Of a DNA stretch of 64,000 nt, positions 1 to 64,000 are shown one piece after another (the stretch's first letter is position 1; every line of letters starts with the position of its first letter). Where the stretch lies: the NCBI RefSeq assembly GCF_004348735.1, contig NZ_SMKT01000016.1:1-64000 (forward strand). The letters are read 5' to 3'. Made by a program: the position numbers and the translations under genes. This DNA comes from Actinomadura sp. KC06 (GTDB lineage: Bacteria > Actinomycetota > Actinomycetes > Streptosporangiales > Streptosporangiaceae). The notes under the pieces were generated by a model, which did no database searches, was not told the DNA's origin, and saw nothing but the letters and a program-made list of their open reading frames with translations.

Positions 1-23
1 GGAGCGGGAGTGGGGGATCCGGG

Positions 24-728
24 TCAGTTGATGACCGATGTGGGTGGGCTGTGGCGGCGGACGGCGCGGCGGACGCGGGCCTGGTCCTGGGACTCGACCG
101 CGTCCACCAGGGCGACGTGGATGCGGAAGGTCTTGCTCGCCGTGAAGAGGGCGTCGGAGCTGACTTCCTCGATCTCGTTCTCGATCATGTCGAGCATCGT
201 GGTGTAGATGACGCGCAGGACCGCGTTGGGGGTGATCTGGGCGATCCGCCGGTGCACGGCCCAGTTGGCGCGCAGGAAACCGGCGGCGTCGCCGCGCTGC
301 TCGTCCATGCGCTCCAGCAGGCGGCGCAGGTCGGTCAGGTCCTCGTCGGTGCGGTGGACGGCGGCGTCCATGAGGATGGGCTCCTCCAGCGCGTCGCGGA
401 CCGCCAGGCACTGGGCGCTGGCCACGCCGTTCTCGCGCAGCCCGAGGATCAGGTGGTTGACGCGCACGTGGCTCGGCGTGCGGAGGGCGAAGAGCCCGCC
501 GCCCGGGCCGGGCTTGGCGGACACCACACCGCGCATCTCCAGGAGCCGGACCGCCTCGTTCACGGTCCCGACGGCGACGCCGTACTCCTGGCGCAGATCC
601 TCCTTGGTGCCGAGCCGGCTGCCGTCCGGCAGCGCGGTCTCGATGATCTTGCGTTCGATCTCGCGGGCGATGGTCTCGGCGCGCGACAGCCGCCACTCGG
701 TGCGGCCAGGACGCTCGGGAAGACTCAC
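24..728 (-). CDS. GntR/FadR-type transcriptional regulator
   Basis: Predicted DNA-binding repressor of 234 aa. The N-terminal winged helix-turn-helix covers roughly residues 15-80 (LSRAETIAREIERKI, then EYGVAVGTVNEAVRLLEMRG). An all-helical FCD ligand-binding domain follows to the end. The GTG at 728 was chosen because GGAG lies 8 bases upstream and the family N-terminus begins there; the frame stays open further upstream but without family similarity. It is divergently transcribed from the transporter/ring-cleavage operon starting at 987, so it most likely controls that operon. The ligand would be the catabolic substrate or an intermediate (inference). Confidence 0.88.
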   Translation of the reverse strand: MSLPERPGRTEWRLSRAETIAREIERKIIETALPDGSRLGTKEDLRQEYGVAVGTVNEAVRLLEMRGVVSAKPGPGGGLFALRTPSHVRVNHLILGLRENGVASAQCLAVRDALEEPILMDAAVHRTDEDLTDLRRLLERMDEQRGDAAGFLRANWAVHRRIAQITPNAVLRVIYTTMLDMIENEIEEVSSDALFTASKTFRIHVALVDAVESQDQARVRRAVRRHSPPTSVIN

Positions 729-799
729 CGGTCGCTCTCCAGGAATGTGGGTCGGGTAACGGTCGTCCGGAAGATGGCAACAGGGACAGCCGTCACATC

Positions 800-831
800 T
801 TGACAGATAATCATCATGCTCAATATATTCA
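800..831 (+). promoter_or_regulatory. Promoter with overlapping near-palindromic operator
   Basis: TTGACA (800-805) is separated by 18 bases from TATATT (824-829), a sigma70-like promoter for the operon starting at 987. The -10 lies inside the near-palindrome TCAATATATTCA (820-831). TGAATATAT of that element recurs before the binding-protein gene at 3512-3520. This fits a site where the divergent GntR regulator blocks the -10 element (inference). Confidence 0.55.
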
Positions 832-986
832 GTTTGAGGCTGGATTGCAATCTGGTGGCGACCGCGCCGGCCATGCGAGCGGTACGCGGTGCGCCGGCGC
901 GCCCGAAGGTCCACGATGTGCGGCCGACCCCGGCCGGCGCGACGACGCGGGAGGCGACGAGGAGCCGCCCCCAGAAGGAGTTTTCG

Positions 987-1829
987 TTGACCCGGACTTC
1001 GACCATGTCGACGCCGATCATTCCTGGCATGAGACGGCGACTCCCGCGAACGCCGAAGTTCATCGATGGGCTTCTCGGCGCAGCGGGGCTCGTGGCGGTG
1101 CTGGCCGTTCTTGAGCTTTCCACGATAGTCGGATTGCTGCCAGAGAAGACGTTTCCGCGCATCTCCGCTGATCTGCGGGAGCTCGCCGGATTGGCCACCG
1201 GCTCGGAACTGTGGACGGCCATCGGCGAGACCCTGCAGGGCTGGGCCGTCAGTTTCGGTCTCGCCGTGGTGATCGCGGTCCTGCTCGGGCTCGCGATCGG
1301 CTCGAACGCCGTCCTGCACGCCGCCACCAGCGCGGTCATCGAGTTCCTGCGCCCGATCCCGTCGGTCGCGTTGATCCCGCTCGTCGTCCTGGTGCTCGGC
1401 ACCGGCATGCAGAGCAAGATCTTCTTGGCGACGTTCGCCGCGAGCTGGCCGATCCTCGTCGCCACCATCTACGGGATGCGGGACGTCGAACCGGTCGCCC
1501 TCGACACCGCGCGCTCGTTCCGGGCCCGTCCGCTCGACACGCTGCGGTCGGTGGTGCTGCCGAGCGCGGTGCCCTACATCGCCCCTGGGCTGCGGGTGGC
1601 GTCGACCACCGCGCTGATCCTCTGCGTCACCGCCGAACTGGTGATCGGCGCGCCCGGGCTCGGCCAGTCGATCACCGTGGCCCAGGCGGGCGGACGGTTC
1701 CCGCTGATGTACGCGTTCATCATCGCGACCGGCCTGCTCGGGGTGCTGCTCAACCTGGTCTTCGTCGCCATCGAGAAGCGGCTGCTCCGGTGGCATCCGT
1801 CGCAGCGAACCCAGGGAGGCGCCCAGTGA
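987..1829 (+). CDS. ABC transporter permease, SsuC/TauC type
   Basis: Inner-membrane permease (BPD_transp_1 family) of an NMT1/SsuA-type import system. About six hydrophobic segments are visible, and the EAA-like loop lies near VALDTARSFRARPLDTLRSV. The TTG at 987 was chosen because AGGAG ends 6 bases upstream; ATG at 1005 or 1029 are alternatives. The reading frame extends upstream to 816 without family similarity. The stop overlaps a possible GTG start of the next permease. Two different permease genes in tandem suggest a heterodimeric channel. Confidence 0.88.
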   Translation: MTRTSTMSTPIIPGMRRRLPRTPKFIDGLLGAAGLVAVLAVLELSTIVGLLPEKTFPRISADLRELAGLATGSELWTAIGETLQGWAVSFGLAVVIAVLLGLAIGSNAVLHAATSAVIEFLRPIPSVALIPLVVLVLGTGMQSKIFLATFAASWPILVATIYGMRDVEPVALDTARSFRARPLDTLRSVVLPSAVPYIAPGLRVASTTALILCVTAELVIGAPGLGQSITVAQAGGRFPLMYAFIIATGLLGVLLNLVFVAIEKRLLRWHPSQRTQGGAQ

Positions 1830-1843
1830 GTCCAGGGAGGGGC

Positions 1844-2617
1844 ATGATGAACCGCCGCGCGGTGCTGCTCGGCATCCAGATCGGGGCGCCCGTCCTCGTC
1901 CTGCTCGGCTGGGGGCTGTGGTCGGCCGGCAGCGTGAACATCTTCTACCCGCCGCTGACGACGATCCTCGACGTCTTCCAGGACACGTGGCTCTTCGAGC
2001 GGGTCGGCTCGGACGTCGTCCCCAGCCTGGCCAACATGCTCGCCGGGTTCGCGCTGTCGATCGTCATCGGCGTGCCGCTCGGCATCCTCATCGGCCTGCG
2101 GCGCACGTTGCGCACGGCGCTGGCGCCGGTCATCGAGTTCGTCCGGGCGATCCCGCCGCCGGCGCTGATCCCGTTCGGCATCGTCGTGCTGGGCGTCGGG
2201 ACGAGCATGAAGGTGTTCATCATCCTGATGGTCGGCCTGTTCCCCGTCCTGATGCACACCATCGACGGGGTGCGCGGGGTCGACCCCGGGCTGCTCGACA
2301 GCGCGCGTGCGTACCGCGTCGGACGTCGCGACCGGCTGGTGCGCGTCGTGCTCCCGGCCGCCGCGCCGCAGATCTTCGCGGGGATGCGCGTCTCCCTCTC
2401 GCTGTCGCTGATCCTGATGGTGATCAGCGAGATGGTCGCCAGCACCCGCGGGATCGGCTATTTCATCCTGGAGTCCCAGCGCACCTTCGCGATCCCCGAG
2501 ATGTGGTCGGGGATGGTGCTGCTCGGAATCCTCGGCTACCTGTTCAACCTTGCCTTCGGCACCATCGAGCGTCGTGCGCTGCGCTGGCACCACGGAGCAC
2601 GAAAGGGAGCATCCTGA
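1844..2617 (+). CDS. ABC transporter permease, second subunit
   Basis: About 257 aa and homologous to the preceding permease (same FVRAIPPPALIPFGIVVLG core and EAA-type loop LLDSARAYRVGRRDRLVRVV). It is predicted to form the membrane channel with that permease. Start candidates are GTG at 1826, which overlaps the upstream stop as GTGA, and ATG at 1844 or 1847 behind GGGAGG. The ATG is listed. The stop overlaps the ATG of the ATPase by one base (TGATG), so translation of the transporter genes is coupled. Confidence 0.86.
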   Translation: MMNRRAVLLGIQIGAPVLVLLGWGLWSAGSVNIFYPPLTTILDVFQDTWLFERVGSDVVPSLANMLAGFALSIVIGVPLGILIGLRRTLRTALAPVIEFVRAIPPPALIPFGIVVLGVGTSMKVFIILMVGLFPVLMHTIDGVRGVDPGLLDSARAYRVGRRDRLVRVVLPAAAPQIFAGMRVSLSLSLILMVISEMVASTRGIGYFILESQRTFAIPEMWSGMVLLGILGYLFNLAFGTIERRALRWHHGARKGAS

Positions 2618-3468
2618 TGACCGACGAAAAGCCGATCCTCGAGGTCGACGGCCTCGGCAAGACCTACGGCGGCGGCGCCGGGGCGGTGCACGCGATCGAC
2701 GAGATCGGCTTCACCGTCGCGCGCAGCGAGTTCGTGTGCGTGGTCGGCCCCTCGGGCTGCGGCAAGACCACGCTGCTGCGCTGCCTCTCGGGGCTGATGC
2801 CCGCCACGAAGGGGCAGGTGCGCGTGGACGGCCGGAAGGTCGACCGCACCCCCGACGACATGGCGATCGTCTTCCAGGACTACAGCAGGTCGCTCTTCCC
2901 GTGGATGTCGGTGACGGAGAACGTCGCGTTCCCGCTGCGGCGCAAGCGGCTGGACCGTGCCAAGCGCCGGAAGCTGATCGGCGACTCGCTGGAGGCCGTC
3001 GGCCTCGCCGACGTCGGCAAGCAGTACCCGTGGCAGCTCTCGGGCGGGATGCAGCAGCGCGTGGCGATCGCCCGCGCGCTCGCGTACGAACCGCAGATCC
3101 TGCTCATGGACGAGCCGTTCGCCGCTCTGGACGCCCAGACCCGCGCCGACCTGGAGGACCTGACCCTCGGGCTGCGCCACGACTACGGCGTGACCGTGGT
3201 GTTCGTGACCCACGACATCGACGAGGCGGTCTACCTGGCCGACCGCGTGATCGCGCTGACGCCGCGGCCGACCCGGGTGCGGGAGATCATCGACGTCGAC
3301 CTGCCGCGTCCCCGCGACCAGCTGACCACCAAGGAACTGCCCGACTTCGCCCGCCTGCGGAGCCACGTCTACCGCCAGGTCCGCCAGCTCGGCGACGACG
3401 CGGGCCGGGACGACGCGTCGGGGACCGCTCAGGCCGCCGACCTGGACGCGTCCGCCCGCGCCTCCTGA
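2617..3468 (+). CDS. ABC transporter ATP-binding protein, SsuB/TauB type
   Basis: Nucleotide-binding subunit of 283 aa that energises the two permeases. The Walker A motif is GPSGCGKTT, the signature LSGGMQQRVAIARAL, Walker B ILLMDEPFAALD, and the switch His is in VFVTHDIDEAV. The length and the C-terminal LPRPRD region are typical of nitrate/sulfonate/taurine importers. The substrate cannot be read from the ATPase; the downstream ring-cleavage genes suggest an aromatic or heteroaromatic acid (inference). Confidence 0.92.
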   Translation: MTDEKPILEVDGLGKTYGGGAGAVHAIDEIGFTVARSEFVCVVGPSGCGKTTLLRCLSGLMPATKGQVRVDGRKVDRTPDDMAIVFQDYSRSLFPWMSVTENVAFPLRRKRLDRAKRRKLIGDSLEAVGLADVGKQYPWQLSGGMQQRVAIARALAYEPQILLMDEPFAALDAQTRADLEDLTLGLRHDYGVTVVFVTHDIDEAVYLADRVIALTPRPTRVREIIDVDLPRPRDQLTTKELPDFARLRSHVYRQVRQLGDDAGRDDASGTAQAADLDASARAS

Positions 3469-3510
3469 TCGCGTCCGCCGCGCCTCGTGGTCGTAGATGG
3501 TTTCGACCTA

Positions 3511-3522
3511 TTGAATATATGG
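3511..3522 (+). promoter_or_regulatory. Second copy of the TGAATATAT motif
   Basis: TTGAATATATGG sits in the 194-base gap between the ATPase and the substrate-binding protein genes. It repeats TGAATATAT found, on the other strand, in the promoter at 820-831. It may let the GntR-type regulator act on a second internal promoter. The similarity is short, so this is a weak call. Confidence 0.35.
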
Positions 3523-3662
3523 ATTAGGCGGATTATGTTGGGCGTGACGGACACGTCCCACCGGTGACGTTCCCGGCGCCGCCGGTCGGCGTCCCGCATC
3601 CGCACCGGACCACATCGACTCGCGCGCCCCTCGCGCACCCCCGAATCCTCTGGAGTTCCGAG

Positions 3663-4661
3663 ATGTTCTTTCTCCACCGCGGCCGGTGCGGACGCCCGGT
3701 CCGCCGCCGCACCGCCGTCGCGGCCGGCGCGCTGCTGGCCCTGACGCCCCTCACCGCCTGCGGCTCCGGAGACGGCGCGAAGGTGAGCGCCACCGGCACG
3801 GCGGAGGTGACGCTCGGCGTCATCCCCATCATCGACATCGCGCCGGTGCACCTCGGCATCTCGAAGGGCGTGTTCGCCCGGCACAAGCTGAAGGTCACCA
3901 CGCAGAGCGCGCAGGGCGGCGCCGCGATCGTCCCGGCGGTGGTGAGCGGCGACTTCGAGTTCGGCTACTCCAACCTGGTCAGCCTGTTCACCGCCCGCGA
4001 CAAGCGCATCCCCGTGACGATGGTCGCCGTGGGGGCGCGGGCGTCCGACGACGTGCTGGACGACGGATCCGGGCAGCTGATGACCCGCGATCCCGCGATC
4101 AAGGGGATCGCCGACCTCAAGGGCAAGAAGATCGCGATCAACACCCTGAAGGGCATCAACGAGGTCGCGGTGAAGTCCAGCCTCAAGAAGCAGGGGCTGT
4201 CGCCCGACGACGTCTCGCTCACCGAGGTCCCGATCCCGAACATGCCGGAGACGCTGAACTCCGGCAAGGTGGACGCCGCGATGATGAGCGAGCCGTTCAT
4301 CTCCATCGCCAAGGGACAGGGCGCCAAGCCCCTTCCGGTCAGCTACGCCAGCATGGGCCGGAACCTGCCGTTCGCGGGGTGGTTCACGTCCAAGCAGTTC
4401 GCGGCCAAGAACCCCGAGGTCGTGAAGCGCTTCACCGCCGCGCTGAAGGAGTCCCTCATCTACGCCGAGGCCCACCCGGACGAGGCCCGCGCCGCCCTGA
4501 ACGGCTACCTCAAGCTGGACGCCGGCCTCAGCGGCAAGGTGACGCTGCCCGGCTGGAACCCCGAGGCGGGACGGAACGAGATCGCCCCGCTGGCCCAGCT
4601 GGCCGTCGACGCCGGGCTGATCGGCAGCACCCGTCCGCTGGACGACCTGCTCGCCCGCTGA
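3663..4661 (+). CDS. ABC transporter substrate-binding lipoprotein (NMT1/SsuA-like)
   Basis: Extracytoplasmic binding protein of 332 aa. A basic N-terminus, a hydrophobic stretch and the lipobox LTAC place the lipidated Cys at residue 33. The mature part begins VTLGVIPIIDIAPVHLGISKGVF, typical of NMT1/THI5-like periplasmic proteins, with the PAVVSGDFEFGYSN segment of that fold. The ATG at 3663 has GGAG about 8 bases upstream. It supplies the solute specificity of the upstream transporter. The family binds sulfonates, nitrate, pyrimidines or aromatic acids, so the ligand is open. Confidence 0.86.
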   Translation: MFFLHRGRCGRPVRRRTAVAAGALLALTPLTACGSGDGAKVSATGTAEVTLGVIPIIDIAPVHLGISKGVFARHKLKVTTQSAQGGAAIVPAVVSGDFEFGYSNLVSLFTARDKRIPVTMVAVGARASDDVLDDGSGQLMTRDPAIKGIADLKGKKIAINTLKGINEVAVKSSLKKQGLSPDDVSLTEVPIPNMPETLNSGKVDAAMMSEPFISIAKGQGAKPLPVSYASMGRNLPFAGWFTSKQFAAKNPEVVKRFTAALKESLIYAEAHPDEARAALNGYLKLDAGLSGKVTLPGWNPEAGRNEIAPLAQLAVDAGLIGSTRPLDDLLAR

Positions 4662-4762
4662 CACCACCGAACCTCGGGACGACCATGAGCTCACAACCGC
4701 GCACCACCGCCGGACCGGCCGCTGGCCAGGACTTGTCACGCGAACCGTCCGGAGCGGCGGCC

Positions 4763-5647
4763 ATGACCAGCGGCGAGGCCAAGGGCGGCGACGTCTTCGC
4801 CGGGACGCTGGCGGAGCTGACCTGGTACGAGGTCGACCACGCCGCCCGATCGGGAGCGGTGCTGCTGTGGGCGTTCGGGGTGATCGAACAGCACGGCCCG
4901 CACCTGCCGACCGGCACGGACGTCTACGTGCCGAGCGCCCGGCTGCGCGCCGTGCAGGCGCTGCTGGCCGAGCGCGGCGTCCAAGCGCTGATCATGCCTC
5001 CCTACTACTGGGGCGTGAACGTGGTCTCCGGGTCGTTCCCCGCGTCCTACAGCGTGCGGCCGGAACTGATGCGGGAGGTCATGGTCGATCTGCTCGCCGG
5101 GATGGCCCGCGACGGGTTCCGGCACGTGTTCTGCTTCTCCGGCCACGGCGACGCCCTGCACAACCGCACGATCCACGACGGTGTGCGGGCCGCCCGCGAC
5201 CGCACGCCCGCGGACACCAGCTTCGTCACCGAGCCCGCACTCGCCCGCCGCATCGGCCTCGACCTGGACGACCCGTCCCTCACCCTGTACGGCCCGGACG
5301 AGCCTCCGCCGCCCGGCCCGGCCGACGTGCACGCCGGACGATGGGAGACGTCCCTGATGATGCACTCCCATCCCGAACTGGTGCGCGAGGAGGTGCGCGC
5401 CCGGTTGGAGCCCAGCGGATTGGGCGCGTCCGACCTGGCCATCTGGCGGCAGGGCTTCGACGCCGCCCGCCGCGTCACCCCCGACGGCTACTTCGGCGAC
5501 CCCGCCGCGGCGGGGGCCGGAGAGGGGCATCGCCTCCACGCACTCGCCGCCGAGCAGGCCGCCGACGCGATCGCGCTTCGCCTGCGGCGGCCGCCTCGCC
5601 TGCGGCCGCCCGCCCAGACCGCTCACCCTTCCCGGACGGAGGAATGA
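4763..5647 (+). CDS. Creatininase-family amidohydrolase
   Basis: Metal-dependent hydrolase of the creatininase superfamily, which opens cyclic amides or removes formamides. The diagnostic motifs are LAELTWYEVDHA, GVIEQHGPHLPTGTD (metal ligands E, H, D) and CFSGHGD. The ATG at 4763 was chosen because GGAG lies 8 bases upstream and the family begins here. An upstream ATG at 4685 would add 26 residues with poorer third-position GC. In the operon it precedes LigB with an ATGA overlap, suggesting a role in opening or deformylating a nitrogen-containing intermediate (inference). Confidence 0.82.
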   Translation: MTSGEAKGGDVFAGTLAELTWYEVDHAARSGAVLLWAFGVIEQHGPHLPTGTDVYVPSARLRAVQALLAERGVQALIMPPYYWGVNVVSGSFPASYSVRPELMREVMVDLLAGMARDGFRHVFCFSGHGDALHNRTIHDGVRAARDRTPADTSFVTEPALARRIGLDLDDPSLTLYGPDEPPPPGPADVHAGRWETSLMMHSHPELVREEVRARLEPSGLGASDLAIWRQGFDAARRVTPDGYFGDPAAAGAGEGHRLHALAAEQAADAIALRLRRPPRLRPPAQTAHPSRTEE

Positions 5648-6495
5648 TGGCTGAGATCAGCCTCGCCGTGGCCGCGAGCCACACTCCCGGTCTCACCGGC
5701 TGGTTCGACAAGGCGCCCGAGGCCGACCGGGACACGGTCCGCGCGGCCTACGCCGAGATCCACGACGCCGTCGTGCGATCCCGTACCGACGTGCTCCTCA
5801 TCATCGGCAACGACCATGTGGAGAACGCCCCGGTCAGCGACTACCCCGACTTCACCTTCGGCCTCGCTGAACGGCACACCGGCCCGGACGAGTGGTTCAA
5901 GCCCTGGCTACGCGTCGCCGACTACGCCGTGCCGGGCCGTCCCGACGTCGCCGACGTCCTCTACAGGAGCGTGCAGGAGGCCGGGCCGCGCGTCCGCGCC
6001 GTCCACGAGAACCTGCGCTACGACGACAACCTTTCCGTGCCGATCACCCTCGCCGGTCTCGTCGACGCGGGTGTGGCGGTCGTGCCCGTGCTGCAGAACT
6101 GCACGGTCCCGCCCATCCCGGACGAACGGGCCTGCTACGCGTTCGGCGCGGCTCTCGGCGACGCCATCCGCACCCGCCTCCCGGCGGGCCTGCGGGTCGG
6201 CCTGTTCGGCTCCGGCGGCCTGTCGCACGAGCCGGGCGGGCCGCGCTATCTGGAGATCGACGAGAAGTTCGACCGCTGGTGGATGGACCTGCTGGTCGAG
6301 GGCGACCACGAGAAGATCCTCGCCGAGGCCACGTTCGAGCGCATGGAGCAGGCCGGCTCGGGCGGCACCGCGGAACTGCTCTCCTGGACGGTCGTCATGG
6401 GCGCGATCGGCCCGCGCCCCTGCAGATCCCTGGGCTACGCCGCCGTCCCGCAATGGCGCTGCGGCGTCGGCGCCGTCCGCTGGGACCTGTCCTGA
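5644..6495 (+). CDS. Extradiol ring-cleavage dioxygenase, LigB-type catalytic subunit
   Basis: Class III extradiol dioxygenase subunit B of 283 aa. It uses Fe(II) and O2 to open a dihydroxylated (or amino-hydroxylated) aromatic ring. Candidate metal and acid-base residues are present: SHTPG near the N-terminus, IGNDHV and GGLSHEPGG. The start overlaps the preceding stop as ATGA. The small LigA-type subunit follows 16 bases downstream, so an alpha-beta enzyme is likely. Related enzymes act on protocatechuate, gallate, 2-aminophenol or 3-hydroxy-4-pyridone; the sequence alone does not choose among them. Confidence 0.88.
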   Translation: MMAEISLAVAASHTPGLTGWFDKAPEADRDTVRAAYAEIHDAVVRSRTDVLLIIGNDHVENAPVSDYPDFTFGLAERHTGPDEWFKPWLRVADYAVPGRPDVADVLYRSVQEAGPRVRAVHENLRYDDNLSVPITLAGLVDAGVAVVPVLQNCTVPPIPDERACYAFGAALGDAIRTRLPAGLRVGLFGSGGLSHEPGGPRYLEIDEKFDRWWMDLLVEGDHEKILAEATFERMEQAGSGGTAELLSWTVVMGAIGPRPCRSLGYAAVPQWRCGVGAVRWDLS

Positions 6496-6511
6496 CCCGC
6501 CGACTACCCGA

Positions 6512-6862
6512 ATGGACGCATCGGACATGGCACTCGAACACTTCGATCCGCTGCTGCGCACCAACGACCTCGTCCAGGACCTGAAATGGGACCGCGAACT
6601 GCGCGCCCGCTTCGAGTCCGCCGAGAAGGAGGTGCTGGACGGCTACCCGCTCACGGACGAGGAGCGCACGGCGATCCTGGCCCGCGACTTCAGGCGGCTG
6701 TTCCTGCTAGGCCTGCATCCGTACCTGCTCTCCCAGCTCGCACGGCTGGTCTACGGCATGGGGGAGAAGGCCGGCACCTCCGAGGCCGCGACCGCGCTGA
6801 TCAAGTCGCTGCTGGGCGACCAGTACGAGACCTACATGGCGGAGCGCGGTGGCGATTCATGA
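6512..6862 (+). CDS. LigA-type small subunit of extradiol dioxygenase
   Basis: Helical protein of 116 aa matching the LigA family, which caps the active site of LigB-type dioxygenases. Recognisable segments are YPLTDEERTAILARDFRRL, LLGLHPYLLSQL and the C-terminal LGDQYETYMAE. Start ATG 6512; ATG 6527 is an alternative. The stop overlaps the start of the hydrolase gene (ATGA), consistent with co-translation. Confidence 0.84.
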   Translation: MDASDMALEHFDPLLRTNDLVQDLKWDRELRARFESAEKEVLDGYPLTDEERTAILARDFRRLFLLGLHPYLLSQLARLVYGMGEKAGTSEAATALIKSLLGDQYETYMAERGGDS

Positions 6863-7470
6863 GCACTTCGCAGACGGCCCTGCTCGTCATCGACATGCAG
6901 AACGACTACTGCCACCCCGACGGCGTGTTCGCACAGGCCGGACTCCGCGTCCGCGATCTTGACGAACTGGTCGGCGAGGTCAACACGCTCGCCGCCGCCG
7001 CCCGCTCGGCGGGCCGCCCCGTCATCTGGGTGCGGATGGAATGGGACGGCGACGCCGACGTGGGCCTGCTCGCCGACCGCAGCCCGTTCCTGCGGACGCA
7101 GGGCCTGCGGCGCGGCACCTGGGGCTCCGAACTGCTCGCCGGGCTGGACCGCGCGCCGGACGACCACGAAGTGATCAAGACCCGCTTCGACGCCTTCCAC
7201 CGCACCGGCCTGCGGGAACTCCTGCACGACCTTGACGTCGGGACGCTCGTGGTCGCGGGCGTCCGCACCGACTTCTGCGTCGAGTCGACCGTCCGCCAGG
7301 CCTTCTTCCACGACCTGCGGGTGATCGTGCCCCGCGAGGCCGTCGCGGGATATGTCGACGACCTCCACCTCGGCAGCCTGCGCCTGATGGGCACGGTCTT
7401 CGCCGAGGTCGGCTCGGTCAGCGACGCCGCCGCCGCGCTCGCCGAAACCGTCCCGGCCGCCTCACCGTGA
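6859..7470 (+). CDS. Isochorismatase-family cysteine hydrolase
   Basis: Cysteine hydrolase of 203 aa. The triad is visible as Asp in LLVIDMQNDY, Lys in DHEVIKTRFDAF and Cys in VAGVRTDFCVESTVRQ. Family members include maleamate amidohydrolase, ureidoacrylate hydrolase and nicotinamidase. Last gene of the operon after the ring-cleaving dioxygenase, it may release ammonia from a linear amide formed by ring opening (inference). The start overlaps the LigA stop by 4 bases. Confidence 0.86.
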   Translation: MSTSQTALLVIDMQNDYCHPDGVFAQAGLRVRDLDELVGEVNTLAAAARSAGRPVIWVRMEWDGDADVGLLADRSPFLRTQGLRRGTWGSELLAGLDRAPDDHEVIKTRFDAFHRTGLRELLHDLDVGTLVVAGVRTDFCVESTVRQAFFHDLRVIVPREAVAGYVDDLHLGSLRLMGTVFAEVGSVSDAAAALAETVPAASP

Positions 7471-7735
7471 CCGTCCGGACGGCCGCGCCCGGCGTCATGC
7501 CTTGTCGGGCGTGGGCACTGTTTTCGTGATGAGCGGGGCAGAACGGAAGCCCTTGGTGACGAGCCAGATACCGAGCGACAATTCCCAGACGATTCGGCCC
7601 CGGATCGCCGGGCCAGTCGTAGAGAACCACGCTGGAACAGGCGCTGTCTCCACCTCCCGATGGCCACTTCAAGCCGCGCCGTACCCAAGCCCCCTCGTCT
7701 ACCGCGGCACGGTCAAGAACCCTGGTGCGTCCGGC

Positions 7736-8353
7736 TTAGGCGGTGGTCTTGGGGTCGCCGGTCAGCGGGGCGAGTGCGGCGTCGATGGCGTCGGCGAGGC
7801 GGTGGGGAGTCGGTTCGGCGCGGGCGACGACGTGGAGGCCCTGCATGAGCGCGAGGAGGAGGCGGGCCTGGGCCCCGCAGTCGACGTCCGGACGGACCTC
7901 GCCTGATCGCTGCGCGATCTGGAGGGCCTGCGCCAGGCCGGTCTCCAGCGCGCCGAAGCCGTCATGGACGAGCCGGGCGGCGGTCTCGTCCGCGGGGAGC
8001 AGTTCGGCGGCGGTGTTGCCGAGCATGCAGCCGCGTCCGGGGGTCGCCCGCGCACCCTCCAGAACGCTCAGGAGAAGTGCCCGGATCCGGGGCAGGACGG
8101 CCCCGTCGCCGGCCCCGTCGCCGCTGAGTTCGGCGGCCTGCTCCCGGGCCGCGTCCACATAGCGCTCCAGCGCGCGCAGGAAGAGCCCGTGCTTGTCGCC
8201 GAACGCGGCGTAGAGGCTGCCAGGCAGGACGCCGAGCTCGTCCTTGAGATCCCGGAGCGAGGTGGCCGCGTAGCCGCGGCGCCAGAACAGCTCAAGGGCC
8301 TCCGCGGCGACCTGGCCGTCGTCGAAGGAGCGCGGTCGTCCGGTGCGTGGCAT
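7736..8353 (-). CDS. TetR/AcrR-family repressor
   Basis: TetR-type regulator of 205 aa. The N-terminal helix-turn-helix covers residues 10-60 (AAEALELFWRRGYAATSLRDL, then LGVLPGSLYAAFGDKHGLF) and an alpha-helical ligand domain follows. It is divergent from the RibD-type reductase at 8456. Two perfect inverted repeats lie in the shared intergenic region, so it is very likely autoregulatory and controls the reductase gene. Confidence 0.9.
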   Translation of the reverse strand: MPRTGRPRSFDDGQVAAEALELFWRRGYAATSLRDLKDELGVLPGSLYAAFGDKHGLFLRALERYVDAAREQAAELSGDGAGDGAVLPRIRALLLSVLEGARATPGRGCMLGNTAAELLPADETAARLVHDGFGALETGLAQALQIAQRSGEVRPDVDCGAQARLLLALMQGLHVVARAEPTPHRLADAIDAALAPLTGDPKTTA

Positions 8354-8370
8354 GCCTGGATCCTACCGAC

Positions 8371-8436
8371 TTCTTGACAGTGCGTTCAAGAATTGCGAGG
8401 GTGCTCGCATCAACTTCTTGAGCGGCCATTCAAGAA
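8371..8436. promoter_or_regulatory. Two identical-arm TetR operators
   Basis: Two inverted repeats share the same arms TTCTTGA-N8-TCAAGAA, at 8371-8392 and 8415-8436, with centres 44 bp apart. Both lie in the 102-base gap between the divergent TetR and reductase genes. The identical 7-base arms and spacer lengths with different spacer sequence show that the arms are what is conserved. Confidence 0.85.
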
Positions 8437-8455
8437 GAACTCGTGAGGAGACCCC

Positions 8456-9004
8456 GTGAAGCGCCTTTTCCTGCACATCAACGTGTCGGTCGACGGCTAC
8501 ATCACCGACCCGGAGGGCGACATCGACTGGCGGTTCGCCGACCAGGAGTTCCAGGACCACATCGACGCCCTGCTGGAGTCGATCGACGGGATGGTGTTCG
8601 GCCGGGCCGCCTTCGAGCAGCTCGCCGGATACTGGCCGACCGCCGGCGACGAGGTGTCCGCCACCCAGCGGCGCCGGATGCACGAACTGCCGAAGTACGT
8701 CATGTCGCGCACCCTTCGCGTCACCGAATGGCACAACTCCTACCCGCTCGGCGACGACCCGGCGTCCGCGCTCGACACCCTCAAGCGGCAGGACGGGCGC
8801 GACCTCGCCCTGTTCGCCGGCGGCCGGGCCGCCACGGCCGCCATCGGCCTCGGCGTCCTGGACCAGTTGCGGCTCGTCGTCAACCCCGTCCTCCTCGGAG
8901 GCGGGACCCCGCTGTTCAACGGCGAGTACCCGAGGCGGGACCTCCGCCTCACCGACACCCGAAGGTTCGCCTCAGGCGCCCTGCTCAACACCTACGACCT
9001 CTGA
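8456..9004 (+). CDS. Dihydrofolate reductase/RibD C-terminal family protein
   Basis: Cytoplasmic reductase-like protein of 182 aa with the RibD C-terminal fold (LFLHINVSVDGYITDPEGDIDW at the start, then VFGRAAFEQLAGYW and LFAGGRAATAAIGLGVLDQL). Members bind NADPH, but most stand-alone paralogues have no assigned substrate. The GTG start has a GAGGAGA site upstream. It is the likely target of the adjacent TetR repressor. Confidence 0.84.
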   Translation: MKRLFLHINVSVDGYITDPEGDIDWRFADQEFQDHIDALLESIDGMVFGRAAFEQLAGYWPTAGDEVSATQRRRMHELPKYVMSRTLRVTEWHNSYPLGDDPASALDTLKRQDGRDLALFAGGRAATAAIGLGVLDQLRLVVNPVLLGGGTPLFNGEYPRRDLRLTDTRRFASGALLNTYDL

Positions 9005-9064
9005 GGCCGTGCGCGGGTCGGCCTACGTCCGCGTACTGCGCGGCGTCCGGTCGCCCTGCGCTGA

Positions 9065-10531
9065 TCAGGATCGCGAGGCCGCCTTCGGGCGGGCGACCGC
9101 TGGTGTGAGGGTTTTGAGGGCTTGGAGGATGTCGTCGACTCGTTCCTTGGCGTCGCCGAAGAGCATGTGGGTGTTGTCACGGAAGAAGAGCGGGTTCTGG
9201 ACGCCCGCGTACCCGGTGGCCATCGAGCGCTTGAACACGACGACCTGCCGGGCGTTCCAGACCTCCAGGACGGGCATGCCCGCGATCGGGCTCGCCGGGT
9301 CCTCCTCGGCGGCGGGATTGACGATGTCGTTGGCGCCGATCACCAGGACCACGTCGGCGGCGCCGAAGTCGTCGTTGATCTCGTCCATCTCCAGCACCAG
9401 GTCGTAGGGCACCTTGGCCTCGGCGAGCAGCACGTTCATGTGGCCGGGAAGGCGGCCGGCGACCGGGTGGATGCCGAACCTGACCTGGACGCCGCGGTCG
9501 CGCAGCCGCGCGGTCAGCGCGGCGACCGGGGCCTGCGCCTGGGCGACGGCCATGCCGTAGCCGGGAACGATGATCACCGAGGAGGCGGCGGCGAGCGCCT
9601 CGGCGGTCTCGTCGGCGGTGATCTCCCGGTGCCGGCCCTGCTCGCCGCCGGACGCGGCGGGCGCCTCGAGGCCGAAGCCGCCGGCGATGACCGAGAGGAA
9701 CGAGCGGTTCATCGCCTTGCACATGATGGCCGACAGGTAGGCGCCCGACGCGCCCACCAGCGCGCCGACGATGATCAGGAGGTCGTTGCCGAGCAGGAAC
9801 CCGGACGCGGCGGCCGCCCAGCCGGAGTAGCTGTTCAGCATGGACACCACAACCGGCATGTCGCCGCCGCCGATGGACGCGACCAGGTGCCAGCCGAGCA
9901 GCAGCGCCACGGCGGTGACCGCGATGAGCGACCACAGCGCGGGCTCGGCGACGAACGCGACCGTGAGACCGGCGAAGGCGACGAGCGCCGCGACGTTGAG
10001 CAGGTTCTTGCCCGGCAGCATCAGCGGCGCGGACTTCATCCTGCCCGACAGCTTGCCGAACGCCACGACCGAGCCGGTGAGGGTGACGGCGCCGATGAAG
10101 ACGCCGATGAAGACCTCGGCGCTGTGGATGCCGAGCATGTCCTCGCGGGCGAGCTCGGCCGCCTCCGCCCCCTCGGGGTGGTGCTCGACGTGCAGGTAGC
10201 CGCTCCAGCCGACCAGGACGGCGGCCAGCCCCACGAAGCTGTGCAGCAGCGCGATGAGCTCGGGCATCGCGGTCATCTCCACCGCCCTGGCCCGGTTCAG
10301 GCCGATCACCGCGCCGGCCGCGATCGCCGCCACGAGCAGCGCGAACGCGGGGACGCCGATGTCGCCGTCGATGGTCAGGGCGACGGTCGCGACGAGCGCC
10401 ACCGCCATGCCGAGCATGCCGTAGGTGTTGCCCAGGCGGGCGGACTCGTGCCGGGAGAGCCCGGCCAGCGCGCGGATGAAGAACAGCGCCGCGACGATGT
10501 ACGCGGCGGTCGCCGTGGTTGCGATCGTCAT
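9065..10531 (-). CDS. pntB: NAD(P) transhydrogenase subunit beta
   Basis: Membrane subunit of proton-translocating transhydrogenase (488 aa). About nine hydrophobic segments cover residues 1-270. A C-terminal Rossmann NADP(H) domain has [36 protein letters not shown] and [26 protein letters not shown]. It pairs with PntA encoded 3 bases upstream and couples hydride transfer between NADH and NADP+ to the proton gradient. Confidence 0.95.
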
Positions 10532-10534
10532 CGC

Positions 10535-12067
10535 CTAGCTCCTGACGAACATGGCGAGCATGCGGCGGGTGACCGCGAATCCGCCGAAGACGTTGATGCT
10601 CGCGAGCAGGATCGCCGCGAGCGAGAGCACGGTGATCGCCGCGTTCCCCGTGCCGATCTGCAGCAGCGCGCCGACCACGATGATCCCGGAGATCGCGTTG
10701 GTCACCGACATCAGCGGGGTGTGCAGCGCGTGGTGGACGTTCCCGATGACGTAGTAGCCGATCACGATGGCCAGCGCGAACACGGTCAGGTGCACCTGCA
10801 GCGCCGCGGGCGAGATCGCGATCAGGCCGAACGTCCCGGCGGCCGCGACGGCGGCGCCGAGCCTTCGCAGCGCCGGGTTCGCCTTGCGGGACGGAGCGTC
10901 CGGCTCGGCGTCCCGCTGCTCCTGCTGGACGGCCGCGGGCGCCGCCGAAACCGCCACCGGGGGCGGCGGCCAGGTGAGCTCGCCCTCGCGGACGACGGTC
11001 ATCGAGCGCTGCACGACGTCGTCGAAGTCCAGGACGAGCACGCCGTCCCGCTCCGGGGTCATCAGCTTCATCAGGTTGACCAGGTTGGTGCCGTACAGCT
11101 GGGACGCCTGCGCGGGCAGCCGTCCGGCCAGATCGGTGTAGCCGAGGATGATCACGCCGTTCGCGGTGACCACCCGCTCGCCGGGCACCGTGCCCTCGAC
11201 GTTGCCGCCGTTGGCCGCGGCCATGTCGACGATCACCGAGCCCGGCCGCATCGTCGCCACCATCTCGGCGGTGATCAGCTTCGGTGCGGGCCTGCCGGGG
11301 ATGAGCGCGGTGGTGACGACGATGTCGACCTCACGGCACTGGTCGGCGTAGAGCGCGGCGGCGCGGACGTTGTAGTCGTCCGACATCTCCTTGGCGTAGC
11401 CCGTGTCCGGGGCGTCGTCCGGATCGGCCTCGGCGACCGCGAGGTAGTCGCCGCCGAGCGAGCGCACCTGGTCGGCGACCTCCGGCCGCGGATCGGTGGC
11501 CCGGACGATCGCGCCCAGGCTGCCCGCCGCGCCGATCGCCGCGAGCCCGGCGACGCCGGCCCCCGCGACCAGCACCTTCGCCGGCGGCACCTTGCCCGCC
11601 GCGGTGACCTGGCCGGTGAAGAACCGCCCGAACTCGTGCGCGGCCTCGATCACCGCCCGGTACCCGGCGATATTGGCCATCGAGGAGAGCACGTCGAACG
11701 ACTGCGCACGGGAGATCCGCGGCACCGCGTCCAGGGACAGCGCGGTGATCGGACGCTTGGCGAGGTCGTCCACCAGTTCCGGCTTGAACCGGGGGTTCAG
11801 CAGGCCGATCAGGGTGGTGCCCGGTCGCAGCGCGTCCAGCCGCTCGGGGGAGGGCGGATTGACGCCGAGCACCACGTCGGCGGCGGCCGCGTCCCCGATG
11901 GCCGCGCCCGCGGCCTCGTACCGGTCGTCGGGGAAGCCCGATCCGGCTCCGGCGCCGGGCTCGACGACCACTTCGTACCCGAGCTTCTGCAGTTGGGTGA
12001 CGGTGTCCGGTGTCACCGCCACCCGCCGCTCGCCGGGCGGATCCTCCTTGAGAACTCCAACGATCAT
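10535..12067 (-). CDS. pntA: NAD(P) transhydrogenase subunit alpha
   Basis: NAD(H)-binding alpha subunit of 510 aa, the same length as fused PntA of enterobacteria. The alanine dehydrogenase/PNT domain begins [20 protein letters not shown] and contains [22 protein letters not shown]. Three or four membrane helices lie in the last 100 residues. ATG 12067 was chosen because GAGGTGG lies just upstream; GTG 12076 is in frame but less likely. Domain I and the membrane piece are fused here, unlike split pntAA/pntAB genes of some actinobacteria. Confidence 0.95.
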
Positions 12068-12256
12068 GACAACCACCTCACATCTGGCGCACGTCAGCGG
12101 CCTGCGGGCGCGGAACGGGCAGCGCGCCGCGGGGCGTCCGCCAGTGCGGGCGCGGGCGAGCGGACGGCGTCGGGTATCTCGACATCAAGTTAATTCTGCC
12201 ACGCGCACGGCCGCTTCCGCTTTGCGCTGTGTGCCAGTCTTGGCCATGAAAGTTTG

Positions 12257-12275
12257 GGCACTTGGAATAAGTGCC
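12257..12275. repeat. Inverted repeat GGCACTT-N5-AAGTGCC
   Basis: Perfect 7-base arms around GGAAT, about 190 bases upstream of the pntA start. It could be an operator for the pnt promoter; nothing more can be said from the sequence. Confidence 0.45.
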
Positions 12276-12311
12276 GCTGCGGACAGTGACGAGAAGGACG
12301 CGCTCAGCCCT

Positions 12312-12340
12312 CCCCGTCGCGCGACGGAGGCGCGACGGGG
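12312..12340. terminator. GC-rich hairpin between divergent genes
   Basis: CCCCGTCGCG and CGCGACGGGG form a 10-bp stem with a 9-base loop. There is no T-run. It does not lie downstream of a recognised gene, so it may be an attenuator in the VWA leader or the end of an unannotated small RNA. Confidence 0.35.
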
Positions 12341-12645
12341 GAGCGACAGCGGCGGGACGGGCCGGCGACAAAACCTGACAACGGGACGGACGGGCGTCGG
12401 CGGATAACGACACCGGTTTCTCTTCTTTGAGACGGCTTGGACAATTACAACGGTCCATAACGCGGCGCGCTGATGTGATCAGCGGAAATGCCGTTCGGCG
12501 GGATGGCGTCCGGGGCGTCATAGCAGAATTCGGCATTAGCCGGATCGCTACAGTTATGGTTGCGTTCAGCTGACGGAAGTGGGTCGAGCGCCCGTTTGGT
12601 CCGCGACGCCTCCGGCTTCGGGCTTCCCAGCACCAAGGACGGCTC

Positions 12646-14370
12646 ATGATGGATCCGAACACCGCACGGTCGCGCGCCTCCCGGCGCGACCGGATCAGTG
12701 TCGCCGCGGCCATCGCGCTCGGGGCCGGGCTCCTCCTCGGAGGCGGCGGCTGGGCGCTCATCGCGAACGGCGAGGAATGCGAGTCCGGTGGCGCGTCCCT
12801 GGTCGTGAAGGCCGATCCGGCGATCGCGGACGCCGCGTCCTCGATCGCCGCGCGGCAGGGGTTCGGCGGTTGCGCCGGTGTGCGGATCGTGCCCGAGGCG
12901 TCCGCCGACACCGCGGCCGCGCTGGCGGCCGGGCGGGGCGTGCCCGACGTCTGGATTCCGGACTCCGAGCTGTGGCTGGACCTCGCGCGGAGCGGCGCGT
13001 CCGGGCGTACGGTCCTCGGACGCTCGGTCTCCGTGGCCGTGTCACCGCTGGTGTTCGCCTTCCCCCCGGCGGCCTCGCCAGGCCGGAAAGGCCGGACGTG
13101 GGCGGGCCTCCTCCCCGGCGGGACGGGCGGCGAGCGGCCCGAGGCGGGGAACGACCTGCTGATCCGGATGCCCGACCCCGCGCGGACGGCGACCGGAATG
13201 GCCTCCCTCCTCGCGCTGCAGGACTCCATCGGGAACGGGCACGGCTTCAGCACACTCAAGAGGTTCGCGGGCACGCTGCGCACGATCGAGATCCTGGAGC
13301 CGGGGCAGGACCCGGCCGCCGTGCTGAACGGGCCTGCGCAGGGCGCGTCCGCCCAGGTCGCGGTCGTCTCGGAGCAGCAGGCGCTGCGCTGGGGCGGCAC
13401 TGGACGGGCCGGGGTCCCCGGCACGGTGTACCCGTCGTCCGGCACGCCCGCGCTGGACTTCCCCTTCACCGTCACCACGGCGGACCTCGGCAAGCAGCGC
13501 CGTGCAGACGAGTTCCTCCGGGCGTTTCGCGCTCCTGCGGGCGTCACGGAGCTGAACCGCCGCGGGCTGCGCTCCGCCGTGACGGGTGCGGGCGGTGTGG
13601 GGCGAGGTGGCCTGTCCATGCCGCTGCCGCGGATCCAGGCGGTGGCCAGCCCGGGCTCGGCGTCCTGGGTCCAGCAGACGTGGCGGAGTTTCAAGCAGGA
13701 GATCAACGTGCTCGCGCTGGTCGACCCGTCCGGTCCGGCGGGCGCGGCGATGACCGGCGCGGCCTGGCGCGGCGCCATCGGCCCCGGCGGCAACCGCCTG
13801 GACGCCATGCTGGTCTCCCTGAACAGGGGCCTCAACCTGGTCGGGGACGACTCCGAGTTCGGGCTGTGGACGACGTCCGGCGGGCAGAATTCAGGCGCAC
13901 GAGGCACGCGCCGCTCGCACCGTCCCATCGTCGGGATCGGCGAACTCGGCAGCCGCACCCGGATGGGCACCACCCACCGGCTCTTCCTGGAGAAGCAGCT
14001 GAACGCGATCCGGCCGCAGCGCGGCGGTGGGGGAGCCGTTTACGACTCGGTGGTCGCGGCTTACGAGGAGATGAAGCGCCGCTACGACGCCGACCAGCTC
14101 AATGTGGTGCTGGTGCTCAGCGCGATGGGCGCGGACGGCCGCCCGTCCGCGCAATTCGGAAAGGCGTTGGCAAGGCTTCGGCAGCAGATCGATCCCGCGC
14201 GTCCGGTCGTCTTCGTGGTCGTCGCCTTCGGCGCCGGAATCGACCCGGGGCTGAAACAGATGACCGGGGCGGTCCAGGGGCATTCATTCCAGATCAAGAA
14301 CCCGGAGGGAATCGAGGAACTGTTCAGGAATTCCGATCTGATGCGCGTCTGCACCCCGCCCAAGTGCTGA
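12646..14370 (+). CDS. Membrane-anchored VWA-domain protein with substrate-binding-like region
   Basis: 574 aa. One N-terminal membrane segment (residues about 18-40) is followed by an extracytoplasmic region resembling type 2 periplasmic binding proteins. A C-terminal von Willebrand A domain starts near residue 360 (EINVLALVDPSGPAGAAM). The MIDAS motif is DPSGP rather than DxSxS, so metal binding may be altered. It overlaps the histidine kinase gene by 7 bases, suggesting an accessory sensor or surface protein working with the two-component system (inference). Confidence 0.75.
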   Translation: MMDPNTARSRASRRDRISVAAAIALGAGLLLGGGGWALIANGEECESGGASLVVKADPAIADAASSIAARQGFGGCAGVRIVPEASADTAAALAAGRGVPDVWIPDSELWLDLARSGASGRTVLGRSVSVAVSPLVFAFPPAASPGRKGRTWAGLLPGGTGGERPEAGNDLLIRMPDPARTATGMASLLALQDSIGNGHGFSTLKRFAGTLRTIEILEPGQDPAAVLNGPAQGASAQVAVVSEQQALRWGGTGRAGVPGTVYPSSGTPALDFPFTVTTADLGKQRRADEFLRAFRAPAGVTELNRRGLRSAVTGAGGVGRGGLSMPLPRIQAVASPGSASWVQQTWRSFKQEINVLALVDPSGPAGAAMTGAAWRGAIGPGGNRLDAMLVSLNRGLNLVGDDSEFGLWTTSGGQNSGARGTRRSHRPIVGIGELGSRTRMGTTHRLFLEKQLNAIRPQRGGGGAVYDSVVAAYEEMKRRYDADQLNVVLVLSAMGADGRPSAQFGKALARLRQQIDPARPVVFVVVAFGAGIDPGLKQMTGAVQGHSFQIKNPEGIEELFRNSDLMRVCTPPKC

Positions 14371-15617
14371 CCGTCAGGGAATCCGGCGACGCGGGCGCGG
14401 CTCCCGACCGCGAGCGGCTCGGCGTCGCCTTTCGCGTGCTCCTGGTGTTGCGCGGGCTGGTGCTGGCCATGACGGTCATGCTCGTCCCGGACGACTGGCG
14501 CGACGCGTCGCTCATGCTCGCGGTCGCGGCCGTGGGCGCCGGGACGGCCGTCGCCTGCCTGGCCTGGCGCGGCGTCCCCTCCCTGCTGCTGCGCCATCCG
14601 ACGCTGTGGTGCCTGGACGCCCTGCTGATGTGCCCGGTGCTGGTGTCGGGCGGGGCGCTCGGCCCGTACTTCCTGGTCACCGTCCTCACGTCCGCCATCG
14701 CCGGGGTCCTGTACGAATGGCGGGCGGTCCTGGTCATCTGCGCCGCGCAGACGGCGCTGTTCTTCGCCGCCGCCGCGGGCGGGGACGGGCAGGAGGCTGC
14801 GGCCAGGACACCGGCCTTGATCGGGCTGCCCGCGTTCTATCCGCTCGCGGCGTGCGCCGGGGTGGCGCTGCGCCGGTTCCTCGACGACTACGCCGACCTC
14901 GAAGAACGGCATCGGCACGCCGCGGCGGCGCTGTCGGCCGCGGAGGAGCGCGCCCGGCTGGCCCGCGAGATGCACGACTCGCTCGCCAAGACGCTGCAGG
15001 GGATCAGCATGTCGGCCGAGGCGCTGCCGATCTGGGTGCGCCGGTCGCCCGAGCAGGCCGAGGCGGACGCCCGCGCCGTCGTCGCCGGGCTGAAGGTCGC
15101 CGCCCGCCAGGCCCGCGCCCTGCTGTCCGACCTGCGCGACGACGTCTACCAGCAGCCGCTGGACGGCGCGCTCGCCGCCGTCGTAGCGGAGTGGAGCGCC
15201 CGGACCGGCATCGCGGCGGTGACCCGGCTGCCGGGGGGACCGGACGAGACGGCTGCGGTGCGGTACGAGATCATCTCGATCGTCCGGGAGGCGCTCGCCA
15301 ACGTGGAGCGGCACGCGGACGCGCGGCACGTCCTCGTGGTCCGCGACACCGCCGCGTCGACGCTGCTCGTCCGCGACGACGGTCGGGGGTTCGTGCCGCC
15401 CGAGGGCGACCGGCTGGACCTGCTGGCCCGGGACGGCCACTACGGCCTGATCGGCATGCGCGAACGAGCACACCGAATCGGCGGCCGGCTCACCGTGGAC
15501 GCCACACCAGGCCAGGGCACGACCGTAACCCTCCAAATGCCGCCCACCGACCACCGACCAGCACCGAGCCCCCCGCCGAGAGCAGCACCGAGCGCTTCGC
15601 CGGGGGCGGTACGGTGA
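14364..15617 (+). CDS. NarL-type sensor histidine kinase
   Basis: 417 aa. Several N-terminal membrane helices (residues about 20-170) precede a short coiled coil. The HisKA_3 dimerisation/phosphoacceptor segment carries the predicted phospho-His in AREMHDSLAKTLQGI. The HATPase domain has REALANVERHADARH and the G boxes DDGRGF and GHYGLIGMRERA. GTG 14364 overlaps the VWA stop and fits the family start. The stop overlaps the regulator start as GTGA, so the pair is coupled. Confidence 0.85.
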   Translation: MLTVRESGDAGAAPDRERLGVAFRVLLVLRGLVLAMTVMLVPDDWRDASLMLAVAAVGAGTAVACLAWRGVPSLLLRHPTLWCLDALLMCPVLVSGGALGPYFLVTVLTSAIAGVLYEWRAVLVICAAQTALFFAAAAGGDGQEAAARTPALIGLPAFYPLAACAGVALRRFLDDYADLEERHRHAAAALSAAEERARLAREMHDSLAKTLQGISMSAEALPIWVRRSPEQAEADARAVVAGLKVAARQARALLSDLRDDVYQQPLDGALAAVVAEWSARTGIAAVTRLPGGPDETAAVRYEIISIVREALANVERHADARHVLVVRDTAASTLLVRDDGRGFVPPEGDRLDLLARDGHYGLIGMRERAHRIGGRLTVDATPGQGTTVTLQMPPTDHRPAPSPPPRAAPSASPGAVR

Positions 15618-16318
15618 GCGCGCCTGGGCGGCGGGCGACGGGTGGGGCGTCGCCGCACATCCGTGTCATGGTCGTCGAGGACAATCCGATCGTTCGCAGC
15701 GGGCTCGTCACGCTGCTGCGGGCGTCCGGTATCGACGTCGTCGGCGAGGCCGTGGACGGGCGGCACGCGATCGAGCTGGCCGGACGCCTCCGTCCGGACA
15801 TCGTGCTCCTCGACGTGCGCATGCCGGTGCTGGACGGCGTGGCCGCCGCCGGGCCGCTCAGCAGGATCGCCAAGGTCCTGATGCTCTCCTACGACACCGA
15901 CGCCGCGGTGATCGGCGACGCGATCCGCAACGGCGCGTCGGGGTACCTCGTCCACGGCGCCTTCGACATGCCCGAGCTCGTCGCCGCGATCCGGGACACG
16001 GTCGGCGGGCGGGACAGCCCGCTGTCGCCCGAGGCGAGCATGGCGGTCGTGGCGGCGATCCGCCGCACACCGCCCGCCGGGACGCCCGCGCCCCACCGCG
16101 CCCGATTCGGTCTCAGCCCGCGCGAGAGCGCGGTCATGGACCTCATCGCCCGGGGCCGCACCAATGCCGAGATCGCCCGCGAGCTGTTCATCTCCGAATT
16201 CACGGTGAAGAACCACGTGAACCGCATATTCGCGAAACTCGCGGTCGACACGCGCGGCGCCGCCATCGCCCGCTGGCTGCGCACGGACGAACCGCCCCCG
16301 GCGCCGGAAGATCCGTGA
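15614..16318 (+). CDS. LuxR/NarL-type response regulator
   Basis: 234 aa. The receiver domain (residues 18-130) has acidic residues in VMVVEDNPIVRSG and the phospho-Asp in IVLLDVRMPVLDG. The LuxR-type HTH at the C-terminus includes LSPRESAVMDLIARGRTNAEIA. It is the cognate partner of the overlapping kinase. The targets probably include the genes around it, such as the secreted protein just downstream (inference). Confidence 0.9.
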   Translation: MSAPGRRATGGASPHIRVMVVEDNPIVRSGLVTLLRASGIDVVGEAVDGRHAIELAGRLRPDIVLLDVRMPVLDGVAAAGPLSRIAKVLMLSYDTDAAVIGDAIRNGASGYLVHGAFDMPELVAAIRDTVGGRDSPLSPEASMAVVAAIRRTPPAGTPAPHRARFGLSPRESAVMDLIARGRTNAEIARELFISEFTVKNHVNRIFAKLAVDTRGAAIARWLRTDEPPPAPEDP

Positions 16319-16399
16319 AAGAACCGCGACAGGAAAAGGACAGGTCAGCTCGCGACACTTCTCGCGTACGTCAGTTCACGCGCGAGAAAGGTGTGCGAG

Positions 16400-16819
16400 A
16401 TGCAGTACCAGAAACTGGCCCGAATGGTGGCCGTGCCCGGACTGGCACTCACCATGGCGGCGACCCCGGCCATGGCCGCGACCGCCCAGGCCACCCCGGC
16501 GAAGCCGGCGACGCAAACCGCGGCCAAGCAGACCGATACCGCGGCCGCCGCGGCCGCCGTCAAGCGGATGAGCCGGAAGTGCTCCAAGCCCAAGGGCAAG
16601 AAGCTCAACATCTCCTTCGCACCCGGCAAGCAGTCCACGACCTTCTACTTCAACAACCACTGCAGCCACAAGGGCTACATCAAGGTCCGCACGTGGACCA
16701 CCGGTAAGCCCAACTACAAGACCACGTGCATCCGCGTCAACGCCAAGACCAAGGGGAAGAAGAGGATCTGGCACGTCGGCGGGTGGTGGGACCGCACCCA
16801 GCTCGTCGGCAAGTGCTGA
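16400..16819 (+). CDS. Small secreted four-cysteine protein
   Basis: 139 aa. Sec-type signal peptide with hydrophobic core VAVPGLALTMAATPAMA and cleavage predicted after AMA near residue 26. An Ala/Thr/Lys-rich linker and a basic C-terminal domain with four Cys (RKC, NHC, TTC, GKC) follow. ATG 16400 was preferred over GTG 16391 because AAAGG sits 8 bases upstream. The family is not recognised. Being right behind the two-component system and followed by a terminator, it is plausibly its output. Confidence 0.78.
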   Translation: MQYQKLARMVAVPGLALTMAATPAMAATAQATPAKPATQTAAKQTDTAAAAAAVKRMSRKCSKPKGKKLNISFAPGKQSTTFYFNNHCSHKGYIKVRTWTTGKPNYKTTCIRVNAKTKGKKRIWHVGGWWDRTQLVGKC

Positions 16820-16834
16820 CCCCTCTCCCGTTCC

Positions 16835-16876
16835 CATGCCCGTCGAGCCGGCCCGGGGGCCGGCTCGGCGGGCATG
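16835..16876. terminator. Long hairpin between convergent genes
   Basis: CATGCCCG-T-CGAGCCGGCC pairs with GGCCGGCTCG-G-CGGGCATG around a CGGG loop: 18 Watson-Crick pairs plus one T-G wobble. It lies between the ends of two convergent genes (16819 and 16893), so it can serve both strands. Confidence 0.8.
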
Positions 16877-16892
16877 CGAGGCACGGCCACCG

Positions 16893-17678
16893 CTAATCGA
16901 TACCGGCGATTCGCGATGCGATGGGTGAGAGATCGCCGTGCAGAATGCGCCGATGAAGTTCATTGATCGAGGCCCCCGGCTCCACGCCGAGGGCCCCGAC
17001 CAACCGCGTGCGAACCGTCGTATAGCGTGCGAGCGCTTCGGCCTGCCGTCCGCAGCGGTATAACGCGACCATCAGCAGGCCCGCGATCTGCTCGTCCAAG
17101 GGATGCTCGTCGGCGAGCCCGGCGAGCAACGGCACGGTTTCGGCGTGCCGCCCCAGCCGGAGCCTCGCCTCGGCGCAGGCGAGCACCGCCGCCAGCCTTT
17201 CCTGGTCCAGCGTCATGCGGACCCGGTCGGCCCACGCGCCGGTGATTCCGGTGAGTTGCGCGCCCCGCCACATCCCGATCGCACTGTCGAGAAGTCGGAC
17301 GGCCATTGCGTCCGCGCCATTCCAGACATTCTCGCGAGCCTGCGCGACGGCGCTCCGGAAGCGATGGACGTCGATGTCCTCGGGAGCGGCGACCAGCACA
17401 TATCCTCCGCACCGCCGGATCACGCGCTCCCGCTCGGCGGCGTCCCCGGACGCCTCGGCGAAGGCCGCCCGTAATCGCGCCGCAAGTGTGTAAAGCGCCG
17501 CCTGCGGATGGCGGGGGAGCGACTCGTCCCAGATCCGGTCGATCAGCGCGGCGTCGGGAATTATCTGGTTCGGTTCCCAGGCCAGCACCGCCAGCAGCCC
17601 TCGCACCCGTCCCGACCTCAAGACCGCTTCGCTCCCTCCGAACCGCGCAGTCACCGAACCCAGCAGTCGCACTTCCAC
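16893..17678 (-). CDS. SARP/BTAD-family transcriptional regulator
   Basis: 261 aa. An N-terminal OmpR-type winged helix (EVRLLGSVTARFGGSEAVL, then GRVRGLLAVLAWEPNQIIPDAALIDRIW) is followed by the bacterial transcriptional activator domain from about residue 95 to the end. This is the size of Streptomyces antibiotic regulatory proteins without an ATPase domain. GTG 17678 gives the typical MEVRLLGS start with GGGGAG upstream; an in-frame TTG at 17708 is less likely. It is not next to a recognisable antibiotic cluster, so its target is open. Confidence 0.87.
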   Translation of the reverse strand: MEVRLLGSVTARFGGSEAVLRSGRVRGLLAVLAWEPNQIIPDAALIDRIWDESLPRHPQAALYTLAARLRAAFAEASGDAAERERVIRRCGGYVLVAAPEDIDVHRFRSAVAQARENVWNGADAMAVRLLDSAIGMWRGAQLTGITGAWADRVRMTLDQERLAAVLACAEARLRLGRHAETVPLLAGLADEHPLDEQIAGLLMVALYRCGRQAEALARYTTVRTRLVGALGVEPGASINELHRRILHGDLSPIASRIAGID

Positions 17679-17831
17679 GGCCACTCCCCACAGCTCCGGC
17701 AAGGACAAGGCTCACCCTGACGGCCGCCGCTCCAGGCCGTACAGGTGCCAGAGACCTAACCCGCCGAACGAAAGACCACCCACTAGTGCCGCAGCACTAC
17801 CCGCGCCGACGCCGCAGCCGCCCGGTATCGG

Positions 17832-18944
17832 TCACGCTCGCGGGTGGAGCCGCCGGGCGGCGGTGGTATGCCGGGCCAGGACGTCCGACCGGGGTTCGAC
17901 GCCGATGCCCGGCCCGGCAGGCACGCGCATAAGACCGTCGTGCAGGACGAACGGCTCGGTGAGGTCCTCGGCGAAATAGCGGTTCGAGGCCGACAGGTCG
18001 CCGGGGAGGGTGAAGCCGGGCAGTGCGGCCAGCGCCAGGTTGGCGGCGCGGCCGATGCCGGTTTCGAGGTTGCCGCCGCACCAGACGGGGACGCCGTGCG
18101 CGGTGGCGAGGTCGTGGATCCGCCGGGCCTCCAGGTAGCCGCCGACACGGGCGGGCTTGACGTTGACGGCCCGGCAGGCGTCGAGCGCGATCGCGGCGGC
18201 GGCGTCGCGCGCGGTGTGGATGGATTCGTCCAGGCATATCGGGGTGGCCAGGCGCTGCTGCAACTGCGCGTGGGCGTACAGGTCGTCCTCCTGCAGCGGT
18301 TCCTCGATGAGCAGCAGGCCGTACTCGTCCAGGCGGCGCAGGTGCCCGGCGTCGCCGAGGGTGTAGGCGGTGTTGGCGTCCACCTGGAGCGGCAGGTCGT
18401 CCCCGAACCGCTCCCGGACCGCGCGCACCGGGTCCAGGTCCCAGCCGGGCGCGATCTTGAGCTTGATCCGGGCGTAACCCTCGGCGAGATACCGCTCCAC
18501 CGTGTCGAGCAACTCGCCGACCGAGCCTTGGATGCCGACGGACACGCCTACGGGAACGGCCTCCCGCGCCGCGCCCAGGAAGGTGCCGAGGGACATCCCG
18601 TAGGAGCGCAGTTCGGCGTCCAGCAGCGCCGTCTCGAGCGCCGCCTTGGCGAGCCGGTTGCCCTTGACCGCCGCGAAGACCGGGCCGAGCGCGGCGACCC
18701 GCGGCTCGGGCAGCGCGAGGACGCCGGGCAGCAGGAAGTCGCGGACGACGATCTCCGCAGCATCCGCGAACTCGGGGTAGTAACCGGGTTCGGGGTCTCC
18801 GGCGAATTCGGCCCAGCCCTCGGCGGCGTCGGTGACCACGTGCAGGAGGAACGTCTCCTTGGACGTCATCGTCCCGGACGACATTCGGAAGGGGCTCACG
18901 AGCGGCAGTGCGACCTCGATCAGGTCGACGTGCTCGATCCTCAT
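17832..18944 (-). CDS. menC: o-Succinylbenzoate synthase / N-acylamino acid racemase
   Basis: Enolase-superfamily enzyme of 370 aa, closely resembling as remembered the bifunctional Amycolatopsis racemase. Catalytic elements are present: KxK in RIKLKIAPGWD, metal ligands in QVDANTAY, LLIEEPL and CLDESI, and the opposite Lys in NVKPARVGGY. OSBS makes o-succinylbenzoate for menaquinone, while related enzymes racemise N-succinyl amino acids. No other men gene is nearby. A COG3375-like GNAT at 26703 is the type of partner reported for the racemase pathway, so that role is possible. The symbol names the family only. Confidence 0.85.
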   Translation of the reverse strand: MRIEHVDLIEVALPLVSPFRMSSGTMTSKETFLLHVVTDAAEGWAEFAGDPEPGYYPEFADAAEIVVRDFLLPGVLALPEPRVAALGPVFAAVKGNRLAKAALETALLDAELRSYGMSLGTFLGAAREAVPVGVSVGIQGSVGELLDTVERYLAEGYARIKLKIAPGWDLDPVRAVRERFGDDLPLQVDANTAYTLGDAGHLRRLDEYGLLLIEEPLQEDDLYAHAQLQQRLATPICLDESIHTARDAAAAIALDACRAVNVKPARVGGYLEARRIHDLATAHGVPVWCGGNLETGIGRAANLALAALPGFTLPGDLSASNRYFAEDLTEPFVLHDGLMRVPAGPGIGVEPRSDVLARHTTAARRLHPRA

Positions 18945-19056
18945 CGGCCGGCCATCGCTGAGCTGTCCATCGGCCCCCTTCTCCGGTGCACGGCCGGGCG
19001 GGTCGAACCTTCTGTGTCCTGCACCACCTGAAATGGCGGGTATGTGTTGGTAACTT

Positions 19057-19094
19057 ATCTCTATGGGTCGACGTGGACCAAGGACCATAGAGAT
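19057..19094. promoter_or_regulatory. 12-base inverted repeat upstream of menC-like gene
   Basis: ATCTCTATGGGTC and GACCATAGAGAT pair over 12 bases with one extra G, around a 13-base spacer, ending 113 bases before the start codon at 18944. The A+T-rich arms and the spacing suit a dimeric regulator site or a leader hairpin. Confidence 0.6.
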
Positions 19095-19363
19095 CGCTTT
19101 GTCGGACGAAGAGCGCCCCGACCCAGTTTGAGCCGGCTGCGATGACGGTGGGTAAATGGCGGGACCGGTCCACCGTCCGGCGATTCGCCGAGCCGTCGGA
19201 CGGTGAGCGCAGCGGGTGACCGAAGGCCGCACCGGTGCCGCCGGGAGGCGGACCGGGCCCAGTTGACTCGGTGGGCGGCAGACGAAGGCGGCGCAGTTCT
19301 CGGGACGCGAGGGCCGCGTCCGGAACGGCAGCCGGCCGGATCTCAGGTGAGTTCGATTTCAAA

Positions 19364-19377
19364 TCCCGAATTCGGGA
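19364..19377. repeat. 14-bp palindrome TCCCGAATTCGGGA
   Basis: Perfect palindrome in the middle of the long intergenic region, 551 bases upstream of the oxidase gene. It may be an operator; no partner gene is adjacent. Confidence 0.4.
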
Positions 19378-19927
19378 ATGCTACGAGGCCATTGCCCATC
19401 CATTATTCCCCGGGATCGGGCGGCTGGTCGTCCCGTCGCCGCGGCGGCGCTGAATTCAATCGATTACCGACCGCTGACCTTAAGATCATCTCCGCCCGCA
19501 CCGGCCTGGCACTCGGGCATTCAGCCGTTTACTCGGCAGCCAATGCGGTGCCGCGCGCCGCCGTACCTCCACGTGAGCGCCAAAAGGTGACATATGCGAC
19601 ATAACGCCGTCCGGGGCACCCGCTCTCAACTCTGGGCAAGACCGTTCGATCGCTCCGGCGGCGCTTGCCGAGTCACGACATCATCCCCGTCGGCGCGAAA
19701 AAGTGCCCAAGCTAGACTAACCATTTAGGTACAGCGAGCGGCCGGTGATATAACTTCCTTTCGGGATGCATCCATCGGCGATGCCCGCTTTGGCTGATTC
19801 GCGCTCGGAGCCGCTCTCTCCGCCGTGGGCGTAGCCAGGGGGCGGCGCTCCGGAATCAGCATCGACGATGGGCACCGCGCCGAGGTACCCGCCGTCCTAA
19901 GAAGACCTCGGTGTCGAAGGAGTTGTG

Positions 19928-21118
19928 ATGATCCCCACCCACCACGATGTGATCATCGTCGGCGGAGGCATCATCGGAGGTGGGATCGCCGAACAGCTGC
20001 GATGCGGGTCGCGACTGCGAGTGAGCATAGTGGAGCAGGAGCTCCGCGCCCGCGTCAAGACCGGTGCCTCGCAAGCCGCGGCCGGTGGGATCAACCCGCA
20101 CCTGTACGACGAAGGACACGGCGCCCTCGGCCCCATGGCCCAACGCAGTCGAGACCTTTACCCGGATTGGATCGAGCGGCTCCGCGTCGCCTGGGGGCAG
20201 CCGATCGAGCTCCGCCGTTCCGGGCTCCTGTGCGTGGCGATCGAGGAGAAGGAGCACGATCGGCTGATCAACGATGTGCTTCCGCTGCTCCGCGAGCGCG
20301 GCGTACCCGCCGAGGAACTCGGCGCGGACGAGGCGCGCAGGCGCGAGCCGCTGCTCGGGTCCGCCGTCACGGGAGGGCTGTGGCTGCCGGACGACCTCGC
20401 GGTGGAGCCCCTGCGCGTGATGGCCGCGCTGGAGGCGCTCCTGAAAGCCGACAACGGCTTAACCTGCGTGCCCGACCATGCCGAGGACATCAGCGCGGAC
20501 GCGGACGGTGTGCGGGTCGTCCTGAGATCCGGGCGCGTCCTGCGGTCCGACAAGGTGGTCGTCGCCGCGGGGCACCTGAGTCATGAGCTGGTCAAAGACT
20601 TCATCGACTGGCGGGACGGCGACTTCAGCCCCGTCAAAGGCCAGATTCTCGAGGTCGAGGCTCCCGTGAACGGCGGGCTGCGCACCCAATGCGACGCGCT
20701 GGTGCGCGACGACAACAAGACACACATCGTCCGCGCGACCCCCTACGCCGAGGGCCGGGTGGCCGTGGGCGTGACCCATGACCGGGGCGACGCCTCGACG
20801 GGGACGTCTCCGCGGGCCAGTGAGTCCATCCTGCGGAACCTGCGGCGAATCCTGCCGGACGTCGCCGGCTGGAAGGTCATCGGCGCCCGCGCCGGAATCC
20901 GGCCGGGAACGTCGGACGGGCTGCCGGTCCTCGGCTACGTCGATCCGCACCGCCGCGTGCTGGCCGCCAGCGGGCACAACGGCCTGGGGATCACGCTGGC
21001 GCCGCGCACGGCGCAGCTGGCCGTCAAGCTGCTGCTCGACACGCCGCTGACCGAGGAGGACCGCGCCGACCTGCATGTGAGCAGGCCAGAGCGGCTCGCC
21101 GCGAGCCCCTCGCGCTAG
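19928..21118 (+). CDS. FAD-dependent amine/D-amino acid oxidase (DAO family)
   Basis: 396 aa. N-terminal dinucleotide fold HDVIIVGGGIIGGGIAEQL; C-terminal FAD contact region RPGTSDGLPVLGYVDPHRR followed by ASGHNGLGITLAPRTA. These are typical of glycine oxidase (ThiO), D-amino acid oxidase and HcnC-like enzymes, which oxidise primary or secondary amines to imines. ATG 19928 was chosen with AAGGAG five bases upstream. It is a single gene, converging on the SCO2521-type gene with only 10 bases between the stops. The substrate is unknown. Confidence 0.83.
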   Translation: MIPTHHDVIIVGGGIIGGGIAEQLRCGSRLRVSIVEQELRARVKTGASQAAAGGINPHLYDEGHGALGPMAQRSRDLYPDWIERLRVAWGQPIELRRSGLLCVAIEEKEHDRLINDVLPLLRERGVPAEELGADEARRREPLLGSAVTGGLWLPDDLAVEPLRVMAALEALLKADNGLTCVPDHAEDISADADGVRVVLRSGRVLRSDKVVVAAGHLSHELVKDFIDWRDGDFSPVKGQILEVEAPVNGGLRTQCDALVRDDNKTHIVRATPYAEGRVAVGVTHDRGDASTGTSPRASESILRNLRRILPDVAGWKVIGARAGIRPGTSDGLPVLGYVDPHRRVLAASGHNGLGITLAPRTAQLAVKLLLDTPLTEEDRADLHVSRPERLAASPSR

Positions 21119-21128
21119 CCCCTCGCGG

Positions 21129-22112
21129 CTAGCTCCGGCCCGTCCCCGACCACTCGCTCTCCGTTCGCAGCACCAGGCGCAGGCTGTTGAGCGCCACATG
21201 GTCGCGGATCCGGTTGATGGTCAGGTCCCACTGCCGGGTCAGGCCCTGGAAACGGTCGAAAGCGTCCCACAACCCGTACAGGCCGGGCTGGACCCGGGCC
21301 TTGGGCATCCAGTGGTGAAGCAGGTGGTCGATGACGGGTCCGATGTGCTGGAGCGTCCGCTCCAGGTCCCCGGAGCCGGGCCGCGCCCGCTCGATCTGGC
21401 GGCCGACGAAGTCGAGCAGCCAATCGTGCAACGCCAGGTCTTCGACGAGGTCGAGCAGGTCGGACACGTCCGGCCACGCCACCGAGAGCCGGATCAGGCG
21501 GGTGCCCTCGGGCAGGACGGTGAAGCGGTAGAGGCCCGGGTCGCCGCTCTCCCGCACGGGCTGCAGCGCCCATCGCCACCGTCCCAGCGGAGCGTGCAGC
21601 GGCTGCCTGCCGTCGAGCAGCCTCGACCGCTGGAGGTTGAAGATCGTGGACTCGGCGGTACGCCCCATCTCGATGTTCAGATGGCCGTGCTCGGCCTGGG
21701 CGAAACCCGCGGCCGCGTCCTCCAGGCGCAACCGGCCCAGATACTCGACCATGCCGGGGTTGGCCAGGTAGTGCGACCATTCTCGCCGGTACTGCCGGGA
21801 CGACGGCACGAGCGTGGTGTGCGAGCAGGTCTGCACGATCAGGCCGCCCGTCAGGGTGGCCCGTGTCGCGAACGTGCCGACGCCCCGGACACGACGTCCC
21901 GAGTGTGAAGGCATGAAGCAGTCGATGCCGGCCAGCCGCTGGGGCGAGACCGCGTAGGCGCGCGGATACGCGGCGTGCCGCACCTGCTCGCCGGGCACCA
22001 GGTCGAGCAGCCTGACCGTCTCCGCCATGGACAGCTGCGTGGAGTGCCCGAGGAGGCCCGTCCGGATCTCTCCGATGGAGAGGGTGCTCTCAGAAGCCGT
22101 CGCTGAAGACAT
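21129..22112 (-). CDS. SCO2521-family protein
   Basis: 327 aa, last gene of a five-gene minus-strand cassette. I recognise the family from GEIRTGLLGHSTQL and the YAVSPQRLAGIDC region. No catalytic motif or membrane segment is evident, and the function is unknown. It overlaps the upstream gene by 23 bases, so translation is coupled. The cassette is conserved as a unit in actinobacteria, which argues for one complex or pathway. Confidence 0.85.
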   Translation of the reverse strand: MSSATASESTLSIGEIRTGLLGHSTQLSMAETVRLLDLVPGEQVRHAAYPRAYAVSPQRLAGIDCFMPSHSGRRVRGVGTFATRATLTGGLIVQTCSHTTLVPSSRQYRREWSHYLANPGMVEYLGRLRLEDAAAGFAQAEHGHLNIEMGRTAESTIFNLQRSRLLDGRQPLHAPLGRWRWALQPVRESGDPGLYRFTVLPEGTRLIRLSVAWPDVSDLLDLVEDLALHDWLLDFVGRQIERARPGSGDLERTLQHIGPVIDHLLHHWMPKARVQPGLYGLWDAFDRFQGLTRQWDLTINRIRDHVALNSLRLVLRTESEWSGTGRS

Positions 22113-23040
22113 GGGAGATCCTGCCGACGACGTCCCCGGGTAGATCGACCTTCTGGGCCGTGGCCTGGGCGGCGGTCTGCTCGGTGACGGCCGGATCGAC
22201 CGAGACCTGGTCGAGGATGGTCCGGACGGCGGTCTCCACGTCGGCGAACCGGGTCTCGAGCAGCGACATCGTCTGGAACGCGGCGAACGGCTGCGCGCCG
22301 TCGGCGAGCTGGACGAGCGGCGGAAGGTCCTCCCAGTTGTCCGGGTACTCGCCCGTCCACCGCGCGGGCGAGACCACGGCCCTGCCCTGATGACGGAGAA
22401 GCCCCAGCCTGAGCAGCTGCCAGACGGCCGAGAGCAGCGCGCAGGACCAGCGCCGCTGACCGTCCTGTTCGTCCCAGAGCTGGACCTCCATGCAGATGGA
22501 GTGGCTCCGGGCGCCGTTCTGCTCGGGCGGCCGCCACGGCCGGGTGGCGAGCGCCTCGTCCAGCCCGTCCGGCCTGAGCCTGTCCTTGCTGTTGGAGACC
22601 CAGCCGGTCATGTGGACCGGCGGACGAAGGCCGTTGCTGCCCCGCGGGGGGTCGGAGACGATGCGTCCCAGGACCAGCTCCGCCGGAGACACCTCGCCGA
22701 CGGAGGCGCACGCGGACTCCCGCACCAGGTAGTCGATGCCGAGCCCGGCGTCGTGTGCCGCGTCGAGCAGTTCGGGCACGAGCTTCTTCGGCGAGGCGAC
22801 CTGGCTGAAGTAGTCGTCGACGAGGAAGCAGGTACTGATCCGCAGAGGCGCCGGATACCGAGCGCGGACGAAGCCCGCCCACGGGCTGATCCGTGCGAAA
22901 TGGCGGCGCAGGGCCTCCGGGCCGTCCAGCAGGTCCTCCATGTACAGGTGGCCGAGTTCGAGTGACAGGTGCGAGCGCGGCACCAGCGCCACCCGCGGCT
23001 GGCTCGTGAGGACGTCGACCTCCAGCTCGGGTTCCGTCAT
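22090..23040 (-). CDS. SCO2522-family protein
   Basis: 316 aa, soluble, function unknown. Family-typical parts are SHLSLELGHLYMEDLLDGPE near the start, ISTCFLVDDYFSQ and LGIDYLVRESACA. The start overlaps the stop of the P-loop gene by 4 bases (ATGA). An in-frame ATG at 23052 is less likely. Confidence 0.85.
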   Translation of the reverse strand: MTEPELEVDVLTSQPRVALVPRSHLSLELGHLYMEDLLDGPEALRRHFARISPWAGFVRARYPAPLRISTCFLVDDYFSQVASPKKLVPELLDAAHDAGLGIDYLVRESACASVGEVSPAELVLGRIVSDPPRGSNGLRPPVHMTGWVSNSKDRLRPDGLDEALATRPWRPPEQNGARSHSICMEVQLWDEQDGQRRWSCALLSAVWQLLRLGLLRHQGRAVVSPARWTGEYPDNWEDLPPLVQLADGAQPFAAFQTMSLLETRFADVETAVRTILDQVSVDPAVTEQTAAQATAQKVDLPGDVVGRISHVFSDGF

Positions 23041-23957
23041 ATCCGGCTCCATGCCGCCGGATCGTCCAGGCTCGCGGCGAGCCCGGCGAACGCCTCGACG
23101 GTGCCGTCGTTGGCGATCTCGGCGTAGACGTCCTCGTCGGTGATGAGCTGTTCCCGCCACTGGAGCACCGGGTCGACGGGCACCGTCGCGATCACGGAGG
23201 TACGGCCCAGGCCCGCGATGTTGGCCTGCTCGTTGAGGCCCTTGTCCACCTGCCGCAACCATGCCTCCTGCTCGGCACGCAGCCCCAGCACGCCCTGGTC
23301 GCTCTTCGGGTCGATCACCGCCGTCCGGACGAAGCGGATGCACCGGCGCAGCTCGTCGCGGTCGTGGCCGAACAGGTTGCCGAACTCCAGCAGCCCGCGG
23401 TTCTCGAACACCAGGTCGGCCGCGGCCGAGATGTGCTGCCTGGTCCAGCGGTGGAAGACCAGCCAGCGTGTCTCCGAAATCCGCCGCTCCCGCGCGGTGA
23501 CGGTGAGGATCATCTCCGCCGCATGGGACCGCCCGGCGCTCAGATCGATGAAGATCACCGAGAACTGGCTCTGCAACAGCAGCAGCAGCTCGGCGCAGCG
23601 CTCGATGACCTCGGGCTTGGCGGTGAACTCACCGCCGCCCAGGTCGCCGGGATACAGGACGAGGTTCCCCGCGCCCGTCGGCCGGGGACCGGAGCCCGGC
23701 GGACGGCGGCTCTCCGACCACACGTCGACATGGCCCGGCGTCACCGTCTTGCCCTGTAAATACCGGTGCAGCCCGTCCTCGTCCTGGGTTCCGTGGGCCA
23801 TCCGCTCGATCCCGAAGATCGCTCCCGCGGTCGGCGAGCCGAAGTCGAAGTCCAGGTAACAGACGTCGTCGCCCTGCATCGCGCGCCGGTAGGCGACGTT
23901 GCACGTGGTGACCGAGCGTCCGGTGCCGCCTTTGTCGGAGGTGGCTATGACGAGCAC
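23037..23957 (-). CDS. SCO2523-family variant P-loop (ParA/MinD-like) protein
   Basis: 306 aa. The N-terminus VIATSDKGGTGRSVTTCN is a deviant Walker A of the ParA/MinD class. The signature Lys (residue 9) is kept, but the Lys before Ser is Arg14. The next strand, CYLDFDFGSPTAGAIF, matches Walker A-prime. ParA-like proteins are ATP-driven dimerising switches; the substitution may weaken hydrolysis or change the nucleotide. GTG 23957 begins one base after the stop of the preceding gene. It is the presumed energy or switch component of the cassette. Confidence 0.85.
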   Translation of the reverse strand: MLVIATSDKGGTGRSVTTCNVAYRRAMQGDDVCYLDFDFGSPTAGAIFGIERMAHGTQDEDGLHRYLQGKTVTPGHVDVWSESRRPPGSGPRPTGAGNLVLYPGDLGGGEFTAKPEVIERCAELLLLLQSQFSVIFIDLSAGRSHAAEMILTVTARERRISETRWLVFHRWTRQHISAAADLVFENRGLLEFGNLFGHDRDELRRCIRFVRTAVIDPKSDQGVLGLRAEQEAWLRQVDKGLNEQANIAGLGRTSVIATVPVDPVLQWREQLITDEDVYAEIANDGTVEAFAGLAASLDDPAAWSRI

Positions 23958-23958
23958 G

Positions 23959-25809
23959 TCAGCCGGTCCCTTCCGCGGCGTTCTGCCGGGCCACGCCGAC
24001 CCTCTCCAGCATGCGCAGGATCTCCATCGCGATCCCGATGGCGGTGGCGGGCCGCAGCGAGGCGATCTCATGAGCGTGGTTGAGGTTGAGCCGCGCCTCC
24101 TCCAGCTGGGCGCGCAGCGCTCCCCGGTCGACCACGTTGGCCTCGAGCAGCTCCAGATCGAAGAGGTTGTCGGTCTCGCTGAGGATGCCGCGGGCGTAGG
24201 AGTGGATGCTCCCGCTGCGCGGCAGCGGATCCCGGATGAGGCTGATCGCCATGACGATGCACTCGACGATCCGCTCGGTGTAGTACCAGGACGGGCGGTC
24301 GTTGTGCTTCTTGAGGCCCTCGAAGACGTTCGCGGCGTCGTCCCAGAGCCCCGCGTGGATCGAGTGCTCGATCCGGCGCCGGAAGACGTGCTCCCAGATC
24401 TCGTCCGCGGTCTGCACGAGGTCCTGCCGCAGCTCGGGGTCCCTGGACAGCCTGGCCAGCCGCAGGACGTTCTTGAGCAGCAGCGGGGAGAAGTCGTTGA
24501 GCCGCCAGAGCAGGTCGGGTTCCTCGGCGGTGCCGCTGCCGCCGAGCTGGATCTCCGTCCCCGGCGTGTGGTACCGGACGGCGGCGTCGTCCCGGGTGGC
24601 GCGGCTGGTCACGCGGCCGCGCTCGCCCAGCTTCGTGAGGATGTCCGCCAGCCGCGGGAGCTCCATGGTGCTCGTGCCGCGGACCTCCTGGTCCTGCAGC
24701 ACCAGGGAGACGATCAGCAGGCTGAAGTGGTCGGACTCCCGGTCGTCGGTGGTGCGCCACGGCAGGTCCTCGAGCGGCCACCTGCGGGCGTCGCCGAAGG
24801 TCGCGATCGTGCCCCAGTACCGCTGGGTGAGCTCCCACCGCAGCTTGAGCGCGCTGGCGAGGCGCTGCTGCTCCTCGTTGAGGAGGCCGAGGACGGTCGT
24901 GCGCCCGGAGAACAGGTCCGCGATGCCGTCCAGCGCGTTCACCGTGAAGTAGAGGAAGGGCGCGCTTTCCGCGATGCCGCTGCGCTGGTTCGTCACCGAG
25001 GGAGCGATCTCCACCTCCGGGGCGTCCTCGGCGATGCCCCAGGTCCAGCCGATCTCGAACAGCCGGTTGCGGTTCTCGATCAGCTCGGTGGCGCGCTGCT
25101 GGCGGAAACCGAAGGTCACGTCCCCGAGGGAGGCCCGGATCTCCTGGAGCGAGGAGCGCAGCTCCTCGGCGACCTGGCGATTCGAGCGGCCGGCCCGGTT
25201 CACCGTGCCGAGCAGGGCCCGGCCCTCGGTGGAGTCGGGGGTGAAGACGTTGATGACGAAGCTGCGCAGCAGGCCGACCATCGCGGCGGTGAGCCGGACG
25301 TTCGCGATCCGCTCGAGGTGGCGCAGGCGGCGTTCGACCTCCGGGTTCATCACCGTGGTGCCGAAGCCGCGGACGAGCGACAGCGTGCTCAGCATGAGCG
25401 AGACCGCCATCGAGAACGAGTCGACGACGTCGACCTGCATCTGCTCCGGGGTGGGTTCGACGCCCTCCTTGGAGCTCTTGAAGTAACTGCCTCCTGTAAA
25501 GGAGGGGCCGTCGTTCTCGGTGTAGTACTCGATGTGCTCGATGAGCAACTCGATCAGGCGCTGGGGGATGTCCAGTTCGTCGCCGAACGGCCGGAGCACC
25601 TCGAGGATGTCGTCGGCGGTGTCGTCGGGCTGGTCGATCCGGAAGTAGGGAAGAACCGTCGCCGGATAGATGATGCACAGGAGCTGCTCGGCATCACTGA
25701 TGGAATTTCGGTCGTACCGGCCGCCCCATTGCCACTTGTCCCCATCGAGCGAGACCTTCACGACGGAGCGCCAGAGGTTGAGGAGTTCTTCGCGTGGCTG
25801 AATCCTCAT
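23959..25809 (-). CDS. SCO2524-family protein
   Basis: Large, mostly alpha-helical protein of 616 aa. Recognised from MRIQPREELLNLWRSVV, KWQWGG, SISDAEQLLCIIYPAT and FTGGSYFKS. No enzymatic motif was found; a scaffold or repeat-like helical architecture is likely from the Leu-rich spacing. It sits between the methyltransferase and P-loop genes and is probably co-transcribed with them. Confidence 0.85.
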   Translation of the reverse strand: MRIQPREELLNLWRSVVKVSLDGDKWQWGGRYDRNSISDAEQLLCIIYPATVLPYFRIDQPDDTADDILEVLRPFGDELDIPQRLIELLIEHIEYYTENDGPSFTGGSYFKSSKEGVEPTPEQMQVDVVDSFSMAVSLMLSTLSLVRGFGTTVMNPEVERRLRHLERIANVRLTAAMVGLLRSFVINVFTPDSTEGRALLGTVNRAGRSNRQVAEELRSSLQEIRASLGDVTFGFRQQRATELIENRNRLFEIGWTWGIAEDAPEVEIAPSVTNQRSGIAESAPFLYFTVNALDGIADLFSGRTTVLGLLNEEQQRLASALKLRWELTQRYWGTIATFGDARRWPLEDLPWRTTDDRESDHFSLLIVSLVLQDQEVRGTSTMELPRLADILTKLGERGRVTSRATRDDAAVRYHTPGTEIQLGGSGTAEEPDLLWRLNDFSPLLLKNVLRLARLSRDPELRQDLVQTADEIWEHVFRRRIEHSIHAGLWDDAANVFEGLKKHNDRPSWYYTERIVECIVMAISLIRDPLPRSGSIHSYARGILSETDNLFDLELLEANVVDRGALRAQLEEARLNLNHAHEIASLRPATAIGIAMEILRMLERVGVARQNAAEGTG

Positions 25810-25814
25810 CGTGC

Positions 25815-26603
25815 TCAGCTTTCAGTTGATCTTTTGATACCGCAAGCCAAGATCATCCCAGTATACCCTGGTCGGATCGGCTCCTCCTCCGCACTCAGCC
25901 GTTTCACATGGTGCAGTTGTGTGCAATAAGGCATGGACGAGATGACGTCCGCGATGGATACTGCCACGGCCGGAAAATCTTGATCGCCGACCCGCCAGCC
26001 CTCGGAGTTCTCCATGAACGCCACCGCGAACGGAGCGCCCGGCCGGAGTGCGTTGACGAACCTCGCGAGCGCCGCTCTGAACTCCTCCCTGTCCCCGGAT
26101 ATGGATTCGGCGACGAAGAACATCGTGCCGACGTCCCACTGCTCGTCGGGGAGGGTGAAGACCGACGCCTGCTTGATCTCGATCCGGGTGCGGGCCCCGA
26201 TGGCCTCGTGCAACGGGCCGGCGGCCGCGTACGCAGGGATCTTGGCGAACTCGTCCCAGAAGGGGGTCCAGGCCGCCAGCGAACCGCCGAGCTCGCCCGT
26301 GAGCCAGTCGATACTGGAGGGAGACAGGTCGATCAGTGTCAGTGCGGAGCAAAAGGGGAGCATGGAGAAGGCGGGATAGAGATTGGCGCCGGTGCCGACG
26401 TCGACGCCTTGGAGGTCGCTTCTGCCCTGAAGATGATCGACCATGAAGGCACCGATCATTGCGACGAAGCTCAGGTCGTCCCCGTGCGGATCCTGGTAGT
26501 TGGACTGCCAGTACGTCGGCAGGTCCATCTGGTGCCACGAAACGTCTCGGTTGAAACTCGAATTCGCTGACCGTTCCTGGCCAAGATCAGTCTCGCGGTG
26601 CAT
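25815..26603 (-). CDS. SCO2525-family SAM-dependent methyltransferase
   Basis: 262 aa with a motif I-like GVDVGTGANLYPAFSMLPF, as in the NNMT/PNMT/TEMT class of small-molecule amine methyltransferases. The later strand WDVGTMFFVAESISGDREEF also fits. ATG 26603 was chosen with GGAGG 10 bases upstream; ATG 26633 is in frame and possible. First gene of the SCO2525-to-SCO2521 operon, only 5 bases before the next gene. The acceptor is unknown. Confidence 0.84.
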   Translation of the reverse strand: MHRETDLGQERSANSSFNRDVSWHQMDLPTYWQSNYQDPHGDDLSFVAMIGAFMVDHLQGRSDLQGVDVGTGANLYPAFSMLPFCSALTLIDLSPSSIDWLTGELGGSLAAWTPFWDEFAKIPAYAAAGPLHEAIGARTRIEIKQASVFTLPDEQWDVGTMFFVAESISGDREEFRAALARFVNALRPGAPFAVAFMENSEGWRVGDQDFPAVAVSIADVISSMPYCTQLHHVKRLSAEEEPIRPGYTGMILACGIKRSTES

Positions 26604-26645
26604 GGGCAATAGTCCTCCCGAAACGTCCCGCATTCATTGTAGAAA

Positions 26646-26674
26646 TGTATACGTGATCGCGCATCTTGGATCAA
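26646..26674 (-). promoter_or_regulatory. Candidate promoter of the SCO2525-SCO2521 operon
   Basis: On the minus strand TTGATC (26674-26669) is followed after 17 bases by TATACA (26651-26646), about 43 bases upstream of the start codon at 26603. The spacing and position suit a sigma70-like promoter. Confidence 0.45.
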
Positions 26675-26702
26675 GAGCGCACCCGATCCCAGGCAGGTGG
26701 GC

Positions 26703-27482
26703 ATGTCCGCTTTTGTAATCCGGGAACTACGGGAGCTCGACGAGCTGGCCGCGGCCTGCGACTTGTTCGACCGGATCTGGGGGTTCGAGGACGGCGCACT
26801 CTCGATCCTCCGCGAGATCATGCGCGGTTACGCGTATGAGGGGAACTACGTTGCCGGGGCGTTTCTCGGAGACACGCTGGTCGGCGCATCGGTAGGCCAT
26901 TTCGGCCCGCCGCATAGCCGGGCGCTCCTGTCCTATGTGACAGGCGCGGTCAAGCCGCACGCGGGCCTGGAACTCAAGCTGCACCAGCGGCGCTGGGCGA
27001 TGGACCACGGGATCGAGCGGATCATCTGGACCTTCGACCCGCTCGTCCGCCGCAACGCGCACTTCAACCTCGCGAAGCTCGGCGCGCGCGCCGAGGCGTA
27101 CCTGGAGAACCACTACGGCCAGATGCCGGACGCCATCAACGGGCACGACCGGTCCGACCGGATCAGGGTCGTCTGGCACATCACGGAGCCGGACGTGAGA
27201 GAGGCGGTCCAGCGCGGCCGTCCGGCGCCGATCAAGGTTCCGGACGATGCGGAGCGGCTGCTCGTCGTCCGGCCGGACGGGGGACCGGAGGTCCGCCCGA
27301 CGGAATCCGAGACGGTCCTGCTGGAGGTGCCCCCGGACATCGAGGGAACCCGCATGGACGCCTCCGATCTGGCCGCCCGCTGGCGCAGCGCGGTGCGGGA
27401 CACGCTGGGCCGGCTCGTCGCGGACGGCGGAGCCGTCCTCGGGTTCCACGACAAGGCCAGCTACGTGGTCCAGCAGAAGTGA
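26703..27482 (+). CDS. GNAT-family N-acetyltransferase (COG3375-like)
   Basis: 259 aa. The N-terminal acyltransferase fold has YVAGAFLGDTLVGASVGHF, LLSYVTGAVKPHAG and the acyl-CoA loop region LELKLHQRRWAMDHGI. WTFDPLVRRNAHFNLAKLGA is typical of the COG3375 branch. Some relatives act as N-succinyltransferases beside NSAR-type racemases, and such a racemase-like gene lies at 17832. Adjacency to the divergent SCO2525 promoter suggests a link to the cassette instead. The choice is open. Confidence 0.8.
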   Translation: MSAFVIRELRELDELAAACDLFDRIWGFEDGALSILREIMRGYAYEGNYVAGAFLGDTLVGASVGHFGPPHSRALLSYVTGAVKPHAGLELKLHQRRWAMDHGIERIIWTFDPLVRRNAHFNLAKLGARAEAYLENHYGQMPDAINGHDRSDRIRVVWHITEPDVREAVQRGRPAPIKVPDDAERLLVVRPDGGPEVRPTESETVLLEVPPDIEGTRMDASDLAARWRSAVRDTLGRLVADGGAVLGFHDKASYVVQQK

Positions 27483-27525
27483 TCAGGGACGGCCGCGCGG
27501 AGCTCATATCTGGAGGTAGTTGAGC

Positions 27526-28464
27526 GTGCCGAGAGAACCCTTACCGTCCATCACCACCGGCGCCCTGATCAGACGGATCGCCGCCGCCGCGGGCGCCGGG
27601 GCCTTCGCCTTCGTCATCACGAACTACGTCGCCGACCAGCCCGTCGCTCAGTCGCTCACGCTGTCCGTCCTGATCGGCGGCGTGATCATGCTGGTGCAGT
27701 TGCTGATCGACTTCGACGGCCGGGTCGAGGGGATCGAACGGTGGATGCGCGCCACCGATCTGGCCATCGAGTCGTCCAAATGGCAGCAGGCACTCGGCGA
27801 CTCGGCCCTCGACCGCGAGGCCTTCACCCGGTTCCGCGAGGCCGTGGTGAACTTCGGCCAGGACTGCCCGCCGCTGATCAGGCGGTTCACCGAGATCGTG
27901 GTGAAGGGCGACACCGACCTGATCGACAGCCTCAGCCGGGGTGAGGGCGAGGCGACCTGCGACGGCGAGGACCACAACTGGATCCTTCAGCTGACCAACG
28001 CCGCCATGAAGACCCTCGACGCGACGAGCACCACCACGGTCGACGGCAAGGGGGAGAACTTCAGCGGCGGCTTCTGGACGAGCGAGCACGGCCGGCGCTA
28101 CCTCAAGGCCCAGGTCGAGGCCAAGGCCCGGGGTGTGATCATCCGCCGCCTGTTCATCATGGAGGGCGAGCCGGACTTCAACGACGAGGACTTCCGGTCG
28201 ATCACCCAGGAGCAGCGCGGCGCCGGGATCGAGGTGAGAGCGCTTCGCTACAACCAGATTCCGGCCATCCTCGACAGCCCGACCGATTTCATCCTCTTCG
28301 ACGAGGAGGTCGCCTACGAGGTCGTCCCGGCCTCCAACCGCCAGCTCGGCTTCTTCATGACCCGCCTCCGGACCCGGACCGACTACACCCGCGAGTGCAA
28401 GGAACGCTTCGAACTCCTCTGGCAACTGGCCGAGGACGGCGCCCCGGGCCGTGTGGACCACTGA
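27526..28464 (+). CDS. Two-helix membrane protein with unrecognised cytoplasmic domain
   Basis: 312 aa. Two hydrophobic helices (about residues 12-32 and 43-62) are followed by a soluble domain of about 240 residues. Notable segments are FWTSEHGRRYLKAQVEAKA, VIIRRLFIMEGEP and DFILFDEEVAYEVVP. The alternation resembles phospholipase D-like folds, but no HxKxxxxD motif is present. GTG 27526 has GGAGG 9 bases upstream; TTG 27520 is in frame. It follows the GNAT gene by 43 bases and may share its transcript. Confidence 0.72.
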   Translation: MPREPLPSITTGALIRRIAAAAGAGAFAFVITNYVADQPVAQSLTLSVLIGGVIMLVQLLIDFDGRVEGIERWMRATDLAIESSKWQQALGDSALDREAFTRFREAVVNFGQDCPPLIRRFTEIVVKGDTDLIDSLSRGEGEATCDGEDHNWILQLTNAAMKTLDATSTTTVDGKGENFSGGFWTSEHGRRYLKAQVEAKARGVIIRRLFIMEGEPDFNDEDFRSITQEQRGAGIEVRALRYNQIPAILDSPTDFILFDEEVAYEVVPASNRQLGFFMTRLRTRTDYTRECKERFELLWQLAEDGAPGRVDH

Positions 28465-28564
28465 CCGTCCCCTGGCCGGCCACGGCCCCCGAGCAGCCGA
28501 CGCAGCGGTTTGGGGGGAATGGTCGTGGATACTTGGCAGATGCCGGGAGTACGGCGGTGATCCG

Positions 28565-28744
28565 CGTTCCATCGTCCTGGACGGCCGCAACGCGCACCTG
28601 ACCGACGGGGTGCAGCAGGCGGTGGGCCGTCCACCCACCGACTTCGCCGAGTACGCCAGGCGCACCGCCGCCAGCGGCGTCTGGAACGAACCCCGTCCTG
28701 GCGTGGCGCTCACGGCGGGAGCGTCATATCGGCCGAACTCCTAG
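28565..28744 (+). pseudogene. C-terminal remnant of an NmrA-like NAD(P)-binding oxidoreductase
   Basis: The frame encodes SIVLDGRNAHLTDGVQQAVG and then PPTDFAEYARRTAASGVWN to a TAG. This matches the C-terminal end of NmrA/NAD(P)H-binding proteins of about 280 residues. No N-terminal Rossmann part precedes it; the upstream sequence in this frame is unrelated. It is best explained as the tail of a deleted gene. Its stop overlaps the stop of the LysR gene on the other strand. Confidence 0.65.
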
Positions 28745-29610
28745 GGCCGTATCGCGCGGGTGATGAAGGCGTTCGCTGCCGGGGTCGGGCCGAGCCGGCT
28801 CCAGATCAGGTGCTCGATGCGGTGCGAGGTGTTCACCACGGGGACGACGGACACCGCGGGGAGCCGTACCGCGTAGGCGGAGGCGAGGAGCGCGACGCCG
28901 AGTCCTTCGGTCACCAGCCGCGCCATGATGTGGGGGTCGGTGACCTCGAAGGCGACCGTGCGCTCCAGGCCGGCGGCGCGGAAGGCGTGGTCGGCCTGGA
29001 CGCGGCCGGAGGTGCCGCCGGGAAAGTCCACGAATTCCTCGGCGGCGATCTCCTCCAGCCGGATGCGGCGGCGGCCGGCGAGCCGGTGGCCGGGCGCCAG
29101 CAGCGCGGCCAGCGGGTCGCGGGCGAGCGGCCGGCTGTTGAGGCGGGGGATCTCGACGTCCTCGGCCAGGCCCAGGAAGGCGACGTCGAGCGCACCGTCG
29201 CGGACCTGGTCGGCCAGGGCGTCGCTGCCGGCGGTGAGGAGACTGATCCGCACCTTCGGGTGTTGCTGGTGGAAGGATCGCAGCACCGCCGGGACGTCGA
29301 CGGCCGCCACCGTCGGGATCATGCCGACGGCGAGCCGGCCGCGGATCTCTCCGGTCGCCGCGTAGACCTCTGCCTGCGCCCGCTCCGCGGCGGCGAGGCA
29401 GTCGCGCGCCGCGGGCAGGAAGGCCGCGCCCGCCGGGGTCAACGCCACCGATCTGCTCGTGCGGTGGAAGAGCCGGGCGCCCAGTTCCTGCTCCAGCTTC
29501 GCGATCTGGTGGCTCAACGCCGACTGCACGACGGAGCACCGCTCGGCGGCGCGGGTGAAGTTGCCCAGCTCGGCCACGGCGACGACGTAGTTCAGCTGCT
29601 GGAGGTTCAC
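28741..29610 (-). CDS. LysR-family transcriptional regulator
   Basis: 289 aa. The N-terminal winged HTH reads VNLQQLNYVVAVAELGNFTRA, then SVVQSALSHQIAKLEQELGARLFHR. A type 2 periplasmic-binding effector domain follows. GTG 29610 matches the family start; ATG 29640 is in frame, but it would place the candidate operator 29617-29631 inside the gene. It is divergent from the RibD-type reductase at 29731, the likely target. Confidence 0.88.
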   Translation of the reverse strand: MNLQQLNYVVAVAELGNFTRAAERCSVVQSALSHQIAKLEQELGARLFHRTSRSVALTPAGAAFLPAARDCLAAAERAQAEVYAATGEIRGRLAVGMIPTVAAVDVPAVLRSFHQQHPKVRISLLTAGSDALADQVRDGALDVAFLGLAEDVEIPRLNSRPLARDPLAALLAPGHRLAGRRRIRLEEIAAEEFVDFPGGTSGRVQADHAFRAAGLERTVAFEVTDPHIMARLVTEGLGVALLASAYAVRLPAVSVVPVVNTSHRIEHLIWSRLGPTPAANAFITRAIRP

Positions 29611-29616
29611 GCAGCG

Positions 29617-29631
29617 ATTGTGAAACACGAT
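29617..29631. promoter_or_regulatory. LysR-type T-N11-A operator candidate
   Basis: ATTGTGAAACACGAT is an interrupted near-palindrome (5 of 6 arm bases) containing T-N11-A, just upstream of the LysR start in the divergent intergenic region. Confidence 0.5.
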
Positions 29632-29730
29632 CGGTCGCATGACAACAATGCATTGGACTCATCGCTATCGCTGCCCCAGGCTGGTGGGCACGCGAACGTC
29701 CACCGGCCGCCGAGCGAGATGGGAATCGAC

Positions 29731-30309
29731 ATGACCGCTGTCTACACCTGGGACGTCTTCTCCACCCTGGACGGCTACGGCTCCTACATCGAGGGCGCCG
29801 ACTGGGGCGGGTACTGGAGCAAGCAGGGCCCCGAGCTGCTGGCGCACCGCGCCGCCCAGTTCGACACCGAGCAGCGGATGGTCTTCGGCGCCACCACCTT
29901 CCGGGAGACCGCCCAGATCATGACCTCGGGCATCGATCCCAACACGCTCGACGAGTGGAACGTCCGGACGATGCGCATGCCGGCGACGGTGGTGTCCTCC
30001 ACGTTGCGCGACACCCTCGGCTGGCCGGACGCGACCATCGTCAGCGGCGACGCCGTGGACATCGTCGCCCGGCTCAAGAAGGAGTCGGACGTGCCGCTGC
30101 GCTCGCAGGCCAGCCTGTCGCTGAACTGGGCGCTGATGGCCGCCGGCCTGGTCGACCGCCTGCAGGTCACGATCTTCCCCGTCGTCTCCGGACGGACCGG
30201 GACCAGCCCGATCCTCGGCGGCGCCGGCGACTTCGACCTCGAACTGCTCCAGAGCCGCACGCTCGACGGCCACACCCTGGAGCTGGTCTACCGCCCGACG
30301 CCCCGGTGA
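29731..30309 (+). CDS. Dihydrofolate reductase/RibD C-terminal family protein
   Basis: 192 aa, second member of this family in the window. It opens TAVYTWDVFSTLDGYGSYI and contains MVFGATTFRETAQIM and LSLNWALMAAGLVDRLQVTI. ATG 29731 has GGGAA upstream; ATG 29719 is possible. It likely binds NADPH, with an unknown substrate. The stop overlaps the start of the VOC gene, so the two may work together under the LysR regulator. Confidence 0.82.
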   Translation: MTAVYTWDVFSTLDGYGSYIEGADWGGYWSKQGPELLAHRAAQFDTEQRMVFGATTFRETAQIMTSGIDPNTLDEWNVRTMRMPATVVSSTLRDTLGWPDATIVSGDAVDIVARLKKESDVPLRSQASLSLNWALMAAGLVDRLQVTIFPVVSGRTGTSPILGGAGDFDLELLQSRTLDGHTLELVYRPTPR

Positions 30310-30761
30310 CGGCGTCCTCCCGCGGCGTCCTGCAGATGCGCCTGGTCGTCGAGGCCGGCGACTACGAGGAAGCCGTGCGGTTCTACCGCGACGTCCTGGG
30401 CGCGGCCCAGGAACTCCAACTCCACCAGGACGGCGGCGAGCGGGTCACGATCCTCGACGTCGGCCGCGCGACACTGGAGATCTCCAGCCCCGAGCAGGTC
30501 GACATGATCGACCGCGTCGAGGTGGGACGGCGGATCAGCCCGAGGCTCCGGGTGGCCTTCGAGGTCGCGGACGCCCAGCAGGTCACCGATCATCTGTCCC
30601 GAGCGGGCGCTGAACTGCTCGCCCCGCCGACCCGCACCCCGTGGGAATCCCTCAACTCCCGCCTGGACGCTCCCGCCGGCCTCCAGATCACCGTGTTCCA
30701 GGAGCTCGCACGTAGCGAAGCGAGCGAGGACCGACCCGACGGTCAGACCGTTCGATCCTGA
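30306..30761 (+). CDS. VOC/glyoxalase-like domain protein
   Basis: 151 aa with the beta-alpha-beta-beta-beta repeats of the vicinal oxygen chelate fold (MRLVVEAGDYEEAVRFYRDVL, then LRVAFEVADAQQVTDHL). Members are dioxygenases, isomerases or antibiotic-binding resistance proteins. The GTG start overlaps the upstream stop (GTGA). No full metal triad can be assigned by eye. Confidence 0.8.
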   Translation: MTASSRGVLQMRLVVEAGDYEEAVRFYRDVLGAAQELQLHQDGGERVTILDVGRATLEISSPEQVDMIDRVEVGRRISPRLRVAFEVADAQQVTDHLSRAGAELLAPPTRTPWESLNSRLDAPAGLQITVFQELARSEASEDRPDGQTVRS

Positions 30762-30783
30762 CGGCGGACGGAACTCAGACCTC

Positions 30784-30824
30784 GGTCACAGCCGGGTCAC
30801 AGCTTTGGGCACCGTGCTGTGACC
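30784..30824. repeat. GGTCACAGC direct and inverted repeat
   Basis: GGTCACAGC occurs at 30784-30792 and 30795-30803, and its complement GCTGTGACC at 30816-30824. It lies between the VOC gene and the Tat-exported protein gene. It may be the VOC terminator, a regulator site, or both. Confidence 0.5.
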
Positions 30825-30873
30825 GTCCGCTCGCTAGAAAAGTGGGGAAGGTGATCGCGAAAAGGAGACGGGC

Positions 30874-32175
30874 ATGGCTGATGACGGGGAATGGAACCGG
30901 CGTTCGCTGTTGCGGGGGGCCGCTGTAGTGGCCGGTGCAGCCGCGGCCACGCCACTGCTGGGCAAGGCGGCGACGGCGCGAGCCCGCGGCGGTGACGCGG
31001 ACGCGCTGTTCAAGGCTGGGAAATTCGAGCAGGCCGGCCGCGCGTATGAGGAGATCCTGAAAACAGATCCCAAGAATATGCACGCGGCCCGGCGGCGCGG
31101 CTATGTCGGGCTCCTGTCCAACCAGTTCCCCGTCGCAGAAAAGTATCTCAAAATGGCGCTCCAGTTGGCTCCGGCCGACAGGGACACCAACTACTACCTG
31201 GCCGACTGCTACATCCGGCAGGACAAATTCTCCCTGTCCGCGCCACACTGGCAGGCGATCGGCGAGGACGCCTACGCCAAATGGTTCGCGGCCGTCCGCG
31301 GCGAGGCGTATCAGATCCACGGCGACATCGCGCGGCTGCCGTTCCAGCAGATGGACCCGATGCCGCTGGTGGAGGCGTCGGTCAACGGCGGGCCGCCGAA
31401 GCGCTTCACGTTCTACACCGGCGCCCCGAATCTGGGCATGCGCGCGTCGGTGGCCAAGGAAGCCGGGCTGAGCCCCGTCTCCAGCCAGAAGATCGATTTC
31501 GAGAACGGCGCCGTGTGGGCCCACTACGGGATATTGGACTCGTTCAAGCTGGGCGGCATCGAACTGCGCAACGTGCCCGTGGGCTGGTCGTCGACGGAGT
31601 CGGGCGAAGACGTCGACACCGACAGCGACGGCATGATCGGCACGTGGGTCTTCTACCATTTGCTGACCACGTTCGACTACGCGGGCCGCTCGCTGATCCT
31701 GCGCCGCCGTACCGCCGAATCGGCCAGGAAGGCACGCGCCGCCGCCATTCGGGTGGGCGCGAAGCCCCTGCCGCTGTGGCTGGCCCGTGAGCAATATGTG
31801 CACAGCTTGGGCAGCATCGCCGGCTCCGGCACGCGGGTGGTGGGTGTGAACCTCGGCGGAAGCGGCGAGAGCGCCGCCGTCCTGCGCGGGGACACGGCCG
31901 AGCGGTTGAAGATCCGCACCGATTACGACCGTCCGATCGGGACGTTCGCCCAAAGCCACCCGGCCGTCACCTATCCCTGCTACCCGACGGAGATCCGCCT
32001 CGGTGACGCCGTCGCAAAGGAGGTGTACTGCCAGACGCACCCGAACGGCACACTCGACCCCTTCGGGTTCGATGTGCCGGGCGCCTTCTTCCACTGCTTC
32101 CACAAGCCCTACAACATCACGCTCGACTTCACCGACATGAACCTCTACATCGCCCGCGGCAAGATGCAGCAGTGA
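30874..32175 (+). CDS. Tat-exported TPR protein with degenerate aspartyl-protease fold
   Basis: 433 aa. A twin-arginine signal (NRRSLLRGAAVVAGAAAATP) directs export of the folded protein. TPR-like helices lie at residues about 45-130 (DALFKAGKFEQAGRAYEEIL). A retropepsin-like domain follows from about 160. In such proteins the catalytic motif is usually DTGA, but here it is YTGA (Tyr181), so protease activity is probably lost and binding retained. AAAAGGAG precedes the ATG. The stop overlaps the next gene, a membrane phosphodiesterase-like protein, suggesting a joint envelope role (inference). Confidence 0.72.
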   Translation: MADDGEWNRRSLLRGAAVVAGAAAATPLLGKAATARARGGDADALFKAGKFEQAGRAYEEILKTDPKNMHAARRRGYVGLLSNQFPVAEKYLKMALQLAPADRDTNYYLADCYIRQDKFSLSAPHWQAIGEDAYAKWFAAVRGEAYQIHGDIARLPFQQMDPMPLVEASVNGGPPKRFTFYTGAPNLGMRASVAKEAGLSPVSSQKIDFENGAVWAHYGILDSFKLGGIELRNVPVGWSSTESGEDVDTDSDGMIGTWVFYHLLTTFDYAGRSLILRRRTAESARKARAAAIRVGAKPLPLWLAREQYVHSLGSIAGSGTRVVGVNLGGSGESAAVLRGDTAERLKIRTDYDRPIGTFAQSHPAVTYPCYPTEIRLGDAVAKEVYCQTHPNGTLDPFGFDVPGAFFHCFHKPYNITLDFTDMNLYIARGKMQQ

Positions 32176-33278
32176 CCGGACGTGAGCCAGGACAGACGAT
32201 GACGCAGGTGGACACGGTCGAGATCGGGCAGGGCGACGCCGGTGTCCAGGAGGCGGATGCCGGGACTTGGCGCGGGGGTGTCCGCCGCGTGATCAGCATC
32301 GGCTCGCGGCCGGGGCCGTGGAAGCGCGGCTTGGTGCTCGCGGCGCTGGCACTGCTGCTGGGTCTCGTCATGCTGCTGCACGCGCACATCCCGAACCGGA
32401 TCGGGAACCTCGGCAGCCTGGCGGAGACTCTCCTGCCGTGGTTCGGCTTGTTCGTCCCGGTACTGCTGGCCGGGGCGCTGTGGCGCCGCTCGGCCTCCGC
32501 GGTGGCCGCGCTGCTGCTGCCGGTCGTGGTGTGGCTGAACCTGTTCGGCGGGCTGCTCAACGACAAGTCCCAGGCGGGCGGCGACCTCACCGTGGCCAGC
32601 CACAACGTCGGCGCCGACAACCGCGATCCGCCCCGTACCGCCCGTGACCTGCTCGCCTCCGGAGCGGACGTGCTGGCCCTGCAGGAGCTGACAGAGCAGG
32701 CCCGGGCCACTTACGAGAAGGCGCTGGAGAAGGCGTACCCGCACCACACGGTGCAGGGCACGGTCGGGCTGTGGAGCAAGCTGCCGCTGTCGGACACCCG
32801 GCCGGTCGACACCAAGATCGACGCCGGGCCGCTGGCGGACACGAAGCCCGCCCACGTCAAGCTGGCCTATACGCGAGCGCTGCGCACAACGGTGGCCACG
32901 GACCGGGGTCCGCTGGCGGTGTATGTGGCCCACCTGGGGTCTGTACGGGTGAATCCCAGGGGCGGCTTCTCGACGGGCCACCGCGACAGGGGCGCGCAGG
33001 CGCTCGCCGAGGCCGTCGCCGCCGAGCGGAACGAGCGGATGGTGCTGCTCGGCGACCTCAACGGCACCACGGACGACCGCGCGTTCGACGGCATCACGGC
33101 ACGGATGCGCTCGGCCCAGGACGCGGCCGGGGACGGCTTCGGCTTCACCTGGCCGGCGTCCTTCCCGGTGGCGCGGATCGACCAGATCCTCGTCCGCGGC
33201 GTGGAGCCTGCGAGCTCGTGGGTGCTGCCGGCCACCGGCAGCGACCACCTGCCGGTGGCGGCCGGAATCAGCTGGTGA
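32172..33278 (+). CDS. Membrane endonuclease/exonuclease/phosphatase-family protein
   Basis: 368 aa. Three predicted membrane helices lie within residues 50-135, followed by an extracytoplasmic EEP catalytic domain. Metal and catalytic residues are intact: TVASHNVG, ALQEL, YVAHLGS, LLGDLNG and GSDHLPV. EEP enzymes cleave phosphodiesters of nucleic acids, lipids or nucleotides. The GTG start overlaps the preceding stop. Confidence 0.84.
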   Translation: MTGREPGQTMTQVDTVEIGQGDAGVQEADAGTWRGGVRRVISIGSRPGPWKRGLVLAALALLLGLVMLLHAHIPNRIGNLGSLAETLLPWFGLFVPVLLAGALWRRSASAVAALLLPVVVWLNLFGGLLNDKSQAGGDLTVASHNVGADNRDPPRTARDLLASGADVLALQELTEQARATYEKALEKAYPHHTVQGTVGLWSKLPLSDTRPVDTKIDAGPLADTKPAHVKLAYTRALRTTVATDRGPLAVYVAHLGSVRVNPRGGFSTGHRDRGAQALAEAVAAERNERMVLLGDLNGTTDDRAFDGITARMRSAQDAAGDGFGFTWPASFPVARIDQILVRGVEPASSWVLPATGSDHLPVAAGISW

Positions 33279-33332
33279 GCACCGGTCCGGTCGGGCGGCC
33301 GGGCTCAGATCGTCGACCGTGGCCGGAAAGGG

Positions 33333-33361
33333 TTGGACGGGGTCACAGGCGGGCTTGTAGC
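33333..33361 (+). promoter_or_regulatory. Candidate promoter of the rox leader
   Basis: TTGGAC (33333-33338), 17 bases, then TGTAGC (33356-33361), about 40 bases before the 17-codon leader. The -10 is weak; the spacing is canonical. Confidence 0.35.
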
Positions 33362-33400
33362 TTGCAGTTGACCGTGCCACCGCCCAAGGAGGTGAGACCC

Positions 33401-34943
<1,543 letters not shown>

Positions 34944-34956
34944 CGTCGCGCGCGGT

Positions 34957-34997
34957 CTCCGCTGTTGCCGCCGTGCTGGGCGGCGGCAACAGCGGAG
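34957..34997. terminator. Bidirectional hairpin between rox and deaD
   Basis: CTCCGCTGTTGCCGCC and GGCGGCAACAGCGGAG form a perfect 16-bp stem with a 9-base loop, lying between the convergent stops at 34943 and 35005. Confidence 0.85.
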
Positions 34998-35004
34998 CGG
35001 CGCG

Positions 35005-36546
35005 TCAGGTGTTGAGGGAGGACGCGCGGCGGCGCCGCGCGTTGCGCTTAGGGCGCTTAGGGGTGGTGCGGGCGTCCTCGTGCCGGGCGGCTGGGGACGC
35101 GGGCGTCGCTTTGCGGGGACGGGCGGCGTCCCTTGCAACCTTGGGGGCGCTGGTGGCCTTGGTGGCCTTGGCGGCCTTGGGAGCGTTGGCCGCGTTGGGG
35201 GCGGCGTCGCGGGCCGGTGGACGGGCGCCGGTGATGCGGGCCAGATCGGGGTCGCCGGGGCGGACGCGCGTGGTGCGCGGGGTGACGCCGGTCTGGGACA
35301 TCAGCGCGTTGGTCTCGCGGCGCTGGTCGGGGAGGACGAGCGTGACCACGGTGCCGGTGCGTCCGGCGCGGGCGGTGCGCCCGGCGCGGTGGAGGTAGTC
35401 CTTGTGGTCGGCGGGCGGGTCGATGTTGACCACGAGGTCGAGGTCGTCGATGTGGATGCCGCGGGCGGCGACGTTGGTGGCGACCAGGACCGTGACGTCC
35501 TTGGCGTGGAAGCCGTCCAGGGCGCGGTTGCGCTGGGACTGGGTCTTCCCGCCGTGCAGCGCGGCGGCCCGGACGCCGCGGGACGTGAGTTTGCGGGCGA
35601 GGCGGTCCGCGGCGTGCTTCTTGCCGACGAACATGATCACCCGGTCGTCCCGCGCGGCGATGTGCACGATGGTCTCGTGCTTGTCGGTGTCGGCCACATG
35701 GAGCAGGTGATGCTCCATCGTGGTGACGGCGTCGGTGGGCGGGTCGACGGAGTGGGTCACGGGGTCGCTGAGGAACCGGCGGACGAGCTGGTCGACGTTG
35801 CGGTCCAGGGTCGCGGAGAACAGCATCCGCTGCCCGTCGCGCGGAGTCTGTTCGAGAAGCCGGGTGACCTGCGGCAGGAAGCCCATGTCGGTCATCTGGT
35901 CGGCCTCGTCGAGCACGGTGATCCGCACCTGGCCGAGCCGGCAGTCGCCGCGTTCGATCAGGTCGGCGAGGCGTCCGGAAGTGGCGATCAGGACGTCCGC
36001 GCCGCGTTTGAGGGCGTTCGCCTGGCGCGAGATCGGCAGGCCGCCGACCACGGTGGTGAGCCGCAGGTCCAGCGCGTCGGCGTAGGGCGTGAGCGCGGCG
36101 GTGACCTGCTGGGCGAGTTCGCGGGTGGGGACGAGGACCAGCGCCAGCGGTTCGCGGGGCCCGGCGCGGTGGCCGGAGACGCGGGTGAGCAGCGCCAGGC
36201 CGAAGGCGAGGGTCTTGCCGGAACCGGTGCGGCCGCGTCCGAGGACGTCCCGGCCGGCGAGGGCGTTCGGCAGCGCCGCGGCCTGGATGGGGAACGGGGT
36301 CGTCATGCCCTCGCGGGTCAGAGCCGCCAGGAGCGGCGCCGGCATGCGCAGGTCGGAGAACGCTTCGACCGGGGGCAACGATGCGGCGGACGCCTCCCGA
36401 CGCGCTGAAGCCTCGGGGCGCGTGGACGCCTCGGGGCGTGCGGACTCCGCAGCGGGCCGGCGCCGTTGTTCAGTACGGCGGCGGTCGGAGCCGGGACGAG
36501 GGCCGGAGCGTTTTCGGGCGGACGACGTGTGGGGATTGCGTGACAT
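35005..36546 (-). CDS. DEAD-box RNA helicase
   Basis: 513 aa. A low-complexity basic N-terminus (about 65 residues, Arg/Glu/Ala-rich) is followed by the helicase core: FPIQ, GRTGSGKT, PTRELAQQ, ATSGRL, LDEADQM, FSATLD, ARGIHIDDLD and HRAGRTARAG. A long Lys/Arg/Ala-rich tail suits RNA binding. Motif Ib carries TSGR where TPGR is usual. It lies directly downstream of cspA on the same strand, a common actinobacterial arrangement that points to cold-response RNA remodelling. An in-frame upstream ATG at 36594 would add MAEHFLDTHR and more; see the hairpin entry. Confidence 0.9.
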   Translation of the reverse strand: MSRNPHTSSARKRSGPRPGSDRRRTEQRRRPAAESARPEASTRPEASARREASAASLPPVEAFSDLRMPAPLLAALTREGMTTPFPIQAAALPNALAGRDVLGRGRTGSGKTLAFGLALLTRVSGHRAGPREPLALVLVPTRELAQQVTAALTPYADALDLRLTTVVGGLPISRQANALKRGADVLIATSGRLADLIERGDCRLGQVRITVLDEADQMTDMGFLPQVTRLLEQTPRDGQRMLFSATLDRNVDQLVRRFLSDPVTHSVDPPTDAVTTMEHHLLHVADTDKHETIVHIAARDDRVIMFVGKKHAADRLARKLTSRGVRAAALHGGKTQSQRNRALDGFHAKDVTVLVATNVAARGIHIDDLDLVVNIDPPADHKDYLHRAGRTARAGRTGTVVTLVLPDQRRETNALMSQTGVTPRTTRVRPGDPDLARITGARPPARDAAPNAANAPKAAKATKATSAPKVARDAARPRKATPASPAARHEDARTTPKRPKRNARRRRASSLNT

Positions 36547-36595
36547 GGCGGAGCCTTCCTCGAAACGGTGCGTGTCGAGGAAGTGCTCCGCCATG
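36544..36595 (-). promoter_or_regulatory. Hairpin sequestering the deaD start and ribosome site
   Basis: On the transcript, 36595-36575 (CATGGCGGAGCACTTCCTCGA) can pair with 36563-36544 over 20 base pairs with a single bulge and an 11-base loop. The 3' arm contains both the ribosome site GAGGAAGG and the ATG at 36546. The fold would hide the start, giving a switch that the helicase itself, temperature or CspA could open (inference). Confidence 0.6.
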
Positions 36596-36708
36596 CTGGA
36601 ACGCTCTGCCCAGGTGACGCGGAGGATTCGCAAGAACGAACCGGGTCGCGACCGGGGGAGCCTGGGTCGCGTGGTGGGACGAAATCGTGGCCGCGAGGGC
36701 CGGGGCGA

Positions 36709-36912
36709 TCAGGAGGGGACGATGTTCTCCGCCTGCGGGCCCTTCTGGCCCTGGGTGATGTCGAACGTCACCTTCTGGCCCTCCTGGAGCTCGCGGAAGC
36801 CCTGGGCCGCGATGTTGCTGTAGTGGGCGAAGACGTCGGCGCCGCCGCCGTCCTGCTCGATGAATCCGAAGCCCTTTTCGGCGTTGAACCACTTGACCGT
36901 GCCGGTGGCCAT
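36709..36912 (-). CDS. cspA: Cold-shock protein, CspA family
   Basis: 67 aa single-domain nucleic-acid chaperone. RNP1 is KGFGFIEQ and RNP2 is DVFAHYS, with the typical start [18 protein letters not shown] and end [24 protein letters not shown] precedes the ATG. A long leader carries an intrinsic-terminator-like hairpin, and deaD lies 162 bases downstream. Confidence 0.96.
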
Positions 36913-36995
36913 GGTCATCTCCTCTGGTCGGTCACGACCGCACACCGTGTGCGGCCGAGATCGCCGCGATGGCCCATCCGGAAGATCCAGAACAA

Positions 36996-37030
36996 CAAAA
37001 ATGCGCCTGAGGTCAGATCCGACAGGCGCA
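36996..37030 (-). terminator. Intrinsic terminator-like hairpin in the cspA leader
   Basis: On the minus strand TGCGCCTG (37030-37023) pairs with CAGGCGCA (37009-37002), 13-base loop, followed immediately by TTTTTGTTG. It lies about 84 bases upstream of the cspA start, so it can attenuate leader transcription or end a transcript entering from upstream. A true T-run is unusual in such GC-rich DNA. Confidence 0.65.
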
Positions 37031-37186
37031 CGAACATGTCTATGGGAACCGCAACTGCTTGAACAGTACCACAGGTCCGGAGAACGGAACGGGAAGCGGG
37101 GCTGCGGCCGGCCTGCGCGGTTGTGATTTCGGTATCAGGTGCCGGGAGATCCTCCATAATGCTCGGTTGCCGCGCATACTGGAGTA

Positions 37187-37414
37187 ATGAGACCGTCCGG
37201 TTCCGCCAGGCGGCGGCATCTGCCCACCAGCCCTTTTCCGCCTCCGTCCGCTGCCCCGCCCCTCCGAAAGTTCGCGCTCCAAGACCGGGTGACCCACGAC
37301 AAGTACGGCCTTGGACGTGTGGTGGAAGTCGAGCACGGAGGATCCCTCCTGGTCGATTTCGGGTCCGGGAAAGTCAGGATTTCCGCCCCATACGCGAAAC
37401 TCTTCAAACTCTGA
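37187..37414 (+). CDS. Small conserved protein with Tudor/SH3-like C-terminus
   Basis: 75 aa. A Pro/Arg-rich N-terminus (about 25 residues) precedes a compact beta-rich domain reading FALQDRVTHDKYGLGRVVEV, then the GSLLVDFGSGKVRI strand. This recalls the RVxHxxFGxGxV element at the C-terminus of UvrD/PcrA helicases. Possibly a nucleic-acid or RNA-polymerase-binding module; function unknown. It is divergent from cspA. Confidence 0.65.
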   Translation: MRPSGSARRRHLPTSPFPPPSAAPPLRKFALQDRVTHDKYGLGRVVEVEHGGSLLVDFGSGKVRISAPYAKLFKL

Positions 37415-37495
37415 ATCCGTCCCGGCTTTCGAGCGCGGGCCGCCTTGCCGGAGGCGTTCCCGGCGACACACGTACCGGTTCCGTACGGACCGAGA

Positions 37496-38002
37496 ATGGG
37501 GCCCTTCATGGCCCGTGACACCGCACCGCTCGCCTTCCCGCCCGGCACGACCACGGCGTCCGAGCTCATGACAGCGCCCGGGCCACGCCTGCGTCTGGCC
37601 CCCGGCCGCGCCGAACGCGGGGTCATGAACGGGGGCTGGTGGCCGCGATCCCGCGACACCGCAGCCGAACTCACCGAACTGCTGACCGCCCTGGCCATTC
37701 CGCCGGACGCGGCCGCCCGCGTGACCATCGACTTCAACGACTGGGACGACATCCCGCTCCGTATCACCGTCCTGGGACGCGAGGTCAGAGTGGGCTGGCT
37801 GGCCCACCTCGACCACATGGTCGCGCTCACCTGCGCGCGCGCCGACCCGCTGCTGCTTCTCGTCATCCCGCCCGAGACGACGCCGGCGTCGGCGGAGGAC
37901 GCCCTGGCCAGGTGCGCGGCCGAGATCGGTGTCCCGCAGCCGCAGGACATCCTGGCCTCCTGCGACATCCCGTCCGCCATCGCTGAGCCGCTCGGCGGCT
38001 GA
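37496..38002 (+). CDS. DUF5994 family protein
   Basis: 168 aa. The family hallmark PRLRLAPGRAERGVMNGGWW followed by PRSRDTAAELTELL is clear. It is common in actinobacteria and often near stress or anti-sigma genes; no enzymatic residues are known. Start ATG 37496; ATG 37508 is an alternative. Its last bases, including the stop, are tandemly duplicated. Confidence 0.82.
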   Translation: MGPFMARDTAPLAFPPGTTTASELMTAPGPRLRLAPGRAERGVMNGGWWPRSRDTAAELTELLTALAIPPDAAARVTIDFNDWDDIPLRITVLGREVRVGWLAHLDHMVALTCARADPLLLLVIPPETTPASAEDALARCAAEIGVPQPQDILASCDIPSAIAEPLGG

Positions 38003-38019
38003 CCCGCTCGGCGGCTGAC
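37988..38019. repeat. 16-bp tandem duplication at the DUF5994 stop
   Basis: CCGCTCGGCGGCTGAC occurs twice head to tail (37988-38003 and 38004-38019), copying the last codons and the TGA. A second tandem pair CGACGCCGACCA follows near 38030. This is probably replication slippage. Confidence 0.75.
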
Positions 38020-38144
38020 CCGCGTCCCGACGCCGACCACGACGCCGACCACCTCCGGCCAGAAGGGGCCCCTCGGCCACATCACCTCCCGCGCGAACGA
38101 CCTGGGCCGGGAGTGTTCGCGATGAACCGAGGGGAAAGAACCTG

Positions 38145-39860
38145 ATGTCGATCCGGGGGGTGGGGATGACCGGGCAGGTGGACGATCGGCAGGGCATGAC
38201 CCACGACCGTCTCGTGGAGGCGATGAACTCCGGGGTTCTCGCCACCGACGAGTCAGGCCGGATCACGGCATGGAATCCGCGCGCGCAGCAGCTTCTCGGC
38301 TACACCCGCGACGAGGTGCTCGGACGGCCGATGCACGGGCTTCTGCACCGCGACGCCGACGGGCACGTCCCGCCGGAACGTGACTGCCGCTTCATGCACG
38401 CGCTGCGCACCGGCATCCCCGACCACGGGGACGGCCAGCGGTTCGCCCATCGCGACGGGCGGCTGGTGATGTGCTCCTGGTCGTCCGCGCCGATCTACAC
38501 CGGCGAGGAGGACGCGCCCGGACCGGCCGGACTGGTCATCGTCTTTCAGGACGCCGCCGACCGGATCGCGGTCGAGCGCGAGCGGCTCGACCGGATGGCC
38601 CAGGTGCAGCGCGCCAATTCCCGGCTGACGCTGGTCGCCGAGATCACGACGGTGCTGGCGTCCACGCTGAACGAGGAGGAACTGCTGCGGCGGCTGGTCC
38701 GGCTCGTGGTTCCCGCGCTGGGGGACTGGGCCGAGGTCGACCTGCTGATTCCCGACGGCCGCGTCGAGCGGGTGGCCGCGACGCACCACGAACTGTCCTC
38801 CGCCGATATCGCCGGCCTGGAGGGGCCGCTTCCGCCCCTCCCGCGGATACCGCGCGGGCCGCTGGCCCGGGTCCTGCGCGGCGGCCCCGCGGTCGTCGTC
38901 AGCGGCGACGACGGCGAGCGCTCCGACGAACCGCTGGCCGCCGCCCAGCACGAACTCTTCCAGGTCATGGACGCCCAGAACGCGATCATCGCCCCGCTGG
39001 CGGCCCGGGGCGAGACCTACGGCGCGCTGACGCTGGGCTACTCCCGTCCCGGGCAGGTCTACGGGCCCGGCGACAGGCTCGTCGTGGAGGACGTCGCGCG
39101 CCGCACCGGTCTGGTCCTGGCCAACGCCCGCCTGTACGCGCAGCAGCGCAACACGGCCGAGGCGATGCAGCGCAACCTGCTCGCGCCGCTGCCGCAGCCG
39201 GGCGATCTGCGGCTGGAGGCCCGGTACGTGCCGGCGACGCAGGACAGCTGGGTCGGCGGCGACTGGTACGACGCCTTCGTACTGCCCGACGGCGCCACCG
39301 GACTGGTCATCGGCGACATCGAGGGCCACGACCTGCCGGCCGCGGCCCGCATGGCCCAGGTCCGGAACATGCTCAGGGCCCTGGCCTGGGACATGGCCGA
39401 GCCGCCCAGCAAGGTGCTGGCACGCCTGGACGGGGTCATGGCCGCCGTCAGCGACGCCGAACTCGCCACCGCCGTGTTCGGCCGCGTCGCGGAAGACCCG
39501 GCGGGACAATGGCACCTGCGCTGGTGCAACGCCGGCCATCCGCCACCTCTGCTGATCACCCACGACGGCGGCACCCATTTCCTGGACGAGCACGGGACCC
39601 TGCTCGGCGACCCCGACCTCACCGGAACCCGTCCTGACAGCACGCGCGTCCTCCCGCCGTCCTCGACCCTCCTGCTCTACACCGACGGCCTCGTCGAAAC
39701 CCGTGACTCCGACCTGTCCGACCGTCTCACCAGCCTCCGCCGCCACGCCTCCCACCTGGCTCAACTCCCGTTGCCCGACCTGTGCGACAAGCTGCTGGAG
39801 CGTGCGGAGCCCAGCGGCGAGGACGACGTAGCACTGCTGGCCCTCCGCATCCCCGGCTGA
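38145..39860 (+). CDS. PAS-GAF-SpoIIE serine phosphatase
   Basis: 571 aa. PAS sensor at residues about 20-135 (MNSGVLATDESGRITAWN). A GAF domain lies at about 170-330. The C-terminal PP2C/SpoIIE phosphatase at about 345-570 has metal-binding Asp in WVGGDWYDAF, LVIGDIEGHDLPAAA and SGEDDVALLAL. Such proteins dephosphorylate anti-anti-sigma factors and start a partner-switching response to redox or osmotic signals. No anti-sigma gene is adjacent, so it acts in trans. Confidence 0.9.
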   Translation: MSIRGVGMTGQVDDRQGMTHDRLVEAMNSGVLATDESGRITAWNPRAQQLLGYTRDEVLGRPMHGLLHRDADGHVPPERDCRFMHALRTGIPDHGDGQRFAHRDGRLVMCSWSSAPIYTGEEDAPGPAGLVIVFQDAADRIAVERERLDRMAQVQRANSRLTLVAEITTVLASTLNEEELLRRLVRLVVPALGDWAEVDLLIPDGRVERVAATHHELSSADIAGLEGPLPPLPRIPRGPLARVLRGGPAVVVSGDDGERSDEPLAAAQHELFQVMDAQNAIIAPLAARGETYGALTLGYSRPGQVYGPGDRLVVEDVARRTGLVLANARLYAQQRNTAEAMQRNLLAPLPQPGDLRLEARYVPATQDSWVGGDWYDAFVLPDGATGLVIGDIEGHDLPAAARMAQVRNMLRALAWDMAEPPSKVLARLDGVMAAVSDAELATAVFGRVAEDPAGQWHLRWCNAGHPPPLLITHDGGTHFLDEHGTLLGDPDLTGTRPDSTRVLPPSSTLLLYTDGLVETRDSDLSDRLTSLRRHASHLAQLPLPDLCDKLLERAEPSGEDDVALLALRIPG

Positions 39861-40152
39861 CGCCCACGCCTCGCCCAGAGGCTGGGACGGGGTGAGTGGG
39901 GCGGCGCGCGTACACTGCGGACGTCCGGCAAAGACGGCGCCGCGCTCGCGGTCGACCCGCACGCCGGCGACCCCGGCCGCCGGAGCGGCCCTCCTTCTCT
40001 GATCTTCGCAACCCGCCGGATCGTGACAGACCGCACGTCCGGCGACGCCTTTTCAGACCTCCAACGGTCAACGATCGGAGACTCATGCCCACCCGAGGCC
40101 ATGCCGGAGGGGACGCATCGTCCCTCCACCGTCCCTACGTCCCGGCAGTCAA

Positions 40153-41313
40153 TTGAACGGCGGCGGAACGCCGACCGGCACGACGCTCGGAATCACCGCG
40201 CGATCGGGCAAGGAGAACGAACGCCGGCAACCGATCCACCCGCAGCACCTCGACCGGCTCGACCCCGCGCTCCGCTCGCGCGTCTATCTCGAACGCGGAT
40301 ACGGCGAACGGTTCGGTGTCCCGGACGAGCAGCTGGCGCCGCAGGTCGCCGGGCTCCTGTCCCGCGACGAGCTCATCGCCCGCTGCGACGTCGTCCTGAT
40401 CCTCAAACCGCAACCCGATGACCTCAAGCGGATGCGCCCGGGCCAGACCCTGTGGGGATGGCCGCACTGCGTCCAGGACCCGGAGATCACCCAGCTCGCC
40501 ATCGACGGGCGGCTGACGCTCATCGCGTTCGAGGCGATGAACCACTGGACGTCCGACGGCGGGTTCGCCCTGCACGTCTTCCACAAGAACAACGAACTCG
40601 CCGGGTACTGCTCGGTGCTGCACGCCCTTGCCCTGACCGGCGGCACCGGCGCCTATGGACGGCGGCGGCGCGCCGCCGTCATCAGCTTCGGCGCGACAGG
40701 CCGCGGCGCGGTCACCGCTCTGAACGCGCACGGTGTCCACGATGTCCACGTCCTGACGCAGCGGGGCGTGAGCGCGGTCGCCTCGCCGATCCACTCGGCC
40801 CAGATCGTCCACTTCGACCGGGACCCGGACGACCCGGCCCTCACCCGCGTCCTCACCGGCGACGGCATGGTGCCGGCCGCCGCCTTCCTCGCCCGGCACG
40901 ACATCATCGTCAACTGCGTCCTCCAGGACCCCGGCGCCCCGCTCATGTTCGCCACCGCCGGCGACCTGCCGCTCTTCCCCCCGGGCACCCTCGTCATCGA
41001 CGTGTCCTGCGACGCGGGGATGGGTTTCGAATGGGCCCGTCCGACCTCGTTCGACGACCCCATGTACACGGTCGGCGACAACGTCCGCCACTACGGCGTG
41101 GACCACAGCCCGTCCTACCTGTGGGACTCCGCGACCTGGGAGATCAGCGAGGCGCTGCTGCCGCATCTGCACACGGTCCTCACCGGCTCCTCCGCCCAGG
41201 GGACCGACACGATCATCGAGCGTGCCGTGGAGATCCGCGACGGCGTCGTCCAGAATCCCGACATCCTGTCCTTCCAGCACCGCTCGCCCACCTACCCCCA
41301 CCCCCGGCTCTGA
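40153..41313 (+). CDS. N5-(carboxyethyl)ornithine synthase family (alanine dehydrogenase-like)
   Basis: 386 aa. It resembles lactococcal CEOS, which reductively condenses ornithine or lysine with pyruvate using NADPH. Features include SGKENERRQPIHPQHLDRL near the start, the pyridine-nucleotide fold AAVISFGATGRGAVTALNAH and the conserved GYCSVLHALALTGGTGAYG. The TTG start is the only early candidate and has a weak ribosome site, so it is uncertain. It lies 205 bases before the ATP-grasp operon and might supply it with an unusual amino acid (inference). Confidence 0.78.
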   Translation: MNGGGTPTGTTLGITARSGKENERRQPIHPQHLDRLDPALRSRVYLERGYGERFGVPDEQLAPQVAGLLSRDELIARCDVVLILKPQPDDLKRMRPGQTLWGWPHCVQDPEITQLAIDGRLTLIAFEAMNHWTSDGGFALHVFHKNNELAGYCSVLHALALTGGTGAYGRRRRAAVISFGATGRGAVTALNAHGVHDVHVLTQRGVSAVASPIHSAQIVHFDRDPDDPALTRVLTGDGMVPAAAFLARHDIIVNCVLQDPGAPLMFATAGDLPLFPPGTLVIDVSCDAGMGFEWARPTSFDDPMYTVGDNVRHYGVDHSPSYLWDSATWEISEALLPHLHTVLTGSSAQGTDTIIERAVEIRDGVVQNPDILSFQHRSPTYPHPRL

Positions 41314-41518
41314 CCGACGCTGTCGGTGAGGTCGGCAGGGAATTGCCAATACAGTCCATCCGTTCCGGGATCTCCTTGCCGATGATCAGCCTATTCACCT
41401 GTCGCGCAAGGCTCCGACTTGACTGGAATCCTTGCTAGATCTTTCATGGTGTGTTCTCATGTTGCTCGGTGTCACCACCATCGTGTGATCGCCTCTGCCG
41501 GCGGGGAGGACGGGACGA

Positions 41519-42778
41519 TTGGAACGTCGCGACACGCCAACGCTCGTAGTGGTCGAGGCGCAACTGACGCCGGAGGGAATTCTGTGGCCTGTCGTGGCGG
41601 CGGAACTCGACCTCGCCACCGTCTTCCTAACGAATGATCTTCAGCGCTATAAGAAACTTCCTCGGTCCGCTAACGTTTTCGGTAGAGATGATGTTCTGGT
41701 GATGACGGCCGATACCAATTCGGTGTCGGCGGTCATCGAAACGGTGCGGAGCATCTCTGAGTTTCGGGACGTCCGGGGAATATATACGCAGTGCGACTAC
41801 AACCTTCCACTGGTGGCCGAGGCCGCCAGGGAACTCGGATTGCCGGGCTTGAGCCCGCACGCCGCCGCCCTGGCCCGCAACAAGTTGTTCACTCGCGAGG
41901 TCTGCCGCGACGCGGGCGTGCCGTCCCCCGATTTCATGCAGGTCACCAGCGCCGAGCAGGCGGTGGCGTTCGCCGAGAAGGTCGGCTTTCCCTGCGTGGT
42001 CAAACCGATGACGGAGTCGGCCAGCACCGATGTGGCGCTGGGCCGTGACCCCGATGAGGTCGCGCGGCTGTTCGAGAATATCGACGCCCAGCGGCTGGAC
42101 CGGCGCGGCCAGGCCCGGCTGCCGGGCGCGCTGGTCGAGGAGTACTGCCCCGGCTACGAGGTCAGCGTCGAGACGTTCACGGTCGACGGGCAGATCACCG
42201 TGCTCGGCGTCGTCGACAAGTCAGTGAGCGCGCATCCGTATTTCGCCGAGATCGGCCAGGTCTTCCCCAGCCTGCTGCCCGACCCCATCACCGCGGAATT
42301 GGCCGGCACGGCGGTGGCGGGGCTGCGCGCCATCGGACATGATTTCGGAGCCGCACACACCGAGGTCCGCATGACGGGAAACGGGCCACGCCTCATCGAA
42401 ATCAATGCGCGCCTGGCCGGCGAGGATATTCCCGAGCTCGTGGACGCGGCGCTGGGATTGGCGACGCGGCGTCAGGCCCTGGCTATGCATGTGGGCCACA
42501 GGCCCGATCTCACCGTTACCGAACGGCGGGGCGCCGCCACCCGAAAGATCAGCTTTCCGGTCGCCGGGACGATCCGGCGAGTCGATGGGCTCGACGCGGC
42601 ACGCAGCGCCCCGGGCGTCGTGGAGGTACTCCTCATGGTCGGGGAAGGCGACAGCGTGGCCGCCCTCGTCAGCAACCACGAATCGTACGGGCAAGTGCGT
42701 GCGGAGGCCTCCAGTGCGGGCGAGGCGCTGAGGCTCGCGGAGGCGGCCTTCAATCAAATCTCATTCCTTGTTGACTGA
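41519..42778 (+). CDS. ATP-grasp carboxylate-amine ligase
   Basis: 419 aa. The ATP-grasp core is visible: AGVPSPDFMQVTSAEQAVAF, the nucleotide-binding GFPCVVKPM, VEEYCPGYEVSVETF, and the metal-binding FGAAHTEVRMT with LIEINARLAGEDIPEL. Enzymes of this type join an amino acid to an amine or amino acid through an acyl phosphate. TTG 41519 has GGAGG 9 bases upstream. First gene of a four-gene operon; its base composition is slightly A+T-richer than its neighbours at the 5' end. The product is unknown. Confidence 0.82.
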   Translation: MERRDTPTLVVVEAQLTPEGILWPVVAAELDLATVFLTNDLQRYKKLPRSANVFGRDDVLVMTADTNSVSAVIETVRSISEFRDVRGIYTQCDYNLPLVAEAARELGLPGLSPHAAALARNKLFTREVCRDAGVPSPDFMQVTSAEQAVAFAEKVGFPCVVKPMTESASTDVALGRDPDEVARLFENIDAQRLDRRGQARLPGALVEEYCPGYEVSVETFTVDGQITVLGVVDKSVSAHPYFAEIGQVFPSLLPDPITAELAGTAVAGLRAIGHDFGAAHTEVRMTGNGPRLIEINARLAGEDIPELVDAALGLATRRQALAMHVGHRPDLTVTERRGAATRKISFPVAGTIRRVDGLDAARSAPGVVEVLLMVGEGDSVAALVSNHESYGQVRAEASSAGEALRLAEAAFNQISFLVD

Positions 42779-42818
42779 CCGAAGCCCCCTGCCGTCGGAC
42801 GAGGTAAGGAGTGCGAGC

Positions 42819-43529
42819 ATGGGCTCTTTCATCCACACCGGAGACGATTACCAGGTCATCGACATTCCCCGGCCGGATCCAAGGGTTCTCAGCGAGTTCG
42901 GCCATCTTCCCATGGATCCCTACGCTGGAGGAAAACAGCGCTATCGTCGCTTCTCCCAGTACAAGATGACATGGGACGCAGCCGCGGACGGGTGGGAACT
43001 GGAACTGCTGAAGCACCGTCCGTTCCTGCAGTCTCCGGAGGTCAATTCCTATGTCGGCGGAGTGCAGCGGAATTTCGAACCGCTGCGGATCGACCCCACC
43101 CCGCAGATCGACGCGGGCGCCAAGGCGCTCGCGCTGGACGAGAACGACGACTGGCAGATCAACGTCCACCAGTGCAGGGTCGTCACCAATGCCGAGGTAC
43201 ACGGCGTCTCGGTGCCCGAGGGCCCGCACCGCGACGGCCACGAGTACGGCATGCTCGCCGTCTTCGCTCGTGAGAACATCGACGGCGGGGAGAACCAGCT
43301 CATGCCGACCGGTGGCGGTGAACCGTTCTTCACCGTCACGCTCCAGGTGAACCAGGCGCTGGTCTACGACGACGCCGCCATGTGGCATTACGCCACCGAC
43401 ATCGTTCCGCGCGACGAGACAGGTGGCCACCGCGACCTGTGGATCGTTGCCTTCAACCGGTGGGGGAATCGCAAGTACGGCCCAGAGTTCGAACGCCTCG
43501 CCACGGCGACCGGGAAAGGTGCTCGATGA
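42819..43529 (+). CDS. 2OG-Fe(II) dioxygenase, amino acid hydroxylase-like (PF10014 type)
   Basis: 236 aa. The iron-binding HxD is in PEGPHRDGHEYGMLAVF and a distal His in DDAAMWHYATDIVP; DLWIVAFNRW closes the core. Family members hydroxylate free L-isoleucine and other amino acids. AAGGAG lies 7 bases before ATG 42819. The stop overlaps the decarboxylase start, so hydroxylation and decarboxylation of one amino acid is a reasonable reading (inference). Confidence 0.82.
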   Translation: MGSFIHTGDDYQVIDIPRPDPRVLSEFGHLPMDPYAGGKQRYRRFSQYKMTWDAAADGWELELLKHRPFLQSPEVNSYVGGVQRNFEPLRIDPTPQIDAGAKALALDENDDWQINVHQCRVVTNAEVHGVSVPEGPHRDGHEYGMLAVFARENIDGGENQLMPTGGGEPFFTVTLQVNQALVYDDAAMWHYATDIVPRDETGGHRDLWIVAFNRWGNRKYGPEFERLATATGKGAR

Positions 43530-44887
43530 CAGTGGCCGAAGGAGCCGTCCCCGGCTTCTCCGACATTGACCTGACGGCACTCGGGGACCAGTTCGGCACC
43601 CCGCTGTACGTCGTATCGCTCGACCGCCTGCGCGATAATGCCGCCACGCTCTCAACGGCTCTGAAACCGGCCGCGGTACAACTGCTCTACTCGTTGAAGA
43701 CCAATTACCTGCCCGCCGTCGTTACCACGCTGGCGGCCGAGGGCCTCGGCGTGGACGTCGTGTCGGGTTATGAACTCCGCACGGCCCTGGATTGCGGGCT
43801 GCCCGGCGAACGGATCGTGTTCAACGGCCCGGTCAAGACCGATGAGGAATTGGCCGAAGCGGTTCGGCACGGAGTCTTCGTCAACATCGACGGCGTCGAG
43901 GAGATAGCCGTCCTGGCCCGGCTCGCCGCCCGGCGGGGGAAGGGGCCGCTGCCGGTCGGCCTGCGGGTGTACCCACCGCACAACGTCTTCGCCGAACCTG
44001 GCGGGCCGGTCGAACGCGCGCTGCCGTCGAAGTTCGGCTGGCCGATCGCGGACGGCGCCGCGGACCAGGTCGTCGAGAAGATCATGGCCGAGCCCGCGCT
44101 CCGGCTGACCGGCGTGCACTGCCATCTCGGGTCCCAGATCGTCCGGACCGGCAACCTGCTGGCGGCGCTGGATGCCGTGTGCTCCTGGGCCGTACGGTTG
44201 CGGACTCGCGCGGAACTGACCGTTCTCAACATCGGCGGCGGGTTCGGCGTCGAGGGCATACACCGGATCCCTGGCGCGGTCGCGTCGCTCAGCGAGGTAC
44301 GGGCTGGCGGGCAGGCCGGGCCACCGTCCGCCCAACGGCCGCGCTTCGACCTTGAGCTGTTCGCACAAGGACTCACCGAGACGCTGCGTCGTCACCACCT
44401 CGGTGACCTCACCGTGTTCGCCGAGCCCGGCCGCGCCCTGGTCTCCGCGGCAGGAGTCCTGCTGACGCGCGTGGTCGGCGAAAAGAACCTCGGCGACCAC
44501 CGCTGGATCCTGCTGGACGGCGGGCTCAACCTGCTGCCGACCGCCGGCGTCGCCGAGGCGCATTCCTTCACGCCGCTCGTCCCGGACTCCGGCCGCCTGC
44601 GGCCCTGCCTCGTCGGTGGGCCGCTCTGCTATGAGGGCGACGTCTTCGGCATCGACATCGACCTGCCGGAAACGCTCCAGGTCGGGGACTACGTCGCCGT
44701 CCAGGACGCCGGCGCCTACGGGTTCTCCCGCGCCACCAGCTTCAACCGGCTCCGTCCGGCGACGGTGACGGTGTCCGGCCAGACCGCCGAGCTCGCCTGG
44801 CGGGCCGAGACCCACGAAGACCTGATGAGCGCGGCGGTACCGGTTCGCGCGGCCCGCTCGACCGTCCAGAGGGGACGCGCATTGTGA
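43526..44887 (+). CDS. PLP-dependent decarboxylase, diaminopimelate/ornithine type (fold III)
   Basis: 453 aa. The PLP Lys lies in LLYSLKTNYLPAVV, the ring contact in VHCHLGSQI, the phosphate loop in LNIGGGFG and FAEPGRALV. The catalytic Cys region reads GGPLCYEGDVFG, where lysA-type enzymes usually have CESGD. The altered residues suggest a substrate other than meso-diaminopimelate. Start and stop overlap both neighbours by 4 bases. Confidence 0.85.
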   Translation: MTVAEGAVPGFSDIDLTALGDQFGTPLYVVSLDRLRDNAATLSTALKPAAVQLLYSLKTNYLPAVVTTLAAEGLGVDVVSGYELRTALDCGLPGERIVFNGPVKTDEELAEAVRHGVFVNIDGVEEIAVLARLAARRGKGPLPVGLRVYPPHNVFAEPGGPVERALPSKFGWPIADGAADQVVEKIMAEPALRLTGVHCHLGSQIVRTGNLLAALDAVCSWAVRLRTRAELTVLNIGGGFGVEGIHRIPGAVASLSEVRAGGQAGPPSAQRPRFDLELFAQGLTETLRRHHLGDLTVFAEPGRALVSAAGVLLTRVVGEKNLGDHRWILLDGGLNLLPTAGVAEAHSFTPLVPDSGRLRPCLVGGPLCYEGDVFGIDIDLPETLQVGDYVAVQDAGAYGFSRATSFNRLRPATVTVSGQTAELAWRAETHEDLMSAAVPVRAARSTVQRGRAL

Positions 44888-45741
44888 GCGACAATTCCCG
44901 CACTTTGCGACAACGATCGCCAGGAGTTGACTCCGATCCGATCCCGGCCAGGGTGCCCGTCCAAGTGAGTTCGGACGAGATGGCCGCGCCCGCTGTGGCG
45001 CTTTGGGCCGTGCCGCGCTCGGTGTCCACCGCACTTGAGAAGAGCCTGTCACAGCATCCGGAAATCGAGCCCGTCCACGAGCCGTTCACCGACTGCTACT
45101 ACTTCAGCGACCAACGCCGGAGCGACCGGTACGGCGATCAGCCGCACAAACTGTCGTACGGAATGCCCGACGTGCATACGCAACTCCAGGCGATTACCGC
45201 TCCCATCCCGCTCATCAAGGACCTCTGCTTTCAAGCCGAGCCGTACGTGCCCAGCGACCGCCTAGCCACCTGGACCAACATTTTCGTGGTCCGCCACCCG
45301 GCTCGGGTATGGCTTTCGCTCAGCCGGCTCAAGCCTGACTTCACCGAGGACGAGTTCGGCTTCACCGCACTGAACCGGATGTGGATTCGGGTGGTGGAGG
45401 AGCTGGGTCACCCCGGCCGCATCGTGGAGGGTGACCGCTTCCGGATGCAACCCAAGCGCGTCCTTCTCGACCTGTGCCACTGGCTGGGCCTGAGCTTCGA
45501 CACCTGCATGACGAACTGGATCGACGGCAGAATCAGGCACTGGTCACCGGACGAGCGCGACTCCCAGCAGAAATGGCATCGGGTACTCGAAGGCAGCCGC
45601 GGCGTCCTCCCTCCCGACCCCGAGCTGCCGCCGGACTGGGAGCCGATGGAGCCGGATCCGTTGCGGCGGCGCATATACGACCAGGCGGTCGAAGTTCACG
45701 ACCACATCATGGGCCTCGGTCAGATTGCCGGTGCGGCATAA
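44884..45741 (+). CDS. Sulfotransferase-like P-loop protein
   Basis: 285 aa. A PAPS-type 5' phosphosulfate loop is visible in LWAVPRSVSTALEKSLSQHP and the 3' phosphate region in NIFVVRHPARVWLSLSRL. This suggests O- or N-sulfation of the operon product, but related proteins without proven activity are common. GTG start overlapping the decarboxylase stop. It converges on the glutamine synthetase homologue. Confidence 0.75.
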   Translation: MSDNSRTLRQRSPGVDSDPIPARVPVQVSSDEMAAPAVALWAVPRSVSTALEKSLSQHPEIEPVHEPFTDCYYFSDQRRSDRYGDQPHKLSYGMPDVHTQLQAITAPIPLIKDLCFQAEPYVPSDRLATWTNIFVVRHPARVWLSLSRLKPDFTEDEFGFTALNRMWIRVVEELGHPGRIVEGDRFRMQPKRVLLDLCHWLGLSFDTCMTNWIDGRIRHWSPDERDSQQKWHRVLEGSRGVLPPDPELPPDWEPMEPDPLRRRIYDQAVEVHDHIMGLGQIAGAA

Positions 45742-45775
45742 AGGTGAGGGCGGAAGCTTCCGGCCGAGGAACGCC

Positions 45776-47140
45776 TCAATACTTCCACCGGACCCGGGAG
45801 ACGATCTCCTCGGCGCTGCAGCCGTCGAACAGGGCAGCCTCGCCTCGACGGACAACACAAATCGTGTCGATCATCGCCTCACCCAGCGCCGCGCCCAGCA
45901 CAGCATCGCTCTCCAGCGCTTGGACGGCCTCCTCCAATGAGGACGGAAGCGCGGCAACGCAGTCCTCGCCATTCAGCGTCGCCGGATTCACGTCGATGGG
46001 CGCCGGGAGGGACGCCTTTTCCACGAGTCCGGCGTGGCCCGCGGCGAGCACGCCGGCCATTACGAGATAGGGGTTGGCGGCCCCGTCGAAACTCTTGAGC
46101 TCGAAGTTGGCCGTCTGAGCCTGGCCTCCGGCGGCCCCGGTCACGAACCTGAGCGCCGCCTCGCGATTCTCCCACCCCCAGCAGGCGAACGCGCCCGCCC
46201 AATGGAACGGAACGAGCCTCAAGTAGCTGGCCGCCGATGGCGCCCCGATCGCCAAAAGCGCGGGCAGCCGGGACAAAATGCCAGCGGCAAAGCCCTCGCC
46301 GGACCGGGTGAGGCCGTACCTCCCATCGCCTCCGGCCATCATGTTGTGGCCGTCCCGCCAAAGGCTGATGTGCACATGCGCGCCGTTACCGATGCCCTCT
46401 GTGACGACCATCGGCGAGAAACTCGCGCGCAGGCCATGACGGTGGCTGACCGCGCGGATCGTCTCGCGCACCAGGACCGCGGTGTCGGCGGCGCTGACCG
46501 GATCCGCGGCCGCGACCGATATCTCGTATTGGCCTGCTGCATATTCGGGATGAATCTGATCCACCGAGATGCCCGTTGCGGTCACCGCATCCAACACGTC
46601 CCGCAGATAGTCCGACCGCTCCATAAGGCGGGTCATTCCGTAGGCCGGACCGGTGCACGCGGGGACGAAATCGTCACCGAATCCAACAGATACCGACCAT
46701 TCAATCTCGAACGCGGCGCGTACGCTGTAACCATCGGCGGCGAGGCGTGCAACGGCACGGCGCGCCAGACCACGGGCGTCCTGCGGATGCCGTCCGCCTT
46801 CCAGGTCGAATCGATCCGCAGGCGCCCAAGCCCACCCCGGAAGCGCGGCCAGCACAGCCAGCCTGTCGAGATCGGGATGCAGGCGCAGGTCACCTACCGG
46901 ACCACGGGAAAAGCGCCCTTTCAAGATCGAGTCATCGACCATACAGGCGTCAAATGAGGGCGACATACCGACACCCCAGGCGGCGGCGTGCTCCAGCCGA
47001 CTCCGCGGCACCGCCTTGATTCTGGTGATGCCGCTCGTATCGACCCATGTGATGACAACTCCACTGACCCGACGCGCGACAAGCCCCTCGGCCGCACGAC
47101 GCGCGACTTCAGCCCGCCGCGATCGCTCATCCGCATCCAT
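45776..47140 (-). CDS. Glutamine synthetase-family ligase
   Basis: 454 aa. The catalytic domain has IHPEYAAGQYEISVAAADP, GIGNGAHVHISLWRDG, the Arg-rich YLRLVPFHWAGAFACWGWEN and NFELKSFDGAANPYLVMAGV. It resembles gamma-glutamylamine ligases rather than housekeeping GlnA. ATG 47140 was chosen with GAGG 8 bases upstream. Placed tail to tail with the ATP-grasp operon, it may glutamylate its amine product (inference). Confidence 0.85.
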   Translation of the reverse strand: MDADERSRRAEVARRAAEGLVARRVSGVVITWVDTSGITRIKAVPRSRLEHAAAWGVGMSPSFDACMVDDSILKGRFSRGPVGDLRLHPDLDRLAVLAALPGWAWAPADRFDLEGGRHPQDARGLARRAVARLAADGYSVRAAFEIEWSVSVGFGDDFVPACTGPAYGMTRLMERSDYLRDVLDAVTATGISVDQIHPEYAAGQYEISVAAADPVSAADTAVLVRETIRAVSHRHGLRASFSPMVVTEGIGNGAHVHISLWRDGHNMMAGGDGRYGLTRSGEGFAAGILSRLPALLAIGAPSAASYLRLVPFHWAGAFACWGWENREAALRFVTGAAGGQAQTANFELKSFDGAANPYLVMAGVLAAGHAGLVEKASLPAPIDVNPATLNGEDCVAALPSSLEEAVQALESDAVLGAALGEAMIDTICVVRRGEAALFDGCSAEEIVSRVRWKY

Positions 47141-47362
47141 GGAGTCAACCTCACCATCCACCTCACCGACGCCAACACCATCGCCTATACCCCGGGCTAT
47201 GCCGCGCCGACCATTTCCGAGCCGACATATCTACGTCAACTGGCCGACGAACGCTCTTGTCACGTTCCCGCGGATGGTAAAGCACTCCCGCCTTCCAAAG
47301 CTGATCCGAAATACAGTTCCATGACCAAGAAGAGGACCTGGAATGGAGGTGTGGCGGGGGCG

Positions 47363-48079
47363 TCAAACGGTTCGGGTTTGGAGGGTTCGTGCCAGGGTGG
47401 GGATCATCACCGTCGCGGGGACGAGGTGCAGCCCGAGGAGGGCGGCGGTAGTGGCGGTGTTCGCCCCGGAGAGGAGGGGCGGGATCAACGAGATCGCGGT
47501 CAGCGGCACCGCCGTCCACACGAATCGCGTAGCGGGGCGGGCGCTCCAGCGAAGAAGAGCGGCGGCGATGACGACGCCGACGACCGAGAAGAAGCCGGTC
47601 ACCACGGCGAACCCGGACAACGGGATCGTCTCGCCGCCGTCGGAGATCTCGAAGTCGACGCCGGCGGCCTGGGCGAGCGCGGCGGCGAGGGTGGTGGCCG
47701 CCATTGCGGCGAGGGTGGCGAGAAAGCCGGTCGCGGCTAGCCCGCGGAGTCGGTGGCTGTGGCTGGTCTGGCTCGGTGCGGGGCCTGGGACGGCCCCGGT
47801 GTCATGCATGTTGTTCATGTTGTCCTCGATGCTTGAGTGACTGGTGTTGGCCCTGGGGGTGAGGATGCGCACCGTCGCCGTGCGACGGCCGGGGTTGCGC
47901 AGCGCGCGGACGCCGGTGCCGCGGAGCCAGAATCCGGCGTCGCGTCCGAGGACCGGTCCGGCCCGGCCGTCGCGCAGCTCCAGCTGCACCCGCCCGCGGG
48001 TGACGACGGCGAACGCGTCGCGCCACTCGGCAGCGGCCACCGCGACACGCGCGCCACCGCGCAGCGTGAGCGTCCGCAC
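47363..48079 (-). CDS. Cupin-like domain fused in frame to DUF6069 membrane domain
   Basis: One uninterrupted frame of 238 aa. Residues 1-85 look like a small cupin often found after sigma factors (VAAAEWRDAFAVVTRGRVQL, then the GFWLRGTGVRALRNPG part). From about residue 88 a DUF6069 protein with four membrane helices follows. An internal ATG at 47818 with GAGGAC upstream could start a separate 151-aa DUF6069 protein. GTG 48079 has GGAG 8 bases upstream, 5 bases after the sigma factor stop. Fusion or two nested products cannot be decided here. Confidence 0.65.
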   Translation of the reverse strand: MRTLTLRGGARVAVAAAEWRDAFAVVTRGRVQLELRDGRAGPVLGRDAGFWLRGTGVRALRNPGRRTATVRILTPRANTSHSSIEDNMNNMHDTGAVPGPAPSQTSHSHRLRGLAATGFLATLAAMAATTLAAALAQAAGVDFEISDGGETIPLSGFAVVTGFFSVVGVVIAAALLRWSARPATRFVWTAVPLTAISLIPPLLSGANTATTAALLGLHLVPATVMIPTLARTLQTRTV

Positions 48080-48084
48080 CGGGA

Positions 48085-49083
48085 CTACTCCGTGCTGTCC
48101 GCCGGCAGGCGCTCGGGCAGTCCGAGCCGTGGGAACTGGTCGTCGTGGAACGTGGTGATCTCGGTGATCGCTCCGCCGGTGACGCGCAGGACGTCGATCG
48201 TCAGCGGCAGGTACGCGCCCTCGCGCTCCCGCCGCTGGTAGAAGGCGACGGCGGGCTGCCGGTTCACGGAGGTCTGGACGGCGCGCAGGTGCTGCATGCC
48301 CTCGAAGCCGCTTTCGATCCAGTCGTTCACGACCGCGTCGCGGCCGATGTACAGGCCCGGGGTGGGCGGCATCGAGCACCGGACGTCGTCGGCCAGCAGT
48401 GCGGCGAGCCTGCTGACGTCGGTGGCCACGCTGGCTTCGGTGTAGCGGCGCACCACCTCGCGCGTCTCGGCGTCCTCCTCGCCGCCGGTCCAGTCCTGCC
48501 GCTCGGCGGGCAGGTGCTCCCGCATGCCGGCGCGGGCCCGCTGCAGCGCGCTGTTCACGGAGTTGACCGAGTCCCCGAGGATCTCCGCGACGTCCTTGGC
48601 CGGCCAGCCGAGCACGTCCCGCAGGATCAGCACGGCGCGCGGGCGCGGCGCGAGATGCTGGACGGCGACCAGGTACGCCAGCTCGACCGTCTCCCGCGCG
48701 ACGGCGACGGCCTCCGGCTCGTCCGCCTCGCCCGCGGGCAGCTCGTCCAGCAGCCGGTCCGGGTAGGGCTGCAGCCACAGCACCTCGCCGCCGGTCGCGG
48801 GCTCGGGGCGGCGCTTGGCGAGCAGGTCCAGGCAGGCGTTGGTGGCGATCCGGTACAGCCAGGCCCGGAACGTCGACCGCCCCTCGAAGGTCTCCCGCCG
48901 CCGCCAGGCGCGCAGGAACGTCTCCTGCACGGTGTCCTCGGCGTCCTCGAACGATCCGAGCATCCGGTAGCAGTGCACGTGCAGCTCCCGCCGGTGCCGC
49001 TCCGCCAGCCCCGAGAACGCCGGCTCGTCGACCTCGCCCAGCCCGCTCCCGCCCAGCTCCTCCAGCCGCCTGTCCGCACCCAT
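48085..49083 (-). CDS. ECF-type sigma-70 factor with SnoaL-like C-terminus
   Basis: 332 aa. Region 2 (HVHCYRMLGSFEDAEDTVQE, then TFLRAWRRRETF) and region 4 (RAVLILRDVLGWPAKDVAEI) are clear. A C-terminal domain of about 120 residues (VVRRYTEASVATDVSRLAAL) has the SnoaL/NTF2-like fold of SigJ/ECF41-like factors, thought to control the sigma part. AAGGATG lies before ATG 49083. The following cupin-DUF6069 gene is likely co-transcribed. Confidence 0.88.
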   Translation of the reverse strand: MGADRRLEELGGSGLGEVDEPAFSGLAERHRRELHVHCYRMLGSFEDAEDTVQETFLRAWRRRETFEGRSTFRAWLYRIATNACLDLLAKRRPEPATGGEVLWLQPYPDRLLDELPAGEADEPEAVAVARETVELAYLVAVQHLAPRPRAVLILRDVLGWPAKDVAEILGDSVNSVNSALQRARAGMREHLPAERQDWTGGEEDAETREVVRRYTEASVATDVSRLAALLADDVRCSMPPTPGLYIGRDAVVNDWIESGFEGMQHLRAVQTSVNRQPAVAFYQRREREGAYLPLTIDVLRVTGGAITEITTFHDDQFPRLGLPERLPADSTE

Positions 49084-49173
49084 CACGTCATCCTTCCCGC
49101 TCGTCGTGTCCCTGTTACAGGTGTGACGGGTGCGGGCGCGAAAACTCATCACTCGGGGTCGGACGGCACGACG

Positions 49174-49219
49174 GAGCGTTCAGGAGAGCTCTTCGCCGAG
49201 CGTTCAGGAGAGCTCTTCG
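49174..49219. repeat. 24-bp tandem duplication at the ammonia-lyase 3' end
   Basis: GAGCGTTCAGGAGAGCTCTT plus CG is present at 49174-49195 and again at 49198-49219 (period 24). The second copy contains the last codons and stop of the ammonia-lyase gene; the first lies downstream of it. The stop region is therefore duplicated. Confidence 0.75.
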
Positions 49220-50688
49220 GAGCGCAGGCGGGACTCGGCCTCGGCCGCCATCAGGTCGGCCGCGCGCCTTACCTCCAGCGCCATCGGACGGTCCTCCGCC
49301 AGCGGCGGAGAGATCGCTTTCAGCTCCGCCCAGACGCCGTCCACCGCGTCCCGCCCGCTCAGTTCGGCGAGCTGGGCGGCGCCGACGGCGAGCGAACCGA
49401 CCACCAGCCAGGCCAGGTCCACGGCGTCGGCCACGGAATTGGCGCCGTTGAGAGCCATCGGCACGTGGTCCTGGTTGCCGCCGTTGGTCGGCAGGGCGGT
49501 CAGCGATGCCGGGTAGACCAGCTGCCTTATCCGGGAAACGAAGGAGGTCGCGCTGATCTGCACCCCGGCAAGGCCGCTGCCGCTGCCGGGCCGGGGGGTG
49601 AGCATCGGCGGCAGGCCGCCGTTGTGCTCAGGGACGCAGAGCAGCCCGAGCTGCCGGTCGGCGAGGAAGGCGATCTGCTGGACGCACAGGCCGATCTGGT
49701 CGGAGCAGAGCCCGACCGGCAGGGCATGGAAGTTGCCGCCGTGCAGCACTTCGCCCTCGTAGCAGATGGGGTTGTCCGTGCACCCGGTGGCCTCGCGCAC
49801 CAATATGTCCTCCGCCGCGGCGAGCTGGTCCGCCACGGCGCCGAGGATCTGCGGTACGCAACGCAGGCTGTAGGGCTCTTGCAGACGACGCTTCGGGTCA
49901 CGGACGGCATCCGGTGACATCTCGTCGCGGACCCAGCGTGCGACCCGGAGCTGACCGAGCTGGCCCCTGGCATGCCCGATGCCCGGATGGTAGGCCTCGG
50001 GATTGACCCGTAGCAGCTCGGCGAGCCGTCCGGTGAGCAGGGCGACCGCGCGGGCCAGCCGTAAGGCCGCGCGATGGTTGTGCAGGCTCACCGCCAGGCC
50101 GACACTCGTCCCGTTGACGAAGGCGAGTGCCTCGCGTGCGGGCCACTCGATGGGACGCGCCGCCAGATCGGCCAGCGCCGTCGCGGCGTCCTCGCACCGC
50201 CAGGTGCCGTCCGCCTCGCGTGTCCACGCCTGACCGAACCCGGTGTGCGCAAGCGCGGCGTGGGCGAGAGGCTGCAGGTCGCCGCTGGCGCTTACGGTTC
50301 CGTCTCTGGGGATTACCGGGGTGAAGCCGCGGTTCCACAGGTCGGCGAGGATTCGCCAGAAGGCGGGCGAGACCCCGGAGAAGCCTTTGCGCATGCTGGC
50401 CAGCCGAAGCCACATGACCAGCCTGCACACCTCCGGCCCCAACGGTGCACCTTGCCCGGTGCCCAGATGGCAGATCAGCCCCCTGCCCTGATCCATCTGG
50501 GACTCCGCCCCGGCATAGGCCACCAGCGGGCCGAACCCGTGCGTGACGCCGTAGACCGGTTCGCCGGACGTCAGCGCGCCGGTGAGCACCGCCACGCTGG
50601 CCTGCATGCGCGCGGCGTCGTCGGATATGTCGTCGTCCAGCGCCGACTCCCAGGTGGCGCTGTCCAGAATCTCGGCGATCGTCTTCAC
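49204..50688 (-). CDS. Aromatic amino acid ammonia-lyase, predicted tyrosine-specific
   Basis: 494 aa of the HAL/PAL/TAL family. The MIO cofactor forms from Ala134-Ser135-Gly136 in GTVSASGDLQPLAH. A catalytic Tyr is in VYGVTHGFGP (Tyr46). The selectivity loop reads LICHLGTGQG: His74-Leu75 equals the His-Leu pair of bacterial tyrosine ammonia-lyase (PAL has Phe-Leu, HAL Ser-His). The product would be p-coumarate. A mutase activity cannot be excluded. GTG 50688 overlaps the adenylating enzyme stop, so its product is probably activated by that enzyme and held on the ACP. Confidence 0.85.
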   Translation of the reverse strand: MKTIAEILDSATWESALDDDISDDAARMQASVAVLTGALTSGEPVYGVTHGFGPLVAYAGAESQMDQGRGLICHLGTGQGAPLGPEVCRLVMWLRLASMRKGFSGVSPAFWRILADLWNRGFTPVIPRDGTVSASGDLQPLAHAALAHTGFGQAWTREADGTWRCEDAATALADLAARPIEWPAREALAFVNGTSVGLAVSLHNHRAALRLARAVALLTGRLAELLRVNPEAYHPGIGHARGQLGQLRVARWVRDEMSPDAVRDPKRRLQEPYSLRCVPQILGAVADQLAAAEDILVREATGCTDNPICYEGEVLHGGNFHALPVGLCSDQIGLCVQQIAFLADRQLGLLCVPEHNGGLPPMLTPRPGSGSGLAGVQISATSFVSRIRQLVYPASLTALPTNGGNQDHVPMALNGANSVADAVDLAWLVVGSLAVGAAQLAELSGRDAVDGVWAELKAISPPLAEDRPMALEVRRAADLMAAEAESRLRSEELS

Positions 50689-51791
50689 GAAAGGTCCCCC
50701 TGGTGCAGGCGCAGTTTCCCCGTCTCCGAGCGGTCGATCCGGTCGATCAACCGCACCTTCCGGGGCCGTATGTCGAACTGTGCGGCGGCGATCCGTACGG
50801 CCCCCTCCGTCAGCGCGGTCCCCGCATCCCGGGCGGGGACGACGAGCAGGTCCAGATGCTCGCCGCTCAGCTCGTCGGGGACGGGCAGGACGGCCAGGTC
50901 GGCGCACGGCACCGCCGAACGCAGCCCTTCCTCGAGGCCGTCGAGGTTGACCCGGCGTCCGTTGATCTTCACGAGACGTCCGCGGCGGCCGGTGAACCGG
51001 AACCGGCGGGCGTCCACGGGTTCGACGAAATCGTCCGTCCGCCACATCGCCGGGGGGCGGCCGCCCGCCCGGAACGCCAGCCGGGGGCTGCTCACCTCGA
51101 GCGGCACCTCGCCGCCGCCCGGTCTCTGCGGCGCCGCGAACGCCACGTCGGGGAACAGCTCCCAGGGGCCGTCGTCGCCCGTCCAGGTCCGGGTGGCGAT
51201 GCCGCCGGCCTCGGTGGAGCCGAAGACCTCGACGATGCGCAGGCGGTCGGCGCCGACCGCCGCGCGCAGCTCCGCCGCGGGCGCGGGCAGCGACGCCGTG
51301 CTGTGCAGGATGGTCAGCCGCCGGACGGCGCGGACCCAGGCGTGGTTCCGGCGCAGGATGGCGAAGGTCCACGGGACGGCGATCACGGCCCAGTTCGCCT
51401 GTTCGGGGGGCGGCATCGTGCCGAAGAACCGCGGCCGGTACCAGGTGCGGACCCCCAGCTTCGCGGGAGCGAGAACGGTCGCCAGCGCACCGAACAGGTG
51501 GCGCGGCGGAGCGAACGACAGGACGGCCTGCGGCTCACCGGGCCGGAGCAGGTCGGCGAGCAGCCCAGCCTCGGCCCACATCTGCTCGCGCGTGCGGCGC
51601 CAGGTCTGGCCCGTCCCCGTGGTGCCGGAAGTGCGCAGATCCACCGTCTCCGGAAGCACGTTCCGCACGTCCTCTGCGGAACCCCCCGTCTCACCGGCAT
51701 CGTCCCACCGCACGTGCCACGGCTCCTCGGAATGCCGTGCCGCGGTGGGGTCGGCCAGGAGCGCGGCCGGGCTCAGCTCCGGGTACGTCAT
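50685..51791 (-). CDS. Short AMP-forming adenylating enzyme
   Basis: 368 aa, shorter than the usual 500 or more of the ANL superfamily. ATP motif VDLRTSGTTGTGQTWRRTRE, acyl-adenylate motif VEVFGSTEAGGIATRTW, hinge TGRRGRLVKINGRRVNLDGL and C-terminal Lys in RSETGKLRL are present. The missing length is at the N-terminus. It is placed between the ACP and the ammonia-lyase with 4-base overlaps on both sides, so it likely loads coumarate or a similar acid onto the ACP (inference). Confidence 0.8.
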   Translation of the reverse strand: MTYPELSPAALLADPTAARHSEEPWHVRWDDAGETGGSAEDVRNVLPETVDLRTSGTTGTGQTWRRTREQMWAEAGLLADLLRPGEPQAVLSFAPPRHLFGALATVLAPAKLGVRTWYRPRFFGTMPPPEQANWAVIAVPWTFAILRRNHAWVRAVRRLTILHSTASLPAPAAELRAAVGADRLRIVEVFGSTEAGGIATRTWTGDDGPWELFPDVAFAAPQRPGGGEVPLEVSSPRLAFRAGGRPPAMWRTDDFVEPVDARRFRFTGRRGRLVKINGRRVNLDGLEEGLRSAVPCADLAVLPVPDELSGEHLDLLVVPARDAGTALTEGAVRIAAAQFDIRPRKVRLIDRIDRSETGKLRLHQGDLS

Positions 51792-52048
51792 GGGGTGGCC
51801 GATCCGTTCACCGCGAGATCGACGACCTGCAGGAGGTCGTGCACGGTTCGCACCCCGGCCAGGCCCTCGTCCGGGATCTCGGTGGCCAGCCGCTTCTGGG
51901 TCTCGAACACGACCTCGACCACCGACAGGGAATCCAGGCCGAGATCCTCGATCAGATCGCAGTCCGACCGGACCTCGGCCGCGGGCACGCCCGTGACTTC
52001 CTCGACGACGGTCGCCAGTAAAGGCAGGTGATTCGTTTCTGCGGCCAT
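51788..52048 (-). CDS. Acyl carrier protein
   Basis: 86 aa four-helix carrier. The phosphopantetheine Ser lies in DLIEDLGLDSLSVVEVVFE. GGAGGGAG precedes the ATG. It stands between the ketosynthase and adenylating enzyme genes as their carrier. It differs from the second carrier at 60686, so the two acyl arms probably use separate carriers. Confidence 0.9.
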   Translation of the reverse strand: MAAETNHLPLLATVVEEVTGVPAAEVRSDCDLIEDLGLDSLSVVEVVFETQKRLATEIPDEGLAGVRTVHDLLQVVDLAVNGSATP

Positions 52049-52069
52049 GAGGTCTCCCTCCGCACGGTG

Positions 52070-53323
52070 CTAGGAGGAGCTGGCGGACGAATTCCTCCAG
52101 CGCCTGATGAGCAAGATGGCATTATGCCCGCCGAAACCGAAGGAATTGCTCATGACAACGTCGACCCGATGCTCCTGCGCTTGATGGGCGACAAAGTTCA
52201 TGGCAGGATCCTCCGGATCGTCGCAGTTTATGGTCGGCGGCACGATCCCAGTGTTGATCGTCTCAACCGCGACCAGCGCCTCAATGGCGCCCGCAGCACC
52301 CAGACTATGCCCGATCATGCTCTTCACCGAGCTGACCGGAATGGTCGTCGATCGCGCGCCGAACACCTTGCGAATCGTTTCCGCTTCGGCCTTGTCGTTC
52401 AGCGGTGTGGAGGTTCCGTGCGCGTTGATATAGCCCACGTCGTCCGCGCCGATCCGCGCTTCGTCCATCGCCCCGCGCATGGCGGCCGAGGCGCCCGCGC
52501 CCTGCGGGTCGGGCGCGGTGAGATGGAATCCGTCCATGGTGCTGGCGTAGCCGGCCAGTTCCGCCAGTATGCGCGCGTCGCGGGCCGCCGCGTGCTCGGC
52601 GCTCTCCAGGATGAGCACGCCAGCGCCGGCGCTCATCACGAAGCCGTCGCGGGCCCGGTCGAAGGGCCTGCTGGCCCTGCGCGGCTCATCGTTGCGCCGC
52701 GACAGCGCCCGCGCCCGTGCCCCGGTGGCCAGGCCGTACCGGGTGATGGTGTCGTCGGCTCCGCCCGCGATCACGACGTCCGCCGCGCCCTCCTGGATCA
52801 GCCTCATGCCCTGTCCGATACAGGTCGCGCCGGTCGCGCAGGCCGTGGCGACGCTCAGGCACGGCCCGCGCGCCCCGAGCTGCAGCGCCGTCTCGGCCGC
52901 GCAGGTGACCACGCCCTGGCTCGCGAACGCGTACGGGCTGATCCCCAGGGGCCCGGCGCTTTCGAGGGCCGCGTCGCCCGCCACGAGCGCGTCGGTCGGC
53001 AGCCCGATATGTCCGAGGACGACCCCGGTCCGCGGCGCGAGCGTCTCGGTCATCCGGAGGGCGGCGTCGTCCAGCGCGCGAAGCGTTGCGGAGAGCGCGA
53101 GGTGGACGGTCCGGGACGTGCGGCGCAGCAGCGCGGTCGGCAGCCGGGAGTCCGGGACGAAGCCCTTGACCTCACCGGCGATGCGCACCGGCAAATCGCT
53201 CACGTCCACGCAGGAGACGGCGTCTATACCGCTGCGGCCCGCGGTCATCGCCTGCCAGCTTTCCGCCCAGTCGAGGCCGACGGGCGTGATGGCGGCGCGT
53301 CCGGTAACAACGACGTTCGGCAT
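52070..53323 (-). CDS. Beta-ketoacyl-ACP synthase, FabF type
   Basis: 417 aa. The Cys-His-His triad is intact: SVATACATGATCIGQG, YINAHGTSTPLNDKAE and SSVKSMIGHSLGAAGAIEAL. It therefore looks condensing-competent, not a chain-length-factor paralogue. First gene of the minus-strand arm, with GGAGGG before ATG 53323. It could extend an aryl or fatty acyl starter; no ketoreductase or dehydratase lies in the window. Confidence 0.9.
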   Translation of the reverse strand: MPNVVVTGRAAITPVGLDWAESWQAMTAGRSGIDAVSCVDVSDLPVRIAGEVKGFVPDSRLPTALLRRTSRTVHLALSATLRALDDAALRMTETLAPRTGVVLGHIGLPTDALVAGDAALESAGPLGISPYAFASQGVVTCAAETALQLGARGPCLSVATACATGATCIGQGMRLIQEGAADVVIAGGADDTITRYGLATGARARALSRRNDEPRRASRPFDRARDGFVMSAGAGVLILESAEHAAARDARILAELAGYASTMDGFHLTAPDPQGAGASAAMRGAMDEARIGADDVGYINAHGTSTPLNDKAEAETIRKVFGARSTTIPVSSVKSMIGHSLGAAGAIEALVAVETINTGIVPPTINCDDPEDPAMNFVAHQAQEHRVDVVMSNSFGFGGHNAILLIRRWRNSSASSS

Positions 53324-53338
53324 GGCGATCCCTCCGTT

Positions 53339-53354
53339 GTCCCGCCGGCGGGAC
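53339..53354. promoter_or_regulatory. Perfect 16-bp palindrome in divergent promoter
   Basis: GTCCCGCCGGCGGGAC lies in the 74-base gap between the ketosynthase and M29-like genes. A copy with one mismatch, GTCCTGCCGGCGGGAC, is at 59106-59121. It may be a cluster regulator's site; GC-rich palindromes also arise by chance. Confidence 0.45.
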
Positions 53355-53397
53355 GGAATTGTTGTATTCCGAGTATTGGGTGGCTATGGTGCGAACC

Positions 53398-54357
53398 ATG
53401 TCGCAGAATAGAGCCAAAGTCGGCCTGCGCCAGCTTTTCCCCGACGGGGACTACTACGTGGTTGCCGACGACCAAGAACTCGTTGACTACGCCATCGAGT
53501 TGGGAGCGCGAGCGATCCACCTCGATCAGGCCGCCGAGCTTCCTGACGGCATCGGAACGGCAGTGTTCCTGCGCAACACATTGGTCACCAGGGACATCCG
53601 CCGGACGTTCCGCAAGTCCCGCTCGTTCGTGATACCGATTTCCAGCTTCGATTCCGGCATGGAGGTCGCCAAGTACACGATGCGTTTGGTCCTGCTCACC
53701 GATTACGAAAAGGCGTGTGACTACAATCGCTACTGGGCCAAGAGCGTTGCCGAGCAGCCGGGCGACCTGATCTTCTACTCCGACGACATGCATCTCAGGT
53801 GCACGCTGTCGGAGAAGCTCAACGCCAACGCCTGGCTGGACGCCGCGATCGACCCGGGCAAGTGGGTCAGCGTCGGGAGCTACACCGAGTTCTCGATCAC
53901 CGCGCCCTCGTCCAAGGACTGGCTCGGCGCGTTCGTCCTGAACGGGACCCTCGTCGCCCAGGGTTCGCTGGTGGCCCAGGACGCGCGGGCCGACGAGACG
54001 GGCGTGGCGAGGATCCGCGAGGCCTGGAAGGTGCGCGACGAGCTGGTGGCCAACGCCCCGATCACGGTGGAGTTGCACGAGGGCCGGGCCACCTCGATCC
54101 GCGCCGGCGGCCATGACTTCACCGACGCCGTCCGCGAGGTGACCAACCCCGATTACAACCTGCACACGCTGGAGCTCGGCCTCGGCACCAACATGAGCCT
54201 GCTGCCGCATGTGGACTGGCGGCACAACTCCCAGCTCAACGAGGGCGCCGGCACCGTCCATCTGGGATTCGGGGAGGGCATGACCGGCGCCCATATGGAC
54301 TTTGTCGTGGCCGACTGTTCTCACAAATTCGAACAGACCGGAAAGGAGGTGAACTAA
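53398..54357 (+). CDS. M29-family aminopeptidase-like metalloenzyme
   Basis: 319 aa, shorter than typical M29 aminopeptidases (about 400). Likely metal ligands of the fold are kept: Glu164 (SYTEFS), Glu259 (LELGLGTN), His288 (TVHLGFG) and His299-x-Asp301 (GAHMDFV). The same fold also includes NicX-type Fe dioxygenases, so peptidase activity is not certain. ATG 53398 was chosen; ATG 53386 and TTG 53359 are in frame and no ribosome site is strong. Its stop touches the ATG of precursor peptide 1, whose ribosome site lies within this gene. It is a candidate maturation or leader-trimming enzyme (inference). Confidence 0.75.
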   Translation: MSQNRAKVGLRQLFPDGDYYVVADDQELVDYAIELGARAIHLDQAAELPDGIGTAVFLRNTLVTRDIRRTFRKSRSFVIPISSFDSGMEVAKYTMRLVLLTDYEKACDYNRYWAKSVAEQPGDLIFYSDDMHLRCTLSEKLNANAWLDAAIDPGKWVSVGSYTEFSITAPSSKDWLGAFVLNGTLVAQGSLVAQDARADETGVARIREAWKVRDELVANAPITVELHEGRATSIRAGGHDFTDAVREVTNPDYNLHTLELGLGTNMSLLPHVDWRHNSQLNEGAGTVHLGFGEGMTGAHMDFVVADCSHKFEQTGKEVN

Positions 54358-54489
54358 ATGCGTGATCTCACGCTTACCGATCAGTCATGGGCGGTGGACG
54401 AGGAGGGCGAAGACCTCGACGTCGAGCGCTTCGAGGTGACCGACTCGGTCGAGGCTGCCGGAGTCGCCTACTTCTACGCGAGAATCTGA
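54358..54489 (+). CDS. RiPP-like precursor peptide 1
   Basis: 43 aa, acidic, with AGGAGG 8 bases before the ATG. It starts MRDLTLTDQSWAVDEEGED and ends VEAAGVAYFYARI. It shares 25 identical positions with the 42-aa peptide at 63245, including QSW, RF, VEAA and the C-terminal V-x-Y-x-Y-A-R-I. This is the plan of a leader (conserved acidic N-terminal part) plus a short Tyr-rich core. A 15-bp hairpin follows directly. No known RiPP family is recognised. It is coupled to the M29-like gene and followed by an amidohydrolase gene. Confidence 0.75.
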   Translation: MRDLTLTDQSWAVDEEGEDLDVERFEVTDSVEAAGVAYFYARI

Positions 54490-54495
54490 TCCAGA

Positions 54496-54539
54496 GTGTA
54501 CGCGAGGTGCCGGCCGGTAGGCGTGCACCTCGCGTACAC
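54496..54539 (+). terminator. Hairpin after precursor peptide 1
   Basis: GTGTACGCGAGGTGC and GCACCTCGCGTACAC form a perfect 15-bp stem with a 14-base loop, followed by GTTTCT, starting 7 bases after the stop. It probably limits read-through into the amidohydrolase gene or stabilises the precursor mRNA. Confidence 0.8.
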
Positions 54540-54572
54540 GTTTCTACGGTTACCCGTCCGAGGGGTGGCAAA

Positions 54573-55856
54573 ATGAGCGAACGCTACATGGTGATCTCAT
54601 CCGATTGTCACGGCGGGGCTGACCTGCTCGGCTACCGTGACTACCTTGACCCGGTATACCGCGAGGAATTCGACGCCTGGGCGGCCGGCTACGAGATTCC
54701 CTACGAGGATCTGAAGGGCGAGGACGGTACCCGGAACTGGGACTCCGACCGCCGCCTGCGTGAGCTGGAGAACGATGGAATCGTGGCCGAGGTCATGTTC
54801 CCCAACACCGTTCCTCCCTTTTTCTCCGCCTCTTCGCTGGGCAGCCAGCATTTCAGCGAGTCGGCTGCGGACCTGCAACGGCGCTGGGCCGGCCTGCGGG
54901 CGCACAACCGCTGGCTGGCCGATTTCTGCGCGGAGGCCAAGGGGCGCAGGACCGGGGTCTTCCAGGTCATGCTCTTCGATATCGACGAGGCCGTCGCCGA
55001 GGTGCGCTGGGCGGTCGAGGCCGGGCTGCGCGGCGGGCTGCTGCTTCCCGGCACGCCGCCCGGGTCGGGCCTGCCTCCGCTCTACTACCACGACTACTAC
55101 GGGCCGCTTTGGCGGACCTGCGCCGAACTGGGCGTCCCGATCAACGTGCACAGCGGAGGCGCCGGGCCCCGCACCGGCGACCGTCCCGAGGACCATGTGC
55201 TGTTCATGCTGGAACTGCGCTGGTGGGACCAGCGCACGCTGCGCCACCTGATCCTCGGCGGAGTGCTGGAGCGCAACCCCGAGCTCAAGATCATATTCAC
55301 CGAGGAGGGGCTGGGCTGGATCCCCAATCAACTGCGCGGCATGGACGGATTCATCGACACCATGCGGCGCAGCGACACCCGCTCCGATGAACTGACCCAC
55401 GGCGCCGCGGTGGCGGCGAACCTTTCACTGCGCCCGAGCGAATATTGGCAGCGCCAATGCCATGTGGGCGCCAGCTTCATGCACCGGGCCGAAACGGCGA
55501 TCAGGGAATCCGTCGGCGTCCGTAGCATCATGTGGGGCAGCGACTACCCCCATGTCGAGGCGAGCTATCCCTTCTCCCCGGAGGCCATCCGGTTCAGCTA
55601 CGCGGGAGTACCCGAGGCAGAGGTCGAAATGATGCTCGGGGGCACCGCGGCCGAACTCTTCGGCTTCGATCCGGAATTCCTGGCGCCGATTGCCGACCGG
55701 GTAGGGCCTCGCCGCACGGAAGTGACCGCCGGTATCGATCCGCGGACCCTGCCCGCCGAGGCCGCCAAATGCCCGGCCTTCGCCGGGATCCTCACCGGAT
55801 CCGGACGCGAGCGCTGGGCAGACAACCGCGCCGCACAGGAGGGCAAAGCGGGATAG
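54573..55856 (+). CDS. Amidohydrolase family protein (amidohydrolase-2/ACMSD type)
   Basis: 427 aa TIM-barrel metal enzyme. Motifs are VISSDCHGGADLLGYRDYL, GVPINVHSGGA and the catalytic Asp in MWGSDYPHVEASYPF. Relatives hydrolyse or decarboxylate small acids. In bottromycin biosynthesis an unrelated-sequence amidohydrolase acts on the peptide, so a peptide role is imaginable. Directly downstream of precursor 1 with AGGGGTGG before the ATG. Confidence 0.85.
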   Translation: MSERYMVISSDCHGGADLLGYRDYLDPVYREEFDAWAAGYEIPYEDLKGEDGTRNWDSDRRLRELENDGIVAEVMFPNTVPPFFSASSLGSQHFSESAADLQRRWAGLRAHNRWLADFCAEAKGRRTGVFQVMLFDIDEAVAEVRWAVEAGLRGGLLLPGTPPGSGLPPLYYHDYYGPLWRTCAELGVPINVHSGGAGPRTGDRPEDHVLFMLELRWWDQRTLRHLILGGVLERNPELKIIFTEEGLGWIPNQLRGMDGFIDTMRRSDTRSDELTHGAAVAANLSLRPSEYWQRQCHVGASFMHRAETAIRESVGVRSIMWGSDYPHVEASYPFSPEAIRFSYAGVPEAEVEMMLGGTAAELFGFDPEFLAPIADRVGPRRTEVTAGIDPRTLPAEAAKCPAFAGILTGSGRERWADNRAAQEGKAG

Positions 55857-55936
55857 GCCGTCCGGACATCCGCCTGTTCGCGCCATTCCGCCCGTTCCTG
55901 CCGCTCCGGCTGTTCGCGCCGCTCCGGCCGGACGTT

Positions 55937-57211
55937 TCACCCGGGCTTGAACATGGCGGTGAGCGTCCCGAGCGCGGGCACGATCTCCTGCGGCGTCGGT
56001 CGGCTCATCATCTCCGCCCGCAACCGGCCGGCGCCTTCGCCGAACTGCGGCTCGGCCAGCAACCGCAGCAGGCCCTGCCGTATCTCCTCGCCTGTGACGG
56101 TGGCCATGGGGGCGGCCAGCCCGGCGCCGCAGTCGGCGATGCGGTGGCCCAGGAACGGGGCGTCGAACTGTTCGTGCAGAACCAGCTGGGGCACCGGCCC
56201 GGAGATCGCGATCGTGCAGATCGTGCCCCAGCCGCCGTGGTGGATGGCGGCCGCGCAGCTCTGGACGAGAGCGTGCAGCGGCACGTAACCCACCAGCCTG
56301 ACATTGGCGGGTACCGGGCCGATCGCGGCCCTGTCGGCGTCCGGCGCGGTGGCCACCAGCTCGATGTCCAGATCCGCCAGGGCGTCGAAGATCTCGCCGA
56401 GCGAAATCGAGTACCCGCCGAACCGGTCGGTGGCGCTCGTGCCCAGCGTGAGGCAGACGCGGGGCCGTTCCGGCTGCTCCCACACCCACCGTTCGACCAC
56501 GCTCACCCCGTTGTACGGCACGTACCGCATGGGGACGTAGGGCAGCGGCAGGTCGAGCTGCAGCATCGGCGGGAGCTGGTCGAGCGTGAAATGCCCGGTG
56601 GTCATCTCTTCGGAGAAGCCGCCGCCGAACTTCCGCGCCCACTGATCGAGCCACTCGGCCAGCATGTCGGGGCGGTCGCCCTCGGGACGGAGGTCGTTGA
56701 GCCGCCGGTAGTGCCCGCGCATCTGGCCGAACAGGTCGACGCTCCAGAGCAGCCGGGCGTGCGCGGCGCCGCAGGCGTTCGCCGCGATCGGACCGGCGAA
56801 CGTCGCGGGCTCCCAGATCACCAGGTCGGGGCGCCAGGCCCGGCAGAACTCCGTGAGTTCCTCGATCATCGGATCGTTCGCCAGCCGCCACCACCAGGGC
56901 ACGACACGGTCGTAGCCGTTCTTGAGCGCCTCCCAGGTGATCTCCTCCGGGGGCGTCTCGGCCATGTCGAAGGGCGGCAGCCTCCCGTCGCGCACCAGCT
57001 CGAACACGTCGGGGTGCAGCTGCAGCGTCCGCCAGAGGCTGTGATCCCGCCCGACCGGGACGGCCGTCAGGCCCGCGCGGGTGACGGTGTCCACCAGCTC
57101 CGGCTGCGCGGCCACCCGCACTTCGTGGCCGGCGACGGTCAGCGCCCAAGCCAGCGGAACCATCGAGAGGAAATGTGTTCTTTCTGCGTATGAGACGAAA
57201 ACGAACCGCAT
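55937..57211 (-). CDS. Glycosyltransferase, macrolide/EryCIII type
   Basis: 424 aa GT-B enzyme. The N-terminus MRFVFVSYAERTHFLSMVPL binds acceptor. The C-terminal nucleotide-sugar region has GTSATDRFGGYSISLGEIFD and the donor motif CAAAIHHGGWGTICTI. This family transfers dTDP-deoxyaminosugars to natural products. Its neighbours RmlA, RmlB and a DesVI-like N-methyltransferase support such a donor. Only 24 bases separate it from the divergent RmlA gene. Confidence 0.88.
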   Translation of the reverse strand: MRFVFVSYAERTHFLSMVPLAWALTVAGHEVRVAAQPELVDTVTRAGLTAVPVGRDHSLWRTLQLHPDVFELVRDGRLPPFDMAETPPEEITWEALKNGYDRVVPWWWRLANDPMIEELTEFCRAWRPDLVIWEPATFAGPIAANACGAAHARLLWSVDLFGQMRGHYRRLNDLRPEGDRPDMLAEWLDQWARKFGGGFSEEMTTGHFTLDQLPPMLQLDLPLPYVPMRYVPYNGVSVVERWVWEQPERPRVCLTLGTSATDRFGGYSISLGEIFDALADLDIELVATAPDADRAAIGPVPANVRLVGYVPLHALVQSCAAAIHHGGWGTICTIAISGPVPQLVLHEQFDAPFLGHRIADCGAGLAAPMATVTGEEIRQGLLRLLAEPQFGEGAGRLRAEMMSRPTPQEIVPALGTLTAMFKPG

Positions 57212-57235
57212 TCTTCGAGAGTACCCTCAGCGCCT

Positions 57236-58117
57236 ATGAAAGGCATCATCCTGGCCGGTGGAAACGGCACAAGAATGTATCCGCTCACCCTCGCCTGCTG
57301 TAAGCAGTTGCTTCCCGTCTATGACAAGCCGATGATTTTCTACCCGCTCTCGGTGCTGATGCTGGCCCGGATAGGGGAGATCCTGGTCATCTCCACTCCG
57401 AGCACGACGCCGAGCCTGCGCGATCTCTTCGGCGATGGTTCGCACCTCGGCCTGGACATCGGCTATGCGGTCCAGGACGAGCCGCGGGGAATCGCCGACG
57501 CGCTGCTGATCGGCGCCGACCACATCGCCGGCGACGACTGCGCGCTGATCCTCGGGGACAATATCTTTCACGGCGCCCGTTTCACCGACATGCTCGCCGC
57601 GAGCCGCGCCGCCAACCACGGCTGCACGCTCTTCAGCTACCCGGTCACTGATCCGGAGCGGTATGCGGTCGCCGAACTCGGCTCCGCGGGGGAGTTGCTG
57701 TCGATCGTCGAGAAACCCCTGCACCCCCGTTCGGAGAACGCCATCACCGGGCTTTATCTGTACGACCGGGAAGTCGTCGAGATCGCCCGGGGAATCCGCC
57801 CGTCCAGCCGTGGCGAACTGGAGATCACCGATGTGAACCGGGCCTACCTGGACGCAGGGCGGGCCCGCCTGGTCGAGCTCGGCAGGGGCTTCACCTGGCT
57901 GGACGCGGGCACTCCCGAATCGCTGCTGGAGGCGGCCGAGTACGTGCGCACCCTGGAGAACCGGCAGGGGATCAGCGTCGCGTGCATCGAGGAGATCGCA
58001 TTGCGCATGGGATTCATCGATGCGGAGCAGTGTTTCCGGCTGGGCTCGGAACTGGGCGCCTCGAATTACGGCAGGTACGTCATGGAAGTCGCCGCGGAAA
58101 TATCCGCCGCCCATTGA
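57236..58117 (+). CDS. rmlA: Glucose-1-phosphate thymidylyltransferase
   Basis: 293 aa, the short RmlA/RfbA form. Signature GIILAGGNGTRMYPLTLACC followed by KQLLPVYDKPMIFYPLS, product-site LILGDNIFHG, VEKP and TWLDAGTPESLLEA. It makes dTDP-glucose, the first step of deoxysugar formation. It is transcribed with RmlB 13 bases downstream. Confidence 0.95.
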   Translation: MKGIILAGGNGTRMYPLTLACCKQLLPVYDKPMIFYPLSVLMLARIGEILVISTPSTTPSLRDLFGDGSHLGLDIGYAVQDEPRGIADALLIGADHIAGDDCALILGDNIFHGARFTDMLAASRAANHGCTLFSYPVTDPERYAVAELGSAGELLSIVEKPLHPRSENAITGLYLYDREVVEIARGIRPSSRGELEITDVNRAYLDAGRARLVELGRGFTWLDAGTPESLLEAAEYVRTLENRQGISVACIEEIALRMGFIDAEQCFRLGSELGASNYGRYVMEVAAEISAAH

Positions 58118-58130
58118 GCAGACTTGACCC

Positions 58131-59099
58131 ATGCGAATCCTCATCACCGGCGGCGCCGGTTTCATCGGATCGAATTTCGTGCGCCGCACGCTCACGGGCG
58201 CATACCCGGGGCTGCGCGGCGCCCATGTCACGGTGCTCGACCTGCTCACGTACGCGGGAAATCGCGACAACCTCGCGCCGGTCGCCCGCCATCCCGCGAT
58301 GACCTTCCGGCAGGGCGATATCGCCGACGAGAAACTCGTCCGCGACCTGATGCGGGACGTCGAACTCGTCGTCCATTTCGCGGCCGAGACCCATGTCGAC
58401 CGGTCCATCGAGGGCGGGCACCGGTTCGTCGCCACCAATGTGCTCGGGACCCACACTTTGCTCGACGCCGCCCGGCAGGCCGGCGTACCGAAGATCGTGC
58501 AGATCTCCACCGATGAGGTGTACGGCTCCATCTCCGCGGGCTCATGGACCGAGGACGAGCCGTTGCTGCCCAATTCGCCTTATTCGGCGTCCAAGGCGGC
58601 CGCCGATCTCCTCGCCCGCGCCCAGCACAGCACCCATGGACTGCCGGTCTGCATCGTGCGTCCGTCCAACGGCTACGGCCCTTACCAGTTCCCCGAAAAG
58701 CTGATCCCGCTGTTCGTCACCAGCCTGCTGGACGGGCTGACGGTGCCGCTCTACGGCGACGGCGGCCACATCCGCGAGTGGCTCCACGTCGACGACCTCT
58801 GCCGGGCCGTGGCCCTCGTCGCCGAGCGCGGGCTGCCCGGCGAGGTCTACAACGTGGGCGGCGAAAGCGAGCTGACCAACCTGGAACTGACCGAGACGCT
58901 GCTCCGGCTGACCGGGCGCGAGCGGTCCCTGGTGCGGCGGGTGCCCGACCGCCTCGGCCATGACCGGCGTTACTCCATGGCCACCGAGAAGATCGCCCGG
59001 CTCGGCTTCCGGCCGCGGATCGCCCTCGCCACCGGGCTCGCCGCGACCGTGCGCTGGTACGCCGCGCATCGTGCCTGGTGGGAGCCGTTAAGAGGGTGA
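58131..59099 (+). CDS. rmlB: dTDP-glucose 4,6-dehydratase
   Basis: 322 aa extended short-chain dehydrogenase. The NAD fold is ILITGGAGFIGSNFVRR, the active site has STDEVYGSI and YSASKAAADLL (Tyr-x3-Lys), and HVDRSIEG matches RmlB. It produces dTDP-4-keto-6-deoxyglucose. No RmlC, RmlD or sugar aminotransferase is in the window, so later steps must lie to the right or elsewhere. Confidence 0.95.
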   Translation: MRILITGGAGFIGSNFVRRTLTGAYPGLRGAHVTVLDLLTYAGNRDNLAPVARHPAMTFRQGDIADEKLVRDLMRDVELVVHFAAETHVDRSIEGGHRFVATNVLGTHTLLDAARQAGVPKIVQISTDEVYGSISAGSWTEDEPLLPNSPYSASKAAADLLARAQHSTHGLPVCIVRPSNGYGPYQFPEKLIPLFVTSLLDGLTVPLYGDGGHIREWLHVDDLCRAVALVAERGLPGEVYNVGGESELTNLELTETLLRLTGRERSLVRRVPDRLGHDRRYSMATEKIARLGFRPRIALATGLAATVRWYAAHRAWWEPLRG

Positions 59100-59111
59100 T
59101 CCGCTGTCCTG

Positions 59112-59164
59112 CCGGCGGGACACCGGCCCGGCTCGGGGGGCCGGGGCGCCCGGTGCCCGCCGGG
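59112..59164. terminator. Compound hairpin between rmlB and the TylF-like gene
   Basis: CCGGCGGGACACCGG pairs with CCGGTGCCCGCCGG, and inside it CCCGGC faces GGCCGGG. It lies between convergent stops and can serve both strands. Confidence 0.65.
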
Positions 59165-59179
59165 CCGGTTCGCCTCGTC

Positions 59180-59962
59180 TCAGGCGCTGCGGCGCCAGTA
59201 GCCGCCGGCCTGGTCGATCCGTTCGATCGGGTCGTCGATGCCGTGCGCGGCGCGGTAGTCGCGGACCGCGAGACGGCAGGGCGCCAGATCGAAGTAGTCG
59301 TCGACGATCACGAAGCCGCCCACCTGGAGCTTCGGGTACAGGTGGACGAGGGCGTCGTGGGTGGACTCGTACAGGTCGCCGTCCATGCGCAGCACCGCGA
59401 GCCGTTCGATCGGCGCGCCGGGCAGCGTGTCGCGGAACCAGCCCTTGAGGAAGGCCACCTGGTCGTCGAGCAGGCCGTAGCGGCGGAAGTTCTCCTCGAC
59501 GGTGGCCAGGTCGACCCCGAGCAGGTCGTTGAGGACGTGCAGCGGGGCGCCGCGGTCGGCCGGGTAGCGCCGCCCGTCCGGCTCCGGCAGGCCCTCGAAG
59601 GAGTCGGCCACCCAGACCACGCGATCCCGGACGCCGTGGGCGGCCAGCACCGCCCGCATGAAGATGCTGGCGCCGCCCCGCCAGACGCCGGTCTCGATGA
59701 GATCCCCCGGGACGCCGTCCGCGATGACCCGCTCCACGCACATCTGCACGTTGTCCAGGCGTCTGAGGCCGATCATCGTGTGCGCCACGCTCGGCAGGTC
59801 CGCGCCCGCCGCCCGCAGGTCCGTGTCGAATCCGCGCTGTTTCCGAATTCCGGACCTGACCTCTTCCCAGGAGTCGCCGAACCAGATATCGGCGTCCTGA
59901 TAGATCGTGTTCGCGACCGTCCGTTTAACCAGATCCAGATAGAGCTCGCGTGGTGTTCTCAT
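59180..59962 (-). CDS. TylF/MycF-type O-methyltransferase
   Basis: 260 aa. Family start TPRELYLDLVKRTVANTIYQ, SAM site GDLIETGVWRGGASIFMRAV, ADSFEGLP, the metal-binding RMDGDLYESTHDAL and VIVDDYF. TylF and MycF methylate sugar hydroxyls of macrolides, and relatives act on other hydroxyls. It could decorate the deoxysugar or the aryl group. Only 17 bases separate it from the divergent DesVI-like gene. Confidence 0.9.
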   Translation of the reverse strand: MRTPRELYLDLVKRTVANTIYQDADIWFGDSWEEVRSGIRKQRGFDTDLRAAGADLPSVAHTMIGLRRLDNVQMCVERVIADGVPGDLIETGVWRGGASIFMRAVLAAHGVRDRVVWVADSFEGLPEPDGRRYPADRGAPLHVLNDLLGVDLATVEENFRRYGLLDDQVAFLKGWFRDTLPGAPIERLAVLRMDGDLYESTHDALVHLYPKLQVGGFVIVDDYFDLAPCRLAVRDYRAAHGIDDPIERIDQAGGYWRRSA

Positions 59963-59979
59963 GCTGTTATTATCGCGCC

Positions 59980-60693
59980 ATGTTCGGTGCTGATATGGCC
60001 GAGGTATACGAATTCATCTATCGTGCCCGGGGTAAGGACTGGGAGGCGGAGGCCGACGAACTCACCCGGCTCATCAAGTCCCGGAAGCCGACCGCCCACT
60101 CCTTGCTCGATGTCGCCTGCGGCACGGGGGCGCATCTGGCGGCGCTGCGAAAGTCGTTTCCGGATACGGCCGGTGTGGAGATTTCCGAACCGATGCTGAT
60201 GCGCGCGCGAGAACGGCTGCCCGGTGTGTCGATTCACCAGGCCGACATGCGCGATTTCCGGCTCGGCCGGACATTCGACGTCGTGACGTGCCTGTTCACC
60301 GCCATCGGCTACGTGCCGACGGTCGCCGACCTGCGCAGCTCCGTCGCGTGCATGGCCGATCACCTGGTGCCCGGCGGGGTGTTGTGCATCGAGCCCTGGT
60401 GGTTCCCGGAGCGCTTCATCGAGGGTTATGTGGCCGGAGACGTGGCGCGCGAGGACGGCCGGATCGTCGCCCGGGTCTCCCGGTCCACCCGGGAGGGCGC
60501 GGCCACCCGCATGGAATTACGCTTCATCGTCGCCGACAGCGCCGGCCTGCGTGAATTTACCGAGATCGACCGCATCTCCCTGTTCACCGAGCAGGAATAC
60601 CTGGATGCGTTCGCCCGCGCGGATTGCAAAGCGGAGTATCTCGATGGAATGTTAACGGAACGCGGCCTATTTATCGGGAGGCGCCGTGCTTGA
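59980..60693 (+). CDS. DesVI/TylM1-type aminosugar N-methyltransferase
   Basis: 237 aa. The sequence follows the desosamine N,N-dimethyltransferase DesVI, as remembered, over its whole length: the start AEVYEFIYRARGKDWEAEA, SLLDVACGTGAHL, QADMRDFRLGR, CIEPWWFPERFIEGYVAGDV and RGLFIG at the end. Such enzymes methylate a dTDP-3-amino-trideoxysugar. This implies an aminosugar product although no aminotransferase is visible. It overlaps the ACP gene by 8 bases. Confidence 0.9.
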   Translation: MFGADMAEVYEFIYRARGKDWEAEADELTRLIKSRKPTAHSLLDVACGTGAHLAALRKSFPDTAGVEISEPMLMRARERLPGVSIHQADMRDFRLGRTFDVVTCLFTAIGYVPTVADLRSSVACMADHLVPGGVLCIEPWWFPERFIEGYVAGDVAREDGRIVARVSRSTREGAATRMELRFIVADSAGLREFTEIDRISLFTEQEYLDAFARADCKAEYLDGMLTERGLFIGRRRA

Positions 60694-60955
60694 CAATCAG
60701 GTGACCGGGCAACTCGATCAGACGGAGTTGGAAGCGCGGTTGCGGGAGATCGTGGTCGACGTCTGCGAGGCCGACGCGGCGACCGTCGAGTCGATGACAC
60801 TGGGCGATCTCGACTCCTTCACCTTCGTGCAACTCGTGCTGGAAGTCGAGCATCAGCTGAACGTCCTGGTGCTCGAGGACCTGGTCGAATTCTCCGGGCG
60901 CACGTTCGAAGATCTCGCCGTATTCATTCTGAAGCAGAGCGGGAAGGCGGGATGA
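60686..60955 (+). CDS. Acyl carrier protein, second copy
   Basis: 89 aa. Helical carrier with the phosphopantetheine Ser in MTLGDLDSFTFVQLVLEVE, where DSF replaces the usual DSL. GTG start overlapping the methyltransferase stop; the stop overlaps the GNAT start (ATGA). With the fatty acyl-AMP ligase two genes on, it forms a loading pair. Confidence 0.85.
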   Translation: MLDNQVTGQLDQTELEARLREIVVDVCEADAATVESMTLGDLDSFTFVQLVLEVEHQLNVLVLEDLVEFSGRTFEDLAVFILKQSGKAG

Positions 60956-61503
60956 CGTTGTTCTTCCCTTACCTGGAGACCAAGCGGATCCGGCTGGTGC
61001 CGGCGGCGGAGCAGGACGCCCGGATCCTGTACGGCCTGCTCCTGCGGCTCGGCATGGCGAGCCTGCCCACCCTCGACGAGTTCATGAAGGCCACGGCCGG
61101 CGGCGTCGCCGCGCGCTTCCTCGTCCAGCGGCAGGACGACGGCGAGACGGTGGGCTACAGCTCCCTGCACCAGATGGTCCCCGCCGCCGGTCATGTCGAG
61201 GCCGGCATCTACCTCGACCCGGAGCACATCCGGAGCGGCCTCGGCGCCGAGGCCAGCACCCTCACCCTCAACTACGCCTTCGCGACCTGGAACGTCCGCA
61301 AGGTCTACTTCCAGACCACCGAGGCGAGCTTCGACGACTTCGGCCCGCTGCTCGACGTGCTGACCAAGGAGGCGGTCCTGCCGAACCACGTCTTCTTCCG
61401 GGGGCGGTTGTGGGACGTCCACATCTACGCCGTCTACCGGGAGGAGTGGGAGCAGACCGGCGAGACGTTCGTCTCCCGCCTCGCGCTGAGACGAGACCCA
61501 TGA
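60952..61503 (+). CDS. GNAT-family acyltransferase, RimJ/RimL type
   Basis: 183 aa. The start YLETKRIRLVPAAEQDARIL and the acyl-pantetheine loop EHIRSGLGAEASTLTLNYAF (R-x-x-G-x-G) identify the fold. Encoded between an ACP and a fatty acyl-AMP ligase with 4-base overlaps at both ends. The simplest reading is that it moves the ACP-bound acyl chain to an amine. GNAT enzymes acylate peptides in goadvionin-type RiPPs, and a precursor peptide gene lies 1.7 kb downstream (inference). Confidence 0.82.
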   Translation: MTLFFPYLETKRIRLVPAAEQDARILYGLLLRLGMASLPTLDEFMKATAGGVAARFLVQRQDDGETVGYSSLHQMVPAAGHVEAGIYLDPEHIRSGLGAEASTLTLNYAFATWNVRKVYFQTTEASFDDFGPLLDVLTKEAVLPNHVFFRGRLWDVHIYAVYREEWEQTGETFVSRLALRRDP

Positions 61504-63212
61504 CCACCGTCAGCGGCACCACCGTCAGCGGCGAGCTGCTCACCGACGCGATCCGCCGGAACGCCCGGGCGTATCCGGACCGGCCGGCGATGGTGTTCGG
61601 AGGCGGCGGACGGCTGCGCGAGCCGGCCGAGACGCTCACCTACGGGCGCCTCGACGAGCGGGCCCGGGCGGTCGCGGCGGAGCTGCGCCGGCGGTGTTCC
61701 CCGGGCGACCGCGCCGTCCTCCTCTGCGCGCACGACGCCGGCTATCCGGTCGCGTTCCTGGCCTGCCTGTACGCCGGTGTCGTCGCCGTGCCCCTTTACG
61801 CTCCCGAGCTGATCCGGAGCCGCGAACGGCTGCTGTCGGTCATCGGCGACTGCGCGCCCGCCGCGGTTCTCACCACCACACAGGCGATCAAGTACGTCTC
61901 GCGAGCGCTGCAGGAGCTGCGGCACCGGGAGCCGTTGGCCCTGGCCGCGAGCCTGATCGACGTCCACGCGGTACCGCCCGCGGAGGGACGTGCCTGGCGC
62001 GGTCCGGATCTCTCGGGGGACGCCCTGGCCTACTTGCAGTACACCTCGGGATCCACCGGAACGCCCACCGGCGTGCGCATCACCCACGCCAACCTGGCCG
62101 TCACCGGGCACCAGATGCGGGTCCACTTCCCCGACTGCAGGGTGACCGCCTCCTGGGTTCCGTTCTTCCACGACATGGGGCTGATCTGCGGTATCGCCTG
62201 GCCGCTGAGCAGCGGCGTCCGTTCCGTCCAGCTCAGCCCGGAGGCGTTCCTCCGGGAGCCGCACCGCTGGCTCCAGCTGATCTCCGAGCACCGCGCCGAG
62301 TGCAGCATCACACCGAACTTCGGGCTGGTCCACTGCGTGCGCCGGGTGACCGATGAGCAGAAGAGCACGCTCGATCTGTCCTCGCTGCGGACGCTGCACA
62401 TCGCTGGAGAGCCGGTGCGGGCCGACTCGGTACGGGCGTTCGCCGACGCGTTCGCCGCGTGCGGGCTCGACCCCTCGGCTCTCGCTCCCAGCTACGGCCT
62501 GGCGGAGGCCACGCTTGCGGGCACCGCACCGGAGATCGGGGCGCCGGTCGCGGTACGCCGGTTCGACCGCCGGGCGCTCGCCGACGGGCTGGTCCGGCCG
62601 GCCGCCGCCGCCGACACGGCGGTGGAGCTCGTCGGTTGCGGTGTGCCCGCGGCGGGGCTGTCGGTACGGATCACCGACCCCGACGCGCCCGGCCGGGCGC
62701 TGCCCGCCGACCGGGTCGGAGAGATCGCGCTATCCGGCCCCAACATCGCCGACGGTTACTGGAACCTGCCGGAACGCTCCGCCGAGGTGTTCGCCGGAGG
62801 CGGCGTGCGAACCGGTGACCTCGGGTTCGAGCACGACGGACATCTGTACATCGTCGGGCGGACGAAGGACGTCATCATCGTCCGCGGCCGCAACCATCAT
62901 CCGACCGACATCGAGGCGACGGCGGGACGGCCGGGCCTGACGGCGGTCGCCTTCTCGGCGGCCGGCACGACGGCGGTCGATGAGGAGGAGAGGCTGGTCG
63001 TCCTCCTGGAGGCCGGTCCGGAGACGCCGCATCTGAGCGCGGCCGTCCAGCAGGTGCGCGAGGACATCGCCCGTCACCACGGCCTTGTCGTCCACGACCT
63101 GCTGATCGTGCGCAGGGGCAGCCTTCCGAGGACGACCAGCGGCAAGATCCGCCGGGGCGCCTGCCGGGACAGGTATCTCGGCGGACGGCTTGCCATCGCA
63201 CCAGCGAAGTGA
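61500..63212 (+). CDS. Fatty acyl-AMP ligase (FAAL)
   Basis: 570 aa. The ATP motif is LQYTSGSTGTPTGVRITHAN. The FAAL-typical block has SWVPFFHDMGLICGIAWPL, LREPHRWLQLISEHRAECSI and TPNFGLVHCVRRV, with GDLGFEHDGHLYIVGRTKD and a C-terminal TTSGKIRR. FAALs activate a free fatty acid as acyl-AMP and pass it to an ACP instead of CoA. The adjoining ACP and GNAT genes complete an acyl-transfer module. Confidence 0.9.
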   Translation: MTTVSGTTVSGELLTDAIRRNARAYPDRPAMVFGGGGRLREPAETLTYGRLDERARAVAAELRRRCSPGDRAVLLCAHDAGYPVAFLACLYAGVVAVPLYAPELIRSRERLLSVIGDCAPAAVLTTTQAIKYVSRALQELRHREPLALAASLIDVHAVPPAEGRAWRGPDLSGDALAYLQYTSGSTGTPTGVRITHANLAVTGHQMRVHFPDCRVTASWVPFFHDMGLICGIAWPLSSGVRSVQLSPEAFLREPHRWLQLISEHRAECSITPNFGLVHCVRRVTDEQKSTLDLSSLRTLHIAGEPVRADSVRAFADAFAACGLDPSALAPSYGLAEATLAGTAPEIGAPVAVRRFDRRALADGLVRPAAAADTAVELVGCGVPAAGLSVRITDPDAPGRALPADRVGEIALSGPNIADGYWNLPERSAEVFAGGGVRTGDLGFEHDGHLYIVGRTKDVIIVRGRNHHPTDIEATAGRPGLTAVAFSAAGTTAVDEEERLVVLLEAGPETPHLSAAVQQVREDIARHHGLVVHDLLIVRRGSLPRTTSGKIRRGACRDRYLGGRLAIAPAK

Positions 63213-63244
63213 AAGCCGAGAAACGGGAAGGAGGTGGAAGGATC

Positions 63245-63373
63245 ATGCGCGAGCTCACCATCGCGGAACAGTCGTGGTCGGTGGACGACGACGGCGACGA
63301 CGAGGTGACGAGGTTCGACTCCGACGACATCGTCGAGGCGGCGGCCGTCTACTACACCTACGCCAGGATCTGA
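63245..63373 (+). CDS. RiPP-like precursor peptide 2
   Basis: 42 aa. AAGGAGG lies 10 bases before the ATG. It begins MRELTIAEQSWSVDDDGDD and ends VEAAAVYYTYARI, matching precursor 1 (54358) at 25 positions with one gap. It is acidic until the last ten residues, which are aromatic and basic. A 16-bp hairpin starts 7 bases after the stop, the same layout as precursor 1. The second copy, 8.8 kb away, shows that the conserved residues are under selection. Confidence 0.75.
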   Translation: MRELTIAEQSWSVDDDGDDEVTRFDSDDIVEAAAVYYTYARI

Positions 63374-63380
63374 ATGCCCA

Positions 63381-63420
63381 GGGCGGGTGGGGGCGGTGGC
63401 GACGCCGCCCCCACCCGCCC
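63381..63420. terminator. Hairpin after precursor peptide 2
   Basis: GGGCGGGTGGGGGCGG and CCGCCCCCACCCGCCC form a perfect 16-bp GC stem with an 8-base loop. It also stands at the end of the convergent oxidoreductase gene, so it probably serves both strands. Confidence 0.82.
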
Positions 63421-63430
63421 GAGCGACCGC

Positions 63431-64000
63431 TCATCGCGCGGCGTCGATGATCGCGGGCGCGACCTTGTCCATGAACCTCTCCAGGTCCCGGACTCCGCCG
63501 GCGGGATCCATCATCTGGATCACGAAATGCTCGACGCCCAGCAGGCGGTCGGCCCGCAACTCCTCGGCGATCATCTGCGGTGGACCGATCAACGCCTGGT
63601 CGTGCGGGACGACCTGACGGGAGAAGGCCATCGAGTAGTTGACCGACACGCGGGCCGGGCCGGCCAGGGGGATGAGGTCCGGGAGCCGGTGCCGGTCGGG
63701 GGCCCAGCAGTTCCACCAGTCGGCCCGTTGCCTGACCAGTTCCATGGTCTTCGGACCCGTCCCCCCGATGTAAAGCGGCACCGGTTGCTGCACGGCGGGA
63801 GGGCCGGCCATGGCGTCCCGGACGGTGAAGTGCTCCCCTTCGTAGTCGACCGAAGCGCCGGTGGCCATGGCCCGGACGATCTCGATGGTCTCGCCGAGCT
63901 TCTCCCTGCGGATCCGCGGAGGGTCATGGCTGAGCCCGAGCCCGGTCAGTTCCGAGGGGGACGAGCCCCAGCCGAGCCCGAGATTGAGCCGGCCCTCGCT
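63431..64000 (-). CDS. LLM-class flavin/F420-dependent oxidoreductase (partial)
   Basis: The C-terminal about 190 residues; the gene continues beyond the right edge. Features of the luciferase-like TIM barrel are GRLNLGLGWGSSPSELTGLG, RREKLGETIEIVRAMATG and PLYIGGTGPKTMELVRQRAD. Actinobacterial members commonly use F420H2 or FMNH2 for reduction or hydroxylation. It is convergent with precursor 2 and may be part of the cluster. Confidence 0.85.
   Translation of the reverse strand, partial: SEGRLNLGLGWGSSPSELTGLGLSHDPPRIRREKLGETIEIVRAMATGASVDYEGEHFTVRDAMAGPPAVQQPVPLYIGGTGPKTMELVRQRADWWNCWAPDRHRLPDLIPLAGPARVSVNYSMAFSRQVVPHDQALIGPPQMIAEELRADRLLGVEHFVIQMMDPAGGVRDLERFMDKVAPAIIDAAR

What the first reader, a model, noticed from the sequence alone, without database searches (positions are those of the whole stretch)
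54358..63373. Two paralogous small precursor-like peptides inside a tailoring-rich cluster
Genes at 54358-54489 and 63245-63373 encode 43 and 42 aa peptides with 25 identical positions: MR(D/E)LT, QSW, VD, RF, VEAA and a terminal V-x-Y-x-Y-A-R-I. Both have near-consensus ribosome sites and each is followed within 7 bases by a perfect 15-16 bp hairpin. Conserved leader, Tyr-rich tail and hairpin are what RiPP precursors look like. No lanthionine, YcaO, radical SAM, lasso or P450 gene is in the window, so this would be a RiPP class I do not know.
Basis: partly seen in the sequence, partly recalled or inferred. Interest (0 to 1): 0.93.

Follow-up and report, generated by a model that had tools for sequence, protein, structure and literature searches.

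The report
Crocagin-like peptide cluster with swapped oxygenase
An actinomycete bacterium carries two sister genes for tiny peptides in one cluster with a relative of the crocagin protein CgnB and an amidohydrolase-fold enzyme predicted to be an oxygenase; together they would likely make a modified peptide natural product by a route not described in the papers searched.

The parts
53386..54357 (+).
54358..54489 (+). precursor peptide 1, MRDLTLTDQSWAVDEEGEDLDVERFEVTDSVEAAGVAYFYARI
54496..54539 (+). hairpin between precursor 1 and the enzyme gene
54573..55856 (+). Amidohydro_2-fold enzyme, predicted dinuclear monooxygenase (ARO; PtmU3/AibH2 group)
   Evidence: PF04909; best PDB hits PtmU3 E 1.4e-34, DitZ E 8.3e-31; D11, H13, H193, E244, D324, H327, E329
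55937..57211 (-). EryCIII-type glycosyltransferase, activator-dependent family (TIGR04516)
57275..58117 (+). nucleotidyl transferase (likely sugar activation)
   Evidence: PF00483
58179..59099 (+). NDP-sugar 4,6-dehydratase/epimerase-type enzyme
   Evidence: PF16363
59180..59962 (-). TylF-type O-methyltransferase
   Evidence: PF05711 E 5.4e-106
59995..60693 (+). class I methyltransferase
   Evidence: PF13649
60686..60955 (+). acyl carrier protein-like (divergent)
   Evidence: PF00550 E 0.0036, below cut-off; DltC-like E 8.4e-4, below cut-off
60952..61503 (+). GNAT N-acyltransferase; its family recurs in 9 of 16 clusters
   Evidence: PF13302
61500..63212 (+). fatty acyl-AMP ligase (FAAL)-type protein
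   Evidence: PF00501, PF23024; best NCBIfam PRK05850 fatty-acid--AMP ligase, below its cut-off
63245..63373 (+). precursor peptide 2, MRELTIAEQSWSVDDDGDDEVTRFDSDDIVEAAAVYYTYARI
63381..63420 (+). perfect 16-bp hairpin after precursor 2
63431..64000 (-). luciferase-like monooxygenase, cut by the window end; a related gene follows the enzyme gene in L028, L029, L030 and L032
   Evidence: PF00296
49204..50688 (-). aromatic amino acid lyase of the divergent operon (possible acyl supply)
   Evidence: PF00221
50685..51791 (-). short AMP-ligase-like protein
   Evidence: PF00501 and PF13193, both below cut-off
51788..52048 (-). acyl carrier protein
   Evidence: PF00550
52070..53323 (-). stand-alone ketosynthase
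   Evidence: PF00109/PF02801

Best explanation
The two peptides are likely precursors of a crocagin-related RiPP, in which the neighbouring CgnB-type protein is predicted to hold the peptide's Tyr-rich C-terminal tail for a PtmU3-like dinuclear-metal monooxygenase that would hydroxylate it. Shown here: the peptides are a conserved family tied to the CgnB-type gene; that gene keeps all residues of the CgnB zinc site; the 'amidohydrolase' keeps the ligand residues of the dinuclear oxygenase group; and its presence beside the peptide follows the tail sequence YAR[IV]. Inferred from crocagin: the CgnB-type protein binds leader and tail (the QSW motif would be the leader signal), hands the tail to the oxygenase (in the role of the Fe/2-oxoglutarate enzyme CgnC), and its zinc site helps water loss and ring closure at the hydroxylated residue. 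Inferred from neighbours: after leader removal by an unidentified protease the new N terminus is acylated by FAAL, ACP and GNAT and the product is glycosylated; in related clusters a type I PKS would supply the acyl group, as in goadvionins.
For: CgnB/CgnE relationship by sequence and fold; zinc-ligand residues intact in 134 of 136 rows, as the crocagin paper reports for single-copy homologues. Co-occurrence: CgnB-like gene in 14 of 341 family genomes, peptide hits in the same 14. In all 17 peptides aligned, QSW and the tail Tyr are invariant. Enzyme: PtmU3 is the best hit among solved structures; DHHEDHE at the ligand positions in 14 of 14 cluster enzymes, matching the AibH2 ligands D25, H27, H211, E265, D337, H340 and the acidic D342/E313 said to mark dinuclear centres; the 5-carboxyvanillate decarboxylase 4icm has H for E244, Y for H327 and a gap for E329. 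Tail covariation: 12 of 12 clusters with the enzyme end YAR[IV], 0 of 4 without it (p 5e-4, or 0.014 with close relatives collapsed). Distant CgnB-like genes also sit by small ORFs with Tyr-containing tails...IIYANI and ...KAYVY in likely Streptomyces genomes, three KF(S/T)YAPE repeats in Deinococcus.
Against: No activity, transcript or product is known. No Rieske or ferredoxin reductase partner turned up among the genes I scanned (not all neighbours were scanned). The same ligand set with Asp at the last place is in 5 of 5 other PF04909 matches of this genome, so it marks a broad group, not this enzyme alone; the N-terminal DxH lies outside the HMM alignments to solved structures and the AlphaFold model of the enzyme was poor (48.6). 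The tail lacks the Tyr-Trp pair, and there is no second CgnB/E copy, that crocagin ring formation uses. The covariation rests on 4 negative clusters, found post hoc; L033 ends about 800 bases after its peptide, and the genomes of L033 and L040 each hold the enzyme in a second cluster. FAAL, GNAT and sugar genes vary between clusters. In two distant Streptomyces loci, one Deinococcus and one Thermus locus no such enzyme was found or annotated near the CgnB-like gene.
Confidence: 0.58

Rival explanations
1. Same RiPP, but the amidohydrolase-fold enzyme is a true hydrolase that works on the tail arginine (Arg to Orn) so that GNAT can acylate the side chain, as in selidamides.
For: The only cluster with Lys in place of Arg (YAKI, L033) keeps GNAT, ACP and PKS genes but has no such enzyme after the peptide. 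Selidamides use arginase, then hydroxylase, then GNAT on the Orn or Lys side chain (passages).
Against: Best-matching solved structures and the ligand pattern are those of dinuclear oxygenases, not hydrolases. Clusters L031, L034, L035, L036, L037 and L042 have Arg and the enzyme but no member of the GNAT family within the stretches read. No guanidine hydrolase of PF04909 is known to me (recall).
Confidence: 0.14
2. Same RiPP, but the enzyme acts later or on another substrate (acyl chain, sugar or released core), and the CgnB-type protein alone is the peptide-modifying component.
For: Four of 16 clusters have CgnB-type gene and peptide without it. PtmU3 accepts CoA-linked substrates.
Against: It follows the peptide gene directly in 12 of 16 clusters while PKS, GNAT and sugar genes come and go, and its presence tracks the tail sequence.
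Confidence: 0.18
3. The small proteins are not precursors but a structural or regulatory subunit of the CgnB-type protein or the oxygenase.
For: Both ends are strongly conserved, unusual for RiPPs with variable cores; acidic middle.
Against: Tandem duplicate genes, a hairpin after the last copy, homology of the partner to proteins shown to bind a precursor, tail changes that follow enzyme content, and the multi-repeat peptide in Deinococcus.
Confidence: 0.08

Closest known systems
Crocagin biosynthesis (CgnA/B/C/E, Chondromyces crocatus; PMC10070186)
   Same: CgnB-type M29-fold protein with all six zinc-ligand residues; short precursor with Tyr near the C terminus; a predicted oxygenase partner; a glycosyltransferase, as in all crocagin-like clusters of that paper other than crocagin's own
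   Different: Single CgnB/E copy; tail YAR[IV] without Trp; the conserved partner gene is a PF04909 enzyme and no dioxygenase gene was seen beside it; precursor acidic, not Lys/Arg-rich; FAAL/ACP/GNAT or PKS genes present
Amidohydrolase-related dinuclear oxygenases (PtmU3, AibH2, SfbO; PMC10811679, PMC10401708, PMC7782822)
   Same: PF04909 by sequence; all ligand positions, with Glu at the PtmU3 E313 place
   Different: Predicted substrate is a ribosomal peptide; no Rieske partner seen; activity not shown
Goadvionins and lipolanthines (polyketide-RiPP hybrids; passages of PMC9505594)
   Same: RiPP-like precursor beside PKS or acyl-ACP genes; the title of the goadvionin paper (seen in the reference list only) names an acyltransferase that joins polyketide and peptide
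   Different: No lanthionine-type enzyme among the genes scanned; CgnB-type protein and predicted oxygenase instead
Selidamides (passages of PMC9505594)
   Same: GNAT gene in a RiPP-like cluster; an Arg-linked enzyme
   Different: Precursor not related to PhaA as far as seen, no lanthionine synthetase among the genes scanned; the Arg-linked enzyme here is PF04909, not an arginase

Membership tests
CgnB/CgnE peptide-binding family (PF26231) | full-length sequence and fold similarity to CgnB/CgnE | tested here: met
   PF26231 precomputed on the window's own protein P0005; the Pfam copy scanned gave no family
CgnB/CgnE peptide-binding family (PF26231) | intact dinuclear zinc site in single-copy members | tested here: met
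   six of six ligand residues; 134 of 136 rows intact, ligands; metal binding itself not tested
CgnB/CgnE peptide-binding family (PF26231) | binds the precursor peptide | not testable with these tools
   needs a binding assay
Crocagin RiPP class | two CgnB/E copies within 2.1 kb | tested here: not met
   one match in the window genome
Crocagin RiPP class | precursor ending with Tyr-Trp core | tested here: not met
   YFYARI and YTYARI; none of 17 peptides has a C-terminal Trp
Crocagin RiPP class | CgnC Fe/2-oxoglutarate dioxygenase | tested here: inconclusive
   none beside the triad; a 2OG-Fe enzyme (PF10014) lies about 10 kb away at 42819-43529 in another gene group; the CgnC sequence itself was not at hand
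Amidohydrolase-related dinuclear oxygenase (ARO) | PF04909 domain with six ligands D-x-H, H, E, D-x-x-H | tested here: met
   positions; DxH placed by motif, not by an HMM-PDB alignment
Amidohydrolase-related dinuclear oxygenase (ARO) | extra acidic residue two after the last His (AibH2 D342 / PtmU3 E313) | tested here: met
   E329, 14 of 14 cluster enzymes; Asp there in 5 of 5 other PF04909 matches of the genome
Amidohydrolase-related dinuclear oxygenase (ARO) | O2-dependent C-H hydroxylation | not testable with these tools
   needs an enzyme assay
M29 aminopeptidase | sequence match to the Peptidase_M29 family | tested here: not met
RiPP in general | gene-encoded precursor modified after translation | not testable with these tools
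   genomic signs only:

The most novel reading that the evidence does not exclude
A RiPP class matured by an amidohydrolase-fold Fe2 or Mn/Fe monooxygenase that replaces the crocagin dioxygenase: it hydroxylates the beta carbon of the tail arginine, the CgnB-type zinc site expels water, and the guanidine closes on the new double bond to give a ribosomally encoded capreomycidine-like ring, which is then capped with a fatty or polyketide acyl chain by GNAT and glycosylated.
Probability: 0.12. Interest if true: 0.93.

Novelty: new variant of a known kind. Interest (0 to 1): 0.74.

Why it matters
CgnB and CgnE are called founding members of a new peptide-binding family, and the sections of their paper that I read report many single-copy homologues without naming their partner chemistry. 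This window and its relatives give a testable three-gene core (CgnB-type protein, precursor, PF04909 enzyme) with natural tail variants that follow enzyme content. If the enzyme acts on the peptide it would be the first such use of this dinuclear oxygenase group that I could find (none in the listings; one search listed 15 of 58 papers), and the CgnB fold would be a general adaptor that brings short tails to different oxygenases. Many of the clusters also look like RiPP-polyketide hybrids, a rare product type.

Tried and rejected

Literature: of PMC10070186 I read the abstract and sections 6-9, 12, 13; of PMC10811679 part 1 of 3; passages of PMC10401708, PMC7782822, PMC9505594, PMC10320115, PMC12710340; other papers only as search listings. 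antiSMASH 7 has a crocagin rule (passage). The supplementary peptide list of PMC10070186 could not be read, so some of these peptides may be listed there. Capreomycidine chemistry (VioC/VioD logic), the name LigW for the decarboxylase 4icm and the C39-type motif are recalled, not read.

Full report
Observation. The two ORFs are exactly where stated. They share 25 positions, far above shuffles, have strong ribosome sites, and each is followed by a long hairpin. The genome is likely an Actinomadura: genome G255 of the same genus has a contig of the same length (60,505) as the Actinomadura meyerae record behind L004.

Peptide and protein go together. In 341 genomes of the same family the CgnB-type gene is in 14 (the order search, 345 genomes, gave the same 14). 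A profile of 17 peptides gives 20 hits at E up to 0.01 in exactly those 14 genomes. Nineteen lie within about 450 bases downstream of the CgnB-type gene on the same strand (in G236:C56 that gene is interrupted); the twentieth is peptide 2 of the window, 8.9 kb away in the same cluster. The profile was built from peptides found next to the gene, so it could miss unlike ones, but no hit lies elsewhere.

Peptide anatomy. In all 17 peptides M, R, QSW and the tail Tyr are aligned invariantly. The middle is acidic and variable. The tail is [FY]-x-Y-A-R-[IV] in 13 of the 17 rows. Three clusters (L031, L034, L035) carry two tandem peptides. A stem of 10 bp or more follows the single or last peptide in 16 of 17 cases, not in L038, and does not follow the first peptide of the three tandem pairs; in the GC-rich L028 and L029 the fold is hardly stronger than shuffles (z -1.2, -1.1), elsewhere among the 16 z is -2.1 to -5.4. 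The role of the hairpin (protecting or attenuating the message) is inferred.

The enzyme after the peptide. The gene at 54573-55856 is PF04909, Amidohydro_2. Its best-matching solved structures are PtmU3 (E 1.4e-34) and DitZ (E 8.3e-31). PtmU3 and AibH2 are monooxygenases with a dinuclear metal site; the papers list D25, H27, H211, E265, D337, H340 in AibH2, and an acidic residue (D342; E313 in PtmU3) that marks dinuclear centres. The window enzyme has D11, H13, H193, E244, D324, H327 and E329, the same in 14 of 14 enzymes from these clusters (two of them are second copies in L036 and L037). In the alignment to the decarboxylase 4icm, E244 faces H, H327 faces Y and E329 a gap. As a control, the five other PF04909 matches of the same genome at E up to 1e-20 have the same set with Asp at the last place, so the pattern defines a broad dinuclear group and is not proof of this reaction. 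The DxH was placed by motif, because the alignments to solved structures start later.

Coupling of tail and enzyme. Of 16 clusters, 12 have the enzyme directly after the peptide and all 12 have a tail ending YAR[IV]. The four without it end YAKI (L033), YAS (L038), GGSS (L039) and YARP (L040). Fisher p is 5e-4, or 0.014 when close relatives are collapsed to four against four. The test was post hoc. L033 ends about 800 bases after its peptide, although an ATP-grasp gene that in L028, L029 and L032 comes two genes after the peptide sits right there. The genomes of L033 and L040 each have another cluster with the enzyme (L042, L041), so action in trans is possible.

Other genes. Within the stretches read (about 10 kb each side, less at contig ends) a KS or type I PKS is in 12 of 16 clusters and the GNAT family in 9 of 16. 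L028-L030, L032 and L033 share the order adenylation-type gene, GNAT, ACP, PKS, luciferase-like monooxygenase, thioesterase-like gene, ABC permease, CgnB-type gene, peptide; for one of them Pfam confirms ACP, PKS, luciferase-like and ABC permease, with GNAT just below its cut-off, while the adenylation- and thioesterase-type genes are named by eye. The window instead has FAAL, ACP, GNAT and a separate lyase, ligase, ACP, KS operon. Among these clusters the glycosyltransferase, dehydratase and small methyltransferase families are shared by the window and L038 only. The crocagin paper notes glycosyltransferases in all its other crocagin-like clusters.

Mechanism. In crocagin, CgnB and CgnE bind the precursor and the dioxygenase CgnC, and CgnB is proposed to use zinc for elimination after beta-hydroxylation of Tyr. 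The simplest transfer is: the CgnB-type protein presents the tail, the PF04909 enzyme hydroxylates it, the zinc site completes a ring or double bond. Which residue is changed is open. The covariation points to the Arg-Ile/Val end; the invariance points to Tyr. N-acylation by FAAL, ACP and GNAT is inferred by analogy with goadvionins (passages of PMC9505594). No reductase and no leader protease were identified.

Distant relatives hint that a Tyr-containing short tail is the common denominator: small ORFs ending HAIIYANI and KAYVY upstream of CgnB-type genes in two likely Streptomyces genomes, and an annotated Deinococcus plasmid protein with three KF(S/T)YAPE repeats directly upstream of its CgnB-type gene. 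These loci showed no PF04909 enzyme nearby.

Novelty. The protein family, single-copy homologues and putative precursors are in print. I found no paper that joins them with a PF04909 oxygenase (searches, as listings), but the supplementary list could not be read. I rate it a new variant of a known kind.

Noticed in passing
L072:5614-5910: Deinococcus plasmid protein with three near-identical KF(S/T)YAPE units directly upstream of a CgnB-type gene (27.5% identical to the window's): looks like a multi-core RiPP precursor of the same logic in another phylum; ends with CPCGTF.
   Followed up: partly
L071:5698-5955: Thermus thermophilus plasmid: unannotated ORF with FSYSYSVSYSW and a CPCG-containing end, upstream of a CgnB-type gene that is followed by ABC transporter genes.
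   Followed up: partly
L042 (G236:C56): Second cluster in the same genome with peptide and PF04909 enzyme but an interrupted CgnB-type gene (pieces in several frames): pseudogene or sequencing error.
   Followed up: no
L036:11775-13073 and L037:7257-8564: A second PF04909 enzyme (36-37% identical to the window's, same ligand set) sits about 1.5 and 4.5 kb from the CgnB-type gene in two clusters.
   Followed up: partly
L041:5875-5991: 38-aa peptide with a DDVVGG double-glycine-like leader beside a 754-aa transporter-like gene with a DCGPVS motif, next to the CgnB-type cluster: possibly another RiPP.
   Followed up: no
window 41699-45741: Group of ATP-grasp ligase (LAL_C2), 2OG-Fe_Oxy_2, Orn/DAP/Arg decarboxylase-like and sulfotransferase genes: looks like a separate small biosynthetic group.
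   Followed up: partly
L073: Four Streptomyces plasmid records carry a CgnB-type gene (26% identical over 71% of the query); in the one region opened it lies among adenylation-domain genes near an annotated enduracididine beta-hydroxylase (gntD).
   Followed up: no
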